This document shows, piece by piece, positions 1 through 64,000 of a stretch of DNA of 64,000 nt (the first letter of the stretch is position 1; each line of letters opens with the position of its first letter). The notes beneath the pieces are model-generated. The model was not told where the DNA came from. It made no database searches and saw only the letters and a list, made by a program, of their open reading frames with translations. The DNA is taken from positions 124,001 to 188,000 of the forward strand of contig CAMVKH010000004.1 of assembly GCA_947168065.1 (NCBI GenBank). Direction: 5' to 3'. Made by a program: the position numbers and the translations under genes. The DNA is from an uncultured Bacteroidales bacterium. Lineage in GTDB: Bacteria; Bacteroidota; Bacteroidia; Bacteroidales; UBA932.

Positions 1-61
1 TTTTTCTCAAATTTAACGATTGTTTCACGATATTTGCAGATAAAGCTGGAAAATTTCCCCC

Positions 62-760
62 ATGAGACGATTTATACCCGTCCTGATTCTTCTGACACTC
101 TCCTGCGCGCTCCAGGCACAGGCCCTGCCGTTCGGCTCCGAGACCCTCTCCTACTCCGTACGGCACAATCTCTTTCCCGGCGACATCGGCACGATGACCT
201 TCCGCGGAAAGGATGCCGGCGGCAACTACAAAGTTGAAGCGACCCTGAAAGCCGCTGTCGGAAACATCTATACGCTTGATTGCGATTATACCTCCGTCTT
301 CCAGAAAGATGCACAACTGACACCGGTTTCTGCCACGCGCAGCCAGACCGAAAAGAAATACTGGGCCAAAGGCAAGTATGACTGGTCCGCACCCGGAAAG
401 GTCCACCTCGACGTGACCAAGAGCACCCGGGCGCCCCGCAACGAGACCCTCAACTGGTCCGGCACCGTCCGCGACCTGCTGGGCACCATCTGGTGGCTCC
501 GCAGTCTCGATTACGACAAGGCGATGACTTCCAGCAACGCCCTGCTTCTGGATCACGACGCCCTTCCCGTGACCATCTCTTCCTGCACCCGCAAGACCAT
601 CAAATCCGGCGGCAAGCAGACCCCTGTCATCGAAGTGGCCATCGCCCAGAACGGCAAGGAAGCCCTCCGCCTGACTCTGACCGACGACAGCCGCCGTATC
701 CCGCTCAAGTTCTCCCTCTCCCTGCCCTTCGGTACCATCAAGGGCACCCTCAAGTCCTAA
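62..760 (+). CDS. DUF3108 domain exported protein
   Basis: This 232-residue protein begins with a clear Sec signal peptide (residues 1 to about 21, ending at AQA). The rest has the pattern of the DUF3108 family: an N-terminal segment reading LSYSVRHNLFPGDIGTM followed by alternating beta-rich segments, as expected for a periplasmic beta-barrel-like fold. The family has no firmly established biochemical role. It is followed after 13 nt by a GH3-family gene on the same strand, and the next two genes are lipid acyltransferases, so a role in the envelope or in lipid metabolism is plausible but inferred. The first 61 bases of the window hold only an AT-rich upstream region with a weak TATTTG motif. 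Confidence 0.8.
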   Translation: MRRFIPVLILLTLSCALQAQALPFGSETLSYSVRHNLFPGDIGTMTFRGKDAGGNYKVEATLKAAVGNIYTLDCDYTSVFQKDAQLTPVSATRSQTEKKYWAKGKYDWSAPGKVHLDVTKSTRAPRNETLNWSGTVRDLLGTIWWLRSLDYDKAMTSSNALLLDHDALPVTISSCTRKTIKSGGKQTPVIEVAIAQNGKEALRLTLTDDSRRIPLKFSLSLPFGTIKGTLKS

Positions 761-773
761 CTATCCATCCGAT

Positions 774-2294
774 ATGAGTCTGACCCCATTTGCAAGACTG
801 GTATTCGCGCCGCGGGCGCGGGAGTTGAAACGTCAACGGACAGAAGGGGACGCCGCCCAAAGGGAGGCGCTCTCCTTTTTGATGCGCAGGGCCGCTGGTA
901 CCGAGTACGGGAAGCAGCACGGCTTCGCTTCGGTCCGCACCTACGAAGATTTCGCGGCATCCTGCCCTGTCAACACTTATGAGGAACTCAAGGGCGGCAT
1001 CGACCGGATGCGGCACGGAGAGCGCGACATCCTCTGGCCCGGGGCCGTGAAGTGGTATGCCAAATCTTCCGGCACAACGGCCGACAAGTCGAAGTTCATC
1101 CCCGTAAGTGCCGAAGGCCTGCAGAATGCCCACTACCAGGGTGGATTCGATTCCCTAGCCTATTACCTTGACAATCACCCGGAAAGCCGCATCTTCGACG
1201 GCAAGGCGCTCATCCTGGGCGGCAGCCACGCCCCAAACTACAACGTGAAAGACTCGCTGGTAGGCGACGTGAGCGCCATCATGCTCGAAAACATCAATCC
1301 CATCGCCAACCTGGTGCGTGTCCCCAAAAAGGAGACGGCGCTGATCGCCGACTTTGAGGTCAAGCGCGACCGCATCGCCCGCGAGACCATGAACCAGAAC
1401 GTCACCAACATCAGCGGCGTTCCGTCCTGGATGATGTCGGTCCTGACGCGTGTGATGGAACTGTCCGGCAAGTCGCATCTGGAAGAGGTCTGGCCCAATC
1501 TCGAAGTCTTTTTCCACGGCGGCGTAGCCTTCACGCCCTATCGCGCCCAGTACCAGCGCCTGATCACCTCGCCCAAGATGCATTATATGGAAACGTACAA
1601 TGCCAGCGAGGGATTCTTCGGCCTCCAGGACGACCCGGCCGATCCGGCCATGCGCCTGACGCTCGACTACGGCATCTTCTACGAATTCATCCCGATGGAA
1701 GACTTCGGGAAGGAGAACCCCGCTGTCGTGCCGATCTGGGGCGTCGAGACCGGAAAGAATTACGCGATGGTCATCTCCACGTGCTGCGGTCTGTGGCGCT
1801 ATCTGATCGGCGACACGGTCCGCTTCACCTCCAGGAATCCGTACAAGTTCGTCATCACCGGCCGGACGAAGCACTTCATCAACGCCTTCGGTGAAGAACT
1901 GATCGTCGACAATGCCGAACAAGGCCTGGCCTTCGCCTGCCGCGAAACCGGCGCCGAAGTGCTGGAATACACCGCCGCTCCCGTGTTCATGGACGACAAT
2001 GCCCGTTGCCGGCACCAGTGGCTCATCGAGTTCGCGCGTCCGCCGGAAGACCCGGCGCTCTTCGCGCAGCTGCTCGACCGCAAGTTGCAGGAAGTCAACA
2101 GCGACTATGAAGCCAAACGCTTCAAGGACATCACGTTGCAGCCACTCGAACTCACCGTTGCGCGCCCCGGCCTTTTCAACGACTGGCTGCGCCAGCGCGG
2201 CAAACTGGGCGGCCAGCACAAAGTCCCGCGCCTGAGCAACAGCCGCGAGCACATCGACCAGCTGCTCGCACTCAACACAAACCCTACCTTGTAA
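774..2294 (+). CDS. GH3 auxin-responsive promoter family protein (putative acyl-acid amido synthetase)
   Basis: This 506-residue protein belongs to the GH3 family of the ANL adenylating superfamily. Plant members adenylate a carboxylic acid and join it to an amino acid. The nucleotide-binding loop SSGTTADKSK lies at residues 98-107, and later family motifs YNASEGFFG and YLIGDTVRFT are visible. No signal peptide is present, so the enzyme should be cytoplasmic. The bacterial substrate is unknown. The gene lies 12 nt upstream of a glycerol-type acyltransferase gene, followed by an N-acyltransferase-type gene, all on one strand. That setting suggests a joint job in acyl-amino-acid or amino-lipid chemistry, but this is inference from position only. 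Confidence 0.88.
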   Translation: MSLTPFARLVFAPRARELKRQRTEGDAAQREALSFLMRRAAGTEYGKQHGFASVRTYEDFAASCPVNTYEELKGGIDRMRHGERDILWPGAVKWYAKSSGTTADKSKFIPVSAEGLQNAHYQGGFDSLAYYLDNHPESRIFDGKALILGGSHAPNYNVKDSLVGDVSAIMLENINPIANLVRVPKKETALIADFEVKRDRIARETMNQNVTNISGVPSWMMSVLTRVMELSGKSHLEEVWPNLEVFFHGGVAFTPYRAQYQRLITSPKMHYMETYNASEGFFGLQDDPADPAMRLTLDYGIFYEFIPMEDFGKENPAVVPIWGVETGKNYAMVISTCCGLWRYLIGDTVRFTSRNPYKFVITGRTKHFINAFGEELIVDNAEQGLAFACRETGAEVLEYTAAPVFMDDNARCRHQWLIEFARPPEDPALFAQLLDRKLQEVNSDYEAKRFKDITLQPLELTVARPGLFNDWLRQRGKLGGQHKVPRLSNSREHIDQLLALNTNPTL

Positions 2295-2306
2295 GCCTCC
2301 GAAACC

Positions 2307-3131
2307 ATGCCCGTCAACGAAACCGTCACGCTCGACCTCGACCAGATCGTCAAAAGCCGCTTCGGCGAGAAAAAGATCCCCCAGTTCGTCCTGAACTGGC
2401 TCAAACGGTTCATCCACCAGGACCACCTCAACGGCTACCTGAGCAAAGGCTACCTGGGGGTGGAATTCGCCGAAAAGTCGCTGGAGTACTACGACGCCCA
2501 CGTCACTGTCGAGGGGTTGGAGAACCTCCCCGATGAAGGACGGTTCACCTTTGCGGGCAACCACCCGCTGGGCGGTCTCGACGCGATGAGCATCATCGGC
2601 ACGGTAGGACGCAAATACGACGGCCATATCGTCATTCCCGCCAATGACTTCCTGATGGCGATCAAGCCGATCGCCGAATATACCATTCCGGTCAACAAGA
2701 TGGGCGGCCAGAGCGCCGACCTGGTGGGCAAGATCAACGAAGCCTTTGACTCCGACCGCCAGGTCATCATCTTCCCGGCCGGGCTGTGCTCGCGCAAGAT
2801 CGACGGCATCGTGCAGGACCTCCCCTGGAAGAAGACCTTCATCACGAAGAGCCGCCTGTCGCACCGCGACGTGATCCCGATGTGGTTCAGCGGACAGAAC
2901 TCGAAACGCTTCTACCGGCTCGACAAGCTGCGCAACCTGCTCAAACTCAAGCTCAACATCGCCATGCTCACCTTGCCGGACGAACTCTACAAAAGCCAGC
3001 ACAAGTCGTACCGGCTGATTTTCGGCAAGCCGATCCCCTGGCAGACCTTCACGTCTGAAAAGCGGGATGCCGAGTGGGCCGCCTGGGTCCGGGAAAAAGT
3101 TTACGAACTCCCTAAAACGGAAAACCTATGA
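2307..3131 (+). CDS. PlsC-like 1-acyl-glycerol-type O-acyltransferase, GlsA-like
   Basis: This 274-residue protein is a membrane-associated lysophospholipid-type acyltransferase. It shows the catalytic block AGNHPLGGLDAM, in which the His and Asp are five residues apart rather than the four of classical HX4D. It also shows the substrate-binding block IIFPAGLCSRK. In Bacteroides, paired acyltransferases of this kind make glycine lipids: GlsB N-acylates glycine and GlsA O-acylates the product. The stop codon overlaps the next start in an ATGA junction (3128-3131) with the GNAT-type gene, so the two are translationally coupled. By this arrangement the gene is the likely O-acyltransferase. The substrate is inferred from the pairing, not shown by the sequence. 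Confidence 0.85.
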   Translation: MPVNETVTLDLDQIVKSRFGEKKIPQFVLNWLKRFIHQDHLNGYLSKGYLGVEFAEKSLEYYDAHVTVEGLENLPDEGRFTFAGNHPLGGLDAMSIIGTVGRKYDGHIVIPANDFLMAIKPIAEYTIPVNKMGGQSADLVGKINEAFDSDRQVIIFPAGLCSRKIDGIVQDLPWKKTFITKSRLSHRDVIPMWFSGQNSKRFYRLDKLRNLLKLKLNIAMLTLPDELYKSQHKSYRLIFGKPIPWQTFTSEKRDAEWAAWVREKVYELPKTENL

Positions 3132-4129
3132 AAATGGAACCGATCATCGCACCTGTGGACAAGGAACTGCTCAAAGCCGAACTGACGGAAAAGCATTTCC
3201 TGCGCGACACCAACCACGCCGACAACAAGCTCTATATCGTAGACAACCAATGCGCACCGAATGTCCTGCGGGAAATCGGCCGCCTGCGGGAGATCGCCTT
3301 CCGGCAGGGTGGCGGCGGCACCGGAAAATCCATGGACCTGGATGCCTTCGACCTGGATCCCGCTTTCAAATACAAGCAGCTCGTCCTCTGGGATCCGGAG
3401 AATGAATGCATCATCGGCGGCTACCGTTATGTGCTTTGCGACCAGGTGATGTATGACCGCTACGGACAGCCCATCATGCCGTCGGCCCATCTGTTCCGTT
3501 TCACGCGCCGCTATCTGAAAGGAGCTTTCCCGAAAACCATCGAACTGAGCCGTTCTTTCATCCGTCCCGAATACCAGAGTGCCGCACAGGGGATGAAGAG
3601 CCTCTACTCGCTCGACAACCTCTTTGACGGCCTGGGCGGCCTGATCGTGCTTTACAAGGGACGGATGGAGTATTTCTTCGGCAAGATGACCATCTACCCT
3701 TCCTTCCCCGAGAAAGGGCTCCAGATGATCCTGTACTTCCTGCGCAAGCATTTCGGGAGCCGGGAAGCCGACCTGTACGGCCGCATTGACCGGATGGTGA
3801 TTCCCAAGAACCCGGTCAAGATCCGCCTGTCCCGCGAACTGGGCAAGATCTTCACGGAAGACGATTTCCGCAGCGACTACAAGATCCTCAAGCGTGAAAT
3901 CCAGCAGCTGGGGGTCAACATCCCGCCGCTGGTCAACACCTATATGAACCTGTCGCCGACGATGAAATCGTTCGGTGCGGGCATCAACGACGAGTTCGGC
4001 GACGTCATCGAGGCCGGCATCCTGATCAAATTCGACGAGATGCACCCCGAAAAGACGCGCCGGCACCTGATCTTCCCCAATCTGAAGGGACTCCGCAGGC
4101 GGCTGAGCCACCTGCGGAAGAAGAACTAG
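3128..4129 (+). CDS. GNAT-fold N-acyltransferase (hemolysin/OlsB type), GlsB-like
   Basis: This 333-residue protein resembles the hemolysin-like/OlsB N-acyltransferases that transfer a fatty acyl group from acyl-ACP to an amino acid. The N-terminal half carries the acyltransferase core, with LREIGRLREIAFRQGGGGTGKS near residue 50 (first part of the family signature), DPENECIIGGYRY, and ELSRSFIRPEYQ. A C-terminal region of about 100 residues follows. It overlaps the upstream acyltransferase gene by 4 nt. In Bacteroides the equivalent pair produces N-acyl glycine and then the diacylated glycine lipid, so this is the probable first enzyme. The 3' end overlaps the convergent glutathione peroxidase gene by 4 nt. 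Confidence 0.85.
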   Translation: MKMEPIIAPVDKELLKAELTEKHFLRDTNHADNKLYIVDNQCAPNVLREIGRLREIAFRQGGGGTGKSMDLDAFDLDPAFKYKQLVLWDPENECIIGGYRYVLCDQVMYDRYGQPIMPSAHLFRFTRRYLKGAFPKTIELSRSFIRPEYQSAAQGMKSLYSLDNLFDGLGGLIVLYKGRMEYFFGKMTIYPSFPEKGLQMILYFLRKHFGSREADLYGRIDRMVIPKNPVKIRLSRELGKIFTEDDFRSDYKILKREIQQLGVNIPPLVNTYMNLSPTMKSFGAGINDEFGDVIEAGILIKFDEMHPEKTRRHLIFPNLKGLRRRLSHLRKKN

Positions 4130-4740
4130 AGCAACGCTTCAATCGCTTTTTCCAGCTGCTCAGGCGCTACGGTAGGTTCGTAGCGGGCCACGACTTTGCC
4201 CTTGCGGTCCACCAGGAATTTGGTGAAATTCCATTTGATGTCCGGATTGGACGCGTAGTCGGGATTCGAACGGGCCAGCATCTGGTCCATGAATTCGGCC
4301 GTCTGGCCTTCGCCGAACCCGGCAAAAGGCTTCTCGGCATACAGCCACTTGAAGACCGGCGTAGCCTGCTCGCCGTTGACATCCACCTTGTCCATCAGCG
4401 GGAAGGTGACGCCATAGTTGAGGCGGCAGAACTCCGCGATTTCGTCGTTGGTGCCGGGCTCCTGGTGACCGAACTGGTCGCAAGGGAAACCGACCACGAC
4501 CAGACCCTGGTCGCCATACTTCTTGTACAGCGCTTCCAGGCCGTCGTATTGCGGCGTGAAACCGCATTTGGAGGCCGTGTTGACAATCAGCAGGACCTTG
4601 CCTTTGTAGTCGGAAAAGTTCACCTCCGTTCCTTCGTTGGAAAGGGCCTTGAATCCGTAGATCGTGTTCGCGTCCGACGATTTGCAAGCCGTCAGCAGCA
4701 GTGCGGCCGCAAGCGTCATGATCAGAGAAATGTTTTTCAT
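4126..4740 (-). CDS. Glutathione peroxidase-family lipoprotein
   Basis: This 204-residue thiol peroxidase has a lipoprotein signal (hydrophobic stretch ending LLTAC, Cys19), so it is exported and lipid-anchored. The peroxidatic Cys sits at residue 59 in NTASKCGFT. The second conserved block is VVGFPCDQFGHQEPG and the Trp/Asn of the active-site tetrad lie in IKWNFTKF. The active site uses Cys rather than selenocysteine. Enzymes of this type in Bacteroidota normally use thioredoxin-like reductants and not glutathione. It is transcribed alone, toward the lipid genes, with no terminator visible in the 4-nt overlap. Confidence 0.93.
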   Translation of the reverse strand: MKNISLIMTLAAALLLTACKSSDANTIYGFKALSNEGTEVNFSDYKGKVLLIVNTASKCGFTPQYDGLEALYKKYGDQGLVVVGFPCDQFGHQEPGTNDEIAEFCRLNYGVTFPLMDKVDVNGEQATPVFKWLYAEKPFAGFGEGQTAEFMDQMLARSNPDYASNPDIKWNFTKFLVDRKGKVVARYEPTVAPEQLEKAIEALL

Positions 4741-4798
4741 GTCAGGGAATGAATTGAATGGATGGATTACTGACCGCTAAAATACGGAAAAATATTTG

Positions 4799-4806
4799 TA
4801 AATTTG
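4799..4806 (+). promoter_or_regulatory. Bacteroidota -7 box upstream of the repeat protein
   Basis: TAAATTTG matches the TAnnTTTG consensus of the primary sigma factor and lies 25 nt before the start codon at 4832. No TTG is visible at the usual -33 distance. Confidence 0.5.
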
Positions 4807-4831
4807 ACATCGGATCCCAAAAACCAGTCGG

Positions 4832-5251
4832 ATGAAACACGCAATCCTTCAATGGCTTCCCGCGCTGATGCTGCTGCTCGCAGCCACAGCCGCCTACGGC
4901 CAGCGCATCACCAACGCCAATTACCAGACCGTCGCCTACATCAAGTCGGACGGCACCATCCAGGACGCCTCCTACCGTACCGTCGGCTATATCAAATCTG
5001 ACGGCACCGTCCAGGACGGCTCCTACCGTACCATCGGTCACCTGAAAAGCGACGGCACCATCCAGGACAGTTCCTACCGCACCGTCGGCCACATCAAGGA
5101 CGACGGCACCGTCCAGGACAGCTCCTATCGCACCATCGGCCACGTCAAGAAAGACGGCACCGTCCAGGACGCCTCCTACCGCACCATCGGCTACGCCCGC
5201 GACATCCCCCTCCGCTGGGCCGCTTTCTTCTTCTTTTTCAGTGCGAACTGA
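4832..5251 (+). CDS. Exported 17-residue repeat protein (5-fold beta-flower type)
   Basis: This 139-residue protein has a signal peptide (about residues 1-23). It then has five perfect 17-residue repeats of the pattern SYRTVGYIKSDGTVQDx, starting at residues 30, 47, 64, 81 and 98, with a sixth partial unit at 115. The end is hydrophobic and aromatic (RWAAFFFFFSAN). The repeats resemble the small Bacteroidales family named 5-fold beta-flower protein, in which each repeat would supply one beta-blade of a ring. The function is unknown. The gene stands alone between its own promoter and a strong terminator. The alternating T/I and V/I residues suggest recent internal duplication. Confidence 0.75.
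   Translation: MKHAILQWLPALMLLLAATAAYGQRITNANYQTVAYIKSDGTIQDASYRTVGYIKSDGTVQDGSYRTIGHLKSDGTIQDSSYRTVGHIKDDGTVQDSSYRTIGHVKKDGTVQDASYRTIGYARDIPLRWAAFFFFFSAN
4919..5191 (+). repeat. 51-bp in-frame tandem repeat array
   Basis: Five full copies and one partial copy of a 51-bp unit encode the 17-residue repeats of the protein at 4832. The copies are close in DNA sequence, for example the shared core GACGGCACC(A/G)TCCAGGAC. They could expand or contract by slippage or recombination. Confidence 0.85.
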
Positions 5252-5254
5252 AAA

Positions 5255-5286
5255 GAAAGGGACGAACCTCACAGTTCGTCCCTTTC
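5255..5286. terminator. Strong hairpin terminator, probably bidirectional
   Basis: A perfect 13-bp stem (GAAAGGGACGAAC paired with GTTCGTCCCTTTC) has a 6-nt loop and starts 4 nt after the stop codon of the repeat protein. Short A/T runs lie on both sides, so it could also end transcripts of the RND operon arriving from the other direction. Confidence 0.85.
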
Positions 5287-5378
5287 AAGAATTTAAGGTT
5301 TCTTTCTGTATTATACACAAACTTGTTGATCCAGAGATTCTTTCTTGAACAACAAGTATGAAGTCCCCTTTTATTATC

Positions 5379-8300
5379 TCATTGTTTGTCCGGATTCGTT
5401 TTCCTCCCCGGCATCCAGGCCGGGAGGAAGAAGATCAAGGCAATGAGGGAGAAGGCCAGGCCACCGATGGTGCCGAGGGCGAAGGCGTACCAGAAGACTT
5501 CGTCGGGGCCGTCGAGGAGGAAAGGGATCAGGCCCAGGGCAGTGGAGAGGACGGTCAGGAGCGTCGGGACGATCTTGTGGTTGAATGCGCGCACGAACAA
5601 ACGGCGGCCCTCTGTCTGCAGCCGCCATTCCTGAACGATGTAGATGCCGGCGTTGACGACCAGGCCGGCGAGCATGATCAGTGCGGCGAAGCCACCCTGG
5701 TCGAAGGGGCTGCCCGTGATGGCGAAGATGAGGAAGCAGCCGATGAAGGATAGGGGGATCAGGCCGATGATGGCCAACGGCAGCAGGAGGGACTCGAAGA
5801 GGATGGAACAGACGAAATAGATGATGGCAATTACCAGCAGGATGAGCAGCACATTCTTCCCTTTGTCGTCATTCCAGCTGTACTGGGTTTTCTCGGCATG
5901 ATAGCCAACGGGGAGAATTTCTTTATTGAGGCGTTCGACCTCGGCGTCAATGACTTTTTGCGCAAGGTTGGCGTTGCCGATGAATTCCCAGGCAACGGTC
6001 AGGGCGTATTGATGGTCGAGGCGGTGGATATCGTTGCCGCTGTGGCGGCGCTCGATGGTCCCGATGTCGGTGAAACGCAAATGCCGGCCTCCTACATCAA
6101 GGTATTCGTTCCTCAGGTTCCAAACGTCGAACGAAGTGCGGCGATCGGATACCAGATCTACGCTCCGGATTTCATCGTCCACGGTAACGGTTCCCACTTG
6201 TGCCGAAAACAGAGGATCGCGCAAGGTAACATAAGCATCCGCCCGGGAAAGTCCATGCGAGGCAAGCGCATCGGAGTCCCATACCAGGACAAACTCATCT
6301 GTAGAGAGCGTACTCCCCCATCCGACTTCTCCGTAGATGTCAGGCTCGCTGACGCGCGGGTTACGGGCAAGTCGTTCCACGGATGCGCGGCAATACCGGT
6401 AGAGGTCGTCGTAATTATAGCCTGTTACGACGATGCGCTGCCCCTTGTAGGAGGCCGCCATCACGTTGTTGCTGAAACTCTGGTCGTTGATGCCATAGAC
6501 ACTCCAGGAGGCGCCGCCAAGGTCGGCGGCCTTGGAGATAACGCGGCCCTTGAGTTCCACCGGAAAAGAAGTCTTCTCTACCTCCGGCTTGAAATCCACC
6601 ACGATGGAAGCGTTGCTGTGACTGGTTACGGAAGTACGGAAGGACTCTATCTCTTCGAATTGTGCGAGATAGTTCTCCATGGCGAGCACCACTTCGTTGA
6701 GTTGTGCCGTCGTGCACCCGTCAGGCAATGAGGCTCGAATATAGAGCGACGGGCGCTCCGTATCGCGGTAAAAGTTGCTGTGGCTACGGCGCAGGAACAG
6801 TCCGATGCTGCCACCGAGCGTCCGGTCGAGTGTCCGGCGCAAAGGATCTTTCATCACCGTATCGGGCAGTTGGCCGAACGGGAGGCCAAAGGCCAGGACC
6901 ACGAGAACGATGGTGGCCCAGCGCCAGCGGCGGGCCAATGCGATATAGCGGCGATACCATCCGTTCCAGCGGACAGTCCGCCGCCTGGCACGCAAGCTGC
7001 GCACTCGCTGCTTTTCGCGCATTTTCAGCTTATCGACCAATGCTGGAATCAGGAGCATCGCCACGGGGAGGCTTACTGCGAGATTGACCATCACAACAGC
7101 CGCAAAGTCAGTGAAACCTTGGCGCTGACCTTCCGGCAGCAGAAAGACGACCGACAAAGCGCCGATAGTGGTCAGTTGTGCGGCCAGCAGGGCGAGGAAA
7201 ACCCTGCGGTTGCGGTAATACCCGTAGTGGGCCACCATCACGATGACCGTGTCGATAAGGATACCAAGTGAGACCGTGATGCCGGCCATGGACCACAGGT
7301 GTATCTCCAAGCCAAAAAGGACGTAAAAGATGAAGGAGATGAGAAGGTTGGCGGCCAGACCTGCTACCACGACGAGCAGATAGCGGAGATTGCGGGTCGT
7401 CAGCAGGACGAAGATCAGGAGAATGGCCACGGAAAGCAGCGTGCGCCGCAGGATCTTGCTGATCTCGCCGCGAAGATACTCAGAGCTGTCATAGGTCACG
7501 GTGGCGGCGAAGCGCTCGGGGAACGAGGCGGAAAGTTCCGTCATCCGGGCTTTTACGGCATCGCAGACAGCGAGGTTGTTCACGCCTTTTTCGGGATAGA
7601 CGGTCAGGTTGATGGTGTTCAGGCCGTTGATGCGGTAGTAGCGCTCGGGCACGCGCTCGCGGTCCGTGATGCGGGCCACGTCACCCAGCCGTACGATGCG
7701 ACCGCCGACATTTCCCACGGGCAGCGTTTCGAGCCGTTCCGCATCGGCACCATAGCGCAGCGTCACGCCGACGCCTCCTGCCGTACCCACGACGTCGGCC
7801 TCGCGCAGCGCCGCAGCGAGGGCCTGCTGCAGGTCGGACGACGTCAGGCCCGCGGCCCTGAGCCGGTCGGCATTGAAGGCCACCTCGCGGTACAAGGGAG
7901 TTGCACCTGAAAGGACGATGCTGCCGACACCCGGAAGTACCGATAGTTCATCGATGATGCTGCCCTGCACATAGCGTTCGATCTGCCCCGAAGGCAGGTC
8001 GGCGTTGACGGTGTAGGTCAGGATACTCTGGACATCGCCGCCCGTAGAGGACCCGGAAACGGACGGGTAGCTCACGCCGGAAGGGAATCGGTCGAAGCTT
8101 TGCCGGATGAGCGTGGAGAGTTCGAAACGCACACGCTCCAGCTGTCGTTTGTCCTTGACTTCAAGCGTAACGCTGCCGCTGCCTTTGCGCGAGACGCTCC
8201 GCACGCTTCCTACACCCTCTATCGACGAGGCGAGTCCTTCGACAACCTGGGTAACCTCGCTTTCGATGAGTTTTGCCGAGGCCCCGTTCCAGGCGTACGA

Positions 8301-8426
8301 GACCACGAGGCTCCCTTTCTTCTCGGTGGGAGTATATTGCAGCGACAACAGCGGAATCATCGCGGCGCCCACGACGGACAGCACCACGAAGACCAGGATT
8401 ACGGAGAAGGCGGGCAGGCGTTTCAT
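5379..8426 (-). CDS. RND efflux permease, second of a tandem pair
   Basis: This 1015-residue inner-membrane pump belongs to the AcrB/HAE1-type RND family. Features seen are the N-terminal TM helix, the porter region starting after SLQYTPTEKKGS, a central block of helices (near LSVAILLIFVLLTT), and the C-terminal helices near AGLVVNAGIYIVQEW. TM4 reads GILIDTVIVM, so one of the two proton-relay acids is kept and the second position is Thr. It is more divergent than its upstream partner, with which it overlaps by 4 nt (ATGA). Two different permeases in one operon suggest a heteromeric trimer like MdtBC. It is the last gene of the long minus-strand array, 93 nt before a hairpin terminator. Confidence 0.93.
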   Translation of the reverse strand: MKRLPAFSVILVFVVLSVVGAAMIPLLSLQYTPTEKKGSLVVSYAWNGASAKLIESEVTQVVEGLASSIEGVGSVRSVSRKGSGSVTLEVKDKRQLERVRFELSTLIRQSFDRFPSGVSYPSVSGSSTGGDVQSILTYTVNADLPSGQIERYVQGSIIDELSVLPGVGSIVLSGATPLYREVAFNADRLRAAGLTSSDLQQALAAALREADVVGTAGGVGVTLRYGADAERLETLPVGNVGGRIVRLGDVARITDRERVPERYYRINGLNTINLTVYPEKGVNNLAVCDAVKARMTELSASFPERFAATVTYDSSEYLRGEISKILRRTLLSVAILLIFVLLTTRNLRYLLVVVAGLAANLLISFIFYVLFGLEIHLWSMAGITVSLGILIDTVIVMVAHYGYYRNRRVFLALLAAQLTTIGALSVVFLLPEGQRQGFTDFAAVVMVNLAVSLPVAMLLIPALVDKLKMREKQRVRSLRARRRTVRWNGWYRRYIALARRWRWATIVLVVLAFGLPFGQLPDTVMKDPLRRTLDRTLGGSIGLFLRRSHSNFYRDTERPSLYIRASLPDGCTTAQLNEVVLAMENYLAQFEEIESFRTSVTSHSNASIVVDFKPEVEKTSFPVELKGRVISKAADLGGASWSVYGINDQSFSNNVMAASYKGQRIVVTGYNYDDLYRYCRASVERLARNPRVSEPDIYGEVGWGSTLSTDEFVLVWDSDALASHGLSRADAYVTLRDPLFSAQVGTVTVDDEIRSVDLVSDRRTSFDVWNLRNEYLDVGGRHLRFTDIGTIERRHSGNDIHRLDHQYALTVAWEFIGNANLAQKVIDAEVERLNKEILPVGYHAEKTQYSWNDDKGKNVLLILLVIAIIYFVCSILFESLLLPLAIIGLIPLSFIGCFLIFAITGSPFDQGGFAALIMLAGLVVNAGIYIVQEWRLQTEGRRLFVRAFNHKIVPTLLTVLSTALGLIPFLLDGPDEVFWYAFALGTIGGLAFSLIALIFFLPAWMPGRKTNPDKQ

Positions 8427-11400
8427 CGGACGGCTGGCTTCTCTTTCCGGCGATAGAGTTCGTAGTAGAAGAGCGGAACGAAGAGCAGGCTCACCAGCGT
8501 ACCGACCACCATGCCGCCGATCAGGGCGACGGAGAGAGGGAACTGCAGGTCTGCGCCCATCGTGCCATGGATGAGGAAGGGCGCAATGGCGCCGATGGTC
8601 GTAAGGCTCGTCATCAGGATGGGCTTCAGACGCCGCTGCCCGCCCACGAGGATGGCACGCAGCAGCGGCATTCCCTCCCGACGCAGGCGATTGATGGTGT
8701 CAACCTTCAGGATGGAGTCGTTGATGACGATGCCGGCCATCACCACGATGCCGATGAGCGACATCAGGTTGATGCTGCTGCCGGCCACCCGGAGGGCCAG
8801 CAGGGCGCCGAAAATATCGACGGCCACTTCTGAAAGGATGATCAGCGGCTGCGAAAGCGATTCAAACTGTGCGGCCAGGATGAAGAAAAGCAGCAGCAGC
8901 GCCACCAGCAGTACAAGAGTAAGTTCTCGGATCATCGCCCGGCTCTGGTACCAGGTGCCGGTGTAGCGCACTTCAAAGCCGCCGTTGCTGCGGACGGCCC
9001 GGTCCAGGGCCTTTTCGATGGAAGATATCTGTTTGCCGTCAGCCTCGATGCCAAGGGGATAGTAGTTTCCTTCCCGCCCCGAAACGATGCAGCTCAGGTC
9101 GCGGCTGCGCCGTTCCTGAAGGAGGTAAGACAGGGGAATGGAGACACTGTCCCGGCCGGTCACCTGCAGCGCAAGCAGATCGGAAGTCCGTCCGCCGGAC
9201 TGGCCGCCCGTTACGATGACCGGGACCTGGGATGAGCCGGAACGGATGGTCAGAAGTGTCCGTTCGTGCGTGGCGCGGCTGAGGGCGGCATGGACCGAAC
9301 TGAGTTCGACACCGTAGAGCGCCAGCTTTTCGGGATCCGCGAAAAGCACCACCATCTCCTGCCAGGGCACGGCTTCGAGCCGCAAGTCGGGACGTTCGCT
9401 CCGTATCCGGTCGATCAGTCCGTTGAGCCGGTCGGGATCGGGCACGGTCCCGTCGCTGCTGCGCAGCTGCGCCACAAGCGCAGGTCCATCGCCCGTGAAG
9501 ACGAGATTGAAAGGATTGGCGGCTTCGGAGAAGGCATAGGAAGCTTCGGGCCATTGTCCTTCCAGATGAGCGGCCAGCGCCGTTTCAAGTTTGGCCCGGG
9601 CCATGGGTGAACGTGCCTTGAAATACAACCGGGCTCCGTCGGGAGCGATGTCTCCGCTATGGCCCAGGATGAAGTCCTGCCGGCCGGCGAGCAGGCTCCA
9701 CTCCGCAATTTCCCGGGACAGGTCTTCGGGCAGACTCTCCAGCAGCGAGCGGGCACGCGCATCATTTTCAGGAAGGGTGAGCGGCGTATTCCAGGCAATG
9801 TCGAGCAGCGCGTCGTCGTGGGTCAAAGGCGGGAAGGTACGTTTCTCGAGCGTAACGGCCAGGATGGCGGCGGCGGCCATCATCCCGAAGAAGATGGCCC
9901 ATGCAGCCTTCTGATGGCGCAGCACCCAGCCCAGGGCCGACTCATACCAGCGCTCATGCACAGGTGTGCGACGGGCCTTTTCAGTCTCTGCATCTTGCCG
10001 GCGATAGAACAGGACATAGTAAACCGGCAGCACGAATATCGATACGGCGAGCGATGTGACGAGTGTCACCACCACGGCCATGGCCTGGTCGTAGAACAGT
10101 GCTCCGGCTACGCCGCTCAGGAAGATCAGCGGCACGAAGACCGAGCAGGTGGTGAGCACCGAACTGACCATCGGGGCTATGACCTCGCGCGTAGCGCCTA
10201 CGGCAGCATCTTTCAATCCGGCGCCCCGCAGCCGCCACTGCGTGATGTTGTCGATGACGATGATGGAGTTGTCCACCATCATGCCGATGCCCAGGATCAG
10301 ACCCGAGAGTGAGATGATGTTGATGCCCACGCCCATCAGGTACAGGAGAAGGAGCGAGGCGATGAGCGAAACCGGGATGGTGAGTGCCACCAGCAGCGGC
10401 GCACGCCACTGGCGCATGAACAGCAGCAGTACGAGTACAGCCAGCAATGCACCCACGAGGATGTTCGTCTTGAGATTGTCGATCGAGTAGTCGAGCAGTT
10501 CGGTCTGGTTGCGCGTAACCGTGATCTGCAGTTCAGGATACTCATTCCCGAACTGCCGGAGTTGGGCTTCAAGGTTCCGCTTGAGCGCTGCCATCTGTGC
10601 ATCGGACTGTTTGATGACGGCCATGGTCACGGCCCGCTCGCCGCTGCTGCGGACCAGTCCGGCCGCATCGGCCGGGACGAGTGTCACGGCCGCAAGGTCG
10701 CCGAGTCGATAAACGCGGCCTCCTATGCCCAGACGCACGTCTTCGATGTCTGCTGCACTTCGCAGCTCCGCATCGAAGCGGACATTCCACTGGTAGTGTC
10801 CGTCGCGGATGGTGAGGTTTCCCAACGAGAGGTTGGCGCCGTTGATGGCTCTTTCCAGCGATTCGGGTCCGATGCCCAATGCGTCGAGACGGTTCCGGTC
10901 TGGTTCTACCAGGACGGCCGATCCCAGCAGGCCGCTGACATCGACCATCGCCACTTCCGGTATCTGCTCCACCCTGCGGACGAGGACTTCGCGTACGAAG
11001 CGGCTCAGTTCGATGAAACGCTCATCGGACACTTCGCCGGCCGACACATCGAGGAAAAAGGCCGGGATGTCCGTCGCGCTGGCGCGGACGACCTTCGGGC
11101 GCTCCGTCCCCTCGGGCAGGGAGCGAAGCGCCCTGTCGATGCGTTCATTGGTCTCCACGTAGTTGAATCCGGCGTCACTTCCGTGGGTGAAGGTCAGCAC
11201 GATCGTCGCCCCGTCGTTCTTTGCTTCGCAGCGGATGTCCTGCAGAGAAGGAAGTTGCAGCAGTTCCCTGCGAAGGGGCTGTACCAGCGCCAGGTCCACT
11301 TCCCGGGCGGAAGCCCCGGGCAGTGCGGCCTGCACCGTGATGCGCGGCACGTCGATATCGGGCATCAACGACACCGGCAGCCTCCCGACCGAGACCATGC

Positions 11401-11467
11401 CGACGATGAGCACGGCAACAAGTGTCATCGTCACAGCCACAGGACGTTCTATGAGGCGGCGCAGCAT
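8423..11467 (-). CDS. RND efflux permease, first of a tandem pair
   Basis: This 1014-residue RND permease has the canonical HAE1 start (RPVAVTMTLVAVLIVG) and the periplasmic entry motif PDIDVPRITVQAALPGAS. TM4 is GMMVDNSIIVIDN, with the proton-relay Asp kept and Asn next to it. The C-terminal block is GIVVMAGIVINDSILKVD. It is close in length to typical pumps (about 1,010-1,050 residues). It follows the adaptor gene by 3 nt and overlaps the second permease gene by 4 nt. The substrate cannot be read from the sequence. The unusual setting among NVEALA peptide, propeller and redoxin genes raises the possibility of a non-drug cargo. Confidence 0.95.
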   Translation of the reverse strand: MLRRLIERPVAVTMTLVAVLIVGMVSVGRLPVSLMPDIDVPRITVQAALPGASAREVDLALVQPLRRELLQLPSLQDIRCEAKNDGATIVLTFTHGSDAGFNYVETNERIDRALRSLPEGTERPKVVRASATDIPAFFLDVSAGEVSDERFIELSRFVREVLVRRVEQIPEVAMVDVSGLLGSAVLVEPDRNRLDALGIGPESLERAINGANLSLGNLTIRDGHYQWNVRFDAELRSAADIEDVRLGIGGRVYRLGDLAAVTLVPADAAGLVRSSGERAVTMAVIKQSDAQMAALKRNLEAQLRQFGNEYPELQITVTRNQTELLDYSIDNLKTNILVGALLAVLVLLLFMRQWRAPLLVALTIPVSLIASLLLLYLMGVGINIISLSGLILGIGMMVDNSIIVIDNITQWRLRGAGLKDAAVGATREVIAPMVSSVLTTCSVFVPLIFLSGVAGALFYDQAMAVVVTLVTSLAVSIFVLPVYYVLFYRRQDAETEKARRTPVHERWYESALGWVLRHQKAAWAIFFGMMAAAAILAVTLEKRTFPPLTHDDALLDIAWNTPLTLPENDARARSLLESLPEDLSREIAEWSLLAGRQDFILGHSGDIAPDGARLYFKARSPMARAKLETALAAHLEGQWPEASYAFSEAANPFNLVFTGDGPALVAQLRSSDGTVPDPDRLNGLIDRIRSERPDLRLEAVPWQEMVVLFADPEKLALYGVELSSVHAALSRATHERTLLTIRSGSSQVPVIVTGGQSGGRTSDLLALQVTGRDSVSIPLSYLLQERRSRDLSCIVSGREGNYYPLGIEADGKQISSIEKALDRAVRSNGGFEVRYTGTWYQSRAMIRELTLVLLVALLLLFFILAAQFESLSQPLIILSEVAVDIFGALLALRVAGSSINLMSLIGIVVMAGIVINDSILKVDTINRLRREGMPLLRAILVGGQRRLKPILMTSLTTIGAIAPFLIHGTMGADLQFPLSVALIGGMVVGTLVSLLFVPLFYYELYRRKEKPAVR

Positions 11468-11470
11468 AGC

Positions 11471-12544
11471 TTAATCGTGCTGGCGGATTTCAACGGCCGA
11501 GCCGTCGGCCAGGTTGATGTTGCCGGAGGTGATGACGATGGCTCCCTCATGGACTTCGGTACGTTTGCGCTCACAGCCGGTAACAGCATGATGCGTGGTA
11601 TTGCTCCCAACTATGTCAACGTATAGCCACTGGGCTTTCATCGCCGTGGTGTCGAGGGTGAAGATCACATCGTAGCCATCGCGCATGACGACGGCACTTT
11701 TCGGCACTGCCAATTGCAGTGTGCCTTCACTCTGGATGTACAACTTGACATTCATGCCTTCCACCAAACCTCTGGCACCGCGCACGGAGGCCACGACCTC
11801 TACCTGTCCTTTGGCATCGACGAAGGGGTTGATTTCCCGGATGCGTCCTTCATAACGGACCTCCGGCTCTATGAACGGGGATACTGTCACGCTCCGGCCC
11901 ACCGCGATGGCAGGAAGTTCAGACTCCAGCAAAGGGAAGCGCACGTCGAACGTACCATCATCGATGACCACGCAGACCGTACCGGAGGCCTGCTCCCACG
12001 GCTTGACCTTCAAATTAGCCACCACACCTGAAAACGGTGCACGAAGCACGGCGCCGCGGAGATTCAGTTCCGCAGTACGGACAGCCAGTTCCGCCGCCGC
12101 ATAGCCCGAACGGATACGGGCAGCATCCCGAAGGTCACCGGGGATCTGTGTCGTATCGCTGCCGTAGCCATAGCTCACCAACCGGTCGAGATAGTCGAGC
12201 CGCGACCGTTCCAGACTCTGCCGGGCATTCGCAAGCGCCAGCGTCAGCGCTTCCGTGTCAAGCTCGGCGATAGGACTCCCCTTCTGCACCCGGCTGCCAT
12301 TATGGACATAGACCTTCGCAACGGTGCCGGAAGCGGCAAAGGCGAGCTCTGCACGCCTCGCCCCTTCCAGCACTCCGTTGCTCACGATTTCCCGCGAGAA
12401 CAACGTTCGCCGGAGCGTCATCGTATCAACCAGATTCTTCTCGGCAACCGGCACGGCGCGCGCCGCATCCGCGTCATCGGCCTTCCCCTTGCAGGAAAAC
12501 AGCAAAGGAAGCAGAATTGCTACCAGCAGGACTTTTCTTTTCAT
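11471..12544 (-). CDS. RND periplasmic adaptor lipoprotein (HlyD/AcrA type)
   Basis: This 357-residue membrane-fusion protein has a lipoprotein signal (PLLFSCKGK, Cys18). The lipoyl/barrel-sandwich halves are visible as ASGTVAKVYVHNGSRVQKG and RAPFSGVVANLKVKPWEQ, separated by an alpha-helical hairpin rich in Ala and Arg. A beta-barrel domain follows. The adaptor links the inner-membrane permeases to the TolC channel. It lies 15 nt downstream of a propeller lipoprotein gene, not directly next to tolC as in most RND operons. This is the main sign that extra genes have entered the operon. Confidence 0.93.
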   Translation of the reverse strand: MKRKVLLVAILLPLLFSCKGKADDADAARAVPVAEKNLVDTMTLRRTLFSREIVSNGVLEGARRAELAFAASGTVAKVYVHNGSRVQKGSPIAELDTEALTLALANARQSLERSRLDYLDRLVSYGYGSDTTQIPGDLRDAARIRSGYAAAELAVRTAELNLRGAVLRAPFSGVVANLKVKPWEQASGTVCVVIDDGTFDVRFPLLESELPAIAVGRSVTVSPFIEPEVRYEGRIREINPFVDAKGQVEVVASVRGARGLVEGMNVKLYIQSEGTLQLAVPKSAVVMRDGYDVIFTLDTTAMKAQWLYVDIVGSNTTHHAVTGCERKRTEVHEGAIVITSGNINLADGSAVEIRQHD

Positions 12545-12559
12545 CGCGGTCAGAGATGT

Positions 12560-13513
12560 TCAGTTCAGAAAATGATCGCAATACACCAATCGAGGACCCT
12601 CTTCCGGGGTAATATCAATCGCATACAGAGTGTCTTTTTCAAAGTCATAGGTGAACCATGACACATCTGTATCCAGCTGAAACCGCCGCAATAGTTTACC
12701 ATTCCAGTTGAAAAGGAGAATATCCCGATCGGCGAATTTGGCCAGAATGTGTTTTTCGTCGGAACAAGCATTCCCGGAAAAACAGAAAGGACGGGCGTAA
12801 GGTTTTCTTTCAACGCCTTCCAGGGGCAACAACACCTCTTTGAGAATCTTCCCTTCCGACGAAACAATCCGCAAATAGGGATCGAAACCATAAAAGGCCG
12901 CAAACTTGTCCTTGTCAGGATGCACGGTTAGCGTTTTATTGAAACGCATGGGCATCATATCGTTGGGATCTGTTTCAAAATCCGGGTAACTGCAGATGTA
13001 GTCACCGACTCCGTCCTTGTTGGTGAGTCTGTACTCAAAGGAAGGATCCATGCTCATGTTCAAGTAACCCGTCGACAGCTCTTTCACCCCATTTAGAGGT
13101 TCAGCACCGATATTGATGTCTTGTGTTGAAATGCAGCGGAAACTTCCGGTATCATCCCATTCGTAGCTTTTTTTTACGCCGCCAAGATCAACGAAAGAAA
13201 AGCCGTTGGTAGTTCCGACAAAACTTCTTACATCGGGCCGAAGAACCTCTCCCGGCCCCCTTCCCCTTGTTCCTTCATAGAATCCTTCTCCTGTCAGAGG
13301 TAGCGGATACACTACAAATGGATAATCCGTATTGTCTTGATATATGACAATTTTGTCGGATATCGCAAGAATACACCTTGGATTGACAAGAGAAGGATTA
13401 CATACCACCGTCTGCATTCCTCTCTCTTCTAAATCACAAAGTTTCCCCTCCTGCTTCGTACACGAAGAAAGCAGGAGAATCAGGGAACAAGACAGTAAAA
13501 TTAAATTACGCAT
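12560..13513 (-). CDS. BF3164-type 6-bladed beta-propeller lipoprotein (copy 1)
   Basis: The ATG at 13513 is chosen because it gives a lipoprotein signal (MRNLILLSCSLILLLSSC). A longer reading from 13555 would bury it. The mature part (about 300 residues) has the repeated beta-strand pattern of TolB-like propellers of the BF3164 family, with blade-like stretches such as GEGFYEGTRGRGPGEVLRPD, where the RGRGPGE motif is diagnostic. The function is unknown. Its start overlaps the end of the NVEALA gene by 13 nt, so the two are likely coupled. The gene is visibly less GC-rich than the adaptor gene downstream. A second copy of this peptide/propeller pair lies at 15926-17259. Confidence 0.8.
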   Translation of the reverse strand: MRNLILLSCSLILLLSSCTKQEGKLCDLEERGMQTVVCNPSLVNPRCILAISDKIVIYQDNTDYPFVVYPLPLTGEGFYEGTRGRGPGEVLRPDVRSFVGTTNGFSFVDLGGVKKSYEWDDTGSFRCISTQDINIGAEPLNGVKELSTGYLNMSMDPSFEYRLTNKDGVGDYICSYPDFETDPNDMMPMRFNKTLTVHPDKDKFAAFYGFDPYLRIVSSEGKILKEVLLPLEGVERKPYARPFCFSGNACSDEKHILAKFADRDILLFNWNGKLLRRFQLDTDVSWFTYDFEKDTLYAIDITPEEGPRLVYCDHFLN

Positions 13514-13773
13514 GTTCCACGGTTTGAACAAGAAGTAACAGAAACAATTACGCATGGATCACACTTATAGACATCTATCCACAATGGATCGAACATGCTT
13601 ATACCCTCAACTGTATGAAAGCATTTGATTGAATTTCTAGGATTTGAGACAGGATCAGCAAGCGCTTCGGCATTCGCCTTCATCAAATACGCATCGCTGT
13701 GAGACGCTTTCATGAGCGATAAGGCCGCGGAAAGAAACAATACGGCGATTACCAGAATCAGTTTTCTTTTCAT
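13501..13773 (-). CDS. NVEALA-family small exported peptide (copy 1)
   Basis: This 90-residue product has a hydrophobic leader, then MKANAEALADP near residues 32-42, which resembles the NVEALA motif of a Bacteroidales family of exported peptides. The C-terminal part has five Cys, including KCDPC, and would suit disulfides or cofactor binding. The family role is not established. Its end overlaps the start of the propeller lipoprotein by 13 nt, and a CxxC redoxin lipoprotein gene lies immediately upstream. This combination of Cys-rich peptide, redoxin and propeller suggests a secreted, oxidatively folded product. Confidence 0.72.
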   Translation of the reverse strand: MKRKLILVIAVLFLSAALSLMKASHSDAYLMKANAEALADPVSNPRNSIKCFHTVEGISMFDPLWIDVYKCDPCVIVSVTSCSNRGTCVI

Positions 13774-13786
13774 GATAATGAATTGA

Positions 13787-14347
13787 TTAATGGTTATTAT
13801 TATTTATTGACAGGAGAGTTTTCGTAAAGACAGACATCAAAGCTTTGCTTGATAACGGATTGCCGACCATGACGGGATGCTTGTCATACAACAAGAAAGA
13901 ATGAAACCGCTGGTCTGTCGGGATAAGCGTTGCCGGCATCAAACCGTCAAAATCAACATATACCGGAAAGCCTGTTTCCCTTTCTGAAAGAGCCCGAATG
14001 ACATGAGAGACATCTTCGGGCTTTGGAGAAAAGAGTACGACAACTTGAAAGGTCTTGAGCGAATCAGCCATTTGAAACATTGGTTTCTTATCTGGCAGAT
14101 GATTAATCGCGCAATCGGTACATTCGTCTTTACCGTGAAAGTAAACAATGGTCGGCAGGGAAAGATCGATCTGACAAAAGCTGCTGTTTTGCCCTTCGAT
14201 CTTGAGCAAGTTATCGGGCAGGTCGATTGACGACTCCTCGAACGATCGGAGCATCTGGATAACCTTCCTTGTTTCAATGTCACTCTTGCAACCCATGATG
14301 AATGTCGGGAGCATTAGCAATAGCCCTATGTAGATATGACGTTTCAT
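13787..14347 (-). CDS. Thioredoxin-fold lipoprotein with CxxC
   Basis: This 186-residue protein has a lipoprotein signal (MLPTFIMGCKS, Cys20). A thioredoxin-like core follows, with a predicted strand PTIVYFHGKDECTDC; CTDC is a possible redox-active pair, and the His and Lys upstream are typical of Bacteroidales redoxins. It lacks the full TlpA/ResA signature, so the exact family is uncertain. It lies 1 nt downstream of the tolC-like gene and 13 nt upstream of the NVEALA peptide gene. A role in keeping or shuffling the peptide's cysteines is an inference from position. Confidence 0.65.
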   Translation of the reverse strand: MKRHIYIGLLLMLPTFIMGCKSDIETRKVIQMLRSFEESSIDLPDNLLKIEGQNSSFCQIDLSLPTIVYFHGKDECTDCAINHLPDKKPMFQMADSLKTFQVVVLFSPKPEDVSHVIRALSERETGFPVYVDFDGLMPATLIPTDQRFHSFLLYDKHPVMVGNPLSSKALMSVFTKTLLSINNNNH

Positions 14348-14348
14348 T

Positions 14349-15854
14349 TTACTTTATTTTACCCAACGATTCGAAATTTGCTTCGATGTTGGTTTGATTC
14401 AAATAATCATAAAGCGTCATCTGGCGGATGGCGTAGTAGTACTGCCACCAGGCAGCGAGGTCCTGGAGGTAGCGGATGGCAGCGCTCTCCATCTCCGACT
14501 GGGCGGTGTTGAGTTCCGTGACACCCGTCGACCCCGCGAGAAAGCGCTCCCGGGCAGCAGCATAGCGGTCCCGGCCAACGGCTTCCGCCTTGCGTGACAC
14601 CTCGCACTGCCCGCCCTGACGGTTGAACTGCATGACTTTCAGCGCGACGTTCTCACGCAGCGAAGCAAGCGCCTGACTGATCTGTGCCTCGACCACCTCG
14701 GCCTGAGACTGCGCCACCTTCACGCGCCCTTTACCGACGCCCCAGTCGAGGATGGGCAGCGAGAGCGTCAATCCCACGACCTCCTGGTCAAGTGGATTGC
14801 GGTAGGCTGCAGGCAGGTCGCGGCCAACCTGGTTCAGGCCGAAGCGGGCAGACAGGTTGGCCGATGGCCCAGCGGCAGCCTTGGCCTGCGCCACGGCACG
14901 CTGAGCGTTGAGCGTCCGGACTTCGTACCCGAGGAGCGTGGACGAATGATCAAAGACCTTCTCCAGCACATCGTCGTAGGGAAGCATCAGCGCCTCTTCG
15001 GCTTCCGGCGCGTCGAGCGAGAGCGTGACAGTCTCATTATATCCAAGATAGTTACGAAGGCGCATCATCGCCACCTGCTCCGTCACGGAGCAATCGCTGA
15101 TCGAGAGGTCGTCGTTGAGGAGCTTGAGCTCCAGTTGCAGCACCTCGTCCCTTGAGAGACTGCCGAGTTTGAAGCGTTCCTGCGCAATAGCGTACAACTG
15201 TGCCGTATTCTCGCGGCTGGCCTTTGCGGTCTCCAGACGCTGCTGCGCCAGCAGCAGGTCGAAGAAGTACCCCGCCACCGTAACGGTAATCGCCTCCATC
15301 GCTTCCAGGTACTCGCGCTTGGCCAACTCGTACTTGCGCGGCTCGATCTTCTTCTCCCAGCGGAAGCTGTTGTACGCACTGATAGGTTGGCTCAGGCTCA
15401 CATACACAGGACTGGAGCTCCAGGTAAGGCGGCTCTCAGGAGAGAACTGGTCGAGACGCCCCAGGCCCGTCGTGACGGACACGGTACCGCCCGTCCACGT
15501 GATATTCTGGTTGAGCGAGAGCGACAGGCTGTTATTCAGCGTGTTGTTACCCACATAGTTGAAGGCTCCCGTCGTCGCATCCTGCAGGGCAACCAGCGAG
15601 CGGTTGTACTGCCCCAGCGATCCCGAAAGTCGCAGTGCCGGCAGCTGCTCGGCCTGAAACGCCCGATACTCCCAATACCCCGTCAGGAAGGTATGCCGCG
15701 CCAGCAGGGCCGCCGGCGACTGGTCGTGGGCTGTGGCGATGGCGTCAGAAAGGGAAAGGGTAAGAAGATGATTATTACTGGTTTCTTGAGATTGCCCATT
15801 TGCTTGTCCGAGGAAAAGCAAGATCATCCCAAAAAGCAAGTGCGTGCGTTTCAT
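14349..15854 (-). CDS. TolC-family outer-membrane efflux protein
   Basis: The start at 15854 is chosen because it opens with a signal peptide (MKRTHLLFGMILLFLGQANG) and lies downstream of a -7 box at 15903-15910. The product is about 501 residues. It has two related halves of long amphipathic helices and the family motifs LSLSDAIATAHDQSPA and VVGLTLSLPILDWG. It forms the outer-membrane channel for the two RND permeases. It is GC-rich like the pump genes, but low-GC peptide and propeller genes flank it on both sides, so the operon looks assembled from parts of different origin. Confidence 0.93.
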   Translation of the reverse strand: MKRTHLLFGMILLFLGQANGQSQETSNNHLLTLSLSDAIATAHDQSPAALLARHTFLTGYWEYRAFQAEQLPALRLSGSLGQYNRSLVALQDATTGAFNYVGNNTLNNSLSLSLNQNITWTGGTVSVTTGLGRLDQFSPESRLTWSSSPVYVSLSQPISAYNSFRWEKKIEPRKYELAKREYLEAMEAITVTVAGYFFDLLLAQQRLETAKASRENTAQLYAIAQERFKLGSLSRDEVLQLELKLLNDDLSISDCSVTEQVAMMRLRNYLGYNETVTLSLDAPEAEEALMLPYDDVLEKVFDHSSTLLGYEVRTLNAQRAVAQAKAAAGPSANLSARFGLNQVGRDLPAAYRNPLDQEVVGLTLSLPILDWGVGKGRVKVAQSQAEVVEAQISQALASLRENVALKVMQFNRQGGQCEVSRKAEAVGRDRYAAARERFLAGSTGVTELNTAQSEMESAAIRYLQDLAAWWQYYYAIRQMTLYDYLNQTNIEANFESLGKIK

Positions 15855-15902
15855 AGAGACCAATCGGATAAAGCATAGTACACGAAAAATAAAGGCCAAG
15901 AA

Positions 15903-15910
15903 CAAAGTTA
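15903..15910 (-). promoter_or_regulatory. -7 box for the tolC-like gene
   Basis: On the minus strand TAACTTTG fits TAnnTTTG and lies 48 nt before the chosen start at 15854, in the gap after the second propeller gene. It would give the efflux genes their own promoter. No -33 TTG is seen. Confidence 0.5.
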
Positions 15911-15925
15911 AGCTATTTTTCCGGG

Positions 15926-16972
15926 TTATAAAGAGAAAGAATACAACTCACCATTCATGGTGATTCCGGTCAAAGTTTCCCCATTAGACGACACAATGAA
16001 GCTTGTCAGCGGTTCCTTGATTCGCAGGGCGGAAGATACTTTCCCTTTCAGATCCAAAACATAAAGAATCTCCTCAAATCTGCCCGATCTGACCGCATCC
16101 TGGTCCAGTGTGAGATAATAAATCCGTTTATCCTTGATTTGTATCCAAACGCAATACTCCTCACTCGCGGTTACGCCCTGGCTCAATTTGTCGTTTATCT
16201 GTGCATCTGTTTCCTTGTTATCAAAAGCCACTGAGATATTCTCTCCTTCCCTGTTGAAAATGAAAAGTCTCGGGAAAGAGGCCATGCCCATCAGCAGGTA
16301 TTTCCCATCTTCAGAAACGGCATTCACAGCAAAATAATCAGACGCATCAACAATATGACCATTATCACCAAACGGCTGCACCTTCTCAATTTCTCCGGAT
16401 TCGTCTGATATGACCCAAGAAACTGTCTGATGGTCTTCGAACACATAGCAGAACAAATCCGAGGAGCTGGAAAGAGCGTACATGGTGCTTTTAGGCAAAG
16501 GTCTCCGATAGGCAATCACATCGCTTCCGCCAGAAAGGCACTGCGTAAGATTTACACAAGCCAGTTCTTGTGAAGAAAGACTGTATATGAGAATCTCTGT
16601 GTCACCAGCCTCATTTATCCTGCTGCCGGAAAAACCGGCATCAAGCATTTCATTCGGCCCTCTGCCGCGTTGAATGATACCCTTCGTTTCGCCTGTAGAC
16701 AGATCAATCCATGTGAAACAATAAGCTCCTGCCATCATGTGGAGGAGGGCACAGCCGCCACCAATATCGTAAATACCCGCCGCCCCGATGAAACTGTTTC
16801 CATTCAGGAGAGGGTGTATCTGGCTCTCATCCAATTCCGAAACAGAATAGCTGCTGTTAACGACAATCCTTGCTCCCTCGACAATCTTTGACACTTCTTT
16901 CTGGCACGAAACAGTGAAGAACTGGAGGAAAACGGAAATAATGACAATTGTCGGCAATGAAAACTTTTTCAT
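15926..16972 (-). CDS. BF3164-type 6-bladed beta-propeller lipoprotein (copy 2)
   Basis: This 348-residue protein has a lipoprotein signal (FLQFFTVSCQK, Cys23) and the blade pattern of the BF3164 family, including the diagnostic GIIQRGRGPNEMLDA. It is a paralogue of the product at 12560 in type and length, though not closely similar in sequence. It lies 8 nt downstream of the second NVEALA-like peptide gene, repeating the peptide/propeller gene order. Function is unknown. It is AT-richer than the pump genes. Confidence 0.8.
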   Translation of the reverse strand: MKKFSLPTIVIISVFLQFFTVSCQKEVSKIVEGARIVVNSSYSVSELDESQIHPLLNGNSFIGAAGIYDIGGGCALLHMMAGAYCFTWIDLSTGETKGIIQRGRGPNEMLDAGFSGSRINEAGDTEILIYSLSSQELACVNLTQCLSGGSDVIAYRRPLPKSTMYALSSSSDLFCYVFEDHQTVSWVISDESGEIEKVQPFGDNGHIVDASDYFAVNAVSEDGKYLLMGMASFPRLFIFNREGENISVAFDNKETDAQINDKLSQGVTASEEYCVWIQIKDKRIYYLTLDQDAVRSGRFEEILYVLDLKGKVSSALRIKEPLTSFIVSSNGETLTGITMNGELYSFSL

Positions 16973-16980
16973 AACTCTTT

Positions 16981-17259
16981 TTATTCATCTCCAGGCTCTT
17001 CTTCGATAGAAACTGAGCAATAACCACCCTCGGTAATACCCTTACCCCACGCGTATTCGCAATGGATACATATAAGTACGCGTTTAAAAAGACTGAAGTC
17101 ATATTGATTAAAACAAATTGAGGAGCTGTCACGAAGTACTATCAAGGCTTTAGCGTTTTCTTTTACGAACGAATCCTTGTCCATGTTGTTTGCAATCAGA
17201 AAAAAGGGGAATGCAGAAAACAGTACTGCCACGAATAGTGAAATGATTAATCTTTTCAT
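16981..17259 (-). CDS. NVEALA-like small exported peptide (copy 2)
   Basis: This 92-residue product has a hydrophobic signal (residues 1-24), then VKENAKALIV, a degenerate form of the NVEALA motif, and a Cys-containing C-terminal part (SICF, LICIHC, GYC). The size, motif position and neighbouring propeller gene match copy 1 at 13501. It is the first gene of the minus-strand array, and its upstream region is cut by mobile-element ends at 17308 and 17358. It may therefore have lost its native promoter. Confidence 0.6.
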   Translation of the reverse strand: MKRLIISLFVAVLFSAFPFFLIANNMDKDSFVKENAKALIVLRDSSSICFNQYDFSLFKRVLICIHCEYAWGKGITEGGYCSVSIEEEPGDE

Positions 17260-17307
17260 AATGCAAAGTGTTATAAGGTAATATGTTAATGAGATATATC
17301 ATTGCTA

Positions 17308-17327
17308 TCCACTAAAAATTGTGGACG
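17308..17327. repeat. Solitary IS4-type terminal repeat
   Basis: TCCACTAAAAATTGTGGACG matches, with one mismatch in 20, the reverse complement of the right end of the IS4-family element at 21375-21394. No transposase is attached. It is probably the remnant of another copy cut by the IS30-family insertion 30 bp away. It also forms a small TCCAC/GTGGA hairpin. Confidence 0.65.
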
Positions 17328-17357
17328 TAGTTAAAAGTTAAAGGTGAATTCTAATTA

Positions 17358-18413
17358 GAAGTGCAACACACTTCAAAAGTCAAAATTAAATAATTGTTTA
17401 CAATATTCCAATGGTGTCCTGTAACCCAATGACTTACGGGGCCTGTGGTTTAGTTTCCATTCGATCTCGGCAAGCATCTCATCAGTCAGCTCGCTGAAGT
17501 CCGTACCTTTCGGGATGTATTGGCGTATCAGCCCGTTTGTGTTTTCGTTTGCGCCACGCTCCCAGGAGTGGTACGGACGGGCAAAGTAGAACTCGGCATC
17601 GAGTCCCTTCGCAATCTCCTTGTGGCGTGCAAATTCTTTTCCGTTGTCAGCCGTTATCGTGTGTATTTTGTCCTTATAGGGCAGCAGCGCTTCGATTGCC
17701 GTGCTGGCCAGCGGGGTGGCTTCTTTCCCAGCAAGCCTGCGGATCAGCACCAAATGCGTGCACCGGTCGTTTGTTGTCATGATAGCACCCTTGTGGTTCC
17801 TGCCAATCATCGTGTCTATCTCAAAGTCTCCGAAACGCTTCTTCTCAGCTACAACCGACGGCCTCAGCGATATGTCAACCCGGACCTGGATGATTCCCCT
17901 GGATCTGTATAGGTTGTCTCGTCTTCGCTTCCGTCGCCCGCCATGCCTGAGGCTACGCGCCAACTCGTCATAGCCCTGGCGCTTCTCCTGCCAGATCCAC
18001 CGGTAGATCGTCTCCGCACATACCATCTCTTCCCCTTTCAACCGGAACCGGCCGCAGATTTGCTCCGGACTGTACTGGCCGTAGATGATGAACCTTCGCA
18101 CGGTTCGTTTCCTCTCGTCGGTGAACTTCAGGTAGTGTCGCCTGGTCTTCATCCTCCTTTCGTACTTCTTTTGGGCCAGTTGCCATCAATACCGATGGTA
18201 GCACGCCTGTCGCAGTTCCTGCGAATCTCACGGCTCACCGTACCTGTACTGACCCCGATTACTTCTCCTATCTCCCTTAGGCTCATTGGTCTCTGCAGCA
18301 ACGCCTCAATCGTATATCGTTGCTCCCTTGTCAGATGCTTGTATCCCATTCTTTGTCGCTTTTCTGGTTATGACAGTAAAGATATACTGTCAAGCTTCAA
18401 AGCGTTGCACTTC
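17358..18413 (-). mobile_element. IS30-family insertion sequence with inverted ends
   Basis: The frameshifted transposase is bracketed by GAAGTGCAAC at 17358-17367 and its exact inverse at 18404-18413. A further TTCTA match lies at equal spacing outside both (17349-17353 and 18418-18422), so the true ends may be slightly wider. I could not identify a target-site duplication. The 18414-18564 stretch next to it is AT-rich with no gene seen. Confidence 0.75.
17373..18349 (-). pseudogene. IS30-family transposase, frameshifted
   Basis: The N-terminal helix-turn-helix part (18349-18149, 66 codons) and the DDE catalytic part (17373-18152) are in different frames. The second frame is open upstream of its ATG and encodes WQLAQKKYERR, which continues the normal IS30 sequence. 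One base therefore appears lost near 18186. The catalytic part keeps DFEIDTMIG, TADNGKEFARH and WERGANENTNGL. The internal ATG overlaps the first stop (ATGA) and is preceded by GGAGG, so separate translation of the catalytic part cannot be excluded. As a single transposase it is likely inactive. Confidence 0.8.
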
Positions 18414-18564
18414 AGAGTAGAATCCAGCTAGTGTGGCTCAAGTCCAAAAGTGCAAGTTTAGGCATAGATGTTCCCGAGTTTCTGCGTTAACCAGTATGCC
18501 TGCTCCAGAATCGAATACTAATAAAAGAGTATCTTATGGGAAGGATACACATTTATTGATATAA

Positions 18565-20025
18565 TTATGAAATAAGCGTTGACAAGTTGGCAACAAAATT
18601 GGCAGAATTGATAGTATTCTCCAAATCATCACAAAGACCATCTATAAAAATATCAATTCCTGTACCTATGCTATTTAATTCTTTCTGTAATATTCTATAA
18701 AAGCTTTTATTATCATCTGTTTTTCCAGCCAATGTCCCTTTGTTATAATCTGATACGATTTCATCCAAAGAACGAACGATAAAGAACTGATCGTTAAGTA
18801 TTTTTCTCAAAGGAATATTCTTCTTTTCTTTAATTACAGAATATACAAGCTTTTCGACGCTTTGAATTGGTAAAAAACAATGTGGCAGACTTTGTTGCTT
18901 TCTGGTTAATTGTCCTTGGACATCACCGTCTAAGATTGAAATTATCTTAGTATTGGTTCCTAATACTTTTTTAGAAAATAATTCTTGATGTAGCTCCAAC
19001 ACATTTTGCCATCCACCGACTGGCACCGTATGGATCAACTTACTATTCCTGAGATTATTTTTTATTAATACACGATTGACATATTTCTGCGCCAACTCAT
19101 CTTCAACGAGTAAAAGAAAATCTGGTGAAATACTGCTATACAGGTCCCTTATCAAATAGCTGGGGTAACAGTTCGTTTCCAATGAAACGTTACCGCCATC
19201 ATTATTAACCTTAAATATATCTCTTGGAGGCAGGGTTTTTATTATTTCTGGAGAGTGAGTTGACAAATAAATAATCAAATTACCATGCTCATCTATAATC
19301 TTCTTAAGAAGTTCTAACAATCTAAGGACAGCAACAGGGTGTAAAGCCAACTCCAATTCATCAATAAGAACAAGTATCTTCTTATCAACAGGCAGAGACC
19401 TCCTTTCCAAAGCATTGTATACAAAATGCAAAAGAGAAACGAGCAAACATTCACCAGAACTCATTCTATATTGACTGATGAGATGACCATTTACATCCAA
19501 AAAATATGGTTGATTTGAGAAACCAAGTTTTTGAGCAATTTTCCTATTCTTCAATCGTTTTAATGTGCGATAATGAGTATTATCACCATGCAGGATAAAA
19601 CTAAGTTGATCTTTAACATAGTCATCGGCATCAACAATCTCAGCATTCTGGATAAGTCCTCCCTTTAATAAAGTCTCCACATTTGAAGAATCCCTAAAGC
19701 GCGTGCCATAAAACAAACTACCTTCATACATCCCATTAAAATGAATATCGTTTCCCGACAAACTCCATTTACATGGGCCTGTTTCCTTCCATATAGCACT
19801 ATGCCCATCATATGAGAAACCAACTTCTGAACACCCTATCGTATCTCCATCTAATAACGTGTCTAACCGTTTGTTAGATATTAATTGTGAGAGACATAAC
19901 ATAATTGTGCTCTTCCCACAACCATTTGTCCCAACAAAAGAATATAATCCATTTTCAAATGGAATACTGATATTTGCTATAGCTATGTTTCGTATTCCTT
20001 TAATGGAAATATCAATTGTCTCCAT
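18565..20025 (-). CDS. OLD-like AAA ATPase with C-terminal TOPRIM-type domain
   Basis: This 486-residue protein has an SMC/OLD-type ATPase. Walker A is GTNGCGKST (residues 32-40), the ABC signature is RMSSGE (187-192), Walker B is ILVLIDELELALHP (217-230) and the switch His is in STHSPE (255-260). The C-terminal part has TOPRIM-like acids: Glu308 in LLLVEDELAQKYV and the DGD of SILDGDVQGQ (366-368). OLD proteins and the AriA/AriB (PARIS) proteins with this layout act in phage defence. No UvrD-type helicase lies beside it, so it is not Gabija-like and fits a stand-alone OLD. It is strikingly AT-rich and lies between two IS elements, which points to recent acquisition. Confidence 0.8.
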   Translation of the reverse strand: METIDISIKGIRNIAIANISIPFENGLYSFVGTNGCGKSTIMLCLSQLISNKRLDTLLDGDTIGCSEVGFSYDGHSAIWKETGPCKWSLSGNDIHFNGMYEGSLFYGTRFRDSSNVETLLKGGLIQNAEIVDADDYVKDQLSFILHGDNTHYRTLKRLKNRKIAQKLGFSNQPYFLDVNGHLISQYRMSSGECLLVSLLHFVYNALERRSLPVDKKILVLIDELELALHPVAVLRLLELLKKIIDEHGNLIIYLSTHSPEIIKTLPPRDIFKVNNDGGNVSLETNCYPSYLIRDLYSSISPDFLLLVEDELAQKYVNRVLIKNNLRNSKLIHTVPVGGWQNVLELHQELFSKKVLGTNTKIISILDGDVQGQLTRKQQSLPHCFLPIQSVEKLVYSVIKEKKNIPLRKILNDQFFIVRSLDEIVSDYNKGTLAGKTDDNKSFYRILQKELNSIGTGIDIFIDGLCDDLENTINSANFVANLSTLIS

Positions 20026-20070
20026 AGTAAAAAAAAGATAAGATTAAGAACATGTAAAGTTAAATCATTA

Positions 20071-21397
20071 GTGTCCGGTAAAATCCGTAAGGGTTCTTTG
20101 AAAATATTGAAAGTTAGGTAATTACAAAGGTTTTCGGAGTCAACCGATTAGAAATTATCTTTGCCAGACTAACGTAGAATGGCATATGAGTAATGGAAAA
20201 TTGGTGTACTCACAGCTTTTAGGCTTCCTTGACCGAAACGATTTCAACTACCTTGTGAGGAAGTATTGTGGCGATCGGTATGTCAAAAACTTCACCTGCT
20301 ACAATCAGCTCGCTGTCTTGATGTATGGCCAACTTTCCAACCGTGAAAGCCTTCGTGACGTTGTCTTAGCGACCCAGGCTTTGGCCGGTAAGGCCTATCA
20401 CCTCGGGTTCGGAAAGTATGCTTCCAAGAGCACGTTGGCCGATGCCAACAACAAGCGCGATTACCACATCTTCGAGGAGTTCGCTTACCAGGTAGTGGCC
20501 GAGGCCAGGAAGTGCCGGGCAACCGATATCTTCAAGCTTGGAGGTAACGTATATGCCTTTGACTCAACGACTATCGAGCTTTGTCTGGAGACATTCAAAT
20601 GGGCCATCTTCAGGAAGCACCAGCGGAAAGGCGGTATCAAAGTACATACCCTGTACGACCTTGAGACTTCCATCCCGACGTTCTTCCACATTACGGAAGC
20701 CAGGGTCAATGACATGAATGCGATGGATGCCATTCCGTACGAAGAGGACTCGTTCTACATCTTCGACCGTGGCTACAACGACTTCGAGAGATTGTTCCGG
20801 ATTAACGCCATCGGAGCCTACTTCGTCGTCAGAGGAAAGAAGAACAACGACTTCAAGCCCATGAAGTGGACGAGACGCTTCCCGAAAGGATCGGGTATCC
20901 TGTCAGACGCCATAGGGTACATGAACAGCGAGCAGACCCGCTTCAAGTATCCGGAAAAGATCAGGCGCATCACCTACTTGGATGAAGAGCAGAAACGGAA
21001 GTTCATATTCTTCACTAACGCACTGGATATCAGTCCGAGGATGGTTGCGGAGCTCTATCATAACCGCTGGCAAATCGAGTTGTTCTTCAAGTGGTTGAAG
21101 CAACATCTGAAGATAAAAAAGATCTGGGGTGAATCCGAGAACGCCGTGAGAATCCAAATCTACACCGCAATAACCGCCTATTGTATGATGGCAATCGTGC
21201 AGAAGAAGATGGGAATCGACAGGCCGATTTATGAGATGCTACAGCTCGTAAGTGTCTCATTAACAGAGAAAATACCTCTCGACAAACTCTTTGGAAAACC
21301 TAACTACAATATTGTCAATGAACTGGATGGTTCAAGTGAACCGACTTTGTTTTATATGTTAAACTTTATAATAATCGTCCACAACTTTTAGTGGACA
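20071..21397 (+). mobile_element. IS4-family insertion sequence, apparently intact
   Basis: The left end begins GTGTCCGGTAAAAT at 20071, and the right end read inward from 21397 begins GTGTCCACTAAAAG, matching at 11 of the first 13 positions. The transposase fills the space, and its stop codon lies inside the right repeat. No clear target duplication was seen. A solitary copy of the right end occurs at 17308. Confidence 0.8.
20186..21391 (+). CDS. IS4-family transposase (DUF4372/DDE_Tnp_1 type)
   Basis: This 401-residue transposase has the N-terminal DUF4372-like region (GKLVYSQLLGFLDR, then NFTCYNQLAVLMYGQLSNRES) and a full DDE core. The first Asp is in VYAFDSTTIE and the second in YIFDRGYNDF. 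The Glu lies in the Y-(2)-R-(3)-E-(6)-K signature YHNRWQIELFFKWLK. The length matches the family and no frameshift is present, so it is probably functional. The gene is moderately GC-rich and differs in composition from the AT-rich ATPase gene it flanks. Confidence 0.93.
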   Translation: MSNGKLVYSQLLGFLDRNDFNYLVRKYCGDRYVKNFTCYNQLAVLMYGQLSNRESLRDVVLATQALAGKAYHLGFGKYASKSTLADANNKRDYHIFEEFAYQVVAEARKCRATDIFKLGGNVYAFDSTTIELCLETFKWAIFRKHQRKGGIKVHTLYDLETSIPTFFHITEARVNDMNAMDAIPYEEDSFYIFDRGYNDFERLFRINAIGAYFVVRGKKNNDFKPMKWTRRFPKGSGILSDAIGYMNSEQTRFKYPEKIRRITYLDEEQKRKFIFFTNALDISPRMVAELYHNRWQIELFFKWLKQHLKIKKIWGESENAVRIQIYTAITAYCMMAIVQKKMGIDRPIYEMLQLVSVSLTEKIPLDKLFGKPNYNIVNELDGSSEPTLFYMLNFIIIVHNF

Positions 21398-21510
21398 CAC
21401 ATGCAAGCACATAGCAAATAATAAAAAAAAGCATCGTAATTTCATACCCAAATTGTTTAGAATAATTGATTTGGATTCATATTAATAATTCGTAATTATC
21501 TATCAATACA

Positions 21511-21903
21511 TCATAGAAGGATAAACAACCCATAGAATTGCGTTCCTCCCATTGTGATAAACTCTATTCGATAGATGCCAGAACCGTTAGTTACGGGAAT
21601 AATACAACTACCGAAATTAGAATCAATTACCGTATTGACACTAGCATTAATGGATAGATTCGTAAGTTGAATCGTTACCTCTCCTATATTAGAAAGGAAA
21701 GCAACTTCAATACAAGATAATGATTGGTACAGAGTAACTGTGAGAGGAACGATACTTCTACCGGCTCCGTTTTCTGAAGTATATTCTTCTATTCTTACCT
21801 CAGTCCCTTCCTCTTCATCGGGGATGTTTTGAGCATAAGAATGAAAGGGGAAAACAAACATGGCTGTGACTACCAGCATCAGTGATAAAACATACTTTTT
21901 CAT
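21511..21903 (-). CDS. DUF3244 small exported protein
   Basis: This 130-residue protein has a signal peptide (to about residue 24, SYA). The mature part resembles DUF3244: a Pro-containing RSIVPLTVTLYQS segment, then beta strands around CIEVAFLSNIGEVTIQLTN and GIYRIEF. It would form a small Ig-like beta-sandwich. Members of this family are often encoded beside TPR transducer lipoproteins in Bacteroidales, as here. The function is not known. The gene is AT-rich and lies downstream of a -7 box at 21920. Confidence 0.72.
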   Translation of the reverse strand: MKKYVLSLMLVVTAMFVFPFHSYAQNIPDEEEGTEVRIEEYTSENGAGRSIVPLTVTLYQSLSCIEVAFLSNIGEVTIQLTNLSINASVNTVIDSNFGSCIIPVTNGSGIYRIEFITMGGTQFYGLFILL

Positions 21904-21919
21904 AGGCTTATCTTTTTTA

Positions 21920-21927
21920 CAAATTTA
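21920..21927 (-). promoter_or_regulatory. -7 box for the DUF3244 gene
   Basis: On the minus strand TAAATTTG lies 16 nt before the start at 21903. It is downstream of the terminator at 21978-22013, so the gene is probably transcribed separately from the TPR gene. Confidence 0.6.
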
Positions 21928-21977
21928 CTCTCTGATTCTTGATTGGCGAAGAAATAAAACCTATCATTTTTACAAAC

Positions 21978-22013
21978 AAAATCGGCCCCAGATATGCGTC
22001 TAGGGCCGATTTT
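21978..22013 (-). terminator. Terminator after the TPR transducer gene
   Basis: An 11-bp perfect stem (AAAATCGGCCC with GGGCCGATTTT) has a 14-nt loop and is followed on the minus strand by a T-rich run. It lies about 120 nt beyond the TPR gene, past the C10 tract. Confidence 0.8.
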
Positions 22014-22025
22014 AGCTTTTGAGAG

Positions 22026-22074
22026 GTGTTATAAATCTATCATTTTATAACACGTTGGTAATCAATGTGTTATA
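22026..22074. repeat. GTGTTATA repeat cluster
   Basis: GTGTTATAAA at 22026-22035, its inverse at 22044-22053, and a third GTGTTATA at 22067-22074 directly next to the C10 tract. It could be an operator-like site or a small hairpin. Confidence 0.5.
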
Positions 22075-22084
22075 CCCCCCCCCC
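22075..22084. repeat. Homopolymer C10 tract
   Basis: Ten consecutive C (G10 on the coding strand of the neighbouring genes) lie 49 nt beyond the TPR stop codon and about 170 nt before the DUF3244 start. It is a typical slippage-prone tract. Confidence 0.9.
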
Positions 22085-22132
22085 GTTGATACGGTCGATA
22101 GAAAAGACCGTAACTTTCTGTGTCTATGGGTA

Positions 22133-23824
22133 TTACGAAAGCATTCTCAAGAACACCTCTTTATATTGAGAATCCGAGTGCACAATTAATTGCTTGAGTC
22201 GATGTCTTTCAACATACACATTGTGCTTCTGATAACCGGGAATAATAGCGCAAATCGTAGAAGAATCGTAACCGGCAAATAGATAACTGACAAGCCTATA
22301 ATAACGCGGCTTTTTATTAGGGAAAGCTTCTCGAAAATGAGCCATCACATTGTCGAAAGTCTCGTTAAGCAACATCTCAAATTCGTTTAGATTCTTGTCA
22401 TCCATTCCGATGCTTCGAATGGCTCTCTTCAACTCCTTGTATAGTTCATTGTCCCTATCCTCAGCGTGATAATATAATACCTCATTGATGCGGCCGATTT
22501 TACTGAAATGCGATTGGCATAGTTGAATATACTCCTCGCGGACAAAAGACTTTTCTTTTTCTAATTGGTTTACTTGGGCACTTAACTCTGAACAATTGGA
22601 ATTGAGCACAATGTACTCTTTCGATAAACTCTTGTAAGCATCTACCAACTGCTCCTTTTCCTGAATACTTCTATCTTTTCGAAGTCTGAACAATATCAAT
22701 AATACTATAATAATTGCTAACAATAGGGCAATTGAGCCCCAAGCAATGAAATGCTGTTTCTTTGCCAACCTCTTCGATTCCAAATTAACTTGCTCCAGAA
22801 AGTCTTTTTGGGCTTTAATCGTCGACTGCTTTAATGCAATTACAACATTCTCATCTTGAATTTCAAAGGCCTTATTTTGCAAGCGATATGCAGAAGCAAA
22901 ATCTCCAACGTATGCATCAGCAAGGCTTTTCCAATAAGAATAAGAAAGATATGCATCCCCTTGCTTAGCCTCAAGTTGCTTGAAAATCTGCTCAGATTGT
23001 TTTACCCTTCCCACTCGTAAAAGAGAGTAAGCATAAGCGCCCCAGGCATTCCTATTCCTTAATCTTCCCGTTGAAGTGATAACTTCTTCGAAAACACGGA
23101 CAGCCTGTTCATAGTCTTCTTTTGGCTTCACGAGACTTAGCGCATAACCGCATTGTAAAGAAGATCGAAGATTGGAATAGACGTCACCGTTCTTTATCAA
23201 ATCCCTATATAACGAATCGGCCTCCGAATATCTTTCCAGATTGTAATAATCATTAGCCATACACAGAAGAGCGGAATTCGCATTCGACGTGTCCTTCGCT
23301 TCAACAAAAAGCGAATAAGCCCTCTCCGTGTATTCTAATGCTTCTTCATGAAGATGCGTTTGACTGTAAATGGTCGAGATTGCGAGACATATTAACCCTT
23401 TGAAATCGACGTCTTTCGATGCTTCAGCATATTGCTCCGCTTTCATGAAAGAAATAATCGCCTCCGGGCGATCCCCAGCGTTCTGTTGAATCCTTCCCAG
23501 ATAATACCAAGCCTTCGCCCGACGGATGTCGGAAGGATGCCGGTCGTAGTACTCCACCGCCGGCATCACCACATTCACGTCGGTCGTGTCAATCCAGTTC
23601 TTGTCGAGGGCCATGGCGTAGAGCAGGGCGTAGTGGGCGCGGAGGCTGCGGGATGTGAGTGTTGCGGTGTCGATGGCGCGGATGGTGGCCAGGGCGCTGT
23701 CGGGACGCTGCTGAATGTATGTTTCTACGTCGTTGAGGGTTGCGGCTGTGTGGCGGCTGGAGCAGGAGGCGAGCAAAAGAGCAGCCACCGAAAACGATAT
23801 GACCGATAAATGAAGACGAAGCAT
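22133..23824 (-). CDS. TPR transducer lipoprotein with TM helix and coiled coil
   Basis: The start at 23824 is preferred because it yields a lipoprotein signal (SVAALLLASCSS) at normal distance. A start at 23842 would sit almost on the predicted transcription start. The product (about 563 residues) has several TPR units in its first 330 residues, a TM helix (WGSIALLLAIIIVLLILF), a coiled coil of about 60 residues, and a C-terminal region ending in a helix-turn-helix-like part (YDSSTICAIIPGYQKHNVYVERHRLKQ). Such proteins are typical of Bacteroidales and are thought to signal across the inner membrane. The first about 110 codons are GC-rich and the rest AT-rich, a sharp break near 23,480. Confidence 0.8.
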   Translation of the reverse strand: MLRLHLSVISFSVAALLLASCSSRHTAATLNDVETYIQQRPDSALATIRAIDTATLTSRSLRAHYALLYAMALDKNWIDTTDVNVVMPAVEYYDRHPSDIRRAKAWYYLGRIQQNAGDRPEAIISFMKAEQYAEASKDVDFKGLICLAISTIYSQTHLHEEALEYTERAYSLFVEAKDTSNANSALLCMANDYYNLERYSEADSLYRDLIKNGDVYSNLRSSLQCGYALSLVKPKEDYEQAVRVFEEVITSTGRLRNRNAWGAYAYSLLRVGRVKQSEQIFKQLEAKQGDAYLSYSYWKSLADAYVGDFASAYRLQNKAFEIQDENVVIALKQSTIKAQKDFLEQVNLESKRLAKKQHFIAWGSIALLLAIIIVLLILFRLRKDRSIQEKEQLVDAYKSLSKEYIVLNSNCSELSAQVNQLEKEKSFVREEYIQLCQSHFSKIGRINEVLYYHAEDRDNELYKELKRAIRSIGMDDKNLNEFEMLLNETFDNVMAHFREAFPNKKPRYYRLVSYLFAGYDSSTICAIIPGYQKHNVYVERHRLKQLIVHSDSQYKEVFLRMLS

Positions 23825-23851
23825 AATGTATAGCAGATGCATATTATATTA

Positions 23852-23859
23852 CAAATATA
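23852..23859 (-). promoter_or_regulatory. -7 box for the TPR transducer gene
   Basis: On the minus strand TATATTTG fits TAnnTTTG and lies 27 nt before the chosen start at 23824. Confidence 0.55.
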
Positions 23860-23912
23860 CTCAAAAATGCCGACATGAAAGATGGGGCACAGGCCTATAG
23901 TAGACATAAAAA

Positions 23913-23942
23913 AAGCGGCAGGACTTTTCGGGTCTGCCGCTT
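23913..23942 (-). terminator. Terminator after aspA
   Basis: On the minus strand AAGCGGCAG pairs with CTGCCGCTT around a short internal loop, followed by a run of seven T. It starts 21 nt after the aspA stop codon. Confidence 0.9.
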
Positions 23943-23963
23943 AATGTCAAGCGTTTACAAACG

Positions 23964-25394
23964 CTAGAGTTCCACCTTCGTGGGCTTGACCATGTTCTTC
24001 GGGTCGAGAATCTTGTCGAGCTGCTGCTTGGTGAGGTATTTCTTTTCGAGGACGAGCTGATAAACGCTGCCGCCGGTGACAAGGGCTTCCTTGGCGACCT
24101 CGGTGCACTTGGCATAGCCGATGTACGGCTTGAGGGCGGTGACGATACCGATGCTGTGCTCAGCCAGGTCCTTGCAACGCTTCTTGTTGGCGGTGATGCC
24201 GTCGATACACTCGATGCGGAGGGTGTTGAGGGCGTTCTTCATCCAGGTCTGCGATTCGACGATCGACTCGACGAGGACCGGTTCCATCACGTTCAGCTCG
24301 AGCTGGGCGGCTTCGGAGGCCATAGTGATGCAGGTGTCGTTGCCGATGACCTTGAAGCAGACCTGGTTGGTGACCTCGGGGATGACGGGGTTCACCTTGC
24401 CCGGCATGATGGAGCTGCCCGGCTGCTTCGGAGGGAGGTTGATTTCGGCCAGGCCGGTGCGGGGACCGGAGGCGAGCAGACGGAGGTCGTTGCAGATCTT
24501 CGAGATGCGGATAGCGATGTTCTTCAACTCGGCGTGGTAGCACACCATGCAGGAAGTATCGTTGGTCGCTTCCACGAGGTCCTTGGCGAGGCTGATCTTC
24601 CAGCCGGAGATCTTCTTGATGTGCTTGGTGCAGGCCTCGGCATAGCCCGGTTCAGCGGTGATGCCGGTACCGATGGCGGTAGCGCCCATATTGATGACGA
24701 GGAACTCCTGGGCAGCGGCGTCCAGGCGCTTCATTTCCGTCTCGACGGCGGTGGCGAAGGCACCGAAGGTCTGGCCGAGGGTCATCGGAACGGCGTCCTG
24801 CAGCTGCGTGCGGCCCATCTTGATGATGTTGGCGAAGCTGCGCTGCTTGGCGCGGAATGCCTTGGCAAGGGCCTTGAGGGCTGCCATCAGGTCCTGATGG
24901 ATCATGTAAAGGCCCAGGTGCATGGCCGTCGGATATGCGTCGTTGGTCGACTGGGCCATGTTGATGTGGTCGTTCGGGTGGATGAACTGGTAGTCACCGT
25001 GTTTCTTGCCGAGGATCTCGAGGGCGCGGTTGGCGATGACCTCGTTGGCGTTCATATTGGCCGAGGTGCCGGCACCGCCCTGGATCATGTCGATCGGGAA
25101 GTGCTCGGTGTGCTTGCCTTCCATGAGTTCCTTGCAGGCAGCTACGACGGCGTCGGTAATCTCGTCGGAGACGAGGCCGAGGTCGTGGTTGGCGAGGATG
25201 GCGCCCATCTTGACGATGCCGAAGGCCTTGACGAACTCCGGATGGTCACCCAGAAGGTTGCGGCTGATATCGAAGTTCTCGATGCAGCGGAGGGTCTGTA
25301 CGCCGAAGAGGGCCTCTGCGGGAACCTCCTTGTCGCCCAGCAAGTCGTGCTCTGAACGGGTCTTGCCGGAAGTCTTGAATTTGTATTCGATCAT
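23964..25394 (-). CDS. aspA: Aspartate ammonia-lyase
   Basis: This 476-residue enzyme converts L-aspartate to fumarate and ammonia in the cytoplasm. It belongs to the fumarase C/aspartase superfamily. The signature loop GSSIMPGKVNPV is intact, as are SANMNANEVIANRA and HPNDHINMAQSTND. The length is normal for aspartase. It is the last gene of folE-trkA-aspA, all on the minus strand, 26 nt after trkA and followed by a strong terminator. It supplies fumarate for anaerobic fumarate respiration, which fits the class I fumarase at 61.8 kb and the menaquinone genes at 27.5 kb. Confidence 0.96.
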   Translation of the reverse strand: MIEYKFKTSGKTRSEHDLLGDKEVPAEALFGVQTLRCIENFDISRNLLGDHPEFVKAFGIVKMGAILANHDLGLVSDEITDAVVAACKELMEGKHTEHFPIDMIQGGAGTSANMNANEVIANRALEILGKKHGDYQFIHPNDHINMAQSTNDAYPTAMHLGLYMIHQDLMAALKALAKAFRAKQRSFANIIKMGRTQLQDAVPMTLGQTFGAFATAVETEMKRLDAAAQEFLVINMGATAIGTGITAEPGYAEACTKHIKKISGWKISLAKDLVEATNDTSCMVCYHAELKNIAIRISKICNDLRLLASGPRTGLAEINLPPKQPGSSIMPGKVNPVIPEVTNQVCFKVIGNDTCITMASEAAQLELNVMEPVLVESIVESQTWMKNALNTLRIECIDGITANKKRCKDLAEHSIGIVTALKPYIGYAKCTEVAKEALVTGGSVYQLVLEKKYLTKQQLDKILDPKNMVKPTKVEL

Positions 25395-25420
25395 GTCTTG
25401 TAGTATAGTATAATTAAGGG

Positions 25421-26770
25421 TTAGGCAAAAAACTTTTCTATGCGCCCCAGGGCAGTCGGCAGGGCGAAGATCACGACCCGGTCGTAGGGTTTGATCCAGG
25501 TGTCTTCCGTGGCGATGATGGTCTCGTTTCCGCGGATGACGCCGCCGATGATGGTGTCGGAAGGGAGGTGGAGGTCCTTGATCGGCGCTTTGGTAATCTG
25601 GCTGTCCGGATTGACGATGTATTCGATTACCTCGGCGTCGGAGCCGCCGATCACCTTGACGGTGCGGACCTTCGTACTCATCGTGAAGCGGAAGATGCGG
25701 CCGGCGGTGATGATCTTCTTGTTGATGACGGCATCTACGCCCATTCCTTCGGCCAACTTGATGTATTCGATGTTCTCGACCTCTGCGATGGTCTTGGCTA
25801 CGCCCATCTTCTTGGCGGCCACGCAGGCCAGGATGTTGGTCTCCGAACTGGAGGTTACGGCCACGAAGGCGTCGCAGCTCTTGACGTCCTCCTCGTAGAG
25901 GAAGTCGGAGTTGCGGCCGTCGCCGTTGATGACCAGCGTCCGGTCGAGGTTTTCGGAGAGGACTTCGCAGCGGTCGCGGTTGATCTCGATGATCTTCACG
26001 AACTCAGCCGTCTTCTCGAACTGGCGGGCCACCATCTCGCCGATGCGGCCGCCGCCCAGGATGGTGAGCCGTTTGATTTCGAGATATTGTTTGCCCGACC
26101 AGGACATCAGCTCGCCGATGTATTCCCGGCGGGTGACGACATAAACCATATCGCCCCGCTTGAAGAGCGTGTCCCGCTGGGGGATAAGGGTCTCGCCGCT
26201 GCGGGCGATGGCCACGACCTTAAAGGGGAGGGCGTTCTGTTCATAGGGGAAGTCGGCGGTGCTCTTGTTGAGCATCCGCGAGCCTTCTTCGATGCGGAAG
26301 ACCACCAGCTGGAGCTGTCCGCGCGCGAAGTCGACGAACTCCGAGACGTCCGACTGCTTGAGCAGGTCGCCGATCTCGGTGGCGGCTATCTTTTCGGGAT
26401 AGAACAGCAGGTCGATGCCCATATCGGTGAACATCACCTTGTTGTCGTAGTTGAGGTATTCCGCGTCGTTGATGCGGGCGGTGACTTTCTTGGCCCCCAG
26501 TTTCTTGGCGATGATGGCTGACACCAGGTTGACATCCTGTTCCTTGGCCGGGCTCACGGCCACGAACAGGTCGGCCTTGTCGACGCCGGCCGACTTGAGG
26601 ACGGTGATGGAGGTGGGATTGCCCTGGACGGTAAGCACGTCCATGCTTTCACTTACGAGGGCGAGCCGCTCCTCGTCGTGGTCGATGATGGTAATCTCGT
26701 GATACCCCTCGCTGAGCATCTTGGCCAGGTGGCATCCGACTTCTCCGGCTCCGGCAATGACTATCTTCAT
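25421..26770 (-). CDS. trkA: Trk potassium uptake regulator TrkA
   Basis: This 449-residue peripheral membrane protein controls gating of the TrkH/TrkG potassium channel by binding NAD(H) or nucleotides. It has the duplicated RCK layout: a first Rossmann domain (MKIVIAGAGEVGCHLAKML), a TrkA_C domain around residues 140-220, a second Rossmann domain (LTILGGGRIGEMVARQF), and a second TrkA_C domain ending in a typical RVVIFALP segment. No trkH gene is in this window, so the channel partner lies elsewhere. It is 3 nt downstream of folE. Confidence 0.95.
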   Translation of the reverse strand: MKIVIAGAGEVGCHLAKMLSEGYHEITIIDHDEERLALVSESMDVLTVQGNPTSITVLKSAGVDKADLFVAVSPAKEQDVNLVSAIIAKKLGAKKVTARINDAEYLNYDNKVMFTDMGIDLLFYPEKIAATEIGDLLKQSDVSEFVDFARGQLQLVVFRIEEGSRMLNKSTADFPYEQNALPFKVVAIARSGETLIPQRDTLFKRGDMVYVVTRREYIGELMSWSGKQYLEIKRLTILGGGRIGEMVARQFEKTAEFVKIIEINRDRCEVLSENLDRTLVINGDGRNSDFLYEEDVKSCDAFVAVTSSSETNILACVAAKKMGVAKTIAEVENIEYIKLAEGMGVDAVINKKIITAGRIFRFTMSTKVRTVKVIGGSDAEVIEYIVNPDSQITKAPIKDLHLPSDTIIGGVIRGNETIIATEDTWIKPYDRVVIFALPTALGRIEKFFA

Positions 26771-26773
26771 ATC

Positions 26774-27373
26774 CTAATGCAGTTTGGCTCCGATGAGCGT
26801 CATGAATTCGTTGCGGGTGCGGATGTCCCTCAGGAAGGTGCCGGTGAAGGCGGAGGTGGTGGTCACGGAGTTCTGTTTCTGGACGCCGCGTACCTGCATG
26901 CACATATGGGCGGCTTCGATGACGACGGCCACGCCGAGCGGATGCAAAGTGTCGTGGATGCAGTCGCGGATCTGGACCGTAAGCCGTTCCTGGACCTGGA
27001 GCCGGCGGGCGAAAGTCTCCACCACACGGGCGATCTTGCTCAGGCCGGTGATGTATCCGTCGGGAATGTAGGCCACGTGCGCCTTGCCGTAGAAAGGCAG
27101 CATATGATGTTCGCACATCGAGTAAAGTTCGATGTCCTTGACAACCACCATCTGATGGTACTCTTCCCGGAACATGGCCGAGCGGAGGATTTCGGCGCCG
27201 TCTTCTTCGTAACCCTTGGTCAGGAACTGCATCGAGCGGGCCACGCGCAGCGGGGTCTTGAGCAGGCCTTCCCGTTCGGGATTTTCGCCGATGAGCCGCA
27301 GGATCTCCCGGTAGTGACCTGCCAGTTCCCGTGTCAGGGGTTCGTCGTAATCTTCTTTCTTGATATAAGCCAT
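26774..27373 (-). CDS. folE: GTP cyclohydrolase I
   Basis: This 199-residue enzyme converts GTP to 7,8-dihydroneopterin triphosphate, the first step of folate synthesis. The Zn and active-site motifs are present: [20 protein letters not shown] with the Cys and His ligands, and the conserved QVQERLT and [18 protein letters not shown] (second Zn Cys). The length is typical. It heads a folE-trkA-aspA array. A weak -7-like TACTTTTA lies upstream and faces the divergent mqnB gene across 82 nt. Confidence 0.96.
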
Positions 27374-27455
27374 ATCGTATAAAAGTATGGCAAGTTACGA
27401 ATTAAATTTCACTTTTTCGAAATAATTCGTACTTTAGGACGCTAAATGCTAACCT

Positions 27456-27995
27456 ATGCGGATTCTTGTCGTTGCCGCCGTCGATTTCGAACTGGAGACA
27501 GCCCGCTGCCTCCGGGGAGGGCTTGACGTCACTTTCCTGTGCGCCGGCGTAGGCGCCGGTGAGACGGACCGCTCCTTGGAGCGTCTGCTTGCATCCGGTG
27601 ATTTCGACCGCGTGCTGGACATCGGCATCGCCGGCGGATACGGCCGGCACCTCCCGCTCGGGTCGGTCGTCCATGTGACTGAAGAGCAGCATGGCGACGC
27701 CCCCGGCGCTCCGCTGCGGAATCCTTCGCCTTGGCCGGAACTCTCATTCCTTCCTTCTGTCAGAGGCAATACCCTGCAGACGCTGGACGACCGCTACCGT
27801 ACCGTCCAGGCCGACGTGGAGACGATGGAAGGCGCCGCCTTCTTCGAAGTCTGCCTCCGGCACGGCGTGTCTTTCGCCCAGATCCGCGCTGTCTCGAACG
27901 TCGTAGGGGAACTCGACCACGCCCGTTGGGATATCCCGGCCGCGCTCTCGGGACTGGAATCCACGCTGCAAACCCTCAAAGCCCGCTTATTATGA
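27456..27995 (+). CDS. mqnB: Futalosine hydrolase
   Basis: This 179-residue nucleosidase of the MTA/SAH phosphorylase superfamily cleaves hypoxanthine from futalosine in the alternative menaquinone pathway. The N-terminal MRILVVAAVDFELETA and the C-terminal block VETMEGAAFFEVCLRHGV followed by QIRAVSNVVGE match the family, including the Glu/Met ribose-binding pair and the Asn of SN. It is somewhat shorter than many homologues (about 200-220 residues). Its stop overlaps the mqnD start (ATGA), so the two pathway enzymes are coupled. Confidence 0.9.
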   Translation: MRILVVAAVDFELETARCLRGGLDVTFLCAGVGAGETDRSLERLLASGDFDRVLDIGIAGGYGRHLPLGSVVHVTEEQHGDAPGAPLRNPSPWPELSFLPSVRGNTLQTLDDRYRTVQADVETMEGAAFFEVCLRHGVSFAQIRAVSNVVGELDHARWDIPAALSGLESTLQTLKARLL

Positions 27996-28846
27996 AACTT
28001 TCCCTCGCCTTTTCCTCCTGTCCCAACGATACCTTCATGTTTCACGCCCTGGTCCACGGGCTGATCGACACGGAAGGCCTTTCTTTCGACGTGGACATCT
28101 ACGATGTGGAGGAACTCAACGAGCGCGCGCAGCGGGAGACCTACGACGTGACCAAGATCAGCTACCACGGCTGGTTCACGGTCCGCGACCGTTACGACAT
28201 CCTTTCGTCGGGCTCCGCCCTGGGCTGGGACTGCGGGCCGCTGCTGGTGCGACGTGCCGACGATGCAGGCGTGATGGAACGTCGCCCCCTGCGGATCGCC
28301 GTTCCCGGCCGCTATACCACCGGCGCGCTGCTCTGCACACTGGCCTATCCCGGACTCGGCGTGCAGGAACCCATGCTTTTCTCAGAGATCGAGGGCGCGG
28401 TGGGCCGGGGTGACGCAGACCTGGGCGTCCTGATCCACGAAGGACGCTTTACCTACCGTGACAAAGGACTGGAACTGGTCCGCGACCTGGGTGCCTGGTG
28501 GCAGGAGGCATCGGGTTGCCCGATCCCGCTCGGCGGTATCGCCGTGAAGCGTTCCCTTGGCGCGGAAATTGCTGCCTCTTTCGACCGCGTGCTGCACCGG
28601 AGCATCTCGTATGCATTCGCTCATCCGGAAGCCTCGCGCGATTATGTCGCCTCGTACGCCCGCGAGTTGTCGGCACAGATCCAGCAACAGCACATCGATA
28701 TGTTCGTGGGCCGCTTCTCTCTCGACCTGGGAGAGGAAGGCCGCCGGGCCGTCGATACTTTGTATAAACGATATGAGCGAGATTATCTGCATGGAGGGAG
28801 TCAGGAAGCTGTACCGCACGGGCGACAATGTGGTCAGGGCGCTTGA
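27992..28846 (+). CDS. mqnD: 1,4-dihydroxy-6-naphthoate synthase
   Basis: The ATG at 27992, overlapping the mqnB stop, gives a 284-residue protein starting [23 protein letters not shown], the standard start for MqnD. It converts cyclic dehypoxanthinyl futalosine to 1,4-dihydroxy-6-naphthoate and has a periplasmic-binding-protein-like fold. Conserved parts include [11 protein letters not shown] and [14 protein letters not shown]. The reading frame continues about 24 residues into the next gene (74-nt overlap), giving a C-terminal tail ([18 protein letters not shown]) unlike the family. The tail is probably non-essential. Confidence 0.93.
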
Positions 28847-29468
28847 CGGCGTGGACCTCCGGATCCGGAAAGGAGCGTATGTCGCCATCATGGGCCCTTC
28901 GGGCTCAGGCAAATCAACGATGATGAATCTGCTGGGCTGTCTCGACGTCCCCACGTCGGGCCGCTATCTGCTGAACGGCTGCGACGTGAGCCGCATGGAC
29001 GACGACCGGCTGTCCGAAGTAAGGAACCGGGAGATCGGTTTCGTGTTCCAGTCGTTCAATCTGCTGCCCCGTATGACCGCGCTGGAAAACGTGGCGCTGC
29101 CCCTGCTCTATGCAGGGGTGGGAAAGGAGGAGCGACTGCGCCGGGCCGCAGAATCCCTGCGCCAGGTGGGCCTCGCGCAGCGCATGGAGCACAGGCCAGA
29201 CGCCCTCTCGGGCGGACAACGGCAAAGAGTGGCCATCGCCCGCGCGCTGGTCACCCATCCTTCGATCATCCTGGCCGACGAGCCCACGGGCAACCTCGAT
29301 ACGGCCACCTCGGAAGAGGTGATGAAACTTTTCGCCGCCATCCATCGTAAAGGAAATACAGTGATACTCGTAACACACGAAGAAGACATCGCCCGCCATG
29401 CCGGAAGAATTGTCTATCTTCGTGACGGAAAAATCGAACGCGATGAAAATCTACACGAAAACCGGTGA
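28773..29468 (+). CDS. ABC transporter ATPase, LolD/MacB type
   Basis: The start at 28773 gives a 231-residue ATPase that opens in the usual way ([19 protein letters not shown]). Walker A is GPSGSGKST, the Q-loop [13 protein letters not shown], the signature [15 protein letters not shown] and Walker [14 protein letters not shown], with a switch His in [12 protein letters not shown]. The [16 protein letters not shown] and SFNLLPRMT wording is characteristic of LolD/MacB/FtsE-like ATPases, which work with periplasmic substrates. No permease gene is next to it, so the partner is unknown. It overlaps mqnD by 74 nt and the adenosyltransferase gene by 26 nt. Confidence 0.93.
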
Positions 29469-29964
29469 CGCCGGCACCACCTCCCTCGTCGGCGGGACGC
29501 GCGTCAGCAAAGCGCATCCCCGCGTGATGACCTACGGGGACCTCGATGAACTGATCAGCTATCTGGGCCTGCTCCGCTGCGAGACAGCCGGCAAGGAGCT
29601 GCCCCTGCGCCGCATCCAGATCCATCTGATGAATGTGAGCGCCCACCTGGCCAACGACGGCCGTTCGCTCAAGCTCAAACCGCTCGACGAAGCCGAGACC
29701 GCTTTCCTCGAGAGCGAGATCGACCGCATGACGGCGGAACTGCCGCCCCAGACCGCCTTCGTCCTGCCGGGCGAACCCCACGCCGCCTCGCTGGCCCACG
29801 TGGCCCGTACCGTATGCCGCCGGGCCGAGCGCAGCGCCGTCGGAATCGAGCCCAAAACCGACCAGGACGCCATCGCCATCCGTTACATCAACCGCCTGAG
29901 TGACTATTTGTTCACATTGGCAAGATACTTGTGCGAGGGGCACGATGATTACTGGTTGCCGTAA
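29443..29964 (+). CDS. Cob(I)alamin adenosyltransferase, PduO type
   Basis: The ATG at 29443 is chosen because it gives the standard N-terminus [20 protein letters not shown], whose KTGDxGTT segment binds ATP. The 173-residue product transfers the adenosyl group of ATP to cob(I)alamin. Later motifs [12 protein letters not shown] and [14 protein letters not shown] are the second half of the active site. The family is called PduO or CobO-like (ATR). Its start overlaps the upstream ATPase gene. No other cobalamin gene is nearby. Confidence 0.93.
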
Positions 29965-30000
29965 AGTGTTATAAAAAAAATTGTTGTATTGTTTTTTTTA

Positions 30001-30008
30001 TATATTTG
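30001..30008 (+). promoter_or_regulatory. -7 box for the DUF2795 gene
   Basis: TATATTTG followed by C fits TAnnTTTG and lies 42 nt before the start at 30051. TTGTTG lies at 29981-29986, closer than the usual -33 spacing. The region is very A/T-rich. Confidence 0.65.
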
Positions 30009-30050
30009 CGGCCCCAATTTGAGAGAGAAAAACAATAACACAAAAGCACT

Positions 30051-30272
30051 ATGTATTGGACACTTGAGCTTGCATCCAAACTGGAAGATGCCCCCTGGCC
30101 CGCAACCCGGGAAGAATTGATCGATTATGCCACCCGCTCGGGAGCTCCGCTCGAAGTGATTGAGAACCTGGAAGACCTCGAAGAGGACGGCGAAGTCTAC
30201 GACTCCATCGAAGACATCTGGCCAGACTATCCGACCAAAGACGACTTTTTCTTCGACGAGGAGGAGTATTAA
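30051..30272 (+). CDS. DUF2795 small acidic protein
   Basis: This 73-residue protein matches a highly conserved Bacteroidales family: MYWTLELASKLEDAPWPATREELIDYA at the start and DIWPDYPTKDDFFFDEEEY at the end. It is very acidic (many Asp/Glu in the second half). The family is assigned to DUF2795 and the function is not known. It is a single-gene transcription unit with its own promoter and a strong terminator. Confidence 0.88.
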   Translation: MYWTLELASKLEDAPWPATREELIDYATRSGAPLEVIENLEDLEEDGEVYDSIEDIWPDYPTKDDFFFDEEEY

Positions 30273-30319
30273 TGCCAAATAACTCCCTGAATTTCAGATA
30301 AGTTATTGAAAATCAATGC

Positions 30320-30357
30320 ATGGGACAGGTTTAAAATAAACTTGTCCCATTCTTTTT
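30320..30357 (+). terminator. Terminator after the DUF2795 gene
   Basis: ATGGGACA pairs with TGTCCCAT, extended by further pairs including one G-U to about 13 bp around a 5-nt loop. TCTTTTTTTA follows. Confidence 0.9.
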
Positions 30358-30376
30358 TTATCAATTAATGTCAAAA

Positions 30377-30384
30377 TAAATTTG
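30377..30384 (+). promoter_or_regulatory. Secondary -7-like box upstream of the M64 gene
   Basis: TAAATTTG occurs here and again at 30450. It may be an alternative start site, but its distance of 117 nt to the gene makes it a weaker candidate. Confidence 0.35.
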
Positions 30385-30449
30385 TCTGTTTTTGTACTTT
30401 TTGTCTTTTTTGGGGTTTTATGAGGATTGCATCGCTACGAATTATTGTT

Positions 30450-30457
30450 TAAATTTG
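30450..30457 (+). promoter_or_regulatory. -33/-7 promoter of the M64 peptidase gene
   Basis: TTG at 30427-30429, a 20-bp gap, then TAAATTTG at 30450-30457. This places transcription start downstream of the longest possible reading frame and supports a start codon at 30502 or 30496. Confidence 0.7.
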
Positions 30458-30501
30458 TCTTTGGATGCTTTTTCAATCTTAGCGGCATTCCCGAAATGGC
30501 C

Positions 30502-33183
30502 ATGAAAAAACTTGCCGGACTCCTGACGATAAGCTTGCTGATGCTTGCGATAGGCTGCGAAAAACTGCCTGATCCCTACATCCAAACCGATCCAACGCCC
30601 ACGCCCACGCCCACGCCTACGCCAACCCCCAATCCGCAACCAGAACCGGTTCCGGTTGAGTCGATCTCGCTCGACCATACCGCTATCAGTCTTCTCGTTG
30701 ACGAGTCGTTAACCCTTGTGCCTACGGTATTACCTGAAAATGCCGCAGACAAAAACGTGACATGGGTGAGTTCCGACCCCCTTGTCGCGTCCGTCTCCTC
30801 CGGCCGCGTGACGGGTATCAGCCCCGGCACCGCGACCATCATGGCCAAAGCGGGCGATAAAGAGGCGAATTGTGCCGTCACCGTGGTCAAGGGAGGCTTC
30901 CCAGACGGAGAAGTTCCGCCGAGCAATGAAATCTGGTATACGACGAAAGACAACCAGCCGCTTTCCCAAGTCAATAACCAAGGCGCCTGTGTCCTCACGG
31001 CCAACACTTACAGCAACGGAATGGGTGTCCTCCGCTTCAGCGGCCCCATTACCCGCCTCGAGGCAGTTTCCTCCGAAGCGAAACAGTGTTCCCGCCTCAC
31101 CGGACTGCTGATCCCCGACAGTGTGGAACAGATCGGCCCGCGAATTTTCTGGGATGCTCCCGGTATCAAAGAGTTCCGGATTCCGCTCTCTTTGAAGAGC
31201 GTGTCCCCGTTCACTTCGCCCGAAAAGTTGTCCCTGGAACACTTGACCGGACATCATATCTCAGAAGACGGACGCTGCGTCATCATCGACGGCGCTCTCC
31301 TGGCCTTTGCGCCGGGAGGACTCTCTTCCTATGAGATTCCGTCGGGTGTCGTCCGGATTGCGGAGAGTGCCTTCTCCATGACGCAGGAACTTCAGTCCGT
31401 CGTGATTCCCGACGGAGTCACGGCTTTGGAAAGAGAATGTTTCAGCCGTTCGAATCTGGAATCCGTCACGATTCCCGCGTCCGTCCAAGCCTTGGACGTA
31501 TATTCCTTCCTCGGCTGCCCCAATCTGAAAAACCTGCTGGGCGACAGTCATTTCATTTCGGCAGACCGGAAATTCCTCTTCGATGAGCATTCCTTCATAC
31601 CGATGATGATGTTCTTCTTTGCCGGACGGGACGATGAGTCCTATCAGATCCCCGAAGGAATCTGTGCCATCGAGAACTATACCTTCCAAGACTGCAAGAA
31701 ACTCAAGAGCATCACCTTCCCGGAGAGCCTCTATTTCATCGCGGGAGTGGCCTTCGAAGGATGCGACAACCTGGACGGGCTGTATGGAAGCCACGTCACG
31801 TCGGACCACAAAGGATTCATCTACGACGGTATCCTGCAATTTCTGCTGCCCTCCATCAGCAACGACTACGTCGTCCCTGACGACGTGACCCGGCTCGGCG
31901 ACCATATCTTCAACGGCAGGGAGAAACTCCGCTCCGTTACGATGGGTGACCAGGTGACCGCCATCGGCAATTACGCCTTCGCCAACTGCCCGTCGCTCAA
32001 GACTGTCACCTTGTCCGCCAACCTGATCGAAATCGGATTCAATCCGTTCGATCATTCCCGGGCACTGGAATCGGTTTATTTCCGAGGCATTCTCCCGCCG
32101 TCCTGCAGTGCGATCGATATGGTTGAAAATCCCAAGCTGACCATTTACGTTCCCGCCCAGGCCCTCCGGCTTTACACCGAAAACATCCAATGGAAGTTGT
32201 ACTGGGATGTCATGAAGCCCTATGAGTACAACGACCTCCCCGAACCGGACTTCTACCTGTCCAAGGATTATTCCAAGGAAGGAGAGGTTACTGTCTTCCA
32301 GAAGGCTTCCGAAGGGAATGGCATCGATATCGTCTTCATGGGCGACGCCTATTCCGACCGTCAGGTAGCCGACGGCACGTATATGAATGATATGAAAGCC
32401 TGCGTCGAGCAGTTCTTTGCCGTCGAACCGTACAAGTCGTTCCGCTCGCTGTTCAATATCTATATCGTCACCACCGTCTCCGCGACGGAAGGCTACGAGC
32501 GGGGCGGCCGGAGCCTCGGCACTTATTTCGGCATGGGCGCCTTTATGGGCGGAAACGATGCCAAGTGCTTCGACCTCGCCCGAAAGGCCATCCTGGAAGA
32601 GAAGCGGATGGACGAAGTCCTGATCCTGGTCTGCGGCTACCAGTCGCTCTCGGGCACTGTCCACATGGCCGGTTGCTGCAACTTCAATGAACCCAAAACC
32701 TGGAAAGGGCATGAATTCGCCTGCGGTTCCGCAGTCACCTATTTCACGAAACTGGACGAATCCTTCGAGAGAACCGGCGAAACGCTCCGTCACGAAGCCG
32801 GCGGGCACGGATTCGCCAAGCTGGCCGATGAGTATCATTATTCGGGAACCCTCTCGACAAGCGACAAAGAGCTGATTGAGCGGCGCTCGGCCTATATGTG
32901 GTATTCCAATGTGGACATCACCTCCGACCCCGCCAAAATCAAATGGGCCCAATTCCTGGCTGATGACCGCTACAAGAATCAAGTCGGCATCTACGAAGGA
33001 GGTTTCACCTACCAGTATGGCGTATGGCGTCCTACGTTGAACGGTATCATGAATGACAACCGGGGCGGTTTCAACGCACCTTCCCGCTACACCATCTGGT
33101 ACCGGATCCACAAGCTGGCCTACGGAAGCAGCTGGGACGGTACTTTTGAGGACTTCGTGACCTACGATGCCATCAACCGTTAG
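30502..33183 (+). CDS. M64-family (IgA peptidase-like) lipoprotein with BIG2 and BspA-type LRR domains
   Basis: The ATG at 30502 (or 30496) is chosen because a promoter lies upstream of it and the product then starts with a lipoprotein signal (LLMLAIGCEK). A (TP)n linker follows at about residues 30-50, then a BIG2 Ig-like domain (VESISLDHTAISLLVDESL to CAVTVVK). Several BspA-type leucine-rich repeats come next (IPDGVTALERECFSRSNLESVTIP and similar). The C-terminal M64 peptidase has the zinc site HEAGGHGFAKLADEY (HExxH and third ligand region). It should be a surface metallopeptidase of about 893 residues. The M64 fold is known from ClosTron-type and Bacteroides IgA peptidases, but the substrate here is unknown. 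Confidence 0.9.
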   Translation: MKKLAGLLTISLLMLAIGCEKLPDPYIQTDPTPTPTPTPTPTPNPQPEPVPVESISLDHTAISLLVDESLTLVPTVLPENAADKNVTWVSSDPLVASVSSGRVTGISPGTATIMAKAGDKEANCAVTVVKGGFPDGEVPPSNEIWYTTKDNQPLSQVNNQGACVLTANTYSNGMGVLRFSGPITRLEAVSSEAKQCSRLTGLLIPDSVEQIGPRIFWDAPGIKEFRIPLSLKSVSPFTSPEKLSLEHLTGHHISEDGRCVIIDGALLAFAPGGLSSYEIPSGVVRIAESAFSMTQELQSVVIPDGVTALERECFSRSNLESVTIPASVQALDVYSFLGCPNLKNLLGDSHFISADRKFLFDEHSFIPMMMFFFAGRDDESYQIPEGICAIENYTFQDCKKLKSITFPESLYFIAGVAFEGCDNLDGLYGSHVTSDHKGFIYDGILQFLLPSISNDYVVPDDVTRLGDHIFNGREKLRSVTMGDQVTAIGNYAFANCPSLKTVTLSANLIEIGFNPFDHSRALESVYFRGILPPSCSAIDMVENPKLTIYVPAQALRLYTENIQWKLYWDVMKPYEYNDLPEPDFYLSKDYSKEGEVTVFQKASEGNGIDIVFMGDAYSDRQVADGTYMNDMKACVEQFFAVEPYKSFRSLFNIYIVTTVSATEGYERGGRSLGTYFGMGAFMGGNDAKCFDLARKAILEEKRMDEVLILVCGYQSLSGTVHMAGCCNFNEPKTWKGHEFACGSAVTYFTKLDESFERTGETLRHEAGGHGFAKLADEYHYSGTLSTSDKELIERRSAYMWYSNVDITSDPAKIKWAQFLADDRYKNQVGIYEGGFTYQYGVWRPTLNGIMNDNRGGFNAPSRYTIWYRIHKLAYGSSWDGTFEDFVTYDAINR

Positions 33184-33554
33184 TTTCCGTCAGGTCCGAA
33201 CACTTTTTCCCGCATCGCGCAGGCTCCGCAGCCTGCGCTTTTTTTGATGTAGCGGTTCATCGTGTCCACGTGCGAGAAACCGCTCATCTCGGCGATATCC
33301 CCGGGCGGCGTATCCTTGTACTTTTCGCTGAGCATCAGCTCAATGGCATACTGCGCCCGGTAGGCGTTCACGAACTGGGAGAAGTTCAGTCCGCGACCCT
33401 TGAGCGCCCTTGTGATGTAGGTCCGGTTGGTAAGCACTTCCCGCGCCATATCTTCGCGGGAAAGGTGCTTGCGCAGAAAAAGGTGCTTTTTCCGCATCAG
33501 GGCATCCATCCTGGCCAGGATCTCATCGTCACTGACCCGCCGCTTTCGACTCAT
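33180..33554 (-). CDS. Stand-alone AraC-type DNA-binding protein
   Basis: This 124-residue protein consists of a charged N-terminal segment and an AraC-type double helix-turn-helix (LSREDMAREVLTNRTYITRALK, then DIAEMSGFSHVDTMNRYIKK). No ligand or sensor domain is present. It overlaps the upstream regulator gene by 26 nt and the end of the convergent M64 gene by 4 nt. The C-terminus has CGACAM and may bind metal, but this is speculative. Two AraC-type proteins in tandem, one apparently tethered to the membrane, suggest a hierarchical pair. Confidence 0.85.
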   Translation of the reverse strand: MSRKRRVSDDEILARMDALMRKKHLFLRKHLSREDMAREVLTNRTYITRALKGRGLNFSQFVNAYRAQYAIELMLSEKYKDTPPGDIAEMSGFSHVDTMNRYIKKSAGCGACAMREKVFGPDGN

Positions 33555-34092
33555 TTCTTTTGCGAAACTCCTTACACCACTCGGCAGGTGTGAATCCGGT
33601 ATTCCGGCCGAAGGCCGTGTTGAAAGTCGTCATCGAATTGAAACCGACTCTCCGGCAGAGTTGCGTGATGGTCAGTTCCGGATTCTGGGCATAGAGCCGC
33701 ATCGCCTCGCGCACGCGATAGTAATGGACCAGCTGGCAGAAGTTCTTGTTGAGTTTGATCTTGATGGTCTGGGCCAGGTAACTTTTGTTGGTGTAGAGCC
33801 GTTCGGCCAGGTCGCCTACCCGGATATCGGGATTCAGGTAGAGTTTCTCGCGCTCGAGGACGTTGCAGAGCCTGTCCTTGAGTTCCTCCATATCCGAATC
33901 CTTCAGGCTGGGTCCGGCGTCTTCCAACATCCGGTCGGCGTGGGGAATCGCCCGGTCCTGGCGGGGATATTCCTTTTCGGCGGCAGGCTCTTTCGGCGGT
34001 GACGCCTTCGCACGCTTCCGTTCGCGGATGAAGAGGAAAACCAGCAGGCCGGCCAGCGGTACATAAGCGATCAATAGGATGAGTCCGTTCAT
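33529..34092 (-). CDS. Membrane-anchored AraC-type regulator
   Basis: This 187-residue protein has an N-terminal TM helix (residues 4-22, LILLIAYVPLAGLLVFLFI), a short linker, and a C-terminal AraC-type DNA-binding domain (VGDLAERLYTNKSYLAQTIK, then TITQLCRRVGFNSMTTFNTAFGRNTGFTPAEW). It lacks an extracytoplasmic sensor domain, so it differs from hybrid two-component systems and may report membrane state or be released by proteolysis. It overlaps the downstream AraC-type gene by 26 nt. The next upstream genes belong to the CHASE2/CHAT module. Confidence 0.88.
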   Translation of the reverse strand: MNGLILLIAYVPLAGLLVFLFIRERKRAKASPPKEPAAEKEYPRQDRAIPHADRMLEDAGPSLKDSDMEELKDRLCNVLEREKLYLNPDIRVGDLAERLYTNKSYLAQTIKIKLNKNFCQLVHYYRVREAMRLYAQNPELTITQLCRRVGFNSMTTFNTAFGRNTGFTPAEWCKEFRKRNESKAAGQ

Positions 34093-34239
34093 AGTTTCAC
34101 TGCATAATATCGTGGCGCGAAACTACGAACAAAAAAGGCGGTTTGATCGCAGAACGATATAACCACCTTATAACCAGCCTAAAATCGGATTTATAAAAGA
34201 CTGTTTCCCTGCTGGTTCAAGAAAGCGTCCAAGATTTTT

Positions 34240-35199
34240 CTACTCCGCATTGACGGCAAACAACACGGCTTCGGTTTTCTCGGAATGGTTCGTCAGGATG
34301 ATACGGGCGGTCGTTTCTTCCGGGAATGTGCAGTAATACGCGTCGCTGCCATCAAAAGAGGCCGTGACATTTCCGGAGAGAGAAAGGGCGGCGATTTCAC
34401 AATAGCCCGAGCAGACGACAGCCAGTTCAAGGGTCTGGCCGGGCTGAAGGACGTAGTAATTGCACAGGATATTGCCGCCGGACACTTTGTTGTCCGTCGA
34501 AGGAGCCATCGGGACAGGGAAGTCGGCCATCTGGTCGGCAAAAGGGCGGGAGCCGTCCAGATTGGCGGCCAGATCCATCAGGCATAGCGGATCGAAGATG
34601 AAGTATCCGTTGAACGAACGCGGTTCGTACCCGGTGACGGTCTGGAAAGCGTAACGGATCAGTCCCAGGCTGTCCAATCTGTCTGAAACGCGCAGCAAGC
34701 CGTCAGCATCGCTTTCCGCCAGGGCCTCCCCGGCAACGGCGAACGATTCACGGAGCGGGTTCAGGAGCGATCCGGGCTTGCCGGCTTGCAACGGAATCAG
34801 ATCCTTGCCCAGGCCGCGATAGGTTACTCCCGCAGCCTGCATATAGTTGACATCCTTGGGATTGTTCTTCGTTGAAACCTTTTCTTTGACGAACGCCAGG
34901 AAACTGGGTGTCACCGGCCGGGATTTGCTCTGCTGGGCAGCGATCAATGCCGACAGCGTACCGATTCCCTCCTTGACCGTATAGAGGCTTTCACTCTTTT
35001 CGTCGATAACCGTCAGCCGGCCATCGGCAGAGACCGTCAGGACAGTTTTATCCGTAAGCAGGTCGCCCGGTTTTATCTGTGCGGTCTTTGCCTTGTCCTT
35101 GGACACGATATCTCCCTTCACCGTGTAGACGAGATAGGATTGCGCCACGCACGGAAGAGAAAGGATGATACTGATTGAAAAGACTAACAACTTTTTCAT
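34240..35199 (-). CDS. Exported protein with FecR-like N-terminal beta domain
   Basis: This 319-residue protein has a signal peptide (residues 1-19, CVAQ). The next 60 residues (VKGDIVSKDKAKTAQIKPGDLL to VIDEKSESLYTVKEGIGTL) look like the beta-sandwich of FecR-like or related exported domains. The remainder is not recognised; its end (LYLAV-like strands near LELAVVCSGYCEIAALSLSGN) is beta-rich. It lies 10 nt downstream of the CHASE2 gene and shares its promoter. With the CHAT protease it would make a periplasmic partner of that module. Its function is unknown. Confidence 0.7.
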   Translation of the reverse strand: MKKLLVFSISIILSLPCVAQSYLVYTVKGDIVSKDKAKTAQIKPGDLLTDKTVLTVSADGRLTVIDEKSESLYTVKEGIGTLSALIAAQQSKSRPVTPSFLAFVKEKVSTKNNPKDVNYMQAAGVTYRGLGKDLIPLQAGKPGSLLNPLRESFAVAGEALAESDADGLLRVSDRLDSLGLIRYAFQTVTGYEPRSFNGYFIFDPLCLMDLAANLDGSRPFADQMADFPVPMAPSTDNKVSGGNILCNYYVLQPGQTLELAVVCSGYCEIAALSLSGNVTASFDGSDAYYCTFPEETTARIILTNHSEKTEAVLFAVNAE

Positions 35200-35209
35200 A
35201 TGCGTAGAA

Positions 35210-36397
35210 TTAGGTAAACAATGAATGCTGGATGAAACGGCACGGATACCGTTTGGAAAGCGCTATGATGGAAGAACGGTACAGTTTCCTGCTTTCCAGC
35301 GTCAGGGCGAAAAGCGTCAGGACGATGGCGATGTCGATGCAATAGCCCCATTTCGTAAAGATGACGAAAGTAAGATAGGTCAGGAGGGCGGAACACAGGA
35401 ACAAGGTGTTGCCAGGCACGATCCTCGATTCCCGCAGGAAAGTCGCCGGAACGACCCGTTTCCCCTGCCCGGTCGCTTTCACGAGCGCTTCCACCGTGAC
35501 CTGGAACAGGAAACACAGGACAAAGGCCAGGATCCAGTTGATCCAGGAAGGAAGATAACGGACGCTTTTCCCCATCAGCGTATCGATGGAATAAGCCTGA
35601 ATCTCGACGCCCGGCATCTTCCCCAGCGGAGAGACATGGGCATCCCGTTCTTCCCGGAAACCACCGAGCAGGACAATCTTCCCTTCCAGGAAATCGGCCG
35701 CATCCTCGATGTCATCGGGCGAAATCACACGGAAACTGACATTCCGGTAGTTGATCAGCCAGTCTTCCCCGTGATTATCCAGGGAACGGCCGGAATACTG
35801 CTCCACGACGGCAGCAGGAAAAGACTTGACCACTTCCTGACCGAGCCGGTTCCTGACACTGAGCTTCCGGACAGGCAGGTTGTCCAGATTGTTCTTCAAA
35901 TTGGCATATCCTTCCTTCACGGCGACACTGTCGACGAAGAAGGAATGGACCGCGGAAGTAAAGCACGCCTGATGACTGTCGTAATCCGTCAGTTTACAAG
36001 TGAAGACCATATTGTCTCCGTATGTACGGACCACGTCCAGAAGCCGGGCATTGCCCTCAGTATCCGATCTGACCCCTTCGAAGATGGCATCCACCCCGAT
36101 GCAGGCGGGATCGCACAGGACGACACGTTCCAGCAGGACAGCGATGTCCCCTCTGTCTTCGACGTCACTGATATCCACAATCGCGACCGTACCGCTCTCC
36201 TCCGACCTGCCGTAATGCTGGATGTCGAAAAACAGGTCGGTGACGCTGAAAGCTTTCAGCGCCTTGGCGACAGGATTGAGAAAGGAAATATTGTAGGTCA
36301 CAACCGACAGTACGCCCAGCAGGATGAACGCTCCGATCACGATCAGCAGATGATCGCGATGGAAAAAGAATCGTCCGGATGTCCTTTTGGAAGCCAT
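35210..36397 (-). CDS. CHASE2-domain membrane sensor protein
   Basis: The start at 36397 (MASKRTSG) is chosen because a -7 box lies 10 nt upstream of it and a longer frame would run through the divergent promoter. The protein (395 residues) has an N-terminal TM helix (LLIVIGAFILLGVLSVVTYN), a CHASE2 extracytoplasmic domain (FDIQHYGRSEESGTVAIVDI, then DPACIGVDAIFEG and KIVLLGGFREERDAHVSPLG), and three C-terminal TM helices. CHASE2 is a sensor module usually fused to kinases or cyclases. Here no output domain is fused, and the divergent CHAT protease gene is the natural candidate partner. Confidence 0.85.
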   Translation of the reverse strand: MASKRTSGRFFFHRDHLLIVIGAFILLGVLSVVTYNISFLNPVAKALKAFSVTDLFFDIQHYGRSEESGTVAIVDISDVEDRGDIAVLLERVVLCDPACIGVDAIFEGVRSDTEGNARLLDVVRTYGDNMVFTCKLTDYDSHQACFTSAVHSFFVDSVAVKEGYANLKNNLDNLPVRKLSVRNRLGQEVVKSFPAAVVEQYSGRSLDNHGEDWLINYRNVSFRVISPDDIEDAADFLEGKIVLLGGFREERDAHVSPLGKMPGVEIQAYSIDTLMGKSVRYLPSWINWILAFVLCFLFQVTVEALVKATGQGKRVVPATFLRESRIVPGNTLFLCSALLTYLTFVIFTKWGYCIDIAIVLTLFALTLESRKLYRSSIIALSKRYPCRFIQHSLFT

Positions 36398-36406
36398 ATC
36401 AGTGGT

Positions 36407-36414
36407 CAAAAATA
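36407..36414 (-). promoter_or_regulatory. -7 box for the CHASE2 gene
   Basis: On the minus strand TATTTTTG fits TAnnTTTG, 9 nt before the start at 36397. It lies back to back with the box of the CHAT gene, 13 bp away. Confidence 0.6.
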
Positions 36415-36427
36415 GAAAAATTTCCGC

Positions 36428-36435
36428 TAAATTTG
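36428..36435 (+). promoter_or_regulatory. -7 box for the CHAT gene
   Basis: TAAATTTG followed by C lies 26 nt before the start at 36462. The -33 region of each promoter falls on the other's -7 box, so the two should compete for polymerase or be controlled together. Confidence 0.65.
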
Positions 36436-36461
36436 CTAAAGAATCCCTTGAATTGTCCGTT

Positions 36462-39338
36462 ATGGTCTCACTCCGTTCCACCCGCACCTGCCTCTTCGGG
36501 CTTTCCTTGTTGCTGACATTGTCTCTCTCCGCACAACCTGTCGATACGCTCGCACTCCGGGCAAAGACGGATTCGCTGAGCCGGACAGCGCTCGAATACT
36601 ATCAGAGCGGCGACCCTGAATCCGCATTGGAAGGGTTTCTGGAAATTGCCCCGATACTGGAGCTGTTTCCGGGAGCGCAACATCCCAGTTATGCAAACTG
36701 CCTGAACAACATCGGAGCCTGTTACTATCTCCTTGGGGACTACGATGAGGCCATCGCTTTTTATTCCCAGGCGATGGATATCCGAAAGGAAGTCCTGGGA
36801 GAACATCACGCGGATTATGCGGCCAGCCTCAACAACCTCGGTGCCTGCTATTGGGATCTCGGACTGTACGACGATGCCCTGGCCTATATGACCCGGGCGC
36901 TGGAAATCCGTCGGGAGGTATTGGGAGAAAATCATCCGGATTATGCGATGACGCTCAACAATCTGGGGCTTTGCTATTGGGATACGGGCGATTTCGGCAA
37001 AGGTACCGACTACCTTATCCAGGCGATGCAGATCCGCCGGGAAGTACTGGGAGAAGAGCATCCGGATTACGCGGCCAGCCTGAACAACCTCGGCCGTTCT
37101 TTCTATGATCTGTGTGATTATGACAGGGCTATCGCCTATTATACGGAGGCTTTGCGTATTCATCACGACTGTTACGGCGATTTGAATCAATTCTCTGCCT
37201 TAGACTATCTGGGTATCGGCAACTGCCTTTCTCAACTCGATCGTTTCAGCGAGGCCATCGAGTGTTATGAAAAAGCGATGGAAATCTATGAGTCGCTCTT
37301 TGGCAGCGATCATCCAGATTATGCGTCAGTCCTCCAGAATATCGGTCTCTGCTACGGATGTCTGGACGATTATGACAAGGCCTTGGCGTATCAGCAAAAA
37401 GCGCTGGAAATCCGAAAGGAAGTCCTGGGCGAGCGCCATCCCAACTATGCGATGAGCCTCTATAATTTAGGGGAATACTACAGACTCGTGGAAGATTATG
37501 AAAAGGCCGTTTCCTACATCGAGGAAGCTTTGCGCATCTTTCGCGATGTTTTCGGAGAGCGGAGCGAGAATTACGCAAGCGGCCTTTCACGCCTCGGGCA
37601 TACCTATTCGGATCTGGGCGACCGGGATTCCGCGTCCGTCCATCTCCGGCATTTCTACGCCCTCGCTTCCGACATCGTGTTGGATGCTTTCACGTATCTT
37701 CCTCAGAACCAGAGAAGTACATTTTGGAATGCCTATAACGACCATTTCTCATTCAACCTTCCCATCTATACATACCTCTTCTCGGATGACAAGCAATTCA
37801 TGCAGACCGCCTACAACGGTGCCTTGTTCTCCAAGGGCCTGCTGCTGAATGCCGAAACGGAGATGCGCCGGCTGATCCTCGAGAGCGGCGATGAAGACGC
37901 GCTCTCGCTCTACGACCAATACCTTGAGGAGCGTCAACTCCTGGACGAACTGTACGAACTGCCCGTGGAGGAGCGTCCCATGCCCACGGATTCCCTCGAG
38001 ACCCTCTGCGAATCGCTGGAGCGGGAACTCCAACAGAAGAGCCGGGCTTTCGGGGACTACAAGAAAAACCTCTCCATCAACTGGAAAGATGTCCAGGCGA
38101 CATTGGGAAAGCGGGATATCGCCATCGAGTTCCTGGAAGCCTCTGTCTCCGAAGACACGACGCGCTACTGCGCACTGACGCTCAAACCGGGCTACGATGC
38201 GCCCCACTTCGTCGAGCTCTTCGATGCCAGGGACCTGGAGGCCCTGAAGGCGAAATATGCCGGAAGGCGCAATGCCGAAGGCATGGTTTACGGCGACAAA
38301 GCCTTGTACGATCTGGTCTGGAAACCCCTTGAAAGCGAACTTAAGGGCGTGAAAAACATCTACTTCGGCCCGACCGGCGAACTCTACCAAACCGCCATCG
38401 AATATGCCGACAATGGCAAGGGGCCCTTCGCCGACCAGAAGAACATCTTCCGCCTGTCTTCGACGCGACAACTTGCCGTGGAACGGGGTCAAACGCAGCG
38501 CAGACGCTCCGCCGTCTTCGGCGGCCTGAAATACGGCGCTTCGGAAGAGGTGCTGCTGGCTGACAGCCGGAAATACACGCAGCGCAGCCTGCCGGAGGAC
38601 GCTTTCTTCCACGTCGATTCCCTGGACATCCGCGGCGCGGGAGGCGGCCTGATGGTCGCCGACCTGCCGGGAACGGAGACGGAAGCCCTGGAAATCGATG
38701 CCTTGCTCCGAAAGGAAGGGCTGGACAATACGCTCCGTATGGGAGAAGACGGCACCGAAGCCGCTTTCAAGGATCTCTCAGGACGACAGGAGAATATCAT
38801 CCACATCGCAACCCACGGCTTCTATTGGAACGGTCGTCAGGCCCGCCGCATCGGCGAACGCCTCGGACGCAGTTTGGATGACAACGCCGGCCGGATCCAG
38901 GAAGATGTTTCGATGACGCGGTCAGGCCTGCTGTTCTCCGGTGCCAATAACACCCTGCGCGGCAATTACCAAAAAATAGAAGGCGTGGAAGACGGCATCC
39001 TGACTGCCAAGGAAATCGCGCAGATGGACCTGCGCGGAACGGACCTGCTGGTCCTCTCGGCTTGCCAGACGGGCTTGGGCGAAGTGAGCGGCGAAGGTGT
39101 CTTCGGCCTCCAGCGAGGCTTCAAGAAGGCCGGCGTCAATACCATCCTGATGAGCCTCTGGGAAGTCGACGACCAGGCCACCAGCCTGCTGATGACAGCG
39201 TTCTATAAGGAATTGGCAAAGGGACGGTCAAAGGCCGACGCCTTGAAAGCCGCGCAGAAAGCGGTCAGGGAATGCAAGGACAAAGACTTCTCGTCTCCCT
39301 ACTACTGGGCCGCCTTCATCCTGCTTGACGGAGCGTAA
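36462..39338 (+). CDS. TPR-CHAT protease, exported
   Basis: The ATG at 36462 is downstream of a -7 box and gives a signal peptide (TCLFGLSLLLTLSLSAQ), so this about 958-residue protein should be exported. Residues of about 50-400 are kinesin-light-chain-type TPR repeats of 42 residues (LGEHHADYAASLNNLGACY and similar). The C-terminal half is a CHAT peptidase with the His-Cys dyad: His785 in HIATHG and Cys868 in LSACQTGLG. Both residues are intact. CHAT peptidases are caspase-like and known from type III CRISPR (TPR-CHAT) and other regulated-proteolysis systems. The gene is divergent from a CHASE2 sensor gene across 64 bp. Confidence 0.92.
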   Translation: MVSLRSTRTCLFGLSLLLTLSLSAQPVDTLALRAKTDSLSRTALEYYQSGDPESALEGFLEIAPILELFPGAQHPSYANCLNNIGACYYLLGDYDEAIAFYSQAMDIRKEVLGEHHADYAASLNNLGACYWDLGLYDDALAYMTRALEIRREVLGENHPDYAMTLNNLGLCYWDTGDFGKGTDYLIQAMQIRREVLGEEHPDYAASLNNLGRSFYDLCDYDRAIAYYTEALRIHHDCYGDLNQFSALDYLGIGNCLSQLDRFSEAIECYEKAMEIYESLFGSDHPDYASVLQNIGLCYGCLDDYDKALAYQQKALEIRKEVLGERHPNYAMSLYNLGEYYRLVEDYEKAVSYIEEALRIFRDVFGERSENYASGLSRLGHTYSDLGDRDSASVHLRHFYALASDIVLDAFTYLPQNQRSTFWNAYNDHFSFNLPIYTYLFSDDKQFMQTAYNGALFSKGLLLNAETEMRRLILESGDEDALSLYDQYLEERQLLDELYELPVEERPMPTDSLETLCESLERELQQKSRAFGDYKKNLSINWKDVQATLGKRDIAIEFLEASVSEDTTRYCALTLKPGYDAPHFVELFDARDLEALKAKYAGRRNAEGMVYGDKALYDLVWKPLESELKGVKNIYFGPTGELYQTAIEYADNGKGPFADQKNIFRLSSTRQLAVERGQTQRRRSAVFGGLKYGASEEVLLADSRKYTQRSLPEDAFFHVDSLDIRGAGGGLMVADLPGTETEALEIDALLRKEGLDNTLRMGEDGTEAAFKDLSGRQENIIHIATHGFYWNGRQARRIGERLGRSLDDNAGRIQEDVSMTRSGLLFSGANNTLRGNYQKIEGVEDGILTAKEIAQMDLRGTDLLVLSACQTGLGEVSGEGVFGLQRGFKKAGVNTILMSLWEVDDQATSLLMTAFYKELAKGRSKADALKAAQKAVRECKDKDFSSPYYWAAFILLDGA

Positions 39339-39341
39339 AAG

Positions 39342-40238
39342 CTATTTCTTGATCACATCAAAGCCTGTTCCGTAGACACCGGTCACGCTGCCGACGGAGA
39401 GGAATGCCTGTGGATCCTCTTCCTTGATCAGGTTGAGCAGGAATTTCAATTCGTGCTTGCGAGCCACGACCACCAGAACCGTTGCACTGTTCTTTGTGTA
39501 CCAGCCCTTTCCTTCGAGGGACGTCACGCCGCGATGAAGGTCGTTGGTAATCCGGTCGGCGATTTTCTCATATTGCTTGGAGAAAATCAGGATCTGCACG
39601 GACTGCTTGCTGCCCGAGACGAACAGGTCGAGCGCATAGCTGAACACGCCGGCCATCACATAGCCGTAAACCAGATTGGCGATGCGCTCACCCCAGCTGC
39701 CTTCCGTCGGGACGATCAGGGAGGAACCGATGATGAAAATATCGAGAATCAGCAGGATACGGCCCGGGGAGATAGCCCGGTACTTGTTGATCATCAGGGC
39801 GATGATGTCTGTGCCACCGGAACTGCCGCCCTGCGAGAATGTGAGCGAGATACCCAGTGCGGAAAGTGCGCCGCCCAGGATGACGCTCAGGAGCTTGCCG
39901 TTCTCGATGGCGATGATCTGGATGAAATCTTCCGGAATGACCATCGGAGCGACTCGCAGCAGGATCGTGGTCACCACCATCGCATAGACGGTCTTCACGC
40001 CGAAGGCGGGTCCGAGCACTTTAAGAGCAATCAGCAGCAGTATCGCATTGATGATGAAGAACGAGTAGCTCACGTGGAATCCGGTGCAGTACTGGATCAC
40101 GGCCGAGATACCGGTCACGCCACCGCCCACCAGATGGTGCGGAATGATGAAGATCGTCCACGCCAAGACGTAGAAAAGCAGGCCGATCGTGATGATCGCG
40201 TACGACTTGAGCGTCGAAAGGGCTTTGTTCTTTTCCAT
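39342..40238 (-). CDS. YitT-family membrane protein
   Basis: This 298-residue protein has about five TM helices (DUF161) followed by a cytoplasmic DUF2179 domain (IADRITNDLHRGVTSLEGKGWYTK). The family is a common integral membrane protein whose substrate is not established. It lies directly after leuS with no spacer, on the same strand, and its 3' end nearly meets the CHAT gene, with no terminator in the 3-nt gap. Confidence 0.88.
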   Translation of the reverse strand: MEKNKALSTLKSYAIITIGLLFYVLAWTIFIIPHHLVGGGVTGISAVIQYCTGFHVSYSFFIINAILLLIALKVLGPAFGVKTVYAMVVTTILLRVAPMVIPEDFIQIIAIENGKLLSVILGGALSALGISLTFSQGGSSGGTDIIALMINKYRAISPGRILLILDIFIIGSSLIVPTEGSWGERIANLVYGYVMAGVFSYALDLFVSGSKQSVQILIFSKQYEKIADRITNDLHRGVTSLEGKGWYTKNSATVLVVVARKHELKFLLNLIKEEDPQAFLSVGSVTGVYGTGFDVIKK

Positions 40239-42950
<2,712 letters not shown>

Positions 42951-42975
42951 GAAGCGCCTGTTTGAAATTCAGGCG

Positions 42976-42983
42976 CAAAGATA
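42976..42983 (-). promoter_or_regulatory. -7 box for leuS
   Basis: On the minus strand TATCTTTG followed by C lies 25 nt before the start codon and 2 nt from the M28-like gene's stop codon. Confidence 0.6.
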
Positions 42984-42984
42984 G

Positions 42985-44274
42985 TTATTTCAGGCGAAAT
43001 TCCACCGGAATGACGATTCTTGTGCGGACTTTCACACCTTTGATCTGGCCGGGAATCCATTTCGGGGATACCTCCACCACGCGGACCGCTTCGTCGTCGA
43101 GCAGTTCGTCGATGCCGTGCTCCACGGTCACGTCGGTGACGCTGCCGTCTTTTTCGATAATGAAACTTACCAGCACCTGCCCCTGGAGATTCCGCTCGAT
43201 AGCCTCGCGGGGGTACTTCAGATACTTGTACACCCAGCTCTGCAGGAAGTGCCGCTCATTGGAATGGAAGAACTGGGGCCGGACGTCGCACTCGGCGACA
43301 GTATAGACTTTGTCCGCACGGTTGCTCCGGGCGGCGGGATCGGCATCGGCGGAAGAGATCTCGTCGATGCCCGAGACCGTCATCAGGAAATGGTACAGGT
43401 AGTTGCAAGCCGCTTCCATGGCGAGTGCATCCACCAGGCGCGGCGTATCCTTGATGGTGCGGTGCTCCCGCGTCGGGCCGGTCGTAAAGAGGAATACCGG
43501 AATCTGCCGCTCGTAGAACGGCAGATAGTCCGAAGACAGGCCCGGCGCGGGGATTACGACGGGCAGCGTGACGACCGACTCCCGGGCGGTCTGGTCGAGG
43601 ATATAATCGAGGTCCCTGCGGGAAAGCTGCGAGAAACAGCTCAGCGGATGGTCTTCTCCGCTGCGGCCCAGGCAGTCCAGGTCGACCATGGCCTTGACCT
43701 GGCGGATCTGTTCAAATGCCCGGTTGGCGAAATACCAGGAACCGGCCATCCCCTGCTCGCCGGCACCGAAGCCCACGAACAGGACAGAGCGGCGCAGCAG
43801 GCCCTTGTACTGGGCCGTCATCCGGGCCAGTTCGATGAGCATCGCTACGCCCGAGGCGTTGGCATCCGCACCGGGATAGAGCTGGACGACCGGCTCGCCA
43901 TCGACCGTCAGGGTGTGGGTGCCCAGATGGTCGTAGTGCGCCCCCACGACGATATACTCCTCCCGCAGCTGCGGATCGCTTCCTTCCACGATGCCCACGA
44001 TATTCTGCGAGCGGATGTCGCCTGCATCGTCTGTAATCCGGAAATCCTGGCCCAGCGAGTCGGTGAGCATCAGCACGCCGGCATCGCGCAGCGCATCGTA
44101 GAGGTAACGGGCGGCCATCCGCTCTCCGGCCGTGCCGGCACGACGGCCTTCCATCTCTTCGGAGCTGAGCGCCTCGACGTGGCGCCTGAGGGACGGGGCA
44201 ACAGCAAAATTCTGTGCGGCAAGGCCTGCCGCACAGAATTCAAGCATCAGGAGTATGATCAGTTTTCCTTTCAA
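42985..44274 (-). CDS. M28-like peptidase/TonB_C fusion, catalytic base missing
   Basis: The start codon is TTG at 44274, directly after the gcvT stop, and gives a signal peptide ending GLAAQ. Residues of about 30-310 are an M28 zinc-peptidase domain: His113 (GAHYDH), Asp137 (GADANASG), Glu173, Asp200 (VDLDCLG) and the last His (REHRTIKD) are all present. The first Glu of the EE pair, which acts as general base, is Gly172 (FGAGEQGMAGS). Residues of about 345-430 are a TonB C-terminal domain (YPREAIERNLQGQVLVSF, then PKWIPGQIKG). The protein is probably a periplasmic pseudoenzyme or binding protein tied to TonB-type interactions. Confidence 0.85.
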   Translation of the reverse strand: MKGKLIILLMLEFCAAGLAAQNFAVAPSLRRHVEALSSEEMEGRRAGTAGERMAARYLYDALRDAGVLMLTDSLGQDFRITDDAGDIRSQNIVGIVEGSDPQLREEYIVVGAHYDHLGTHTLTVDGEPVVQLYPGADANASGVAMLIELARMTAQYKGLLRRSVLFVGFGAGEQGMAGSWYFANRAFEQIRQVKAMVDLDCLGRSGEDHPLSCFSQLSRRDLDYILDQTARESVVTLPVVIPAPGLSSDYLPFYERQIPVFLFTTGPTREHRTIKDTPRLVDALAMEAACNYLYHFLMTVSGIDEISSADADPAARSNRADKVYTVAECDVRPQFFHSNERHFLQSWVYKYLKYPREAIERNLQGQVLVSFIIEKDGSVTDVTVEHGIDELLDDEAVRVVEVSPKWIPGQIKGVKVRTRIVIPVEFRLK

Positions 44275-45381
44275 TTATTTCTTGTAAAACGGCATCTTCA
44301 CCACTTCCGCCTTGAGGAGCTTGCCGCGGACTTCGATGAAGATCTCACTGCCGACTTTGTTGTAGGGAACATCTACATATCCCATGCCAATCGCCTTCTT
44401 GACGCTCGGGCCCATGGTGCCGGAAGTGACGTGGCCGATCTGTTTGCCCTCGGCGTCGCAGATGGGCATCTCGTGACGGGCGATACCGCGGTCCACAAGT
44501 TCGAAGCCGACGAGCTTGCGCTTCAGACCGGCCGCCTTCTGGTCGAGCAGGTACTGCTTGTCGATGAAGTCACCCTTGACGTCGTTGAACTTGGTGATCC
44601 AGCCCAGACCGGCCTCCAGCGGGGAAGTCGTGTCGTCGATATCGTTGCCATAGAGGCAGAAGCCCATCTCCAGACGGAGCGTGTCGCGGGCGCCCAGGCC
44701 GATCGGCTGGATGCCGAAAGGTTCGCCGGCCTCGAAGACAGCTTTCCAGAGCTGGTCGCCATACTCGTTGGGGACATAGACCTCGCATCCGCCGCTGCCG
44801 GTATAGCCGGTGGTCGAGAGGATGGCGTCGGGAATGCCGGCCACTTCAAGCTGCTTGAACGTGTAGTATTCCATCGAAAGGATGTCTTCCTTGCAGAGTT
44901 TCTGCATGACCTCCATGGCCTTCGGGCCCTGGATGGCGAGCTGGCAGGTGGCGTCGGAGGCGTTCACCAGTTCCTTGCCCACTTCCAGACCGAACTTCGG
45001 CGCGATGGCGCACAGATGGTTCCAGTCTTTCTCGATGTTGGCCGCATTGACGGCGAGCAGGTATTTCTCCGTGCTGAAGCAGTAGAGGATGAAGTCGTCG
45101 ACGATGCCGCCCTTTCCGTTGGGGAAGCAGGTGTACTGTGCCTTGCCAGGGAAGAGGACCGAGGCGTCGTTGGAAGAGACGTACTGCATGAAGGGGAGCG
45201 CCTTCGGGCCGCAGACCCAGATTTCACCCATGTGGGAGACATCGAACACGCCGACGCCTTCGCGGACGGTAGTATGTTCCTCGTTGATACCCTTGTATTG
45301 GATCGGCATGTTGTAGCCGGCAAACGGAGCCATCTTCGCACCCAGCGCGATGTGCTTCTCAGTGAATACGGTATTTTTCAT
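44275..45381 (-). CDS. gcvT: Aminomethyltransferase, glycine cleavage system T protein
   Basis: This 368-residue enzyme transfers the methylene group of the lipoyl-bound aminomethyl intermediate to tetrahydrofolate. N-terminal features [12 protein letters not shown] and [14 protein letters not shown], and the C-terminal [11 protein letters not shown] and [17 protein letters not shown], are standard. It is coupled to the upstream SPOR lipoprotein by an ATGA overlap. Other glycine cleavage genes are not in the window. Confidence 0.96.
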
Positions 45382-45872
45382 ATTTCCTTGTGTAGTTTCT
45401 GACTGGTGTTGTAGATCCAGGGCTCGGTCAGGGGGAAAAGACGGAGGGCCTTCATGGCAGCTATATCGCGCCGGACGACGTCGAGCGAGTCGCTGCCTTC
45501 CACGCAGACGACCTTCAGCCCGCTCTTGAAATCGAAGCAGCGGACACGGAAACCGTTTTCCTTCAACTTTTTGCTGTAGATTTCCACGCCGACGGTATCC
45601 TTGAACGCGCCTGCCACGGCATAATAGCGGCGCAGGACCGCCGATTCAGCAGCAGCCGCAGCGGCGGCTTCTTCCGCGGCGACGCGCTCACGCTCCGCCT
45701 CTGCAGCGGCGATGGAATCGCGGACGGCCTGCTCGCGGGCCTCTTTCGCCTGCCGCAGAACCGCCAGGTCGGCCGAGGTCGGCTTCCCGAGTGAAGCGCG
45801 CATCTGGTCGCAACCGGGTGCGAGGAGCAGCAAGGCGGCCAGCAGGGCCAAAGCGAAAAGCTTATTTCTCAT
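45378..45872 (-). CDS. SPOR-domain lipoprotein
   Basis: The ATG at 45872 is chosen because it follows a -7 box closely and yields a lipoprotein signal ([15 protein letters not shown]). The 164-residue product has an Ala/Glu-rich helical middle (about residues 45-85) and a C-terminal SPOR domain ([21 protein letters not shown]), which binds denuded peptidoglycan at division sites. It overlaps gcvT by 4 nt. The link between the two genes is positional only. Confidence 0.85.
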
Positions 45873-45879
45873 ATTCGAA

Positions 45880-45887
45880 CAAAGATA
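45880..45887 (-). promoter_or_regulatory. -7 box for the SPOR/gcvT unit
   Basis: On the minus strand TATCTTTG lies only 7 nt before the start codon at 45872, so the transcript would have almost no leader. Confidence 0.6.
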
Positions 45888-45936
45888 GCACAAAAAAGTC
45901 ATAAAAAGTTTAACTTTACATCCTAAAGTGGACTTG

Positions 45937-47010
45937 ATGTTAAAAACAATCCGGAAAATCTTTCTCCTCCCGTTGCTGCTGGCCTGTTGCCTGAAGGCCC
46001 ATGCAGGCACGCCCGACACCATCCGGATCGTCTTCATCGGCGACGTGATGTCGCACGGCCCGCAAGTGACCGCCGCCCTGCGCAGCGGCGGCAACCGCAA
46101 CGACCCCGCCGATTTCGACTACAGCTCCTATTTCAAGCACATCCTCCCCCGGATCGAAGCAGCCGATTTCGCCGTGGCCAACATGGAATTCCCCATCGGC
46201 ATCACGCCTTATTCTGGTTATCCCCAGTTCTCCGCGCCGCAAAGCCTTGCCTACGAAGCGCAGCGCAGCGGCATCGACCTGTTCCTGACCGCCAACAACC
46301 ATATCTGCGACAAGGGCCGCGCCGGCATCGACAGCACCTATGTCGTCTATTCGCGGATGGGCATCCCCTTCACGGGCGTCTATCGCTCGGAAGGCGAGGA
46401 GTACGAAAACAACCCGCTGATCGTGGACATCAAGGGCATCCGGGTCGCCTTCATCAACTTCACCTACGGCACCAACGGCCTCCCCATTCCGCCGCCCTGG
46501 CGCGTCAACCTGCTCGACCCGAAGCACGTGGAAGCCGTCGTCCGGCGCGCACAGGACCGGCAGGCCGACCTGATCGTCGCCCTGCCGCACTGGGGTCTGG
46601 AATACCATCTCGAGCCCAGCCTCCAGCAGCGCGAATGGGTGAAGCGGCTGTTCGAACTGGGCGTGGACGCCGTCATCGGCGGCCATCCCCACGTCGTACA
46701 GCCGACCCTCTTCGAGCCGCCTCACGCCGTCGCTTATTCGCTGGGCAACTACGTGTCCAACCAGAGCGACGTCAACACACAGATCGAGATGCTCTACGAA
46801 CTGGTCGTGGTCAGCGACGGCTACCGGGCCACCATCGCCGATGCCTTCCCCACCTATCTGTGGTGCTCCCGGCACGGCGGACTGGAAAAGAACTATACCG
46901 TCATCCCCATTCTCGAATGGATCGGCCGCCGCGACGAGTGGCTCAACCGGAGCGACTACGACAAGATGGTCCGCGAATGGGAAGCGCTCAAGCGGCATTT
47001 CAACTTGTAA
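45937..47010 (+). CDS. CapA-family metallophosphatase-like protein
   Basis: The ATG at 45937 gives a signal peptide (LLPLLLACCLKAHAG) and a product of about 357 residues. It belongs to the CapA/PgsA family, with a calcineurin-like fold. Conserved parts are FIGDVMSHGPQ, NMEFPIG, LTANNHICDKG, ALPHWGLEYH and GGHPHVVQP, the expected metal-site blocks. CapA proteins act in poly-gamma-glutamate or capsule-related steps, but many homologues have other roles. No cap operon is seen here, so the function is uncertain. It is followed 15 nt later by phoH. Confidence 0.88.
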   Translation: MLKTIRKIFLLPLLLACCLKAHAGTPDTIRIVFIGDVMSHGPQVTAALRSGGNRNDPADFDYSSYFKHILPRIEAADFAVANMEFPIGITPYSGYPQFSAPQSLAYEAQRSGIDLFLTANNHICDKGRAGIDSTYVVYSRMGIPFTGVYRSEGEEYENNPLIVDIKGIRVAFINFTYGTNGLPIPPPWRVNLLDPKHVEAVVRRAQDRQADLIVALPHWGLEYHLEPSLQQREWVKRLFELGVDAVIGGHPHVVQPTLFEPPHAVAYSLGNYVSNQSDVNTQIEMLYELVVVSDGYRATIADAFPTYLWCSRHGGLEKNYTVIPILEWIGRRDEWLNRSDYDKMVREWEALKRHFNL

Positions 47011-47025
47011 CCGAAACAACCCTAT

Positions 47026-47976
47026 ATGGAAAAAACCATCCTCCTTGAAGAAATCGACCCCATCGACATCTACGGCATCAACAACCGCCTGTTCGACCTG
47101 CTCACCAGTCACTATCCCAAGATCAAAGCCGTCGCCCGCGGCGCGGAAATCTACCTGATCGGCCCCCAGAGTGAGCTCGAAGACTTCGAAGAGAAAATCA
47201 ATCTGCTCCGGCGCAAACGGATGACCAAGAGCGTCCTGACCGAATACGACGTGGAAGCGCTCTTCGAAGGCACCGACAGCAGCGCCGAATCGGGCGAGAT
47301 CCCTGTCGGGCCGAACGTGGAAAGCATCATCCTCTACAGCAACGAGGGACGGCCCATCAAGGCCCGGACGCCCAACCAGAAACGGATGGTGGCCGAGTGC
47401 TACCGCAACGACCTGGTCTTCGCCATCGGCCCTGCCGGCAGCGGCAAGACCTACACGGCCATCGCCCTGGCCGTGCGGGCGCTCAAGAACCGTGAAGTCA
47501 AGCGCATCATCCTTACCCGCCCCGCCGTGGAGGCGGGCGAGCGGCTCGGTTTCCTGCCCGGCGACCTGAAGGAAAAACTCGATCCCTATCTCCAGCCGCT
47601 CTACGACGCGCTGGGCGATATGATTCCCGCCAAGCGGCTCCAGTCGTTCATGGAAGAGGGCATCATCCAGATCGCGCCGCTGGCCTATATGCGCGGCCGG
47701 ACGCTCGACCGGGCGTTCGTCATCCTCGACGAGGCTCAGAACACCTCGCTGGGCCAGCTCAAAATGTTCCTCACGCGTATGGGGTGCGACGCCAAGTTCA
47801 TCGTCACAGGAGATGCTACTCAGATCGACCTGCCCAACAAGAGCGACTCAGGCCTGATGCGGGGCGTCGGCCTGGTCAAGGACATCAAGGGAATCAGTAT
47901 CGTGGAATTCGGGAAGGAAGATATCGTCCGTCACCCGCTGGTGACTAAAATTGTGGATGCGTTCGAACGCATCTGA
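47026..47976 (+). CDS. PhoH-family ATPase
   Basis: This 316-residue protein has the PhoH/RecD-like ATPase core, with Walker [14 protein letters not shown], the conserved [16 protein letters not shown] and Walker [11 protein letters not shown]. About 100 residues precede the core. PhoH proteins are linked with RNA metabolism and stress, but their biochemistry is incomplete. The 3' end overlaps the convergent FISUMP gene by 32 nt, so each gene's end is antisense to the other. Confidence 0.93.
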
Positions 47977-48946
47977 CGCTTGCCCGCATATCGTCCTTGT
48001 CCGTATAGGACATCGGAAAATCGCCCAGGTCGTACCAGATATAACGGTAATAGGCCTGGGTGTCGTTTTTCTCGGTAGCCGACCACCAGCAGCCGTATTC
48101 GCTGTAACCCGTCACGAGTTTCTCGCTGCCGACGAAGCTGAAGCCCAGCGGGAGGGCGTTCCAGCCGAAATCGTTGGTATGGGCGTTGTCGGGAGAATAG
48201 GGCCAGATCCGGTTGCCGTTCATCTTGGCATCGACCGAGGCCAGTACGCCTAGCCCTTTCCAGTTGTCGATGAAAGGCAGGGGCTTGCCGGCAAGGGCCC
48301 CTGCGAACGACTCCCAGTCTTCCTGCGTGGGGACACGCCAGCCTTCCGGGCAGACCTCCATCTCCACGGCTTCATTCCAGGTATAGAAACTGCCGAACAG
48401 GGGCGCTGCCGCGTCCGACGCCTGGAACGGAGTGCCGACGCCATCCCAGGCCAGGTTCTGCGAGAACCAGTCCAGGTCGCCGATGGTTACGTAGTAATAG
48501 GCCTGGTCGTCCCGCTCATCGATGATGTACTGATCATCACGGCTCAGGCCGGAGAGCGAGGTGTTCCAGGTTGTGTCGATGGTCGTCACCTGCTGGGAGG
48601 TGCTGCTGGAGTAGAAACCGGGGGCGTAGGAATGGGCGGAGACGGTGAAGACCCCGAGACTGTCGGGGAACTTGACGGTGATCGTGGAGGCTGTCAGGGT
48701 ATCGGAATAGACACCGGAGACGAACCATTTGTAGAAGACTTCCTTCGGATAGATGATGCCCGAAGCGGTCATCGTCACCGTTTCGCCCTTGAGGACATAA
48801 TAAGGGATGTCATAGACAATGGTGCCGGACATCGAGCCGGGCGTCTCTTCTTCCTCCTCTTCCTGCTTGCAGGCTGTCACGGCGGTCAGGGCGAAAAGCA
48901 CGAGCGCCAGGAGGGCCAGCGGGCAGAATTTTTTGATCGGATCCAT
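47945..48946 (-). CDS. FISUMP-domain lipoprotein
   Basis: The ATG at 48946 gives a lipoprotein signal (LFALTAVTACKQ) and a 333-residue product. A Glu-rich linker precedes a beta-rich PKD-like region of about 100 residues (residues 30-130). The C-terminal half is the Fibrobacter-type paralogous domain (FISUMP) seen by VTIGDLDWFSQNLAWDG, CPEGWRVPTQEDWESFAGAL and GCWWSATEKNDTQAYY. Such proteins are surface-exposed in Bacteroidota; the function is not known. The 3' end overlaps phoH by 32 nt. Confidence 0.82.
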   Translation of the reverse strand: MDPIKKFCPLALLALVLFALTAVTACKQEEEEEETPGSMSGTIVYDIPYYVLKGETVTMTASGIIYPKEVFYKWFVSGVYSDTLTASTITVKFPDSLGVFTVSAHSYAPGFYSSSTSQQVTTIDTTWNTSLSGLSRDDQYIIDERDDQAYYYVTIGDLDWFSQNLAWDGVGTPFQASDAAAPLFGSFYTWNEAVEMEVCPEGWRVPTQEDWESFAGALAGKPLPFIDNWKGLGVLASVDAKMNGNRIWPYSPDNAHTNDFGWNALPLGFSFVGSEKLVTGYSEYGCWWSATEKNDTQAYYRYIWYDLGDFPMSYTDKDDMRASVRCVRTHPQF

Positions 48947-48990
48947 CAGTCTTGTCGGTTTTACAACTTGCAAAGATGCATAAATAATCG

Positions 48991-48998
48991 TAAATTTG
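48991..48998 (+). promoter_or_regulatory. -33/-7 promoter of apbE
   Basis: TTG at 48968-48970, a 20-bp gap, then TAAATTTG at 48991-48998 followed by C. Only 6 nt separate it from the start codon at 49005, implying a leaderless or nearly leaderless transcript. Confidence 0.7.
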
Positions 48999-49004
48999 CA
49001 AGAA

Positions 49005-50000
49005 ATGTACCGTTCCGCCATCCTGCTGCTGACCGCCTTGCTGCTGCTTTCCGGCTCTTGTGCAAGGCAGGACGACTATGTCCGTATCGAAGGATTCGCA
49101 CAGGGTTCCACCTATCACGTGATCTGCCACCCCGTCAAGGGGATGAACGCCGCCCGGCTGCAGGCCTGCTTCGATGCCCGCCTCCAGGAGATCGACCAGT
49201 CTCTGAGCGGCTACAACAAAGGCTCCCTCCTCTCTCGTCTCAACGCGGGAGAAGACCTTCCCCTGGACGGCCTGTTCATCGAGTGTTTCGAGCGCTCGAA
49301 GGAAATCTGGGCGGAGAGTGGCGGGGCCTTCGACCCTTCGGCCGCCCCGCTGTTCGATCTCTGGGGCTTCGGCTTCTCCAACAAGGGGCAGGTCAGCGAC
49401 GCGGCCATCGACTCGATCCTGGCCTTCGTCGGGATGGACCTGCTGACGCTAGAGGAGCGCACCGACGGCACACACCTGGTCAAGGCCGATCCCCGCTGCC
49501 AGCTCAATTTCAACGCAATAGCCCAAGGATATTCGTGCGACGTAGTGGCCCGCATCCTCGATTCGCTCGGCTGCAGCGACTACCTGGTCGACATCGGCCG
49601 GGAAATCCGTTGCAAGGGCCGCAATGCCGCCGGGGAGAAATGGCGCATCGGGCTGGACCGGCCTTCCGACGGGAATATGGAGGAAGGCAAGGACCTGCAG
49701 GCCATCCTGCACGTGAGCGACTGTGGCATCGTCACCTCGGGCAACTACCGCAAATTCTACGTGGAGGACGGCCGGAAATACGCCCACACCATCGACCCGG
49801 TTTCGGGTCGGCCCGTATCGCACAATCTCCTGAGTGCGACCGTCATCGCCGCGGACGCCACCACCGCCGACGCCTATGCCACCTGGCTGATGGTCATCGG
49901 ACTGGACCGCGCCCGGCAGTTCCTGGACGACCGCCCGGAACTCGAAGCCCTGCTCGTCTACGAACAGGACGGGAAGATGGAGAATTACTGGAAAATGTAA
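49005..50000 (+). CDS. apbE: FAD:protein FMN transferase, ApbE family
   Basis: The ATG at 49005 gives a lipoprotein signal (ALLLLSGSCARQ) and about 331 residues. The protein attaches FMN to a Thr of exported partner proteins, for example Rnf or Nqr subunits. ApbE motifs seen are GFAQGSTYHVIC, SGGAFDPSAAPLFDLWGFG, INFNAIAQGYSCDVVA (as NFNAIAQGYS) and the C-terminal SGNYRKFYVEDGRKYAHTID followed by DATTADAYATWLMVIG. It is coupled to the downstream D-aminoacylase by 13 nt, but no flavinylated target is evident nearby. Confidence 0.93.
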   Translation: MYRSAILLLTALLLLSGSCARQDDYVRIEGFAQGSTYHVICHPVKGMNAARLQACFDARLQEIDQSLSGYNKGSLLSRLNAGEDLPLDGLFIECFERSKEIWAESGGAFDPSAAPLFDLWGFGFSNKGQVSDAAIDSILAFVGMDLLTLEERTDGTHLVKADPRCQLNFNAIAQGYSCDVVARILDSLGCSDYLVDIGREIRCKGRNAAGEKWRIGLDRPSDGNMEEGKDLQAILHVSDCGIVTSGNYRKFYVEDGRKYAHTIDPVSGRPVSHNLLSATVIAADATTADAYATWLMVIGLDRARQFLDDRPELEALLVYEQDGKMENYWKM

Positions 50001-50013
50001 AACAACGAATGAT

Positions 50014-51696
50014 ATGAACCGAAGAGATTTCCTCAAGACATCGGCACTGGGCGCAGCCGCACTCGGCTTCACGGGCCTGACCGGCTGCAAGGTCACCCCG
50101 AAGCGCCCTGCTTTCGACACCCTCATCAAGAACGGCGTCATCCATGCCGGCGACGGCAAGGCGCCCATCGAGGGCGACATCGCCATCCGTGGCGGCAAAA
50201 TCGCCGCTATCGGCAAGAATCTGGGATCCGACGCCGCGAACATCCTTGATGCGCAGGGACTGGTCGTCTCGCCGGGATTCATCGACATCCACGTCCACAC
50301 GGATACCAATCTCTTCGACGCGCCCAAGGGCGACAGCCGTATTTTCCAGGGCATCACCAGCGAAGTAGGCGGCAACTGCGGTTACTGCCCGTTCGTCTAT
50401 TCCGACGAGGCCTGGGAAGGCTACAAGGACCGGCCGCGGCACGGAGGTCCCGCCTGGCGCAACATCGACGGATTCTATCAGCGCCTGACCGAGAACAAGA
50501 TCGGCATCAACTATTCGAGCCTGGTCGGGCACGGCGACGTACGCGAAGCCGTCGTCGGCCCCTACAACGTGAAGGCTACCGACGACGACTTGAAGAAGAT
50601 GTGTGATATTCTCGACCAACAGCTCAGCCTGGGTGCCATCGGCCTTTCCTACGGCCTGGAATACGCTCCCGGCTGCTACTGCGACACGCGGGAGATGGTG
50701 CAGCTCAACAAAGTTGTCGCCAAGCACAACGCCCTCTATACCATCCATATGCGCAATGAGGACGATCACGTGCTCGAAGCCATGGACGAAGCCATCGAGG
50801 CAGCCCGCTTCTCCGGCGCACGGCTGGAAATCTCCCACCTCAAGGCGCAGAACCCGGCCAACTTCGACAAGATCGACCGGATGCTCCGCAAGATCGACGA
50901 CGCCTGGGCCGAGGGCATCGACATCGCTTTCGACCGCTATCCCTACACGGCTTTCTCGACCGGTTTCACCTCGTTCATCCCCATCGAACTGCGCGACGGT
51001 ACCAGCGAAGACATCTATGCCCGTCTGGACAACCCGGAAACCTGCAGGAAGATCCGCGACTACGCCTACAGCCGCCTCGAACGCTTCGGCGGCCCGCAAC
51101 AGGTAGTGGTGGCCGGCTGCAACGATCCGGCCAATGCCGTCTATGCCGGCAAGAACCTGGCGGAATGCTGCAAGATCTCCGGCATGGATGAATGGGAGAT
51201 GATCCGCTATCTGCTCATCTCGGAAAAGCTGGAAGTCAACCAGGCGACCTTCGCCATGAAAGAGGAGAACCTCAAGAAGATCTACGCCCACCGCCTGTCG
51301 ATGCCTGCCTCCGACGGAAGTGTCTATTCACCGGAAGGTCCGCTGGGCAAGGAGCTCCCCCACCCGCGTTCCTACGGCACGTTCCCGCGTTTCTTCGAGA
51401 AATTCGTCCGGGAAGACAAGGTCCTGGACATGGCCACCGCCATCTGGAAATGCACCGGACTGCCCGCTTCCCGTGCCAAGTTCAAGGAGAGAGGCCTGCT
51501 CATTCCCGGCTACGCCGCGGACATCACGGTCTTCAACCCGGAGACCATCGCCGACCTTTCGACCTACGCCAAGCCGCACACCTTCCCCGCCGGCATCGAA
51601 CACGTGTTCGTCAATGGTGTCCATACCATAAAAAACGGCTCCCACACAGGAGCCCTGGCGGGAGTCGTTCTGGGTAACGATCAACTGAGTCGTTAA
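50014..51696 (+). CDS. N-acyl-D-amino-acid deacylase (amidohydrolase), Tat-type lipoprotein signal
   Basis: This 560-residue amidohydrolase cleaves N-acyl D-amino acids. Metal-site motif FIDIHVHTDTNLF, the D-aminoacylase block SEVGGNCGYCPFVYSD, and the C-terminal RAKFKERGLLIPGYAADITVF match the family. The N-terminus has RRDFLKTSALGAAALGFTGLTGC, so it has both a twin-arginine motif and a lipobox, which would place it in the envelope. The gene's 3' end overlaps the convergent outer-membrane protein gene by 4 nt. Context with apbE does not identify a substrate. Confidence 0.88.
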   Translation: MNRRDFLKTSALGAAALGFTGLTGCKVTPKRPAFDTLIKNGVIHAGDGKAPIEGDIAIRGGKIAAIGKNLGSDAANILDAQGLVVSPGFIDIHVHTDTNLFDAPKGDSRIFQGITSEVGGNCGYCPFVYSDEAWEGYKDRPRHGGPAWRNIDGFYQRLTENKIGINYSSLVGHGDVREAVVGPYNVKATDDDLKKMCDILDQQLSLGAIGLSYGLEYAPGCYCDTREMVQLNKVVAKHNALYTIHMRNEDDHVLEAMDEAIEAARFSGARLEISHLKAQNPANFDKIDRMLRKIDDAWAEGIDIAFDRYPYTAFSTGFTSFIPIELRDGTSEDIYARLDNPETCRKIRDYAYSRLERFGGPQQVVVAGCNDPANAVYAGKNLAECCKISGMDEWEMIRYLLISEKLEVNQATFAMKEENLKKIYAHRLSMPASDGSVYSPEGPLGKELPHPRSYGTFPRFFEKFVREDKVLDMATAIWKCTGLPASRAKFKERGLLIPGYAADITVFNPETIADLSTYAKPHTFPAGIEHVFVNGVHTIKNGSHTGALAGVVLGNDQLSR

Positions 51697-52319
51697 AAGC
51701 GGCCGCGGATACCGACCTGGACGATGCCCTGCATGCCGACACCGAGTTCCATGAAACCGCTGAAGGCGCGGCCCACTTCCAGGCCGACCAGCGAGAGATG
51801 GCCCGTAGGCAGCCAGAGCGTGCCCTTGGCCTGATCGTCCTCGACCAGTTCACCGTGCATGGCCATCACGCCCAGACCCACTTTCGAGTACATACCGAAG
51901 ATGTCTGAGCGGGTACGGAACCAGTCAAACTTGGTGGTACCCATCAGGGTATAGATGTTGGCGGCAGCGGCCGTCAACGTACCTGTCTTGTCTTCAAGAT
52001 TGACACTCATCCGGTTGATGCCCGCCGTCGCACCGACGGAGAACCATTTGTTGATCTGATAGGTATAACCGAGGTTGAGAACGCCCTTGGTACCGCCACT
52101 CTTGATGCTGGTGTAATCGTCGTCGCCGGTCATCCTGCCGATCAAGTCTGCCTTGCTGACCACGCTTCCGATCATGGAACCCAGCAGAGAAACGCCATAG
52201 CTGGCCGAAATCTCATTGGGATGGGACAGTTTGTAGTACTGCGGATAGGCTTGCGCCTGGGCCTGCTGGACAGCCGTCAGGCAGAAAACGGCCACGAGAG
52301 CCAGAATGATTTTCTTCAT
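51693..52319 (-). CDS. Outer-membrane beta-barrel protein
   Basis: This 208-residue protein has a signal peptide (residues 1-22, AQAQA) and alternating strands typical of a small barrel (NEISASYGVSLLGSM, KWFSVGATAGINRM), ending in IVQVGIRGRF with a terminal Phe, the usual barrel assembly signal. Its function is not known. It is the third gene after recA and trpS, 12 nt downstream of trpS. Confidence 0.75.
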   Translation of the reverse strand: MKKIILALVAVFCLTAVQQAQAQAYPQYYKLSHPNEISASYGVSLLGSMIGSVVSKADLIGRMTGDDDYTSIKSGGTKGVLNLGYTYQINKWFSVGATAGINRMSVNLEDKTGTLTAAAANIYTLMGTTKFDWFRTRSDIFGMYSKVGLGVMAMHGELVEDDQAKGTLWLPTGHLSLVGLEVGRAFSGFMELGVGMQGIVQVGIRGRF

Positions 52320-52331
52320 TTTTCTTTCGGG

Positions 52332-53486
52332 TTATGATAGGGATTGTTTGTATTTCTCCGTTTGTTCTTCAATAAGCTTGCCAAGGACACCGGGGTCGAA
52401 ATAATTGATCTTCATGGCGCGCTTGACGGCGGCGAGCGTTTCCGCGGCAGCGGCGCGCGCCGTCTCCGATCCTTTGCGGAGCACCTCGTAAACATACGGG
52501 ATGTCCTGCTCCAGTTCCTCGCGGCGCCGGCGGATGGGTTCGAGGGTTTCGTTCAGGACGGCAGTCAGGAAATTCTTGCACATCACGTCGCCCAGGCCGC
52601 CGGCCCGGTACTGTGCCTTGACCTCGTCGAGCGAGTGGAAATCGAAGGAGACCTTGCGTCCGTGGAAGCAGTCGCCGTAGCGGTCGAAATGCTCCGGACG
52701 GCAGAAGGCATCGAGATAGGTAAACACCGTATTGCCCTCCACCTTGCCAGGATCGCTCACCTGCAGGTGGCCCGGATCGGTGTACATACCCCGTACTTTG
52801 GCTGCCACTTCTTCCGCAGAGTCGGACAGGTAGATGCAGTTGCCCAGCGATTTGCTCATCTTGGCCTTTCCGTCGGTACCGGGCAGGCGCAGGCAGGCGG
52901 CGTTGTCGGGCAGAAGGATTTCCGGCTCGACGAGCGTCTCGCCGTAGGTGGCGTTGAACTTGCGCACGATCTCCCGGGTCTGCTCGATCATCGGCTCCTG
53001 GTCTTCGCCCACCGGGACGGTGGTCGCCTGGAAGGCTGTGATGTCAGCCGCCTGACTGATGGGATAGCAGAAGAAGCCGACCGGCGTGCCGGCCTTGTTG
53101 TCCGCGCCTTCCGAGTCGTTGAAGCCGCGCATCTGGATCTCGGCCTTGACGGTCGGGTTGCGCTGCACACGCTGCACCGTGACCAGATTCATATAGAAGA
53201 AGGTCAGTTCGGTCAGCTCGCTTACCTGCGACTGGATGAAGAGGACGGATTTGGCCGGGTCGAGGCCGCAGGACAGGTAGTCCAGCGCTACCTCGATGAT
53301 GTTCTGCCGCACCTTTTCGGGGTTGTCGGCGTTGTCGGTCAGGGCCTGCGCATCGGCGATCATGATGAAGATCTTCTCGTACTCGCCGGAGTTCTGCAGC
53401 TCGACGCGGCGGCGCAGGGAACCGACATAATGGCCTATATGGAGTCGTCCGGTGGGTCTGTCACCGGTCAGGATTATCTTTCCCAT
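52332..53486 (-). CDS. trpS: Tryptophanyl-tRNA synthetase
   Basis: This 384-residue class I synthetase has the [18 protein letters not shown] motif (HIGH) near its N-terminus and [12 protein letters not shown] as the KMSKS loop. Other trpS features are [11 protein letters not shown] and [21 protein letters not shown]. Length is somewhat above the common 330-340 because of a longer C-terminal half. It is 10 nt downstream of recA, so the two are probably co-transcribed. Confidence 0.96.
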
Positions 53487-53496
53487 CTGTTAATTG

Positions 53497-54534
<1,038 letters not shown>

Positions 54535-54585
54535 ACTGGGATGATTTAAGGGTTTTACATCGCTGACACGTTCCATCTATCGTCG

Positions 54586-54593
54586 CAAAGATA
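54586..54593 (-). promoter_or_regulatory. -7 box for recA
   Basis: On the minus strand TATCTTTG followed by C. It lies 51 nt before the chosen start at 54534. Confidence 0.65.
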
Positions 54594-54626
54594 CTTTTTT
54601 TTGTGGGAAAATGCATCCTTTTATCT

Positions 54627-54634
54627 TAAATTTG
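54627..54634 (+). promoter_or_regulatory. -7 box for rlmN
   Basis: TAAATTTG followed by C lies 8 nt before the start at 54643. The transcript would start very close to the start codon. CAGGAGAG lies between, so the leader is nearly absent even though the DNA there looks like a Shine-Dalgarno. Confidence 0.65.
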
Positions 54635-54642
54635 CAGGAGAG

Positions 54643-55695
54643 ATGAAAGAACGACTCTTGGGCAAGACGCTCTCCGGTTTACAGGAGGTGGCTTCGCGGC
54701 TGGGACTTCCCGCCTTTGCCGCGAAACAGATCGCCCAGTGGCTCTACGGCAAGCGCGTGAAGGACATCGACCAGATGACCAATCTTTCCAAAGCAGCGCG
54801 CGCCGCCCTCGCTGAAGAATATGAAGTCGGGCGCCTGGAGCCTGCCGCCGTTTACACTTCCAGGGACGGCACACGCAAGTATCTCTTCCCCACCTCCCTG
54901 CCTGACAAATACATCGAGACCGTGATGATTCCCCAGTACGAAGACGGCTCGGAAGGAGGCCTTGCCCGCGCGACGGCCTGTGTCTCTTCCCAGATCGGAT
55001 GCAAGATGAACTGCAGCTTCTGCATGACGGGGCGCGGCGGCTTCCACGGCCAGCTTTCCGCCGGGGAGATCGTCTCCCAGCTGCTGAGCATCGATGAGGC
55101 GGACGTCCTGACCAATGCCGTCTTCATGGGCATGGGCGAGCCGCTCGACAACTGGCCGCAAGTGTCCGCCGCCCTGGAAATCATCACCGCCGACTGGGGG
55201 CTGGGCTGGAGCCCCAAGCGTGTGACCCTCTCGACGATCGGCGTGCTGCCCAGACTGAAACTGTTCCTCGACGAGAGCCACTGCCATCTGGCCGTGAGCC
55301 TGCATGACCCCTTCCCCGAGGAGCGCGCATCCCTGATGCCGGTCCAGAAGACCTGGGATATCCGCAAGGTCGTCGACCTGATCCGGCAATACGATTTCAC
55401 GGGGCAGCGCCGCGTGAGTTTCGAATACACGATGTTCGCCGGCGTCAACGACAGCCGGCGCCATGCCGACGCCCTTGCCCGCCTGCTGCGGGGGCTGGAG
55501 TGCCGGGTCAACCTGATCCGCTTCCACGCCATTCCGGACGCACCGCTGAGGACCTCGGGTCCGGAAGCGATCGCCGCTTTCCAGGCACGCCTCCAGAAAG
55601 CGGGTATCACGACTACGCTTCGCGCCTCGCGCGGCGAAGACATCATGGCCGCCTGCGGCCTGCTCGCAGGCAAAGGACTGAAAAAGAACGACTGA
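54643..55695 (+). CDS. rlmN: 23S rRNA/tRNA adenine-C2 methyltransferase RlmN
   Basis: The ATG at 54643 follows a -7 box; a longer frame from 54601 would run through the promoter. The 350-residue radical-SAM enzyme has the CxxxCxxC cluster motif in GCKMNCSFCMTG and the second catalytic Cys region near the C-terminus. It methylates A2503 of 23S rRNA and A37 of some tRNAs. It leads a run of six co-directional genes to the fumarase. Confidence 0.95.
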   Translation: MKERLLGKTLSGLQEVASRLGLPAFAAKQIAQWLYGKRVKDIDQMTNLSKAARAALAEEYEVGRLEPAAVYTSRDGTRKYLFPTSLPDKYIETVMIPQYEDGSEGGLARATACVSSQIGCKMNCSFCMTGRGGFHGQLSAGEIVSQLLSIDEADVLTNAVFMGMGEPLDNWPQVSAALEIITADWGLGWSPKRVTLSTIGVLPRLKLFLDESHCHLAVSLHDPFPEERASLMPVQKTWDIRKVVDLIRQYDFTGQRRVSFEYTMFAGVNDSRRHADALARLLRGLECRVNLIRFHAIPDAPLRTSGPEAIAAFQARLQKAGITTTLRASRGEDIMAACGLLAGKGLKKND

Positions 55696-55704
55696 CGATA
55701 AACC

Positions 55705-57987
55705 ATGAAAAAGATCCTGACGACACTCCTGTTGATAACACTCTGCCTCCCTGTCCTCAGGGCGGAAGAAGTAAGCACTCCCGAACCGCAGAAGAAACGC
55801 CCCACCGTCGGCCTCGTGCTCTCCGGCGGCGGCGCCAAAGGCATGGCGCACATCGGTGTCCTGAAGATGCTCGAACAACTGGACATCCCTGTCGACTATG
55901 TAGTCGGCACCAGTATCGGATCCATCATGGCCGGCTTTTATTCGTTGGGCTATTCCGCCGATGAACTCGACTCGCTGGTGCGTTCCCAGGACTGGGACCT
56001 CCTCATGAAAGACAAGAAGGAAAGGCGTAATATCTCTTACGACAACAAGAAGGATGACGACCGCTTCCTCTTCACTTTCCCGTTCATGAACCACAGGTCG
56101 CTCACCGACGAGACCACTGCGAACGCAGCGAACCGCAACAAGGGCCTCCTGAGGAACATGCCATCGGCGTTAGTCTCCGGCCACAACCTCGACCAGCTTT
56201 TCACCAAACTTTCGGTGGGCTACCAGGACGACATCGACTTCAACACCCTGCCCATCCCCTTCGCCTGCGTGGCCGTGGACCTCAACACGAAGGAGGAGGT
56301 CGTGTTCCACAGCGGCAATATCGTGACGGCAATCCGTGCAAGCATGTCGATCCCGGGCTATTTCGCCCCGGTCGAGGTCGGCGAGAAATTCCTCATAGAC
56401 GGGGGTATGCTCAACAACCTGCCGGTCGATGTGGTCAAGGAAATGGGAGCGGACTATGTCATCACGGTCGACCTTCATCATTTCAAGAAAACACGCGTGG
56501 ACACAGACCAGACCATCCCCGAGATGGTCGCGACGATGCTCAGTATGATGAACGGCGAGAAATACCAGTCCGGCCGGGCGGCGTCCGACATCATCATCGA
56601 GCCCAACACCAGCGCCTACGGAGTCCTGGCGTTTGACGAGATCAGCGTGGACGCCCTGATTGACAGCGGCCGTGTGGCGGCCAACCGCGTTCTTCCGCAG
56701 CTCCGGTCGCTGGCCGCCCACCTGAAGGAATATCCCCGGACCGACACGAAACGTCCCCCCAAGGCCATCAATCTGAGCCGTGACTCCGTACTGATCTCCC
56801 AAATGGAAATCGACGGTACAGACAGCGACGACATGACGTGGCTCATGTCAAAGACCGATATCGGGCCCGGCAAGTTCGTGTCGGGACAAGACATGGACAA
56901 CGCGATGTCATTCTTCTACAACACGAAGTGTTTCCGGAAGATCAACTATTCCATCGCAGGAAAGGAGGGTGGTTACAACCTCAAGGTCCACTTCGTTCCG
57001 CAGCGCCTGCACCAGGCAGGACTCGGATTCCGCTTCGACAGCGAGGAGATGGCCTCGATCCTGCTCGGCGTGTCGCTCAACAAATACAAGCTGTTTGGCT
57101 CGAAACTCGACACGAAACTGGAACTCGGCCAGAATTCCAACCTGACCGTCAACTACGGATACACGTTCCGCAACCTGACGCGGCTCAACATTTCTGCGAC
57201 TGCGCAGCATTTTTCGGCTAATTTCTACGACAATTTCTTGAACACCAAGGAGGAACTCGAATACAACCTGAGCGCGGAAGAACGCTACAGCCTGTTCCGC
57301 GCAAAAGCCGACTACCAGATTACCGGATGGCGGAACGCGGACATCAAGATCGGCATCCTCTACGACAACTACAGATGCCGGGTCATCGATGCGACACCCG
57401 AAGGCTTCAACCTCGGAGAAAGTTTCGACAGCCAGGACTGGCAGGCCTTTGTAAACTGGCATTTCGACAATCTCGACGACAGTTACTATCCCCGGGACGG
57501 GCATCAGTTCAACTTGCTTGGATCCGTAATGGACCAATACGGAAGTTTCGTATTCGATGCAAGGCTCGACTACAAGGTAGCGCTTCCCCTGGGCAGGAGG
57601 GTCACCCTCATTCCCCAGACATGGAACCGCTGGTTGTTCGGACAACCCTTGCGTTACTACCGCAACATGGTCGGCGGGTATATGGCCGGGCGCTATGCTC
57701 CCTGGCATTTCCCCTTCGTGGGAATCAACAACGCACATTGGACCAAGGCCAACACCGACATCGCCAGAATCGACCTCCGCATCAACCTTTTCGGTGAACA
57801 CTACTTGACGATGATCGGCAACTACCTGGCTGAATGGGAATTTGGAGACAAATCCCTTGTCAGCAACTTCGGCGCCGGGGTCGGCTATTCGGTCAACACG
57901 ATCATCGGACCGATCCAGTTCAGCACGCACTGGTCCACCCTGTCGAAGAAAGTGGGCTTCTATTTCTCCCTCGGTTACGAGTTCTAA
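55705..57987 (+). CDS. Patatin-like phospholipase with POTRA and outer-membrane barrel (type Vd-like), copy 1
   Basis: This 760-residue protein has a signal peptide (to about residue 20) and an N-terminal patatin domain with the oxyanion loop SGGGAKGMAHIGVL, nucleophile GTSIGS and the Asp of LIDGGMLNNLP, so the Ser-Asp dyad is intact. A POTRA-like region follows (around QMEIDGTDSDDMTWLM) and then a 16-strand-type barrel, ending SLGYEF with the terminal Phe. This resembles PlpD/FplA type Vd autotransporters, which have phospholipase A1 activity. A paralogue follows directly. Confidence 0.92.
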   Translation: MKKILTTLLLITLCLPVLRAEEVSTPEPQKKRPTVGLVLSGGGAKGMAHIGVLKMLEQLDIPVDYVVGTSIGSIMAGFYSLGYSADELDSLVRSQDWDLLMKDKKERRNISYDNKKDDDRFLFTFPFMNHRSLTDETTANAANRNKGLLRNMPSALVSGHNLDQLFTKLSVGYQDDIDFNTLPIPFACVAVDLNTKEEVVFHSGNIVTAIRASMSIPGYFAPVEVGEKFLIDGGMLNNLPVDVVKEMGADYVITVDLHHFKKTRVDTDQTIPEMVATMLSMMNGEKYQSGRAASDIIIEPNTSAYGVLAFDEISVDALIDSGRVAANRVLPQLRSLAAHLKEYPRTDTKRPPKAINLSRDSVLISQMEIDGTDSDDMTWLMSKTDIGPGKFVSGQDMDNAMSFFYNTKCFRKINYSIAGKEGGYNLKVHFVPQRLHQAGLGFRFDSEEMASILLGVSLNKYKLFGSKLDTKLELGQNSNLTVNYGYTFRNLTRLNISATAQHFSANFYDNFLNTKEELEYNLSAEERYSLFRAKADYQITGWRNADIKIGILYDNYRCRVIDATPEGFNLGESFDSQDWQAFVNWHFDNLDDSYYPRDGHQFNLLGSVMDQYGSFVFDARLDYKVALPLGRRVTLIPQTWNRWLFGQPLRYYRNMVGGYMAGRYAPWHFPFVGINNAHWTKANTDIARIDLRINLFGEHYLTMIGNYLAEWEFGDKSLVSNFGAGVGYSVNTIIGPIQFSTHWSTLSKKVGFYFSLGYEF

Positions 57988-58001
57988 AGCCGTCCTGTCC
58001 G

Positions 58002-60269
58002 ATGAAACGCGCGCTCACCCTTGCAATGCTGGTCCTGCTCAGCTTTCCTGCCTTCGCGCAACGGCCGAAGGTCGGTGTGGTCCTATGCGGCGGCGGAGCC
58101 AAGGGGGCCGCCCACGTGGGCGTCCTGAAAGTTTTGGAAGAGAATGACATCCCCATCGACCTGATCGTCGGCACCAGTATGGGGGCCATCGTCGGCGGTC
58201 TGTATTCCATCGGATACAGTGCCTCCGAGCTCGATTCGCTGATCATGGCGCAGGACTGGAACGTGGTCATGAGCGACCGGATTCCCCGTCGCGACACTTA
58301 CTTCGACCAGCGCAAATACAAGGACAACTACCTGATCCGGATTCCCTTCGGCCGCGGCGACTACAGCCGGCTCGGTGCCCGGCCCCAACCCCGCCGCAAC
58401 GAGACAGGATCACTGCTGTCCAACATTCCGCTGGCCTACGTCACGGGGCAGAACGTCTATAACCTGTTCACCCGGCTGTCCGTGGGCTATCAGGACTCGC
58501 TCGACTTCTCCCGCATGCCGATTCCTTTCGCCTGCGTGGCCGTCGACCTGATCGGAAAAAAGGAAGTGGTCTTCAAGAGCGGCAACTTCGTCGATGCCAT
58601 CCGCGCATCGATGGCCATCCCCGGTTATTTCTCCCCCGTACGGATCGACGACATGGTGCTCATCGACGGAGGTGCCCTGAACAATTTTCCGGTCGATGTG
58701 GCCCGGGAAATGGGTGCCGACATCATCATCGGCGTAAAACCCGGCGGGGTACCGGAGGATGAACCTGAAATCGAGAGCATCGGCGACCTGTTCAGTGAAA
58801 TCGTCGACCTGTACACCGATACGAAGATGTCGGCGGCCATCGCCTCCACCGACATCCTCATCACGCCCGACACCAAGGGCTTCAACATGATGAACTTCGA
58901 CAACAGGAGCCTTCGCATCCTGATAGACAAAGGCGAGGAAGGTGCACGGGAGAAGCAGGAAGAACTTACCAGGTTGAAAGACCGGCTCGACCGCTCCCAG
59001 GAGCAGTTCATCGGCCCGATGAAAAAGGCTGAACCCTACCGGAAGGCCATCCGCCTGGACCGCGACTCCCTGACCCTGCGAACCGTATCGTTCAACGGCC
59101 TGACCGCAAAGGACGCCCAGTGGCTGCTGCAGAAAAGCCCGCTCAAACCCGGGGCAAGGATCAGCGGAACGACGCTAGACGAAGAAGTCACACGTTTCTA
59201 CAACACGGCTGCCTTCGCCTCTGTCACCTACCAGCTCAAGGGGCACGAAGCCCCCTACGACCTGCAGCTGAATTTCGTCAACGGGCGCAAATCCGGTATC
59301 GGTGCGGGTTTCCGTTTCGACAGCGAGGACATCGCCGCCGTGCTGGTGGGCATCGGCATCAATGAAAATGCACTCTACGGCTCGAAGTTCTCGGCGACAG
59401 CCCGCCTGGCATACAACATGCAGGCGAACCTGCAATATACCTACGCCTTCAAGTCGCTGGCCCAATTCAACATGGGCTACTCATACCGTTCGTCGAACCT
59501 CAACTTTGACACTTTCTTCATGAAAAGCAACATGACGGTCCACCGCCACTCCGTCACCGCCATGTTCTCCACCACCAAAACCCGCGACCTGGCCATCGAC
59601 TTGGGCGCCCGTTTCAACCTGGTCCGCTACATGGACCGTACCGGAGGCGCCACCGATGAGATGATACGTTATGACATCGACGACAGCCGCAAGCTGTTTG
59701 CCAACGCTTTCGCCCGCTTCCAGCTCGACCGGCGCGACCAGGAGGACTTTCCGACCCAAGGCCACAACTTCGACGGAATGTTCGAATACTATCTTGGCCG
59801 GCTGTTTGACGACCACCCCAGTTTCAGCGTAGCCAGCGCCCACTACACGACCGTCATCCCGGCCGGACGGCACCTGGCCTTTCTCCTTTCGCTCGACGGT
59901 CGCGTGGTCTTCGGCAACGACATCCCGCTCTACTACGCAAACATGGTGGGTGGCAGTCTGGCCGGCCGCTACACGGACCAGCAGATTCCGTTCATCGGAT
60001 TCGGCCGCGTCCATCTCTTCGATACGGCCCTGGGCATTGCCACGCTCGACGCCCGCTACCATTTCCTCGACAACCACTATGTGTTCCTCTCCGGTGCCTA
60101 TGCCCGGGATTTCCACAAACTGTCGGAGGTATTTTCCGGCAGTCCCACCATCGGCGCCCGGCTCGGCTATGCCTACAACTCCTTCATCGGCCCCCTGGCC
60201 TTCAACCTGTTCTGGTCGAACTACACCCAGCGTATCGGCGCCTATATCAGCATCGGTTACAATTTCTGA
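58002..60269 (+). CDS. Patatin-like phospholipase with POTRA and barrel, copy 2
   Basis: The ATG at 58002 gives a signal peptide (LTLAMLVLLSFPAFAQ) and 755 residues. It has the same architecture as copy 1: patatin motifs GGGAKGAAHVGVL, GTSMGA and LIDGGALNNFP, a POTRA segment (VSFNGLTAKDAQWLLQ), and a barrel ending SIGYNF. Many stretches are near-identical to copy 1 in type (DIPIDLIVGTSMGAIVGGLYSIG against DIPVDYVVGTSIGSIMAGFYSLG), so this is a tandem duplication with later divergence. It starts 14 nt after copy 1. Confidence 0.92.
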   Translation: MKRALTLAMLVLLSFPAFAQRPKVGVVLCGGGAKGAAHVGVLKVLEENDIPIDLIVGTSMGAIVGGLYSIGYSASELDSLIMAQDWNVVMSDRIPRRDTYFDQRKYKDNYLIRIPFGRGDYSRLGARPQPRRNETGSLLSNIPLAYVTGQNVYNLFTRLSVGYQDSLDFSRMPIPFACVAVDLIGKKEVVFKSGNFVDAIRASMAIPGYFSPVRIDDMVLIDGGALNNFPVDVAREMGADIIIGVKPGGVPEDEPEIESIGDLFSEIVDLYTDTKMSAAIASTDILITPDTKGFNMMNFDNRSLRILIDKGEEGAREKQEELTRLKDRLDRSQEQFIGPMKKAEPYRKAIRLDRDSLTLRTVSFNGLTAKDAQWLLQKSPLKPGARISGTTLDEEVTRFYNTAAFASVTYQLKGHEAPYDLQLNFVNGRKSGIGAGFRFDSEDIAAVLVGIGINENALYGSKFSATARLAYNMQANLQYTYAFKSLAQFNMGYSYRSSNLNFDTFFMKSNMTVHRHSVTAMFSTTKTRDLAIDLGARFNLVRYMDRTGGATDEMIRYDIDDSRKLFANAFARFQLDRRDQEDFPTQGHNFDGMFEYYLGRLFDDHPSFSVASAHYTTVIPAGRHLAFLLSLDGRVVFGNDIPLYYANMVGGSLAGRYTDQQIPFIGFGRVHLFDTALGIATLDARYHFLDNHYVFLSGAYARDFHKLSEVFSGSPTIGARLGYAYNSFIGPLAFNLFWSNYTQRIGAYISIGYNF

Positions 60270-60272
60270 TCC

Positions 60273-60728
60273 ATGGACAAAGACTTGATGCTCAACAGGA
60301 TGATGCGGCAGTGCGCCCTGCGTGAACACTGCCGGCAGGAGATCCGCCGCAAACTTGCCGGACTGCCGGAGGCGGATGCGGACGAGATCCTTGCCCGGCT
60401 CTGCCGCGAAGGTTACGTGGACGATGCGCGCTACGCCCGGGCTTTCGCCCGCGACAAAAGTGCACTGCAGGGTTGGGGAAGTCTCAAAATTAAGTTAGCT
60501 TTGCAGAGAAAAGCCATCGATGCGGCCGCGATTGCATCGGCATTGGAAGCGATTGACACGCCGGCCGCGGAGGCCAGGAAGGAACAGGTGCTGCGGGCGA
60601 AATGGGACGCACTCGACCGGGAGGAAGACCCGGCGCGGCGTCAGGCCAAATTCTTCCGCTATGCGATGAGCCGCGGCTACGGTTACGAAGAAACAAAACG
60701 GATTTATGATTACCTCAGAAGAGATTAA
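60273..60728 (+). CDS. recX: RecX-family regulatory protein
   Basis: This 151-residue protein has the three-helix RecX repeats (MMRQCALREHCRQEIRRKL, LCREGYVDDARYARAFARDK, LALQRKAIDAAAIASAL) and the C-terminal FFRYAMSRGYGYEETKRIY. RecX binds RecA filaments and limits their growth. It is 3 nt after the second patatin gene, and the prfB start codon overlaps its end by 23 nt. It is not next to recA, which lies about 6 kb upstream. Confidence 0.88.
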   Translation: MDKDLMLNRMMRQCALREHCRQEIRRKLAGLPEADADEILARLCREGYVDDARYARAFARDKSALQGWGSLKIKLALQRKAIDAAAIASALEAIDTPAAEARKEQVLRAKWDALDREEDPARRQAKFFRYAMSRGYGYEETKRIYDYLRRD

Positions 60729-61783
60729 AACGATTAAACAGCGGATAGAGACGTTGGGGAGGTTTCTTTGACATCCCCGGGAAACGTTCTGAACTAGCTG
60801 AAAAACAAGCCAAAACCACAGCACCCGACTTTTGGGACGACCCGAAGGCCGCGGAAGCTTTCATGAAAGGTGTCTCCGCCGTCAAATACTGGGTCGACGG
60901 CTACGATGCCCTCGAAGCCGGCTTCGCCGACCTGGAGACCCTGCTGGACTTCGGTGAAGACGCGGCCGACGACATCGACGCCGCCTACAAGGACCTTGTC
61001 GATAAATTGGAAGCCCTGGAGATGCGCAACATGCTCGGCGCCGAAGGCGATAACCTGGGCGCCGTGCTGACCATCAACTCCGGCGCCGGCGGTACCGAAT
61101 CCAACGACTGGTCGTCGATGCTCATGCGTATGTACACCCGCTGGGGCGAACGCAACGGCTATAAGATGACCGTCACCGAATTGTTGGAAGGCGACGAGGC
61201 CGGCATCAAATCGTGCACCATCCAGTTCGAAGGCGATTACGCCTACGGCTACCTGAAAGCCGAGAACGGCGTCCACCGTCTCGTCCGCATCTCGCCCTAC
61301 AACGCCCAGGGCAAGCGCCAGACTACCTTCTCGTCGGTTTTCGTGTACCCGCTCGTGGACGATACCATCCAGATCGAGATCAACCCCGCCGACCTGGAAT
61401 GGGATACCTTCCGCTCCTCCGGGGCAGGCGGCCAGAACGTCAACAAGGTCGAAACCGGCGTACGAGTGCGGCACATCCCTACCGGCATCACCGTCGAAAA
61501 CACCGAAACCCGCTCGCAGCTTGACAATCGTCAGAACGCCCTGCGCATCCTCAAGTCGCATCTCTATGACCTGGAGCTCAAGAAGCGCCAGGAGAAGCAG
61601 GCCGAGCTCGAAGGGCAGAAGAAACGCATCGAATGGGGCTCGCAGATCCGCTCCTATGTACTCCATCCCTACAAGATGGTCAAGGACCTTCGCACCGGCT
61701 ACGAGACCTCCGACACCCAGGGCGTCCTCGACGGCGACCTGAACGCCTTCATGAAAGAATACCTTATGCGAAACGATCTTTAA
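60706..61783 (+). CDS. prfB: Peptide chain release factor 2 with programmed +1 frameshift
   Basis: The frame-0 start (MITSEEIKTIKQRIETLGRFL) ends at an in-frame UGA at 60769-60771. The site reads GGGGAGG TTT CTT TGA C, the classical RF2 autoregulatory slip site with an internal Shine-Dalgarno-like GGGGAGG 3 nt before CTT. A +1 shift at CTT continues the frame from 60770 (DIPGKRSELAEKQAK) to 61783, giving about 358 residues. The GGQ motif is present in SSGAGGQNVNKVETGV. The start overlaps recX by 23 nt, and a fumarase gene follows by 12 nt. Confidence 0.95.
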
Positions 61784-61795
61784 ATCAAATACACT

Positions 61796-63412
61796 ATGGA
61801 ATTCAAATACGCACCCATGTTCCAGCTCGGTGAAGACACCACCGAGTACTACAGAATCCCCGGTTCCGAAGCCTGGGTCTCGGTCGGCGACTTCGAAGGC
61901 AAACCCATGCTGAAAGTCAAGCCCGAGGCGCTCACCGTGATGGCGAACACCGCTTTCCGCGATGTCTCGTTCATGCTCCGTCCGGCACACAACGCCCAGG
62001 TGGCGAAGATCCTCTCCGACCCGGAAGCTTCCGAAAACGACAAATACGTGGCTCTCACCATGCTGCGCAATGCTGAAGTAGCCTGCAAGGGCAAGCTCCC
62101 GTTCTGCCAGGATACGGGCACGGCCATCATCCACGGAGAGAAAGGCCAGCAGGTCTGGACCGGCTTCTGCGACGAGGAGGCCCTCTCGAAAGGCGTCTTC
62201 AAGACGTACACCGAAGAGAATCTCCGCTACAGCCAGAATGCTCCGCTGACCATGTACGATGAAGTCAACACGAAGTGCAACCTGCCCGCCCAGATCGACA
62301 TCGAGGCGACGGAAGGCATGGAGTACCGTTTCCTCTGCGTGACCAAAGGCGGCGGCAGCGCCAACAAGAGCTATCTCTACCAGGAGACCAAAGCCATCCT
62401 CAATCCCGGCACGCTGGTACCTTTCCTCGTAGGAAAGATGAAGACCCTCGGCACAGCAGCCTGCCCGCCGTACCACATCGCCTTCGTCATCGGCGGCACC
62501 TCGGCGGAGCGCAACCTGCTTACCGTCAAGCTCGCCTCCTGCAAATACTACGACTCGCTGCCTACGACCGGGGACGAGACCGGCCGCGCCTTCCGCGACG
62601 TGGAGCTGGAAAAGAAAGTGTGGGAAGAAGCCTGCAAGATCGGCCTCGGCGCCCAGTTCGGCGGCAAGTATATGGCGCACGACGTGCGCATCATCCGCCT
62701 GCCGCGCCACGGCGCGAGCTGCCCGGTGGGCCTTGGCGTGAGCTGCTCAGCTGACCGCAATATCAAGTGCAAGATCAACAGGGAAGGTGTCTGGATCGAG
62801 AAACTCGACGACAATCCGGGCCGCTGGATTCCTGAGGAACTCCGCAAGGCCGGCGAGGGCAACGCTGTGAAGATCAACCTCGACCAGCCGATGTCCGAGG
62901 TCTGCAAGATCCTGACGAAATACCCCATCGGCACGCGCCTGAGCCTGAATGGCACCATCATCGTGGGCCGCGACATCGCCCACGCGAAGATCAAGGAGCG
63001 CCTGGACCGCGGCGAGGAGATGCCACAGTACCTGAAAGAGCACCCCATCTATTACGCCGGCCCGGCCAAGACGCCGGCAGGCATGGCCTGCGGCTCCATG
63101 GGCCCGACCACTGCAGGCCGCATGGACCCGTACGTCGACCTGTTCCAGGACCACGGCGGATCGATGGTCATGCTGGCCAAGGGCAACCGCAGCCAGGCCG
63201 TGACCGACGCCTGCAAGAAGCACGGAGGCTTCTACCTCGGCTCGATCGGCGGCCCGGCCGCCATCCTGGCCCAGAACAACATCAAGAGTATCGAGTGCGT
63301 CGAATATCCCGAACTCGGCATGGAGGCCATCTGGAAGATCCGCGTGGAGAACTTCCCCGCCTTCATCCTCGTGGATGACAAGGGCAACGATTTCTTCGCA
63401 CAGTTCAAATAA
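61796..63412 (+). CDS. Class I fumarate hydratase (4Fe-4S type)
   Basis: This 538-residue enzyme interconverts fumarate and malate. It has the class I single-chain layout, with the alpha part ([14 protein letters not shown], where the Cys binds the cluster) and the beta part ([32 protein letters not shown]). Further cluster Cys are in [18 protein letters not shown] and [16 protein letters not shown]. Oxygen-labile enzymes of this kind fit an anaerobe. With aspA (24 kb) it feeds the fumarate pool. The gene is followed by the inverted-repeat cluster at 63456-63577. Confidence 0.95.
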
Positions 63413-63455
63413 ACGGCCGGGGGCTCACACACCGGAGGCTCCGCAGCCCCCCTAC

Positions 63456-63577
63456 TTTTGCCGCGACGACAACCTGAGACAGCTCAGCGTGTCGTCGCGG
63501 CAGCTTTTTCCCCGAAAACGGCCGTTTTCGTTCCGCGACGACAACGTAGCGCCCTTCACAATGTCGTCGCGGCAAAA
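63456..63577. repeat. Nested inverted-repeat cluster between fumarase and ABC genes
   Basis: TTTTGCCGCGACGACA at 63456-63471 is inverted at 63562-63577. The core CCGCGACGACA also appears inverted at 63490-63502 and direct at 63533-63543. An 18-bp palindrome CGAAAACGGCCGTTTTCG lies at 63513-63530. The space can form large hairpins in either direction and probably ends both convergent transcripts. Confidence 0.85.
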
Positions 63578-63581
63578 GTCT

Positions 63582-64000
63582 TTAGTCCAGTCGGATGGTT
63601 TCGTCGCAGAGGGCGGCGACGGCGGGGCGGTGCGTGATGAAGATCATCGTGCGTTCCGGGAAGGCGGTGAACAGACGGGAGAAGAGTTCCCTTTCCGTCG
63701 CTTCGTCGAGCGAGGCGCTGATCTCATCGAGGAGCAGGATGCTGCCCGGACGAAGCAGGCCGCGGGCGATGGCGATGCGCTGGGCCTGGCCTTCGCTCAG
63801 GCCGATGCCGCGTTCGCCCAACTCCGTGTCCAGCCCGTCGGGCAGGTCGAAAACGAAGTCGGCCACGGCCGTGTGAAGTGCCTGGCGGAGGTCTTCCTCC
63901 GTTGCCGAAGGCTGGGCGAGCAGCAGGTTGAACCGCACCGTGCCGCTCAACAAGGAATTACCCTGCGGGACAAAGACGAAGTCCGGACGCGTCGCTGAAC
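63582..64000 (-). CDS. ABC exporter, C-terminal part of ATPase domain (partial)
   Basis: The gene runs off the right edge of the window. The visible 139 or so residues contain the Q-loop PQGNSLLSGTVRFNLLL, the signature GIGLSEGQAQRIAIARGLL, Walker B ILLLDEISASLDEA and the switch His in IFITHRPAVAAL, ending CDETIRLD. The order and the wording are those of MsbA/MdlB-type fused exporters. It is convergent with the fumarase gene, and the inverted-repeat cluster lies between them. Confidence 0.9.
   Translation of the reverse strand, partial: SATRPDFVFVPQGNSLLSGTVRFNLLLAQPSATEEDLRQALHTAVADFVFDLPDGLDTELGERGIGLSEGQAQRIAIARGLLRPGSILLLDEISASLDEATERELFSRLFTAFPERTMIFITHRPAVAALCDETIRLD

Follow-up and report, generated by a model that had tools for sequence, protein, structure and literature searches.

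Organisation of the operon and its RND pump

The locus lies in a 64,000-nt stretch of a contig from an uncultured Bacteroidales bacterium (hereafter the window), in which positions 5379-17259 hold nine intact, co-directional ORFs on the minus strand (as are all features below) without internal stops. Read from 17259 to 5379, they encode NVEALA-like peptide 1, propeller lipoprotein 1 (PROP1), a TolC-family channel, a redoxin-like lipoprotein (RDX), NVEALA-like peptide 2, propeller lipoprotein 2 (PROP2), an adaptor and two RND permeases (RND1 and RND2). The initial annotation had described a nine-gene RND run with embedded peptide, propeller and redoxin genes in which the peptide/propeller pair occurs twice, and both features are borne out, as all nine frames are open and peptide 1 is paired with PROP1 and peptide 2 with PROP2. 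Its statement that gaps do not exceed about 20 nt holds for most junctions (1-15 nt), but the gap between PROP1 and TolC is 20 nt only if TolC begins at a TTG and about 71 nt if it begins at the ATG at about 15854. RND1 and RND2 overlap by 4 nt and the genes for peptide 2 and PROP2 by about 13 nt. On the 3' side of RND2 lies a terminator-like hairpin (5286-5255), a consensus match only and one of a set of terminator-like sites whose total count is not above that of shuffled sequences.

The TolC-family outer-membrane channel (14349-15854, its ORF being open from 15905; OEP, E=6.5e-34), the periplasmic adaptor lipoprotein of the MFP type (11471-12544; RND_mfp, 119 bits against a cut-off of 94.9), RND1 (8423-11467; ACR_tran, E=2.5e-164) and RND2 (5379-8426; ACR_tran, E=9.9e-95), which served as the anchor for our comparisons, all exceed the Pfam cut-offs, and a complete tripartite RND set is encoded together. 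MdtB is the best PDB match both of RND1 and of the RND2 profile. When the permeases were aligned by eye to MdtB at the proton-relay sites, which by their numbering we take to be two Asp in TM4 and a Lys in TM10, the first Asp was found to be kept, the second to be replaced by N in RND1 and by T in RND2, and the Lys to be replaced by N in both. Two of the three canonical residues are thus missing from each permease, which counts against the export reading proposed below; other RND families likewise deviate at these residues. The assertion that TolC ordinarily sits next to the adaptor, an adjacency broken here, holds for the four nearest relatives compared (L019, L020, L022 and L024) but not for more distant loci (such as L026, L027 and flavobacterial ones), in which TolC comes after a permease. 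Beyond the window, none of the other loci listed has a peptide cassette between TolC and the adaptor.

Divergent redoxin, propeller and peptide families

Family profiles built without the window's own proteins ranked its peptides, redoxin and propellers each at the top among 414 window ORFs. RDX (13787-14347; CTDC at residues 76-79) returned no match in a Pfam search and scored E=5e-32 with the redoxin profile. In the PDB, a profile of the redoxins matched StoA (E=5.8e-9) and ResA (6e-6). A CxxC is present in 18/18 aligned redoxins, RDX included, in an alignment that omitted one of 18 listed sequences, L062:16100-16615, which together with L060_06 makes up two other full-length redoxins lacking the motif; across all redoxin-labelled sequences, fragments included, 47 of 53 carry some CxxC. 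The CxxC conservation and the profile match back the redoxin role previously suggested for this lipoprotein, which would resemble thiol-disulfide oxidoreductases of the StoA/ResA/TlpA type in its CxxC and over the core, while differing from them in belonging to a divergent lipoprotein family without a Pfam match.

The two propellers are similarly divergent. PROP1 (15926-16972; lipobox Cys23) reaches 16.3 bits with DUF4221 (cut-off 23.4; E=0.0078), PROP2 (12560-13513; ORF open from 13555, with a likely ATG at about 13513) reaches 14.9 bits with TolB_like (cut-off 29.2; E=0.017), and neither has a TolB_like/BF3164 match over the Pfam cut-off. The leave-window-out propeller profile recovers both (E=3e-29 for PROP1, 4e-33 for PROP2), and a profile of the propellers matches NHL-repeat propellers in the PDB (E=2e-17). 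Among the 36 aligned propellers (the window's two and 34 of the 82 listed), 28 match TolB_like and 8 match DUF5128 at E<=0.01. By these profile matches, PROP1 and PROP2 are homologues of proteins that match the TolB_like family; relatives match the BF3164, TolB_like and DUF5128 six-bladed propeller lipoproteins, whereas the window's two remain below cut-off.

Peptide 1 (16981-17259; 92 aa) has an N-terminal hydrophobic segment, an ENAKALI motif and four Cys in its core, and peptide 2 (13501-13773; 90 aa) has a NAEALA|D motif and five Cys in its core. Their scores with the leave-window-out peptide profile, from which seven doubtful peptides had been removed, are E=5e-7 and E=3e-8, respectively. 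Neither reaches the 27-bit cut-off of Pfam NVEALA (PF14055), peptide 2 scoring 16 bits (E=0.0097) and peptide 1 giving no Pfam match, whereas members near RND2 elsewhere exceed it. Both nevertheless resemble that family in a signal-like N-terminus, an NxEALA-type motif and a short Cys-rich tail: peptide 2 has the NVEALA architecture (hydrophobic leader, motif, Cys-containing tail) in full, and peptide 1 has it with KALI replacing EALA. A Pfam NVEALA scan of the window's own genome yielded no match at E<=0.001, and the peptide profile found exactly two, both inside the operon.

Recurrence of the association across genomes

The initial annotation had made its proposal depend on whether homologous RND operons in relatives carry such genes, and the association indeed turns up repeatedly in loci of Bacteroidales and Flavobacteriia and exceeds matched controls. 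Permeases of the RND2 type, defined by a profile threshold (E<=1e-100) and not as a tree-based class, occur in at least 70 of 393 Bacteroidales genomes, and Pfam NVEALA peptides in at least 25 of the 393, at least 20 of which also carry RND2 (Fisher p about 2e-12); 5/25 lack an RND2 match among the best two candidates scored per genome. Counted by genus, with the best-scored candidates per genome, RND2 is present in 16 of 19 NVEALA-bearing genera versus 52 of 205 overall (p 2e-8). Absences of RND2 or peptide are not firm, because only the best-ranked candidates of each genome were scored (two for RND2, up to 15 for NVEALA and up to 13 for the pump-locus peptide profile). The last profile, itself trained on pump loci, matched at least 26/393 genomes, 22 of them RND2-bearing. 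Within the window's genus the pump is found in 4/40 genomes and peptide matches in 3/40, all pump-bearing, with no match in the 36 pump-less genomes. While 21 of the 52 over-cut-off NVEALA genes lie within 30 kb of RND2, these are spread over just 9 of the 20 co-carrying genomes, and most of the co-occurrence is therefore not close linkage.

For the matched comparison, the control was one RND outside the RND2 type per genome, hand-picked and often, but not always, the top match (where the top match was close to the end of a contig another was chosen, as happened once, in G120, without that reason); several control and case stretches are lopsided or short, L199 spanning only 3.4 kb. With family profiles that had been trained on pump loci, to which at least seven of the 20 matched genomes contributed theirs, PROP was labelled beside 11/20 RND2 pumps versus 1/20 RND pumps of other types in these genomes, and any of PROP, RDX, S26 or WZY beside 15/20 versus 1/20. 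The Wzy_C/TPR profile was built from two seeds and could pick up proteins with TPR alone as well. RDX alone (3/20 versus 0/20), DUF1573 (1 versus 0) and a TPR regulator (1 versus 1) were not significantly enriched in this set. None of PROP, RDX, S26 or WZY was labelled in 5/20 matched pump stretches and 23/80 named loci, many of these stretches being short and the ORF caller missing genes in G+C-rich loci. A comparison with Pfam TolB_like alone is free of the training bias, as it uses no profile trained on pump loci, and placed TolB_like within 30 kb of 8/21 RND2 versus 1/83 other RNDs (the best 83, at least 731 bits), with three TolB_like rows that exceed the cut-off only jointly with neighbours left out, one of which (G149:C5:16460) lies 18 kb from RND2. 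Of 14 genomes with an adaptor match, the weakest three (L032-L034, E 1e-22 to 1e-25), whose stretches bear no RND permease label, were excluded from later counts.

These data bear on whether the locus is an ordinary drug-efflux operon that acquired unrelated, mobile genes for peptides and lipoproteins by accident. IS elements adjoin the window copy, RND pumps are common and the RND2-type pump is patchy in the genus, but the recurrence in many genera with matched controls, and the genome-level co-occurrence even without close linkage, leave such a chance neighbourhood strongly disfavoured, and we regard it as very improbable. The composition of the operon is not a local accident.

Extra genes in the loci of some relatives encode a signal peptidase and a membrane protein of the Wzy_C-TPR kind. 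In Millionella massiliensis (locus L051), TolC, adaptor, RND1 and RND2 share one strand, and genes for a canonical NVEALA peptide, two propellers and a redoxin run divergently to these four. The window locus contains no signal peptidase gene, and a search of the window genome, which is 77% complete, with that of G023 yields no more than a weak, partial match (E=5e-8), located outside the locus. In G204:C4 an RND outside the RND2 type also lies near an NVEALA/TolB_like pair, which counts against the export reading.

Leader and core of the paralogous peptides

Splitting the peptides into leader and core by a regular expression retained 39 of 57 sequences, the 18 lacking a match being dropped. 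Over 19 within-locus pairs (14 from loci picked for NVEALA matches, 10 from L215 alone), mean identity is 0.56 in the leader (0.51 without the motif) versus 0.18 in the core, against a shuffled baseline of 0.13, and leader identity exceeds core identity in 18/19 pairs (17/19 without the motif). With a fixed split of all 57 peptides, of which 18 come from loci fetched for NVEALA matches, the fetched stretch in some cases containing no pump, the N-terminus is more conserved than the core in 20/25 pairs and 8/10 loci (p=0.02). The leader ends small-x-small in 32/39 peptides and A-x-A in 23/39, both figures being biased upward because the regular expression partly builds in small residues, and the number of Cys is even in 30/39 cores. 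By these alignments, the paralogous peptides carry a common putative leader, often with an A-x-A-like end, before a near-random Cys-rich core. For the window's own two peptides, leader identity is only 0.38 and core identity 0.24, which counts against the export reading.

Peptide and propeller could also form a toxin- or bacteriocin-immunity pair whose only tie to a self-protection efflux pump is a common island, with the peptides exiting otherwise. Tandem, diverse peptide-propeller pairs, five of them in L215, would suit such an arrangement, as would the weak correlation seen within loci between the identities of core and propeller (19 non-independent pairs; rho 0.47, p 0.04). Across the full set of 39 pairs, however, the test for cognate co-divergence was negative (r=0.03, p=0.23), and there is no other exporter among the labelled genes of the loci, such that we judge this arrangement improbable.

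A candidate route for peptide secretion

We infer instead, as a reading that we consider somewhat probable, that the operon encodes a two-step system dedicated to peptide secretion, with an RND pump as its basis. NVEALA-type precursors would cross the inner membrane via Sec, using their N-terminal hydrophobic segment, and would be cleaved where the conserved leader closes on an A-x-A-like sequence (NVEALA|E/D/G); in some relatives, a signal peptidase of the locus itself is a plausible agent of this step. The membrane-anchored CxxC redoxin would then form or correct disulfides in the Cys-rich core, and the propeller lipoprotein would receive or act on the peptide as a chaperone, receptor or immunity protein. 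Finally, the adaptor, TolC and the permeases RND1/RND2, which may form a mixed trimer like that of MdtBC, would extrude the mature peptide from the periplasm to the outside. The interpretation offered in the initial annotation, a disulfide-containing peptide folded by the redoxin, held by the propeller and exported or sensed through the pump, is partly supported.

That variants of the set of pump, peptide, probable disulfide enzyme and propeller recur in relatives suggests an undescribed peptide secretion route. The open-licence literature that we searched returned no match to the word NVEALA and no description of such a pump-peptide system. More tentatively, and with the balance of our judgement still somewhat against it, the set may represent a new Bacteroidota pathway, in which a TolC-dependent exporter powered by an RND pump, and equipped with a disulfide oxidoreductase, propellers and, in many members, a signal peptidase, releases a large, fast-diversifying family of Cys-rich peptides (NVEALA proteins and relatives), with NVEALA as the leader-cleavage signal. 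RND pumps are mostly viewed as exporters of drugs, metals and metabolites; if the proposal is true, a whole RND group tied to variable, leader-bearing, Cys-rich peptides would be peptide secretion machines, and the uncharacterised NVEALA and propeller families would gain a role, open to direct testing, in Bacteroidota of gut and marine habitats. Between bacteria, the peptides might serve as signals or weapons.

A precedent for Sec export followed by disulfide formation and tripartite export is MacAB-TolC with the enterotoxin STII, as outlined in PMC8277102. The inferred working mode of the window's system resembles this ABC-type route in its Sec-dependent small cargo, periplasmic cleavage and disulfide formation, and tripartite exit. 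The comparison extends to the working mode only, since the motor here is an RND permease pair and not a MacB-type ABC transporter, and the pump is accompanied by folding and propeller genes and, in some relatives, by a signal peptidase gene as well. RND heterotrimers are described as rare in the same paper, with MdtBC as an example (PMC8277102). The window's tandem permease genes with an adaptor, and the MdtB matches, recall MdtABC-TolC, from which the permeases differ in two of three relay residues. MdtABC is not known to include peptide or propeller genes.

Upstream region and insertions

The nine-gene span of the initial annotation is correct for the genes it covers, but the locus is larger, with an exported 130-aa protein (21511-21903; no Pfam match, 49% identity to L022_11 of G023) and a TPR/DUF6377-like putative membrane regulator (22133-23842; TPR_2 over and DUF6377 below cut-off, 67% identity to a gene upstream of the same operon in G023). 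Homologues of both sit just upstream of that operon in G023. Such a regulator, present in G023 and the window, fits a different reading, in which an envelope-stress or signalling module made up of peptide, propeller and redoxin tunes or monitors an RND pump exporting another molecule, the peptides not being cargo. The lipoprotein propellers and redoxin could, by inference, be periplasmic sensor or repair parts, and peptide copies far outnumber RND2 copies in G393 and G436 (8 and 9 NVEALA matches, one RND2 match each among the best two candidates scored). A shared leader with variable cores, however, suits diverse cargo better than a conserved regulator, and the TPR regulator is not enriched at the pump (1/20 versus 1/20 controls; 7/80 loci), so that we consider a signalling module unlikely, if less so than a toxin-immunity pair. 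For lack of enrichment the TPR regulator was also rejected as a general component and is retained only as synteny common to the window and G023.

In the window, the operon and the upstream pair are separated by two IS elements and an ATPase gene. One element, which we take to be IS30-like (17342-18429; inverted repeats 17342-17367/18404-18429; rve E=3.1e-6, below cut-off), stops about 85 bp ahead of the operon's first ATG, and with the further insertions it parts the operon from its probable regulator at 22133-23842.

Gene content and a damaged 5' end of the operon

Nine intact ORFs run on the minus strand from 17259 down to 5379 in a genome of 2.02 Mb (77% complete) that we place in Bacteroidales by the names of its relatives, in the order NVEALA-like peptide 1, propeller 1, TolC, redoxin, NVEALA-like peptide 2, propeller 2, adaptor, RND1 and RND2. 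As judged from sequence, the identity of the pump parts (TolC, adaptor, RND1, RND2) is certain, and the assignments of the small genes, which score under the Pfam cut-off or lack a Pfam match, are secure through profiles made solely from other loci. Both permeases match MdtB best, and each keeps one relay Asp and has lost the second Asp and the Lys. In the PDB, the redoxin profile matched StoA, ResA and related oxidoreductases, and the propeller profile NHL-repeat propellers (E=2e-17). CxxC occurs in 18/18 aligned redoxins and is missing from two further full-length ones (L060_06 and L062_15, the latter outside the alignment). Of the 36 aligned propeller relatives, 28 matched TolB_like and 8 matched DUF5128 at E<=0.01. 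A small exported protein with a 5-fold beta-flower repeat (4832-5251, plus strand) is convergent with the RND2 end.

The locus extends beyond these nine genes and its 5' end is damaged, as a 130-aa exported protein and a TPR regulator are cut off from the operon by an element that we take to be IS30-like (inverted repeats at 17342-17367 and 18404-18429), an ATPase gene (18565-20025, minus strand) and a DDE transposase (20186-21391), in that order. In G023, a genome of the same genus, homologues of the 130-aa protein (49% identity) and the TPR regulator (67%) lie directly upstream of a similar operon. The ATPase, flanked by the two IS elements, is OLD-like with ATPase-Toprim_I-B, presumably retron-associated, as its top PADLOC match (E=2.7e-41), and is possibly a defence passenger in the broken part.

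Recurrence of the RND2-type pump and its partners

RND2-type permeases, a group set by a profile threshold (E<=1e-100), were found in 70/393 Bacteroidales genomes and 4/40 genomes of the window's genus. A scan of named genomes gave at least 475 relatives, and the best 80 of these come from both Bacteroidales and Flavobacteriia, a class assignment that we in part assume. In these best 80 of at least 475 loci, direct tblastn detected RND1 in 67, TolC in 55 and the adaptor in 55, versus 59, 53 and 51 by ORF-based labels, so gene calls miss some genes; for this reason, and because many contigs are short, the counts for propellers (49), S26 signal peptidase (22), redoxin (21), Wzy_C-TPR protein (14), DUF1573 (8) and TPR regulator (7), and for any of the first four (57), are lower bounds. 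Adaptor matches at E<=1e-20 came from 14 of 80 relatives searched (three weak, of a different kind).

We compared, in 20 genomes, up to 20 kb around RND2 with up to 20 kb around one RND of another type. Propellers lay beside RND2 in 11/20 versus 1/20 (p=0.001), S26 in 5/20 versus 0/20 (p=0.05), Wzy_C-TPR proteins in 6/20 versus 0/20 (p=0.02), and any of these or a redoxin in 15/20 versus 1/20, whereas the differences for redoxin (3/20 versus 0/20) and DUF1573 (1/20 versus 0/20) were not significant and the TPR regulator was not enriched (1/20 each). Pfam TolB_like alone was found within 30 kb of 8/21 RND2 genes versus 1/83 other RNDs (p=6e-6), and within 10 kb of 4/21 versus 1/83 (p=0.006). 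One RND pump of non-RND2 type also has an NVEALA gene and a TolB_like propeller less than 10 kb away (G204:C4:114066-126144).

The arrangement of these partners varies. The G023 operon reads redoxin fragment, signal peptidase, peptide, propeller, redoxin, Wzy_C-TPR protein, peptide, propeller, TolC (in pieces) and adaptor. TolC adjoins the adaptor in L019, L020, L022 and L024 and follows a permease in more distant relatives; among the loci listed, the window alone has TolC and adaptor separated by a peptide cassette. The G023 pump is in pieces on contigs C1 and C43 (L022/L023): one contig has the adaptor start fused to the RND2 end with RND1 missing, by deletion or assembly error, and the other carries the adaptor end, RND1 and RND2. 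Pump cassettes also contain S26 and O-antigen-ligase-like Wzy_C plus TPR proteins, at L019:4994-7227, L022:9666-10253 and L022:12180-13646; speculatively, the Wzy_C protein might glycosylate the peptides as an O-glycosyltransferase. Five Flavobacteriia loci (L090, L091, L093, L102, L105) have a recurrent 66-67-aa gene right behind TolC, and L102 has five consecutive small genes with hydrophobic starts, then one propeller.

Peptides with a shared leader and divergent core

Directly upstream of a propeller we found 57 small genes with a hydrophobic N-terminus, 18 of which lie in loci chosen for their NVEALA matches. The usual layout is a basic start, a hydrophobic stretch, a polar spacer (a median of 22 residues separates the cut from the most hydrophobic 12-mer), xANVEALA and a short tail with abundant Gly, Cys, Ser and acidic residues. 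Several flavobacterial leaders end, by eye, in ANA, AFA, AVA or AQA. Signal peptidase I classically cuts at A-x-A, and some loci encode S26 peptidases, which together suggest that NVEALA is a cleavage signal.

For 19 within-locus peptide pairs, 10 of which come from one locus (L215), mean identity was 0.56 in the leader (0.51 without the motif) versus 0.18 in the core (shuffled, 0.13), and 0.22 for their propellers. Counted per locus with a fixed split, leader identity exceeded core identity in 8/10 loci (p=0.02). For the window's two peptides, identity is 0.38 in the leader and 0.24 in the core, with 4 and 5 Cys in their cores; none of the 39 split cores has fewer than two Cys, and in 30 the number is even.

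NVEALA (PF14055) matches occur in 25/393 genomes. RND2 was present in 20/25 of these versus 50/368 others (p=2e-12), and in 16/19 NVEALA genera versus 36/186 others (p=2e-8), p-values that are indicative because genomes are related and the best candidates per genome were scored. Of the 52 NVEALA genes over the cut-off, 28 are on the same contig as RND2, and for 21 of them, found in 9 genomes, the distance to it is at most 30 kb. A peptide profile that we built from pump loci matched 26/393 genomes, 22 of them also listed for RND2; within the window's genus it matched 3/4 pump genomes and 0/36 others, and missed a candidate peptide (L020_07) beside the pump of the fourth, G035.

A possible route for peptide secretion

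The predicted parts list fits peptide secretion by RND-TolC. A precursor would be exported by Sec and its leader cleaved, after which the peptide would form disulfides, contact the propeller and be extruded through RND-TolC; transport, cleavage and activity are all our inference. One account describes the same event order for STII and MacAB-TolC, whose motor is an ABC protein, in contrast to the RND at this locus (PMC8277102). In the main rival reading, the module would serve to sense or tune the pump.

In open-licence literature, with most subscription journals and preprints outside its scope, NVEALA had no mention, BF3164 was mentioned solely in a phylogeny paper, and combined terms returned nothing on such a system.

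Elsewhere in the window, a CHASE2-domain protein (minus strand) adjoins a divergent TPR-CHAT protein (plus strand), presumably caspase-like, at 35210-39338, and one protein at 30427-33183 (plus strand) combines Big_2, BspA-type leucine-rich repeats and an IgA-type M64 peptidase domain.
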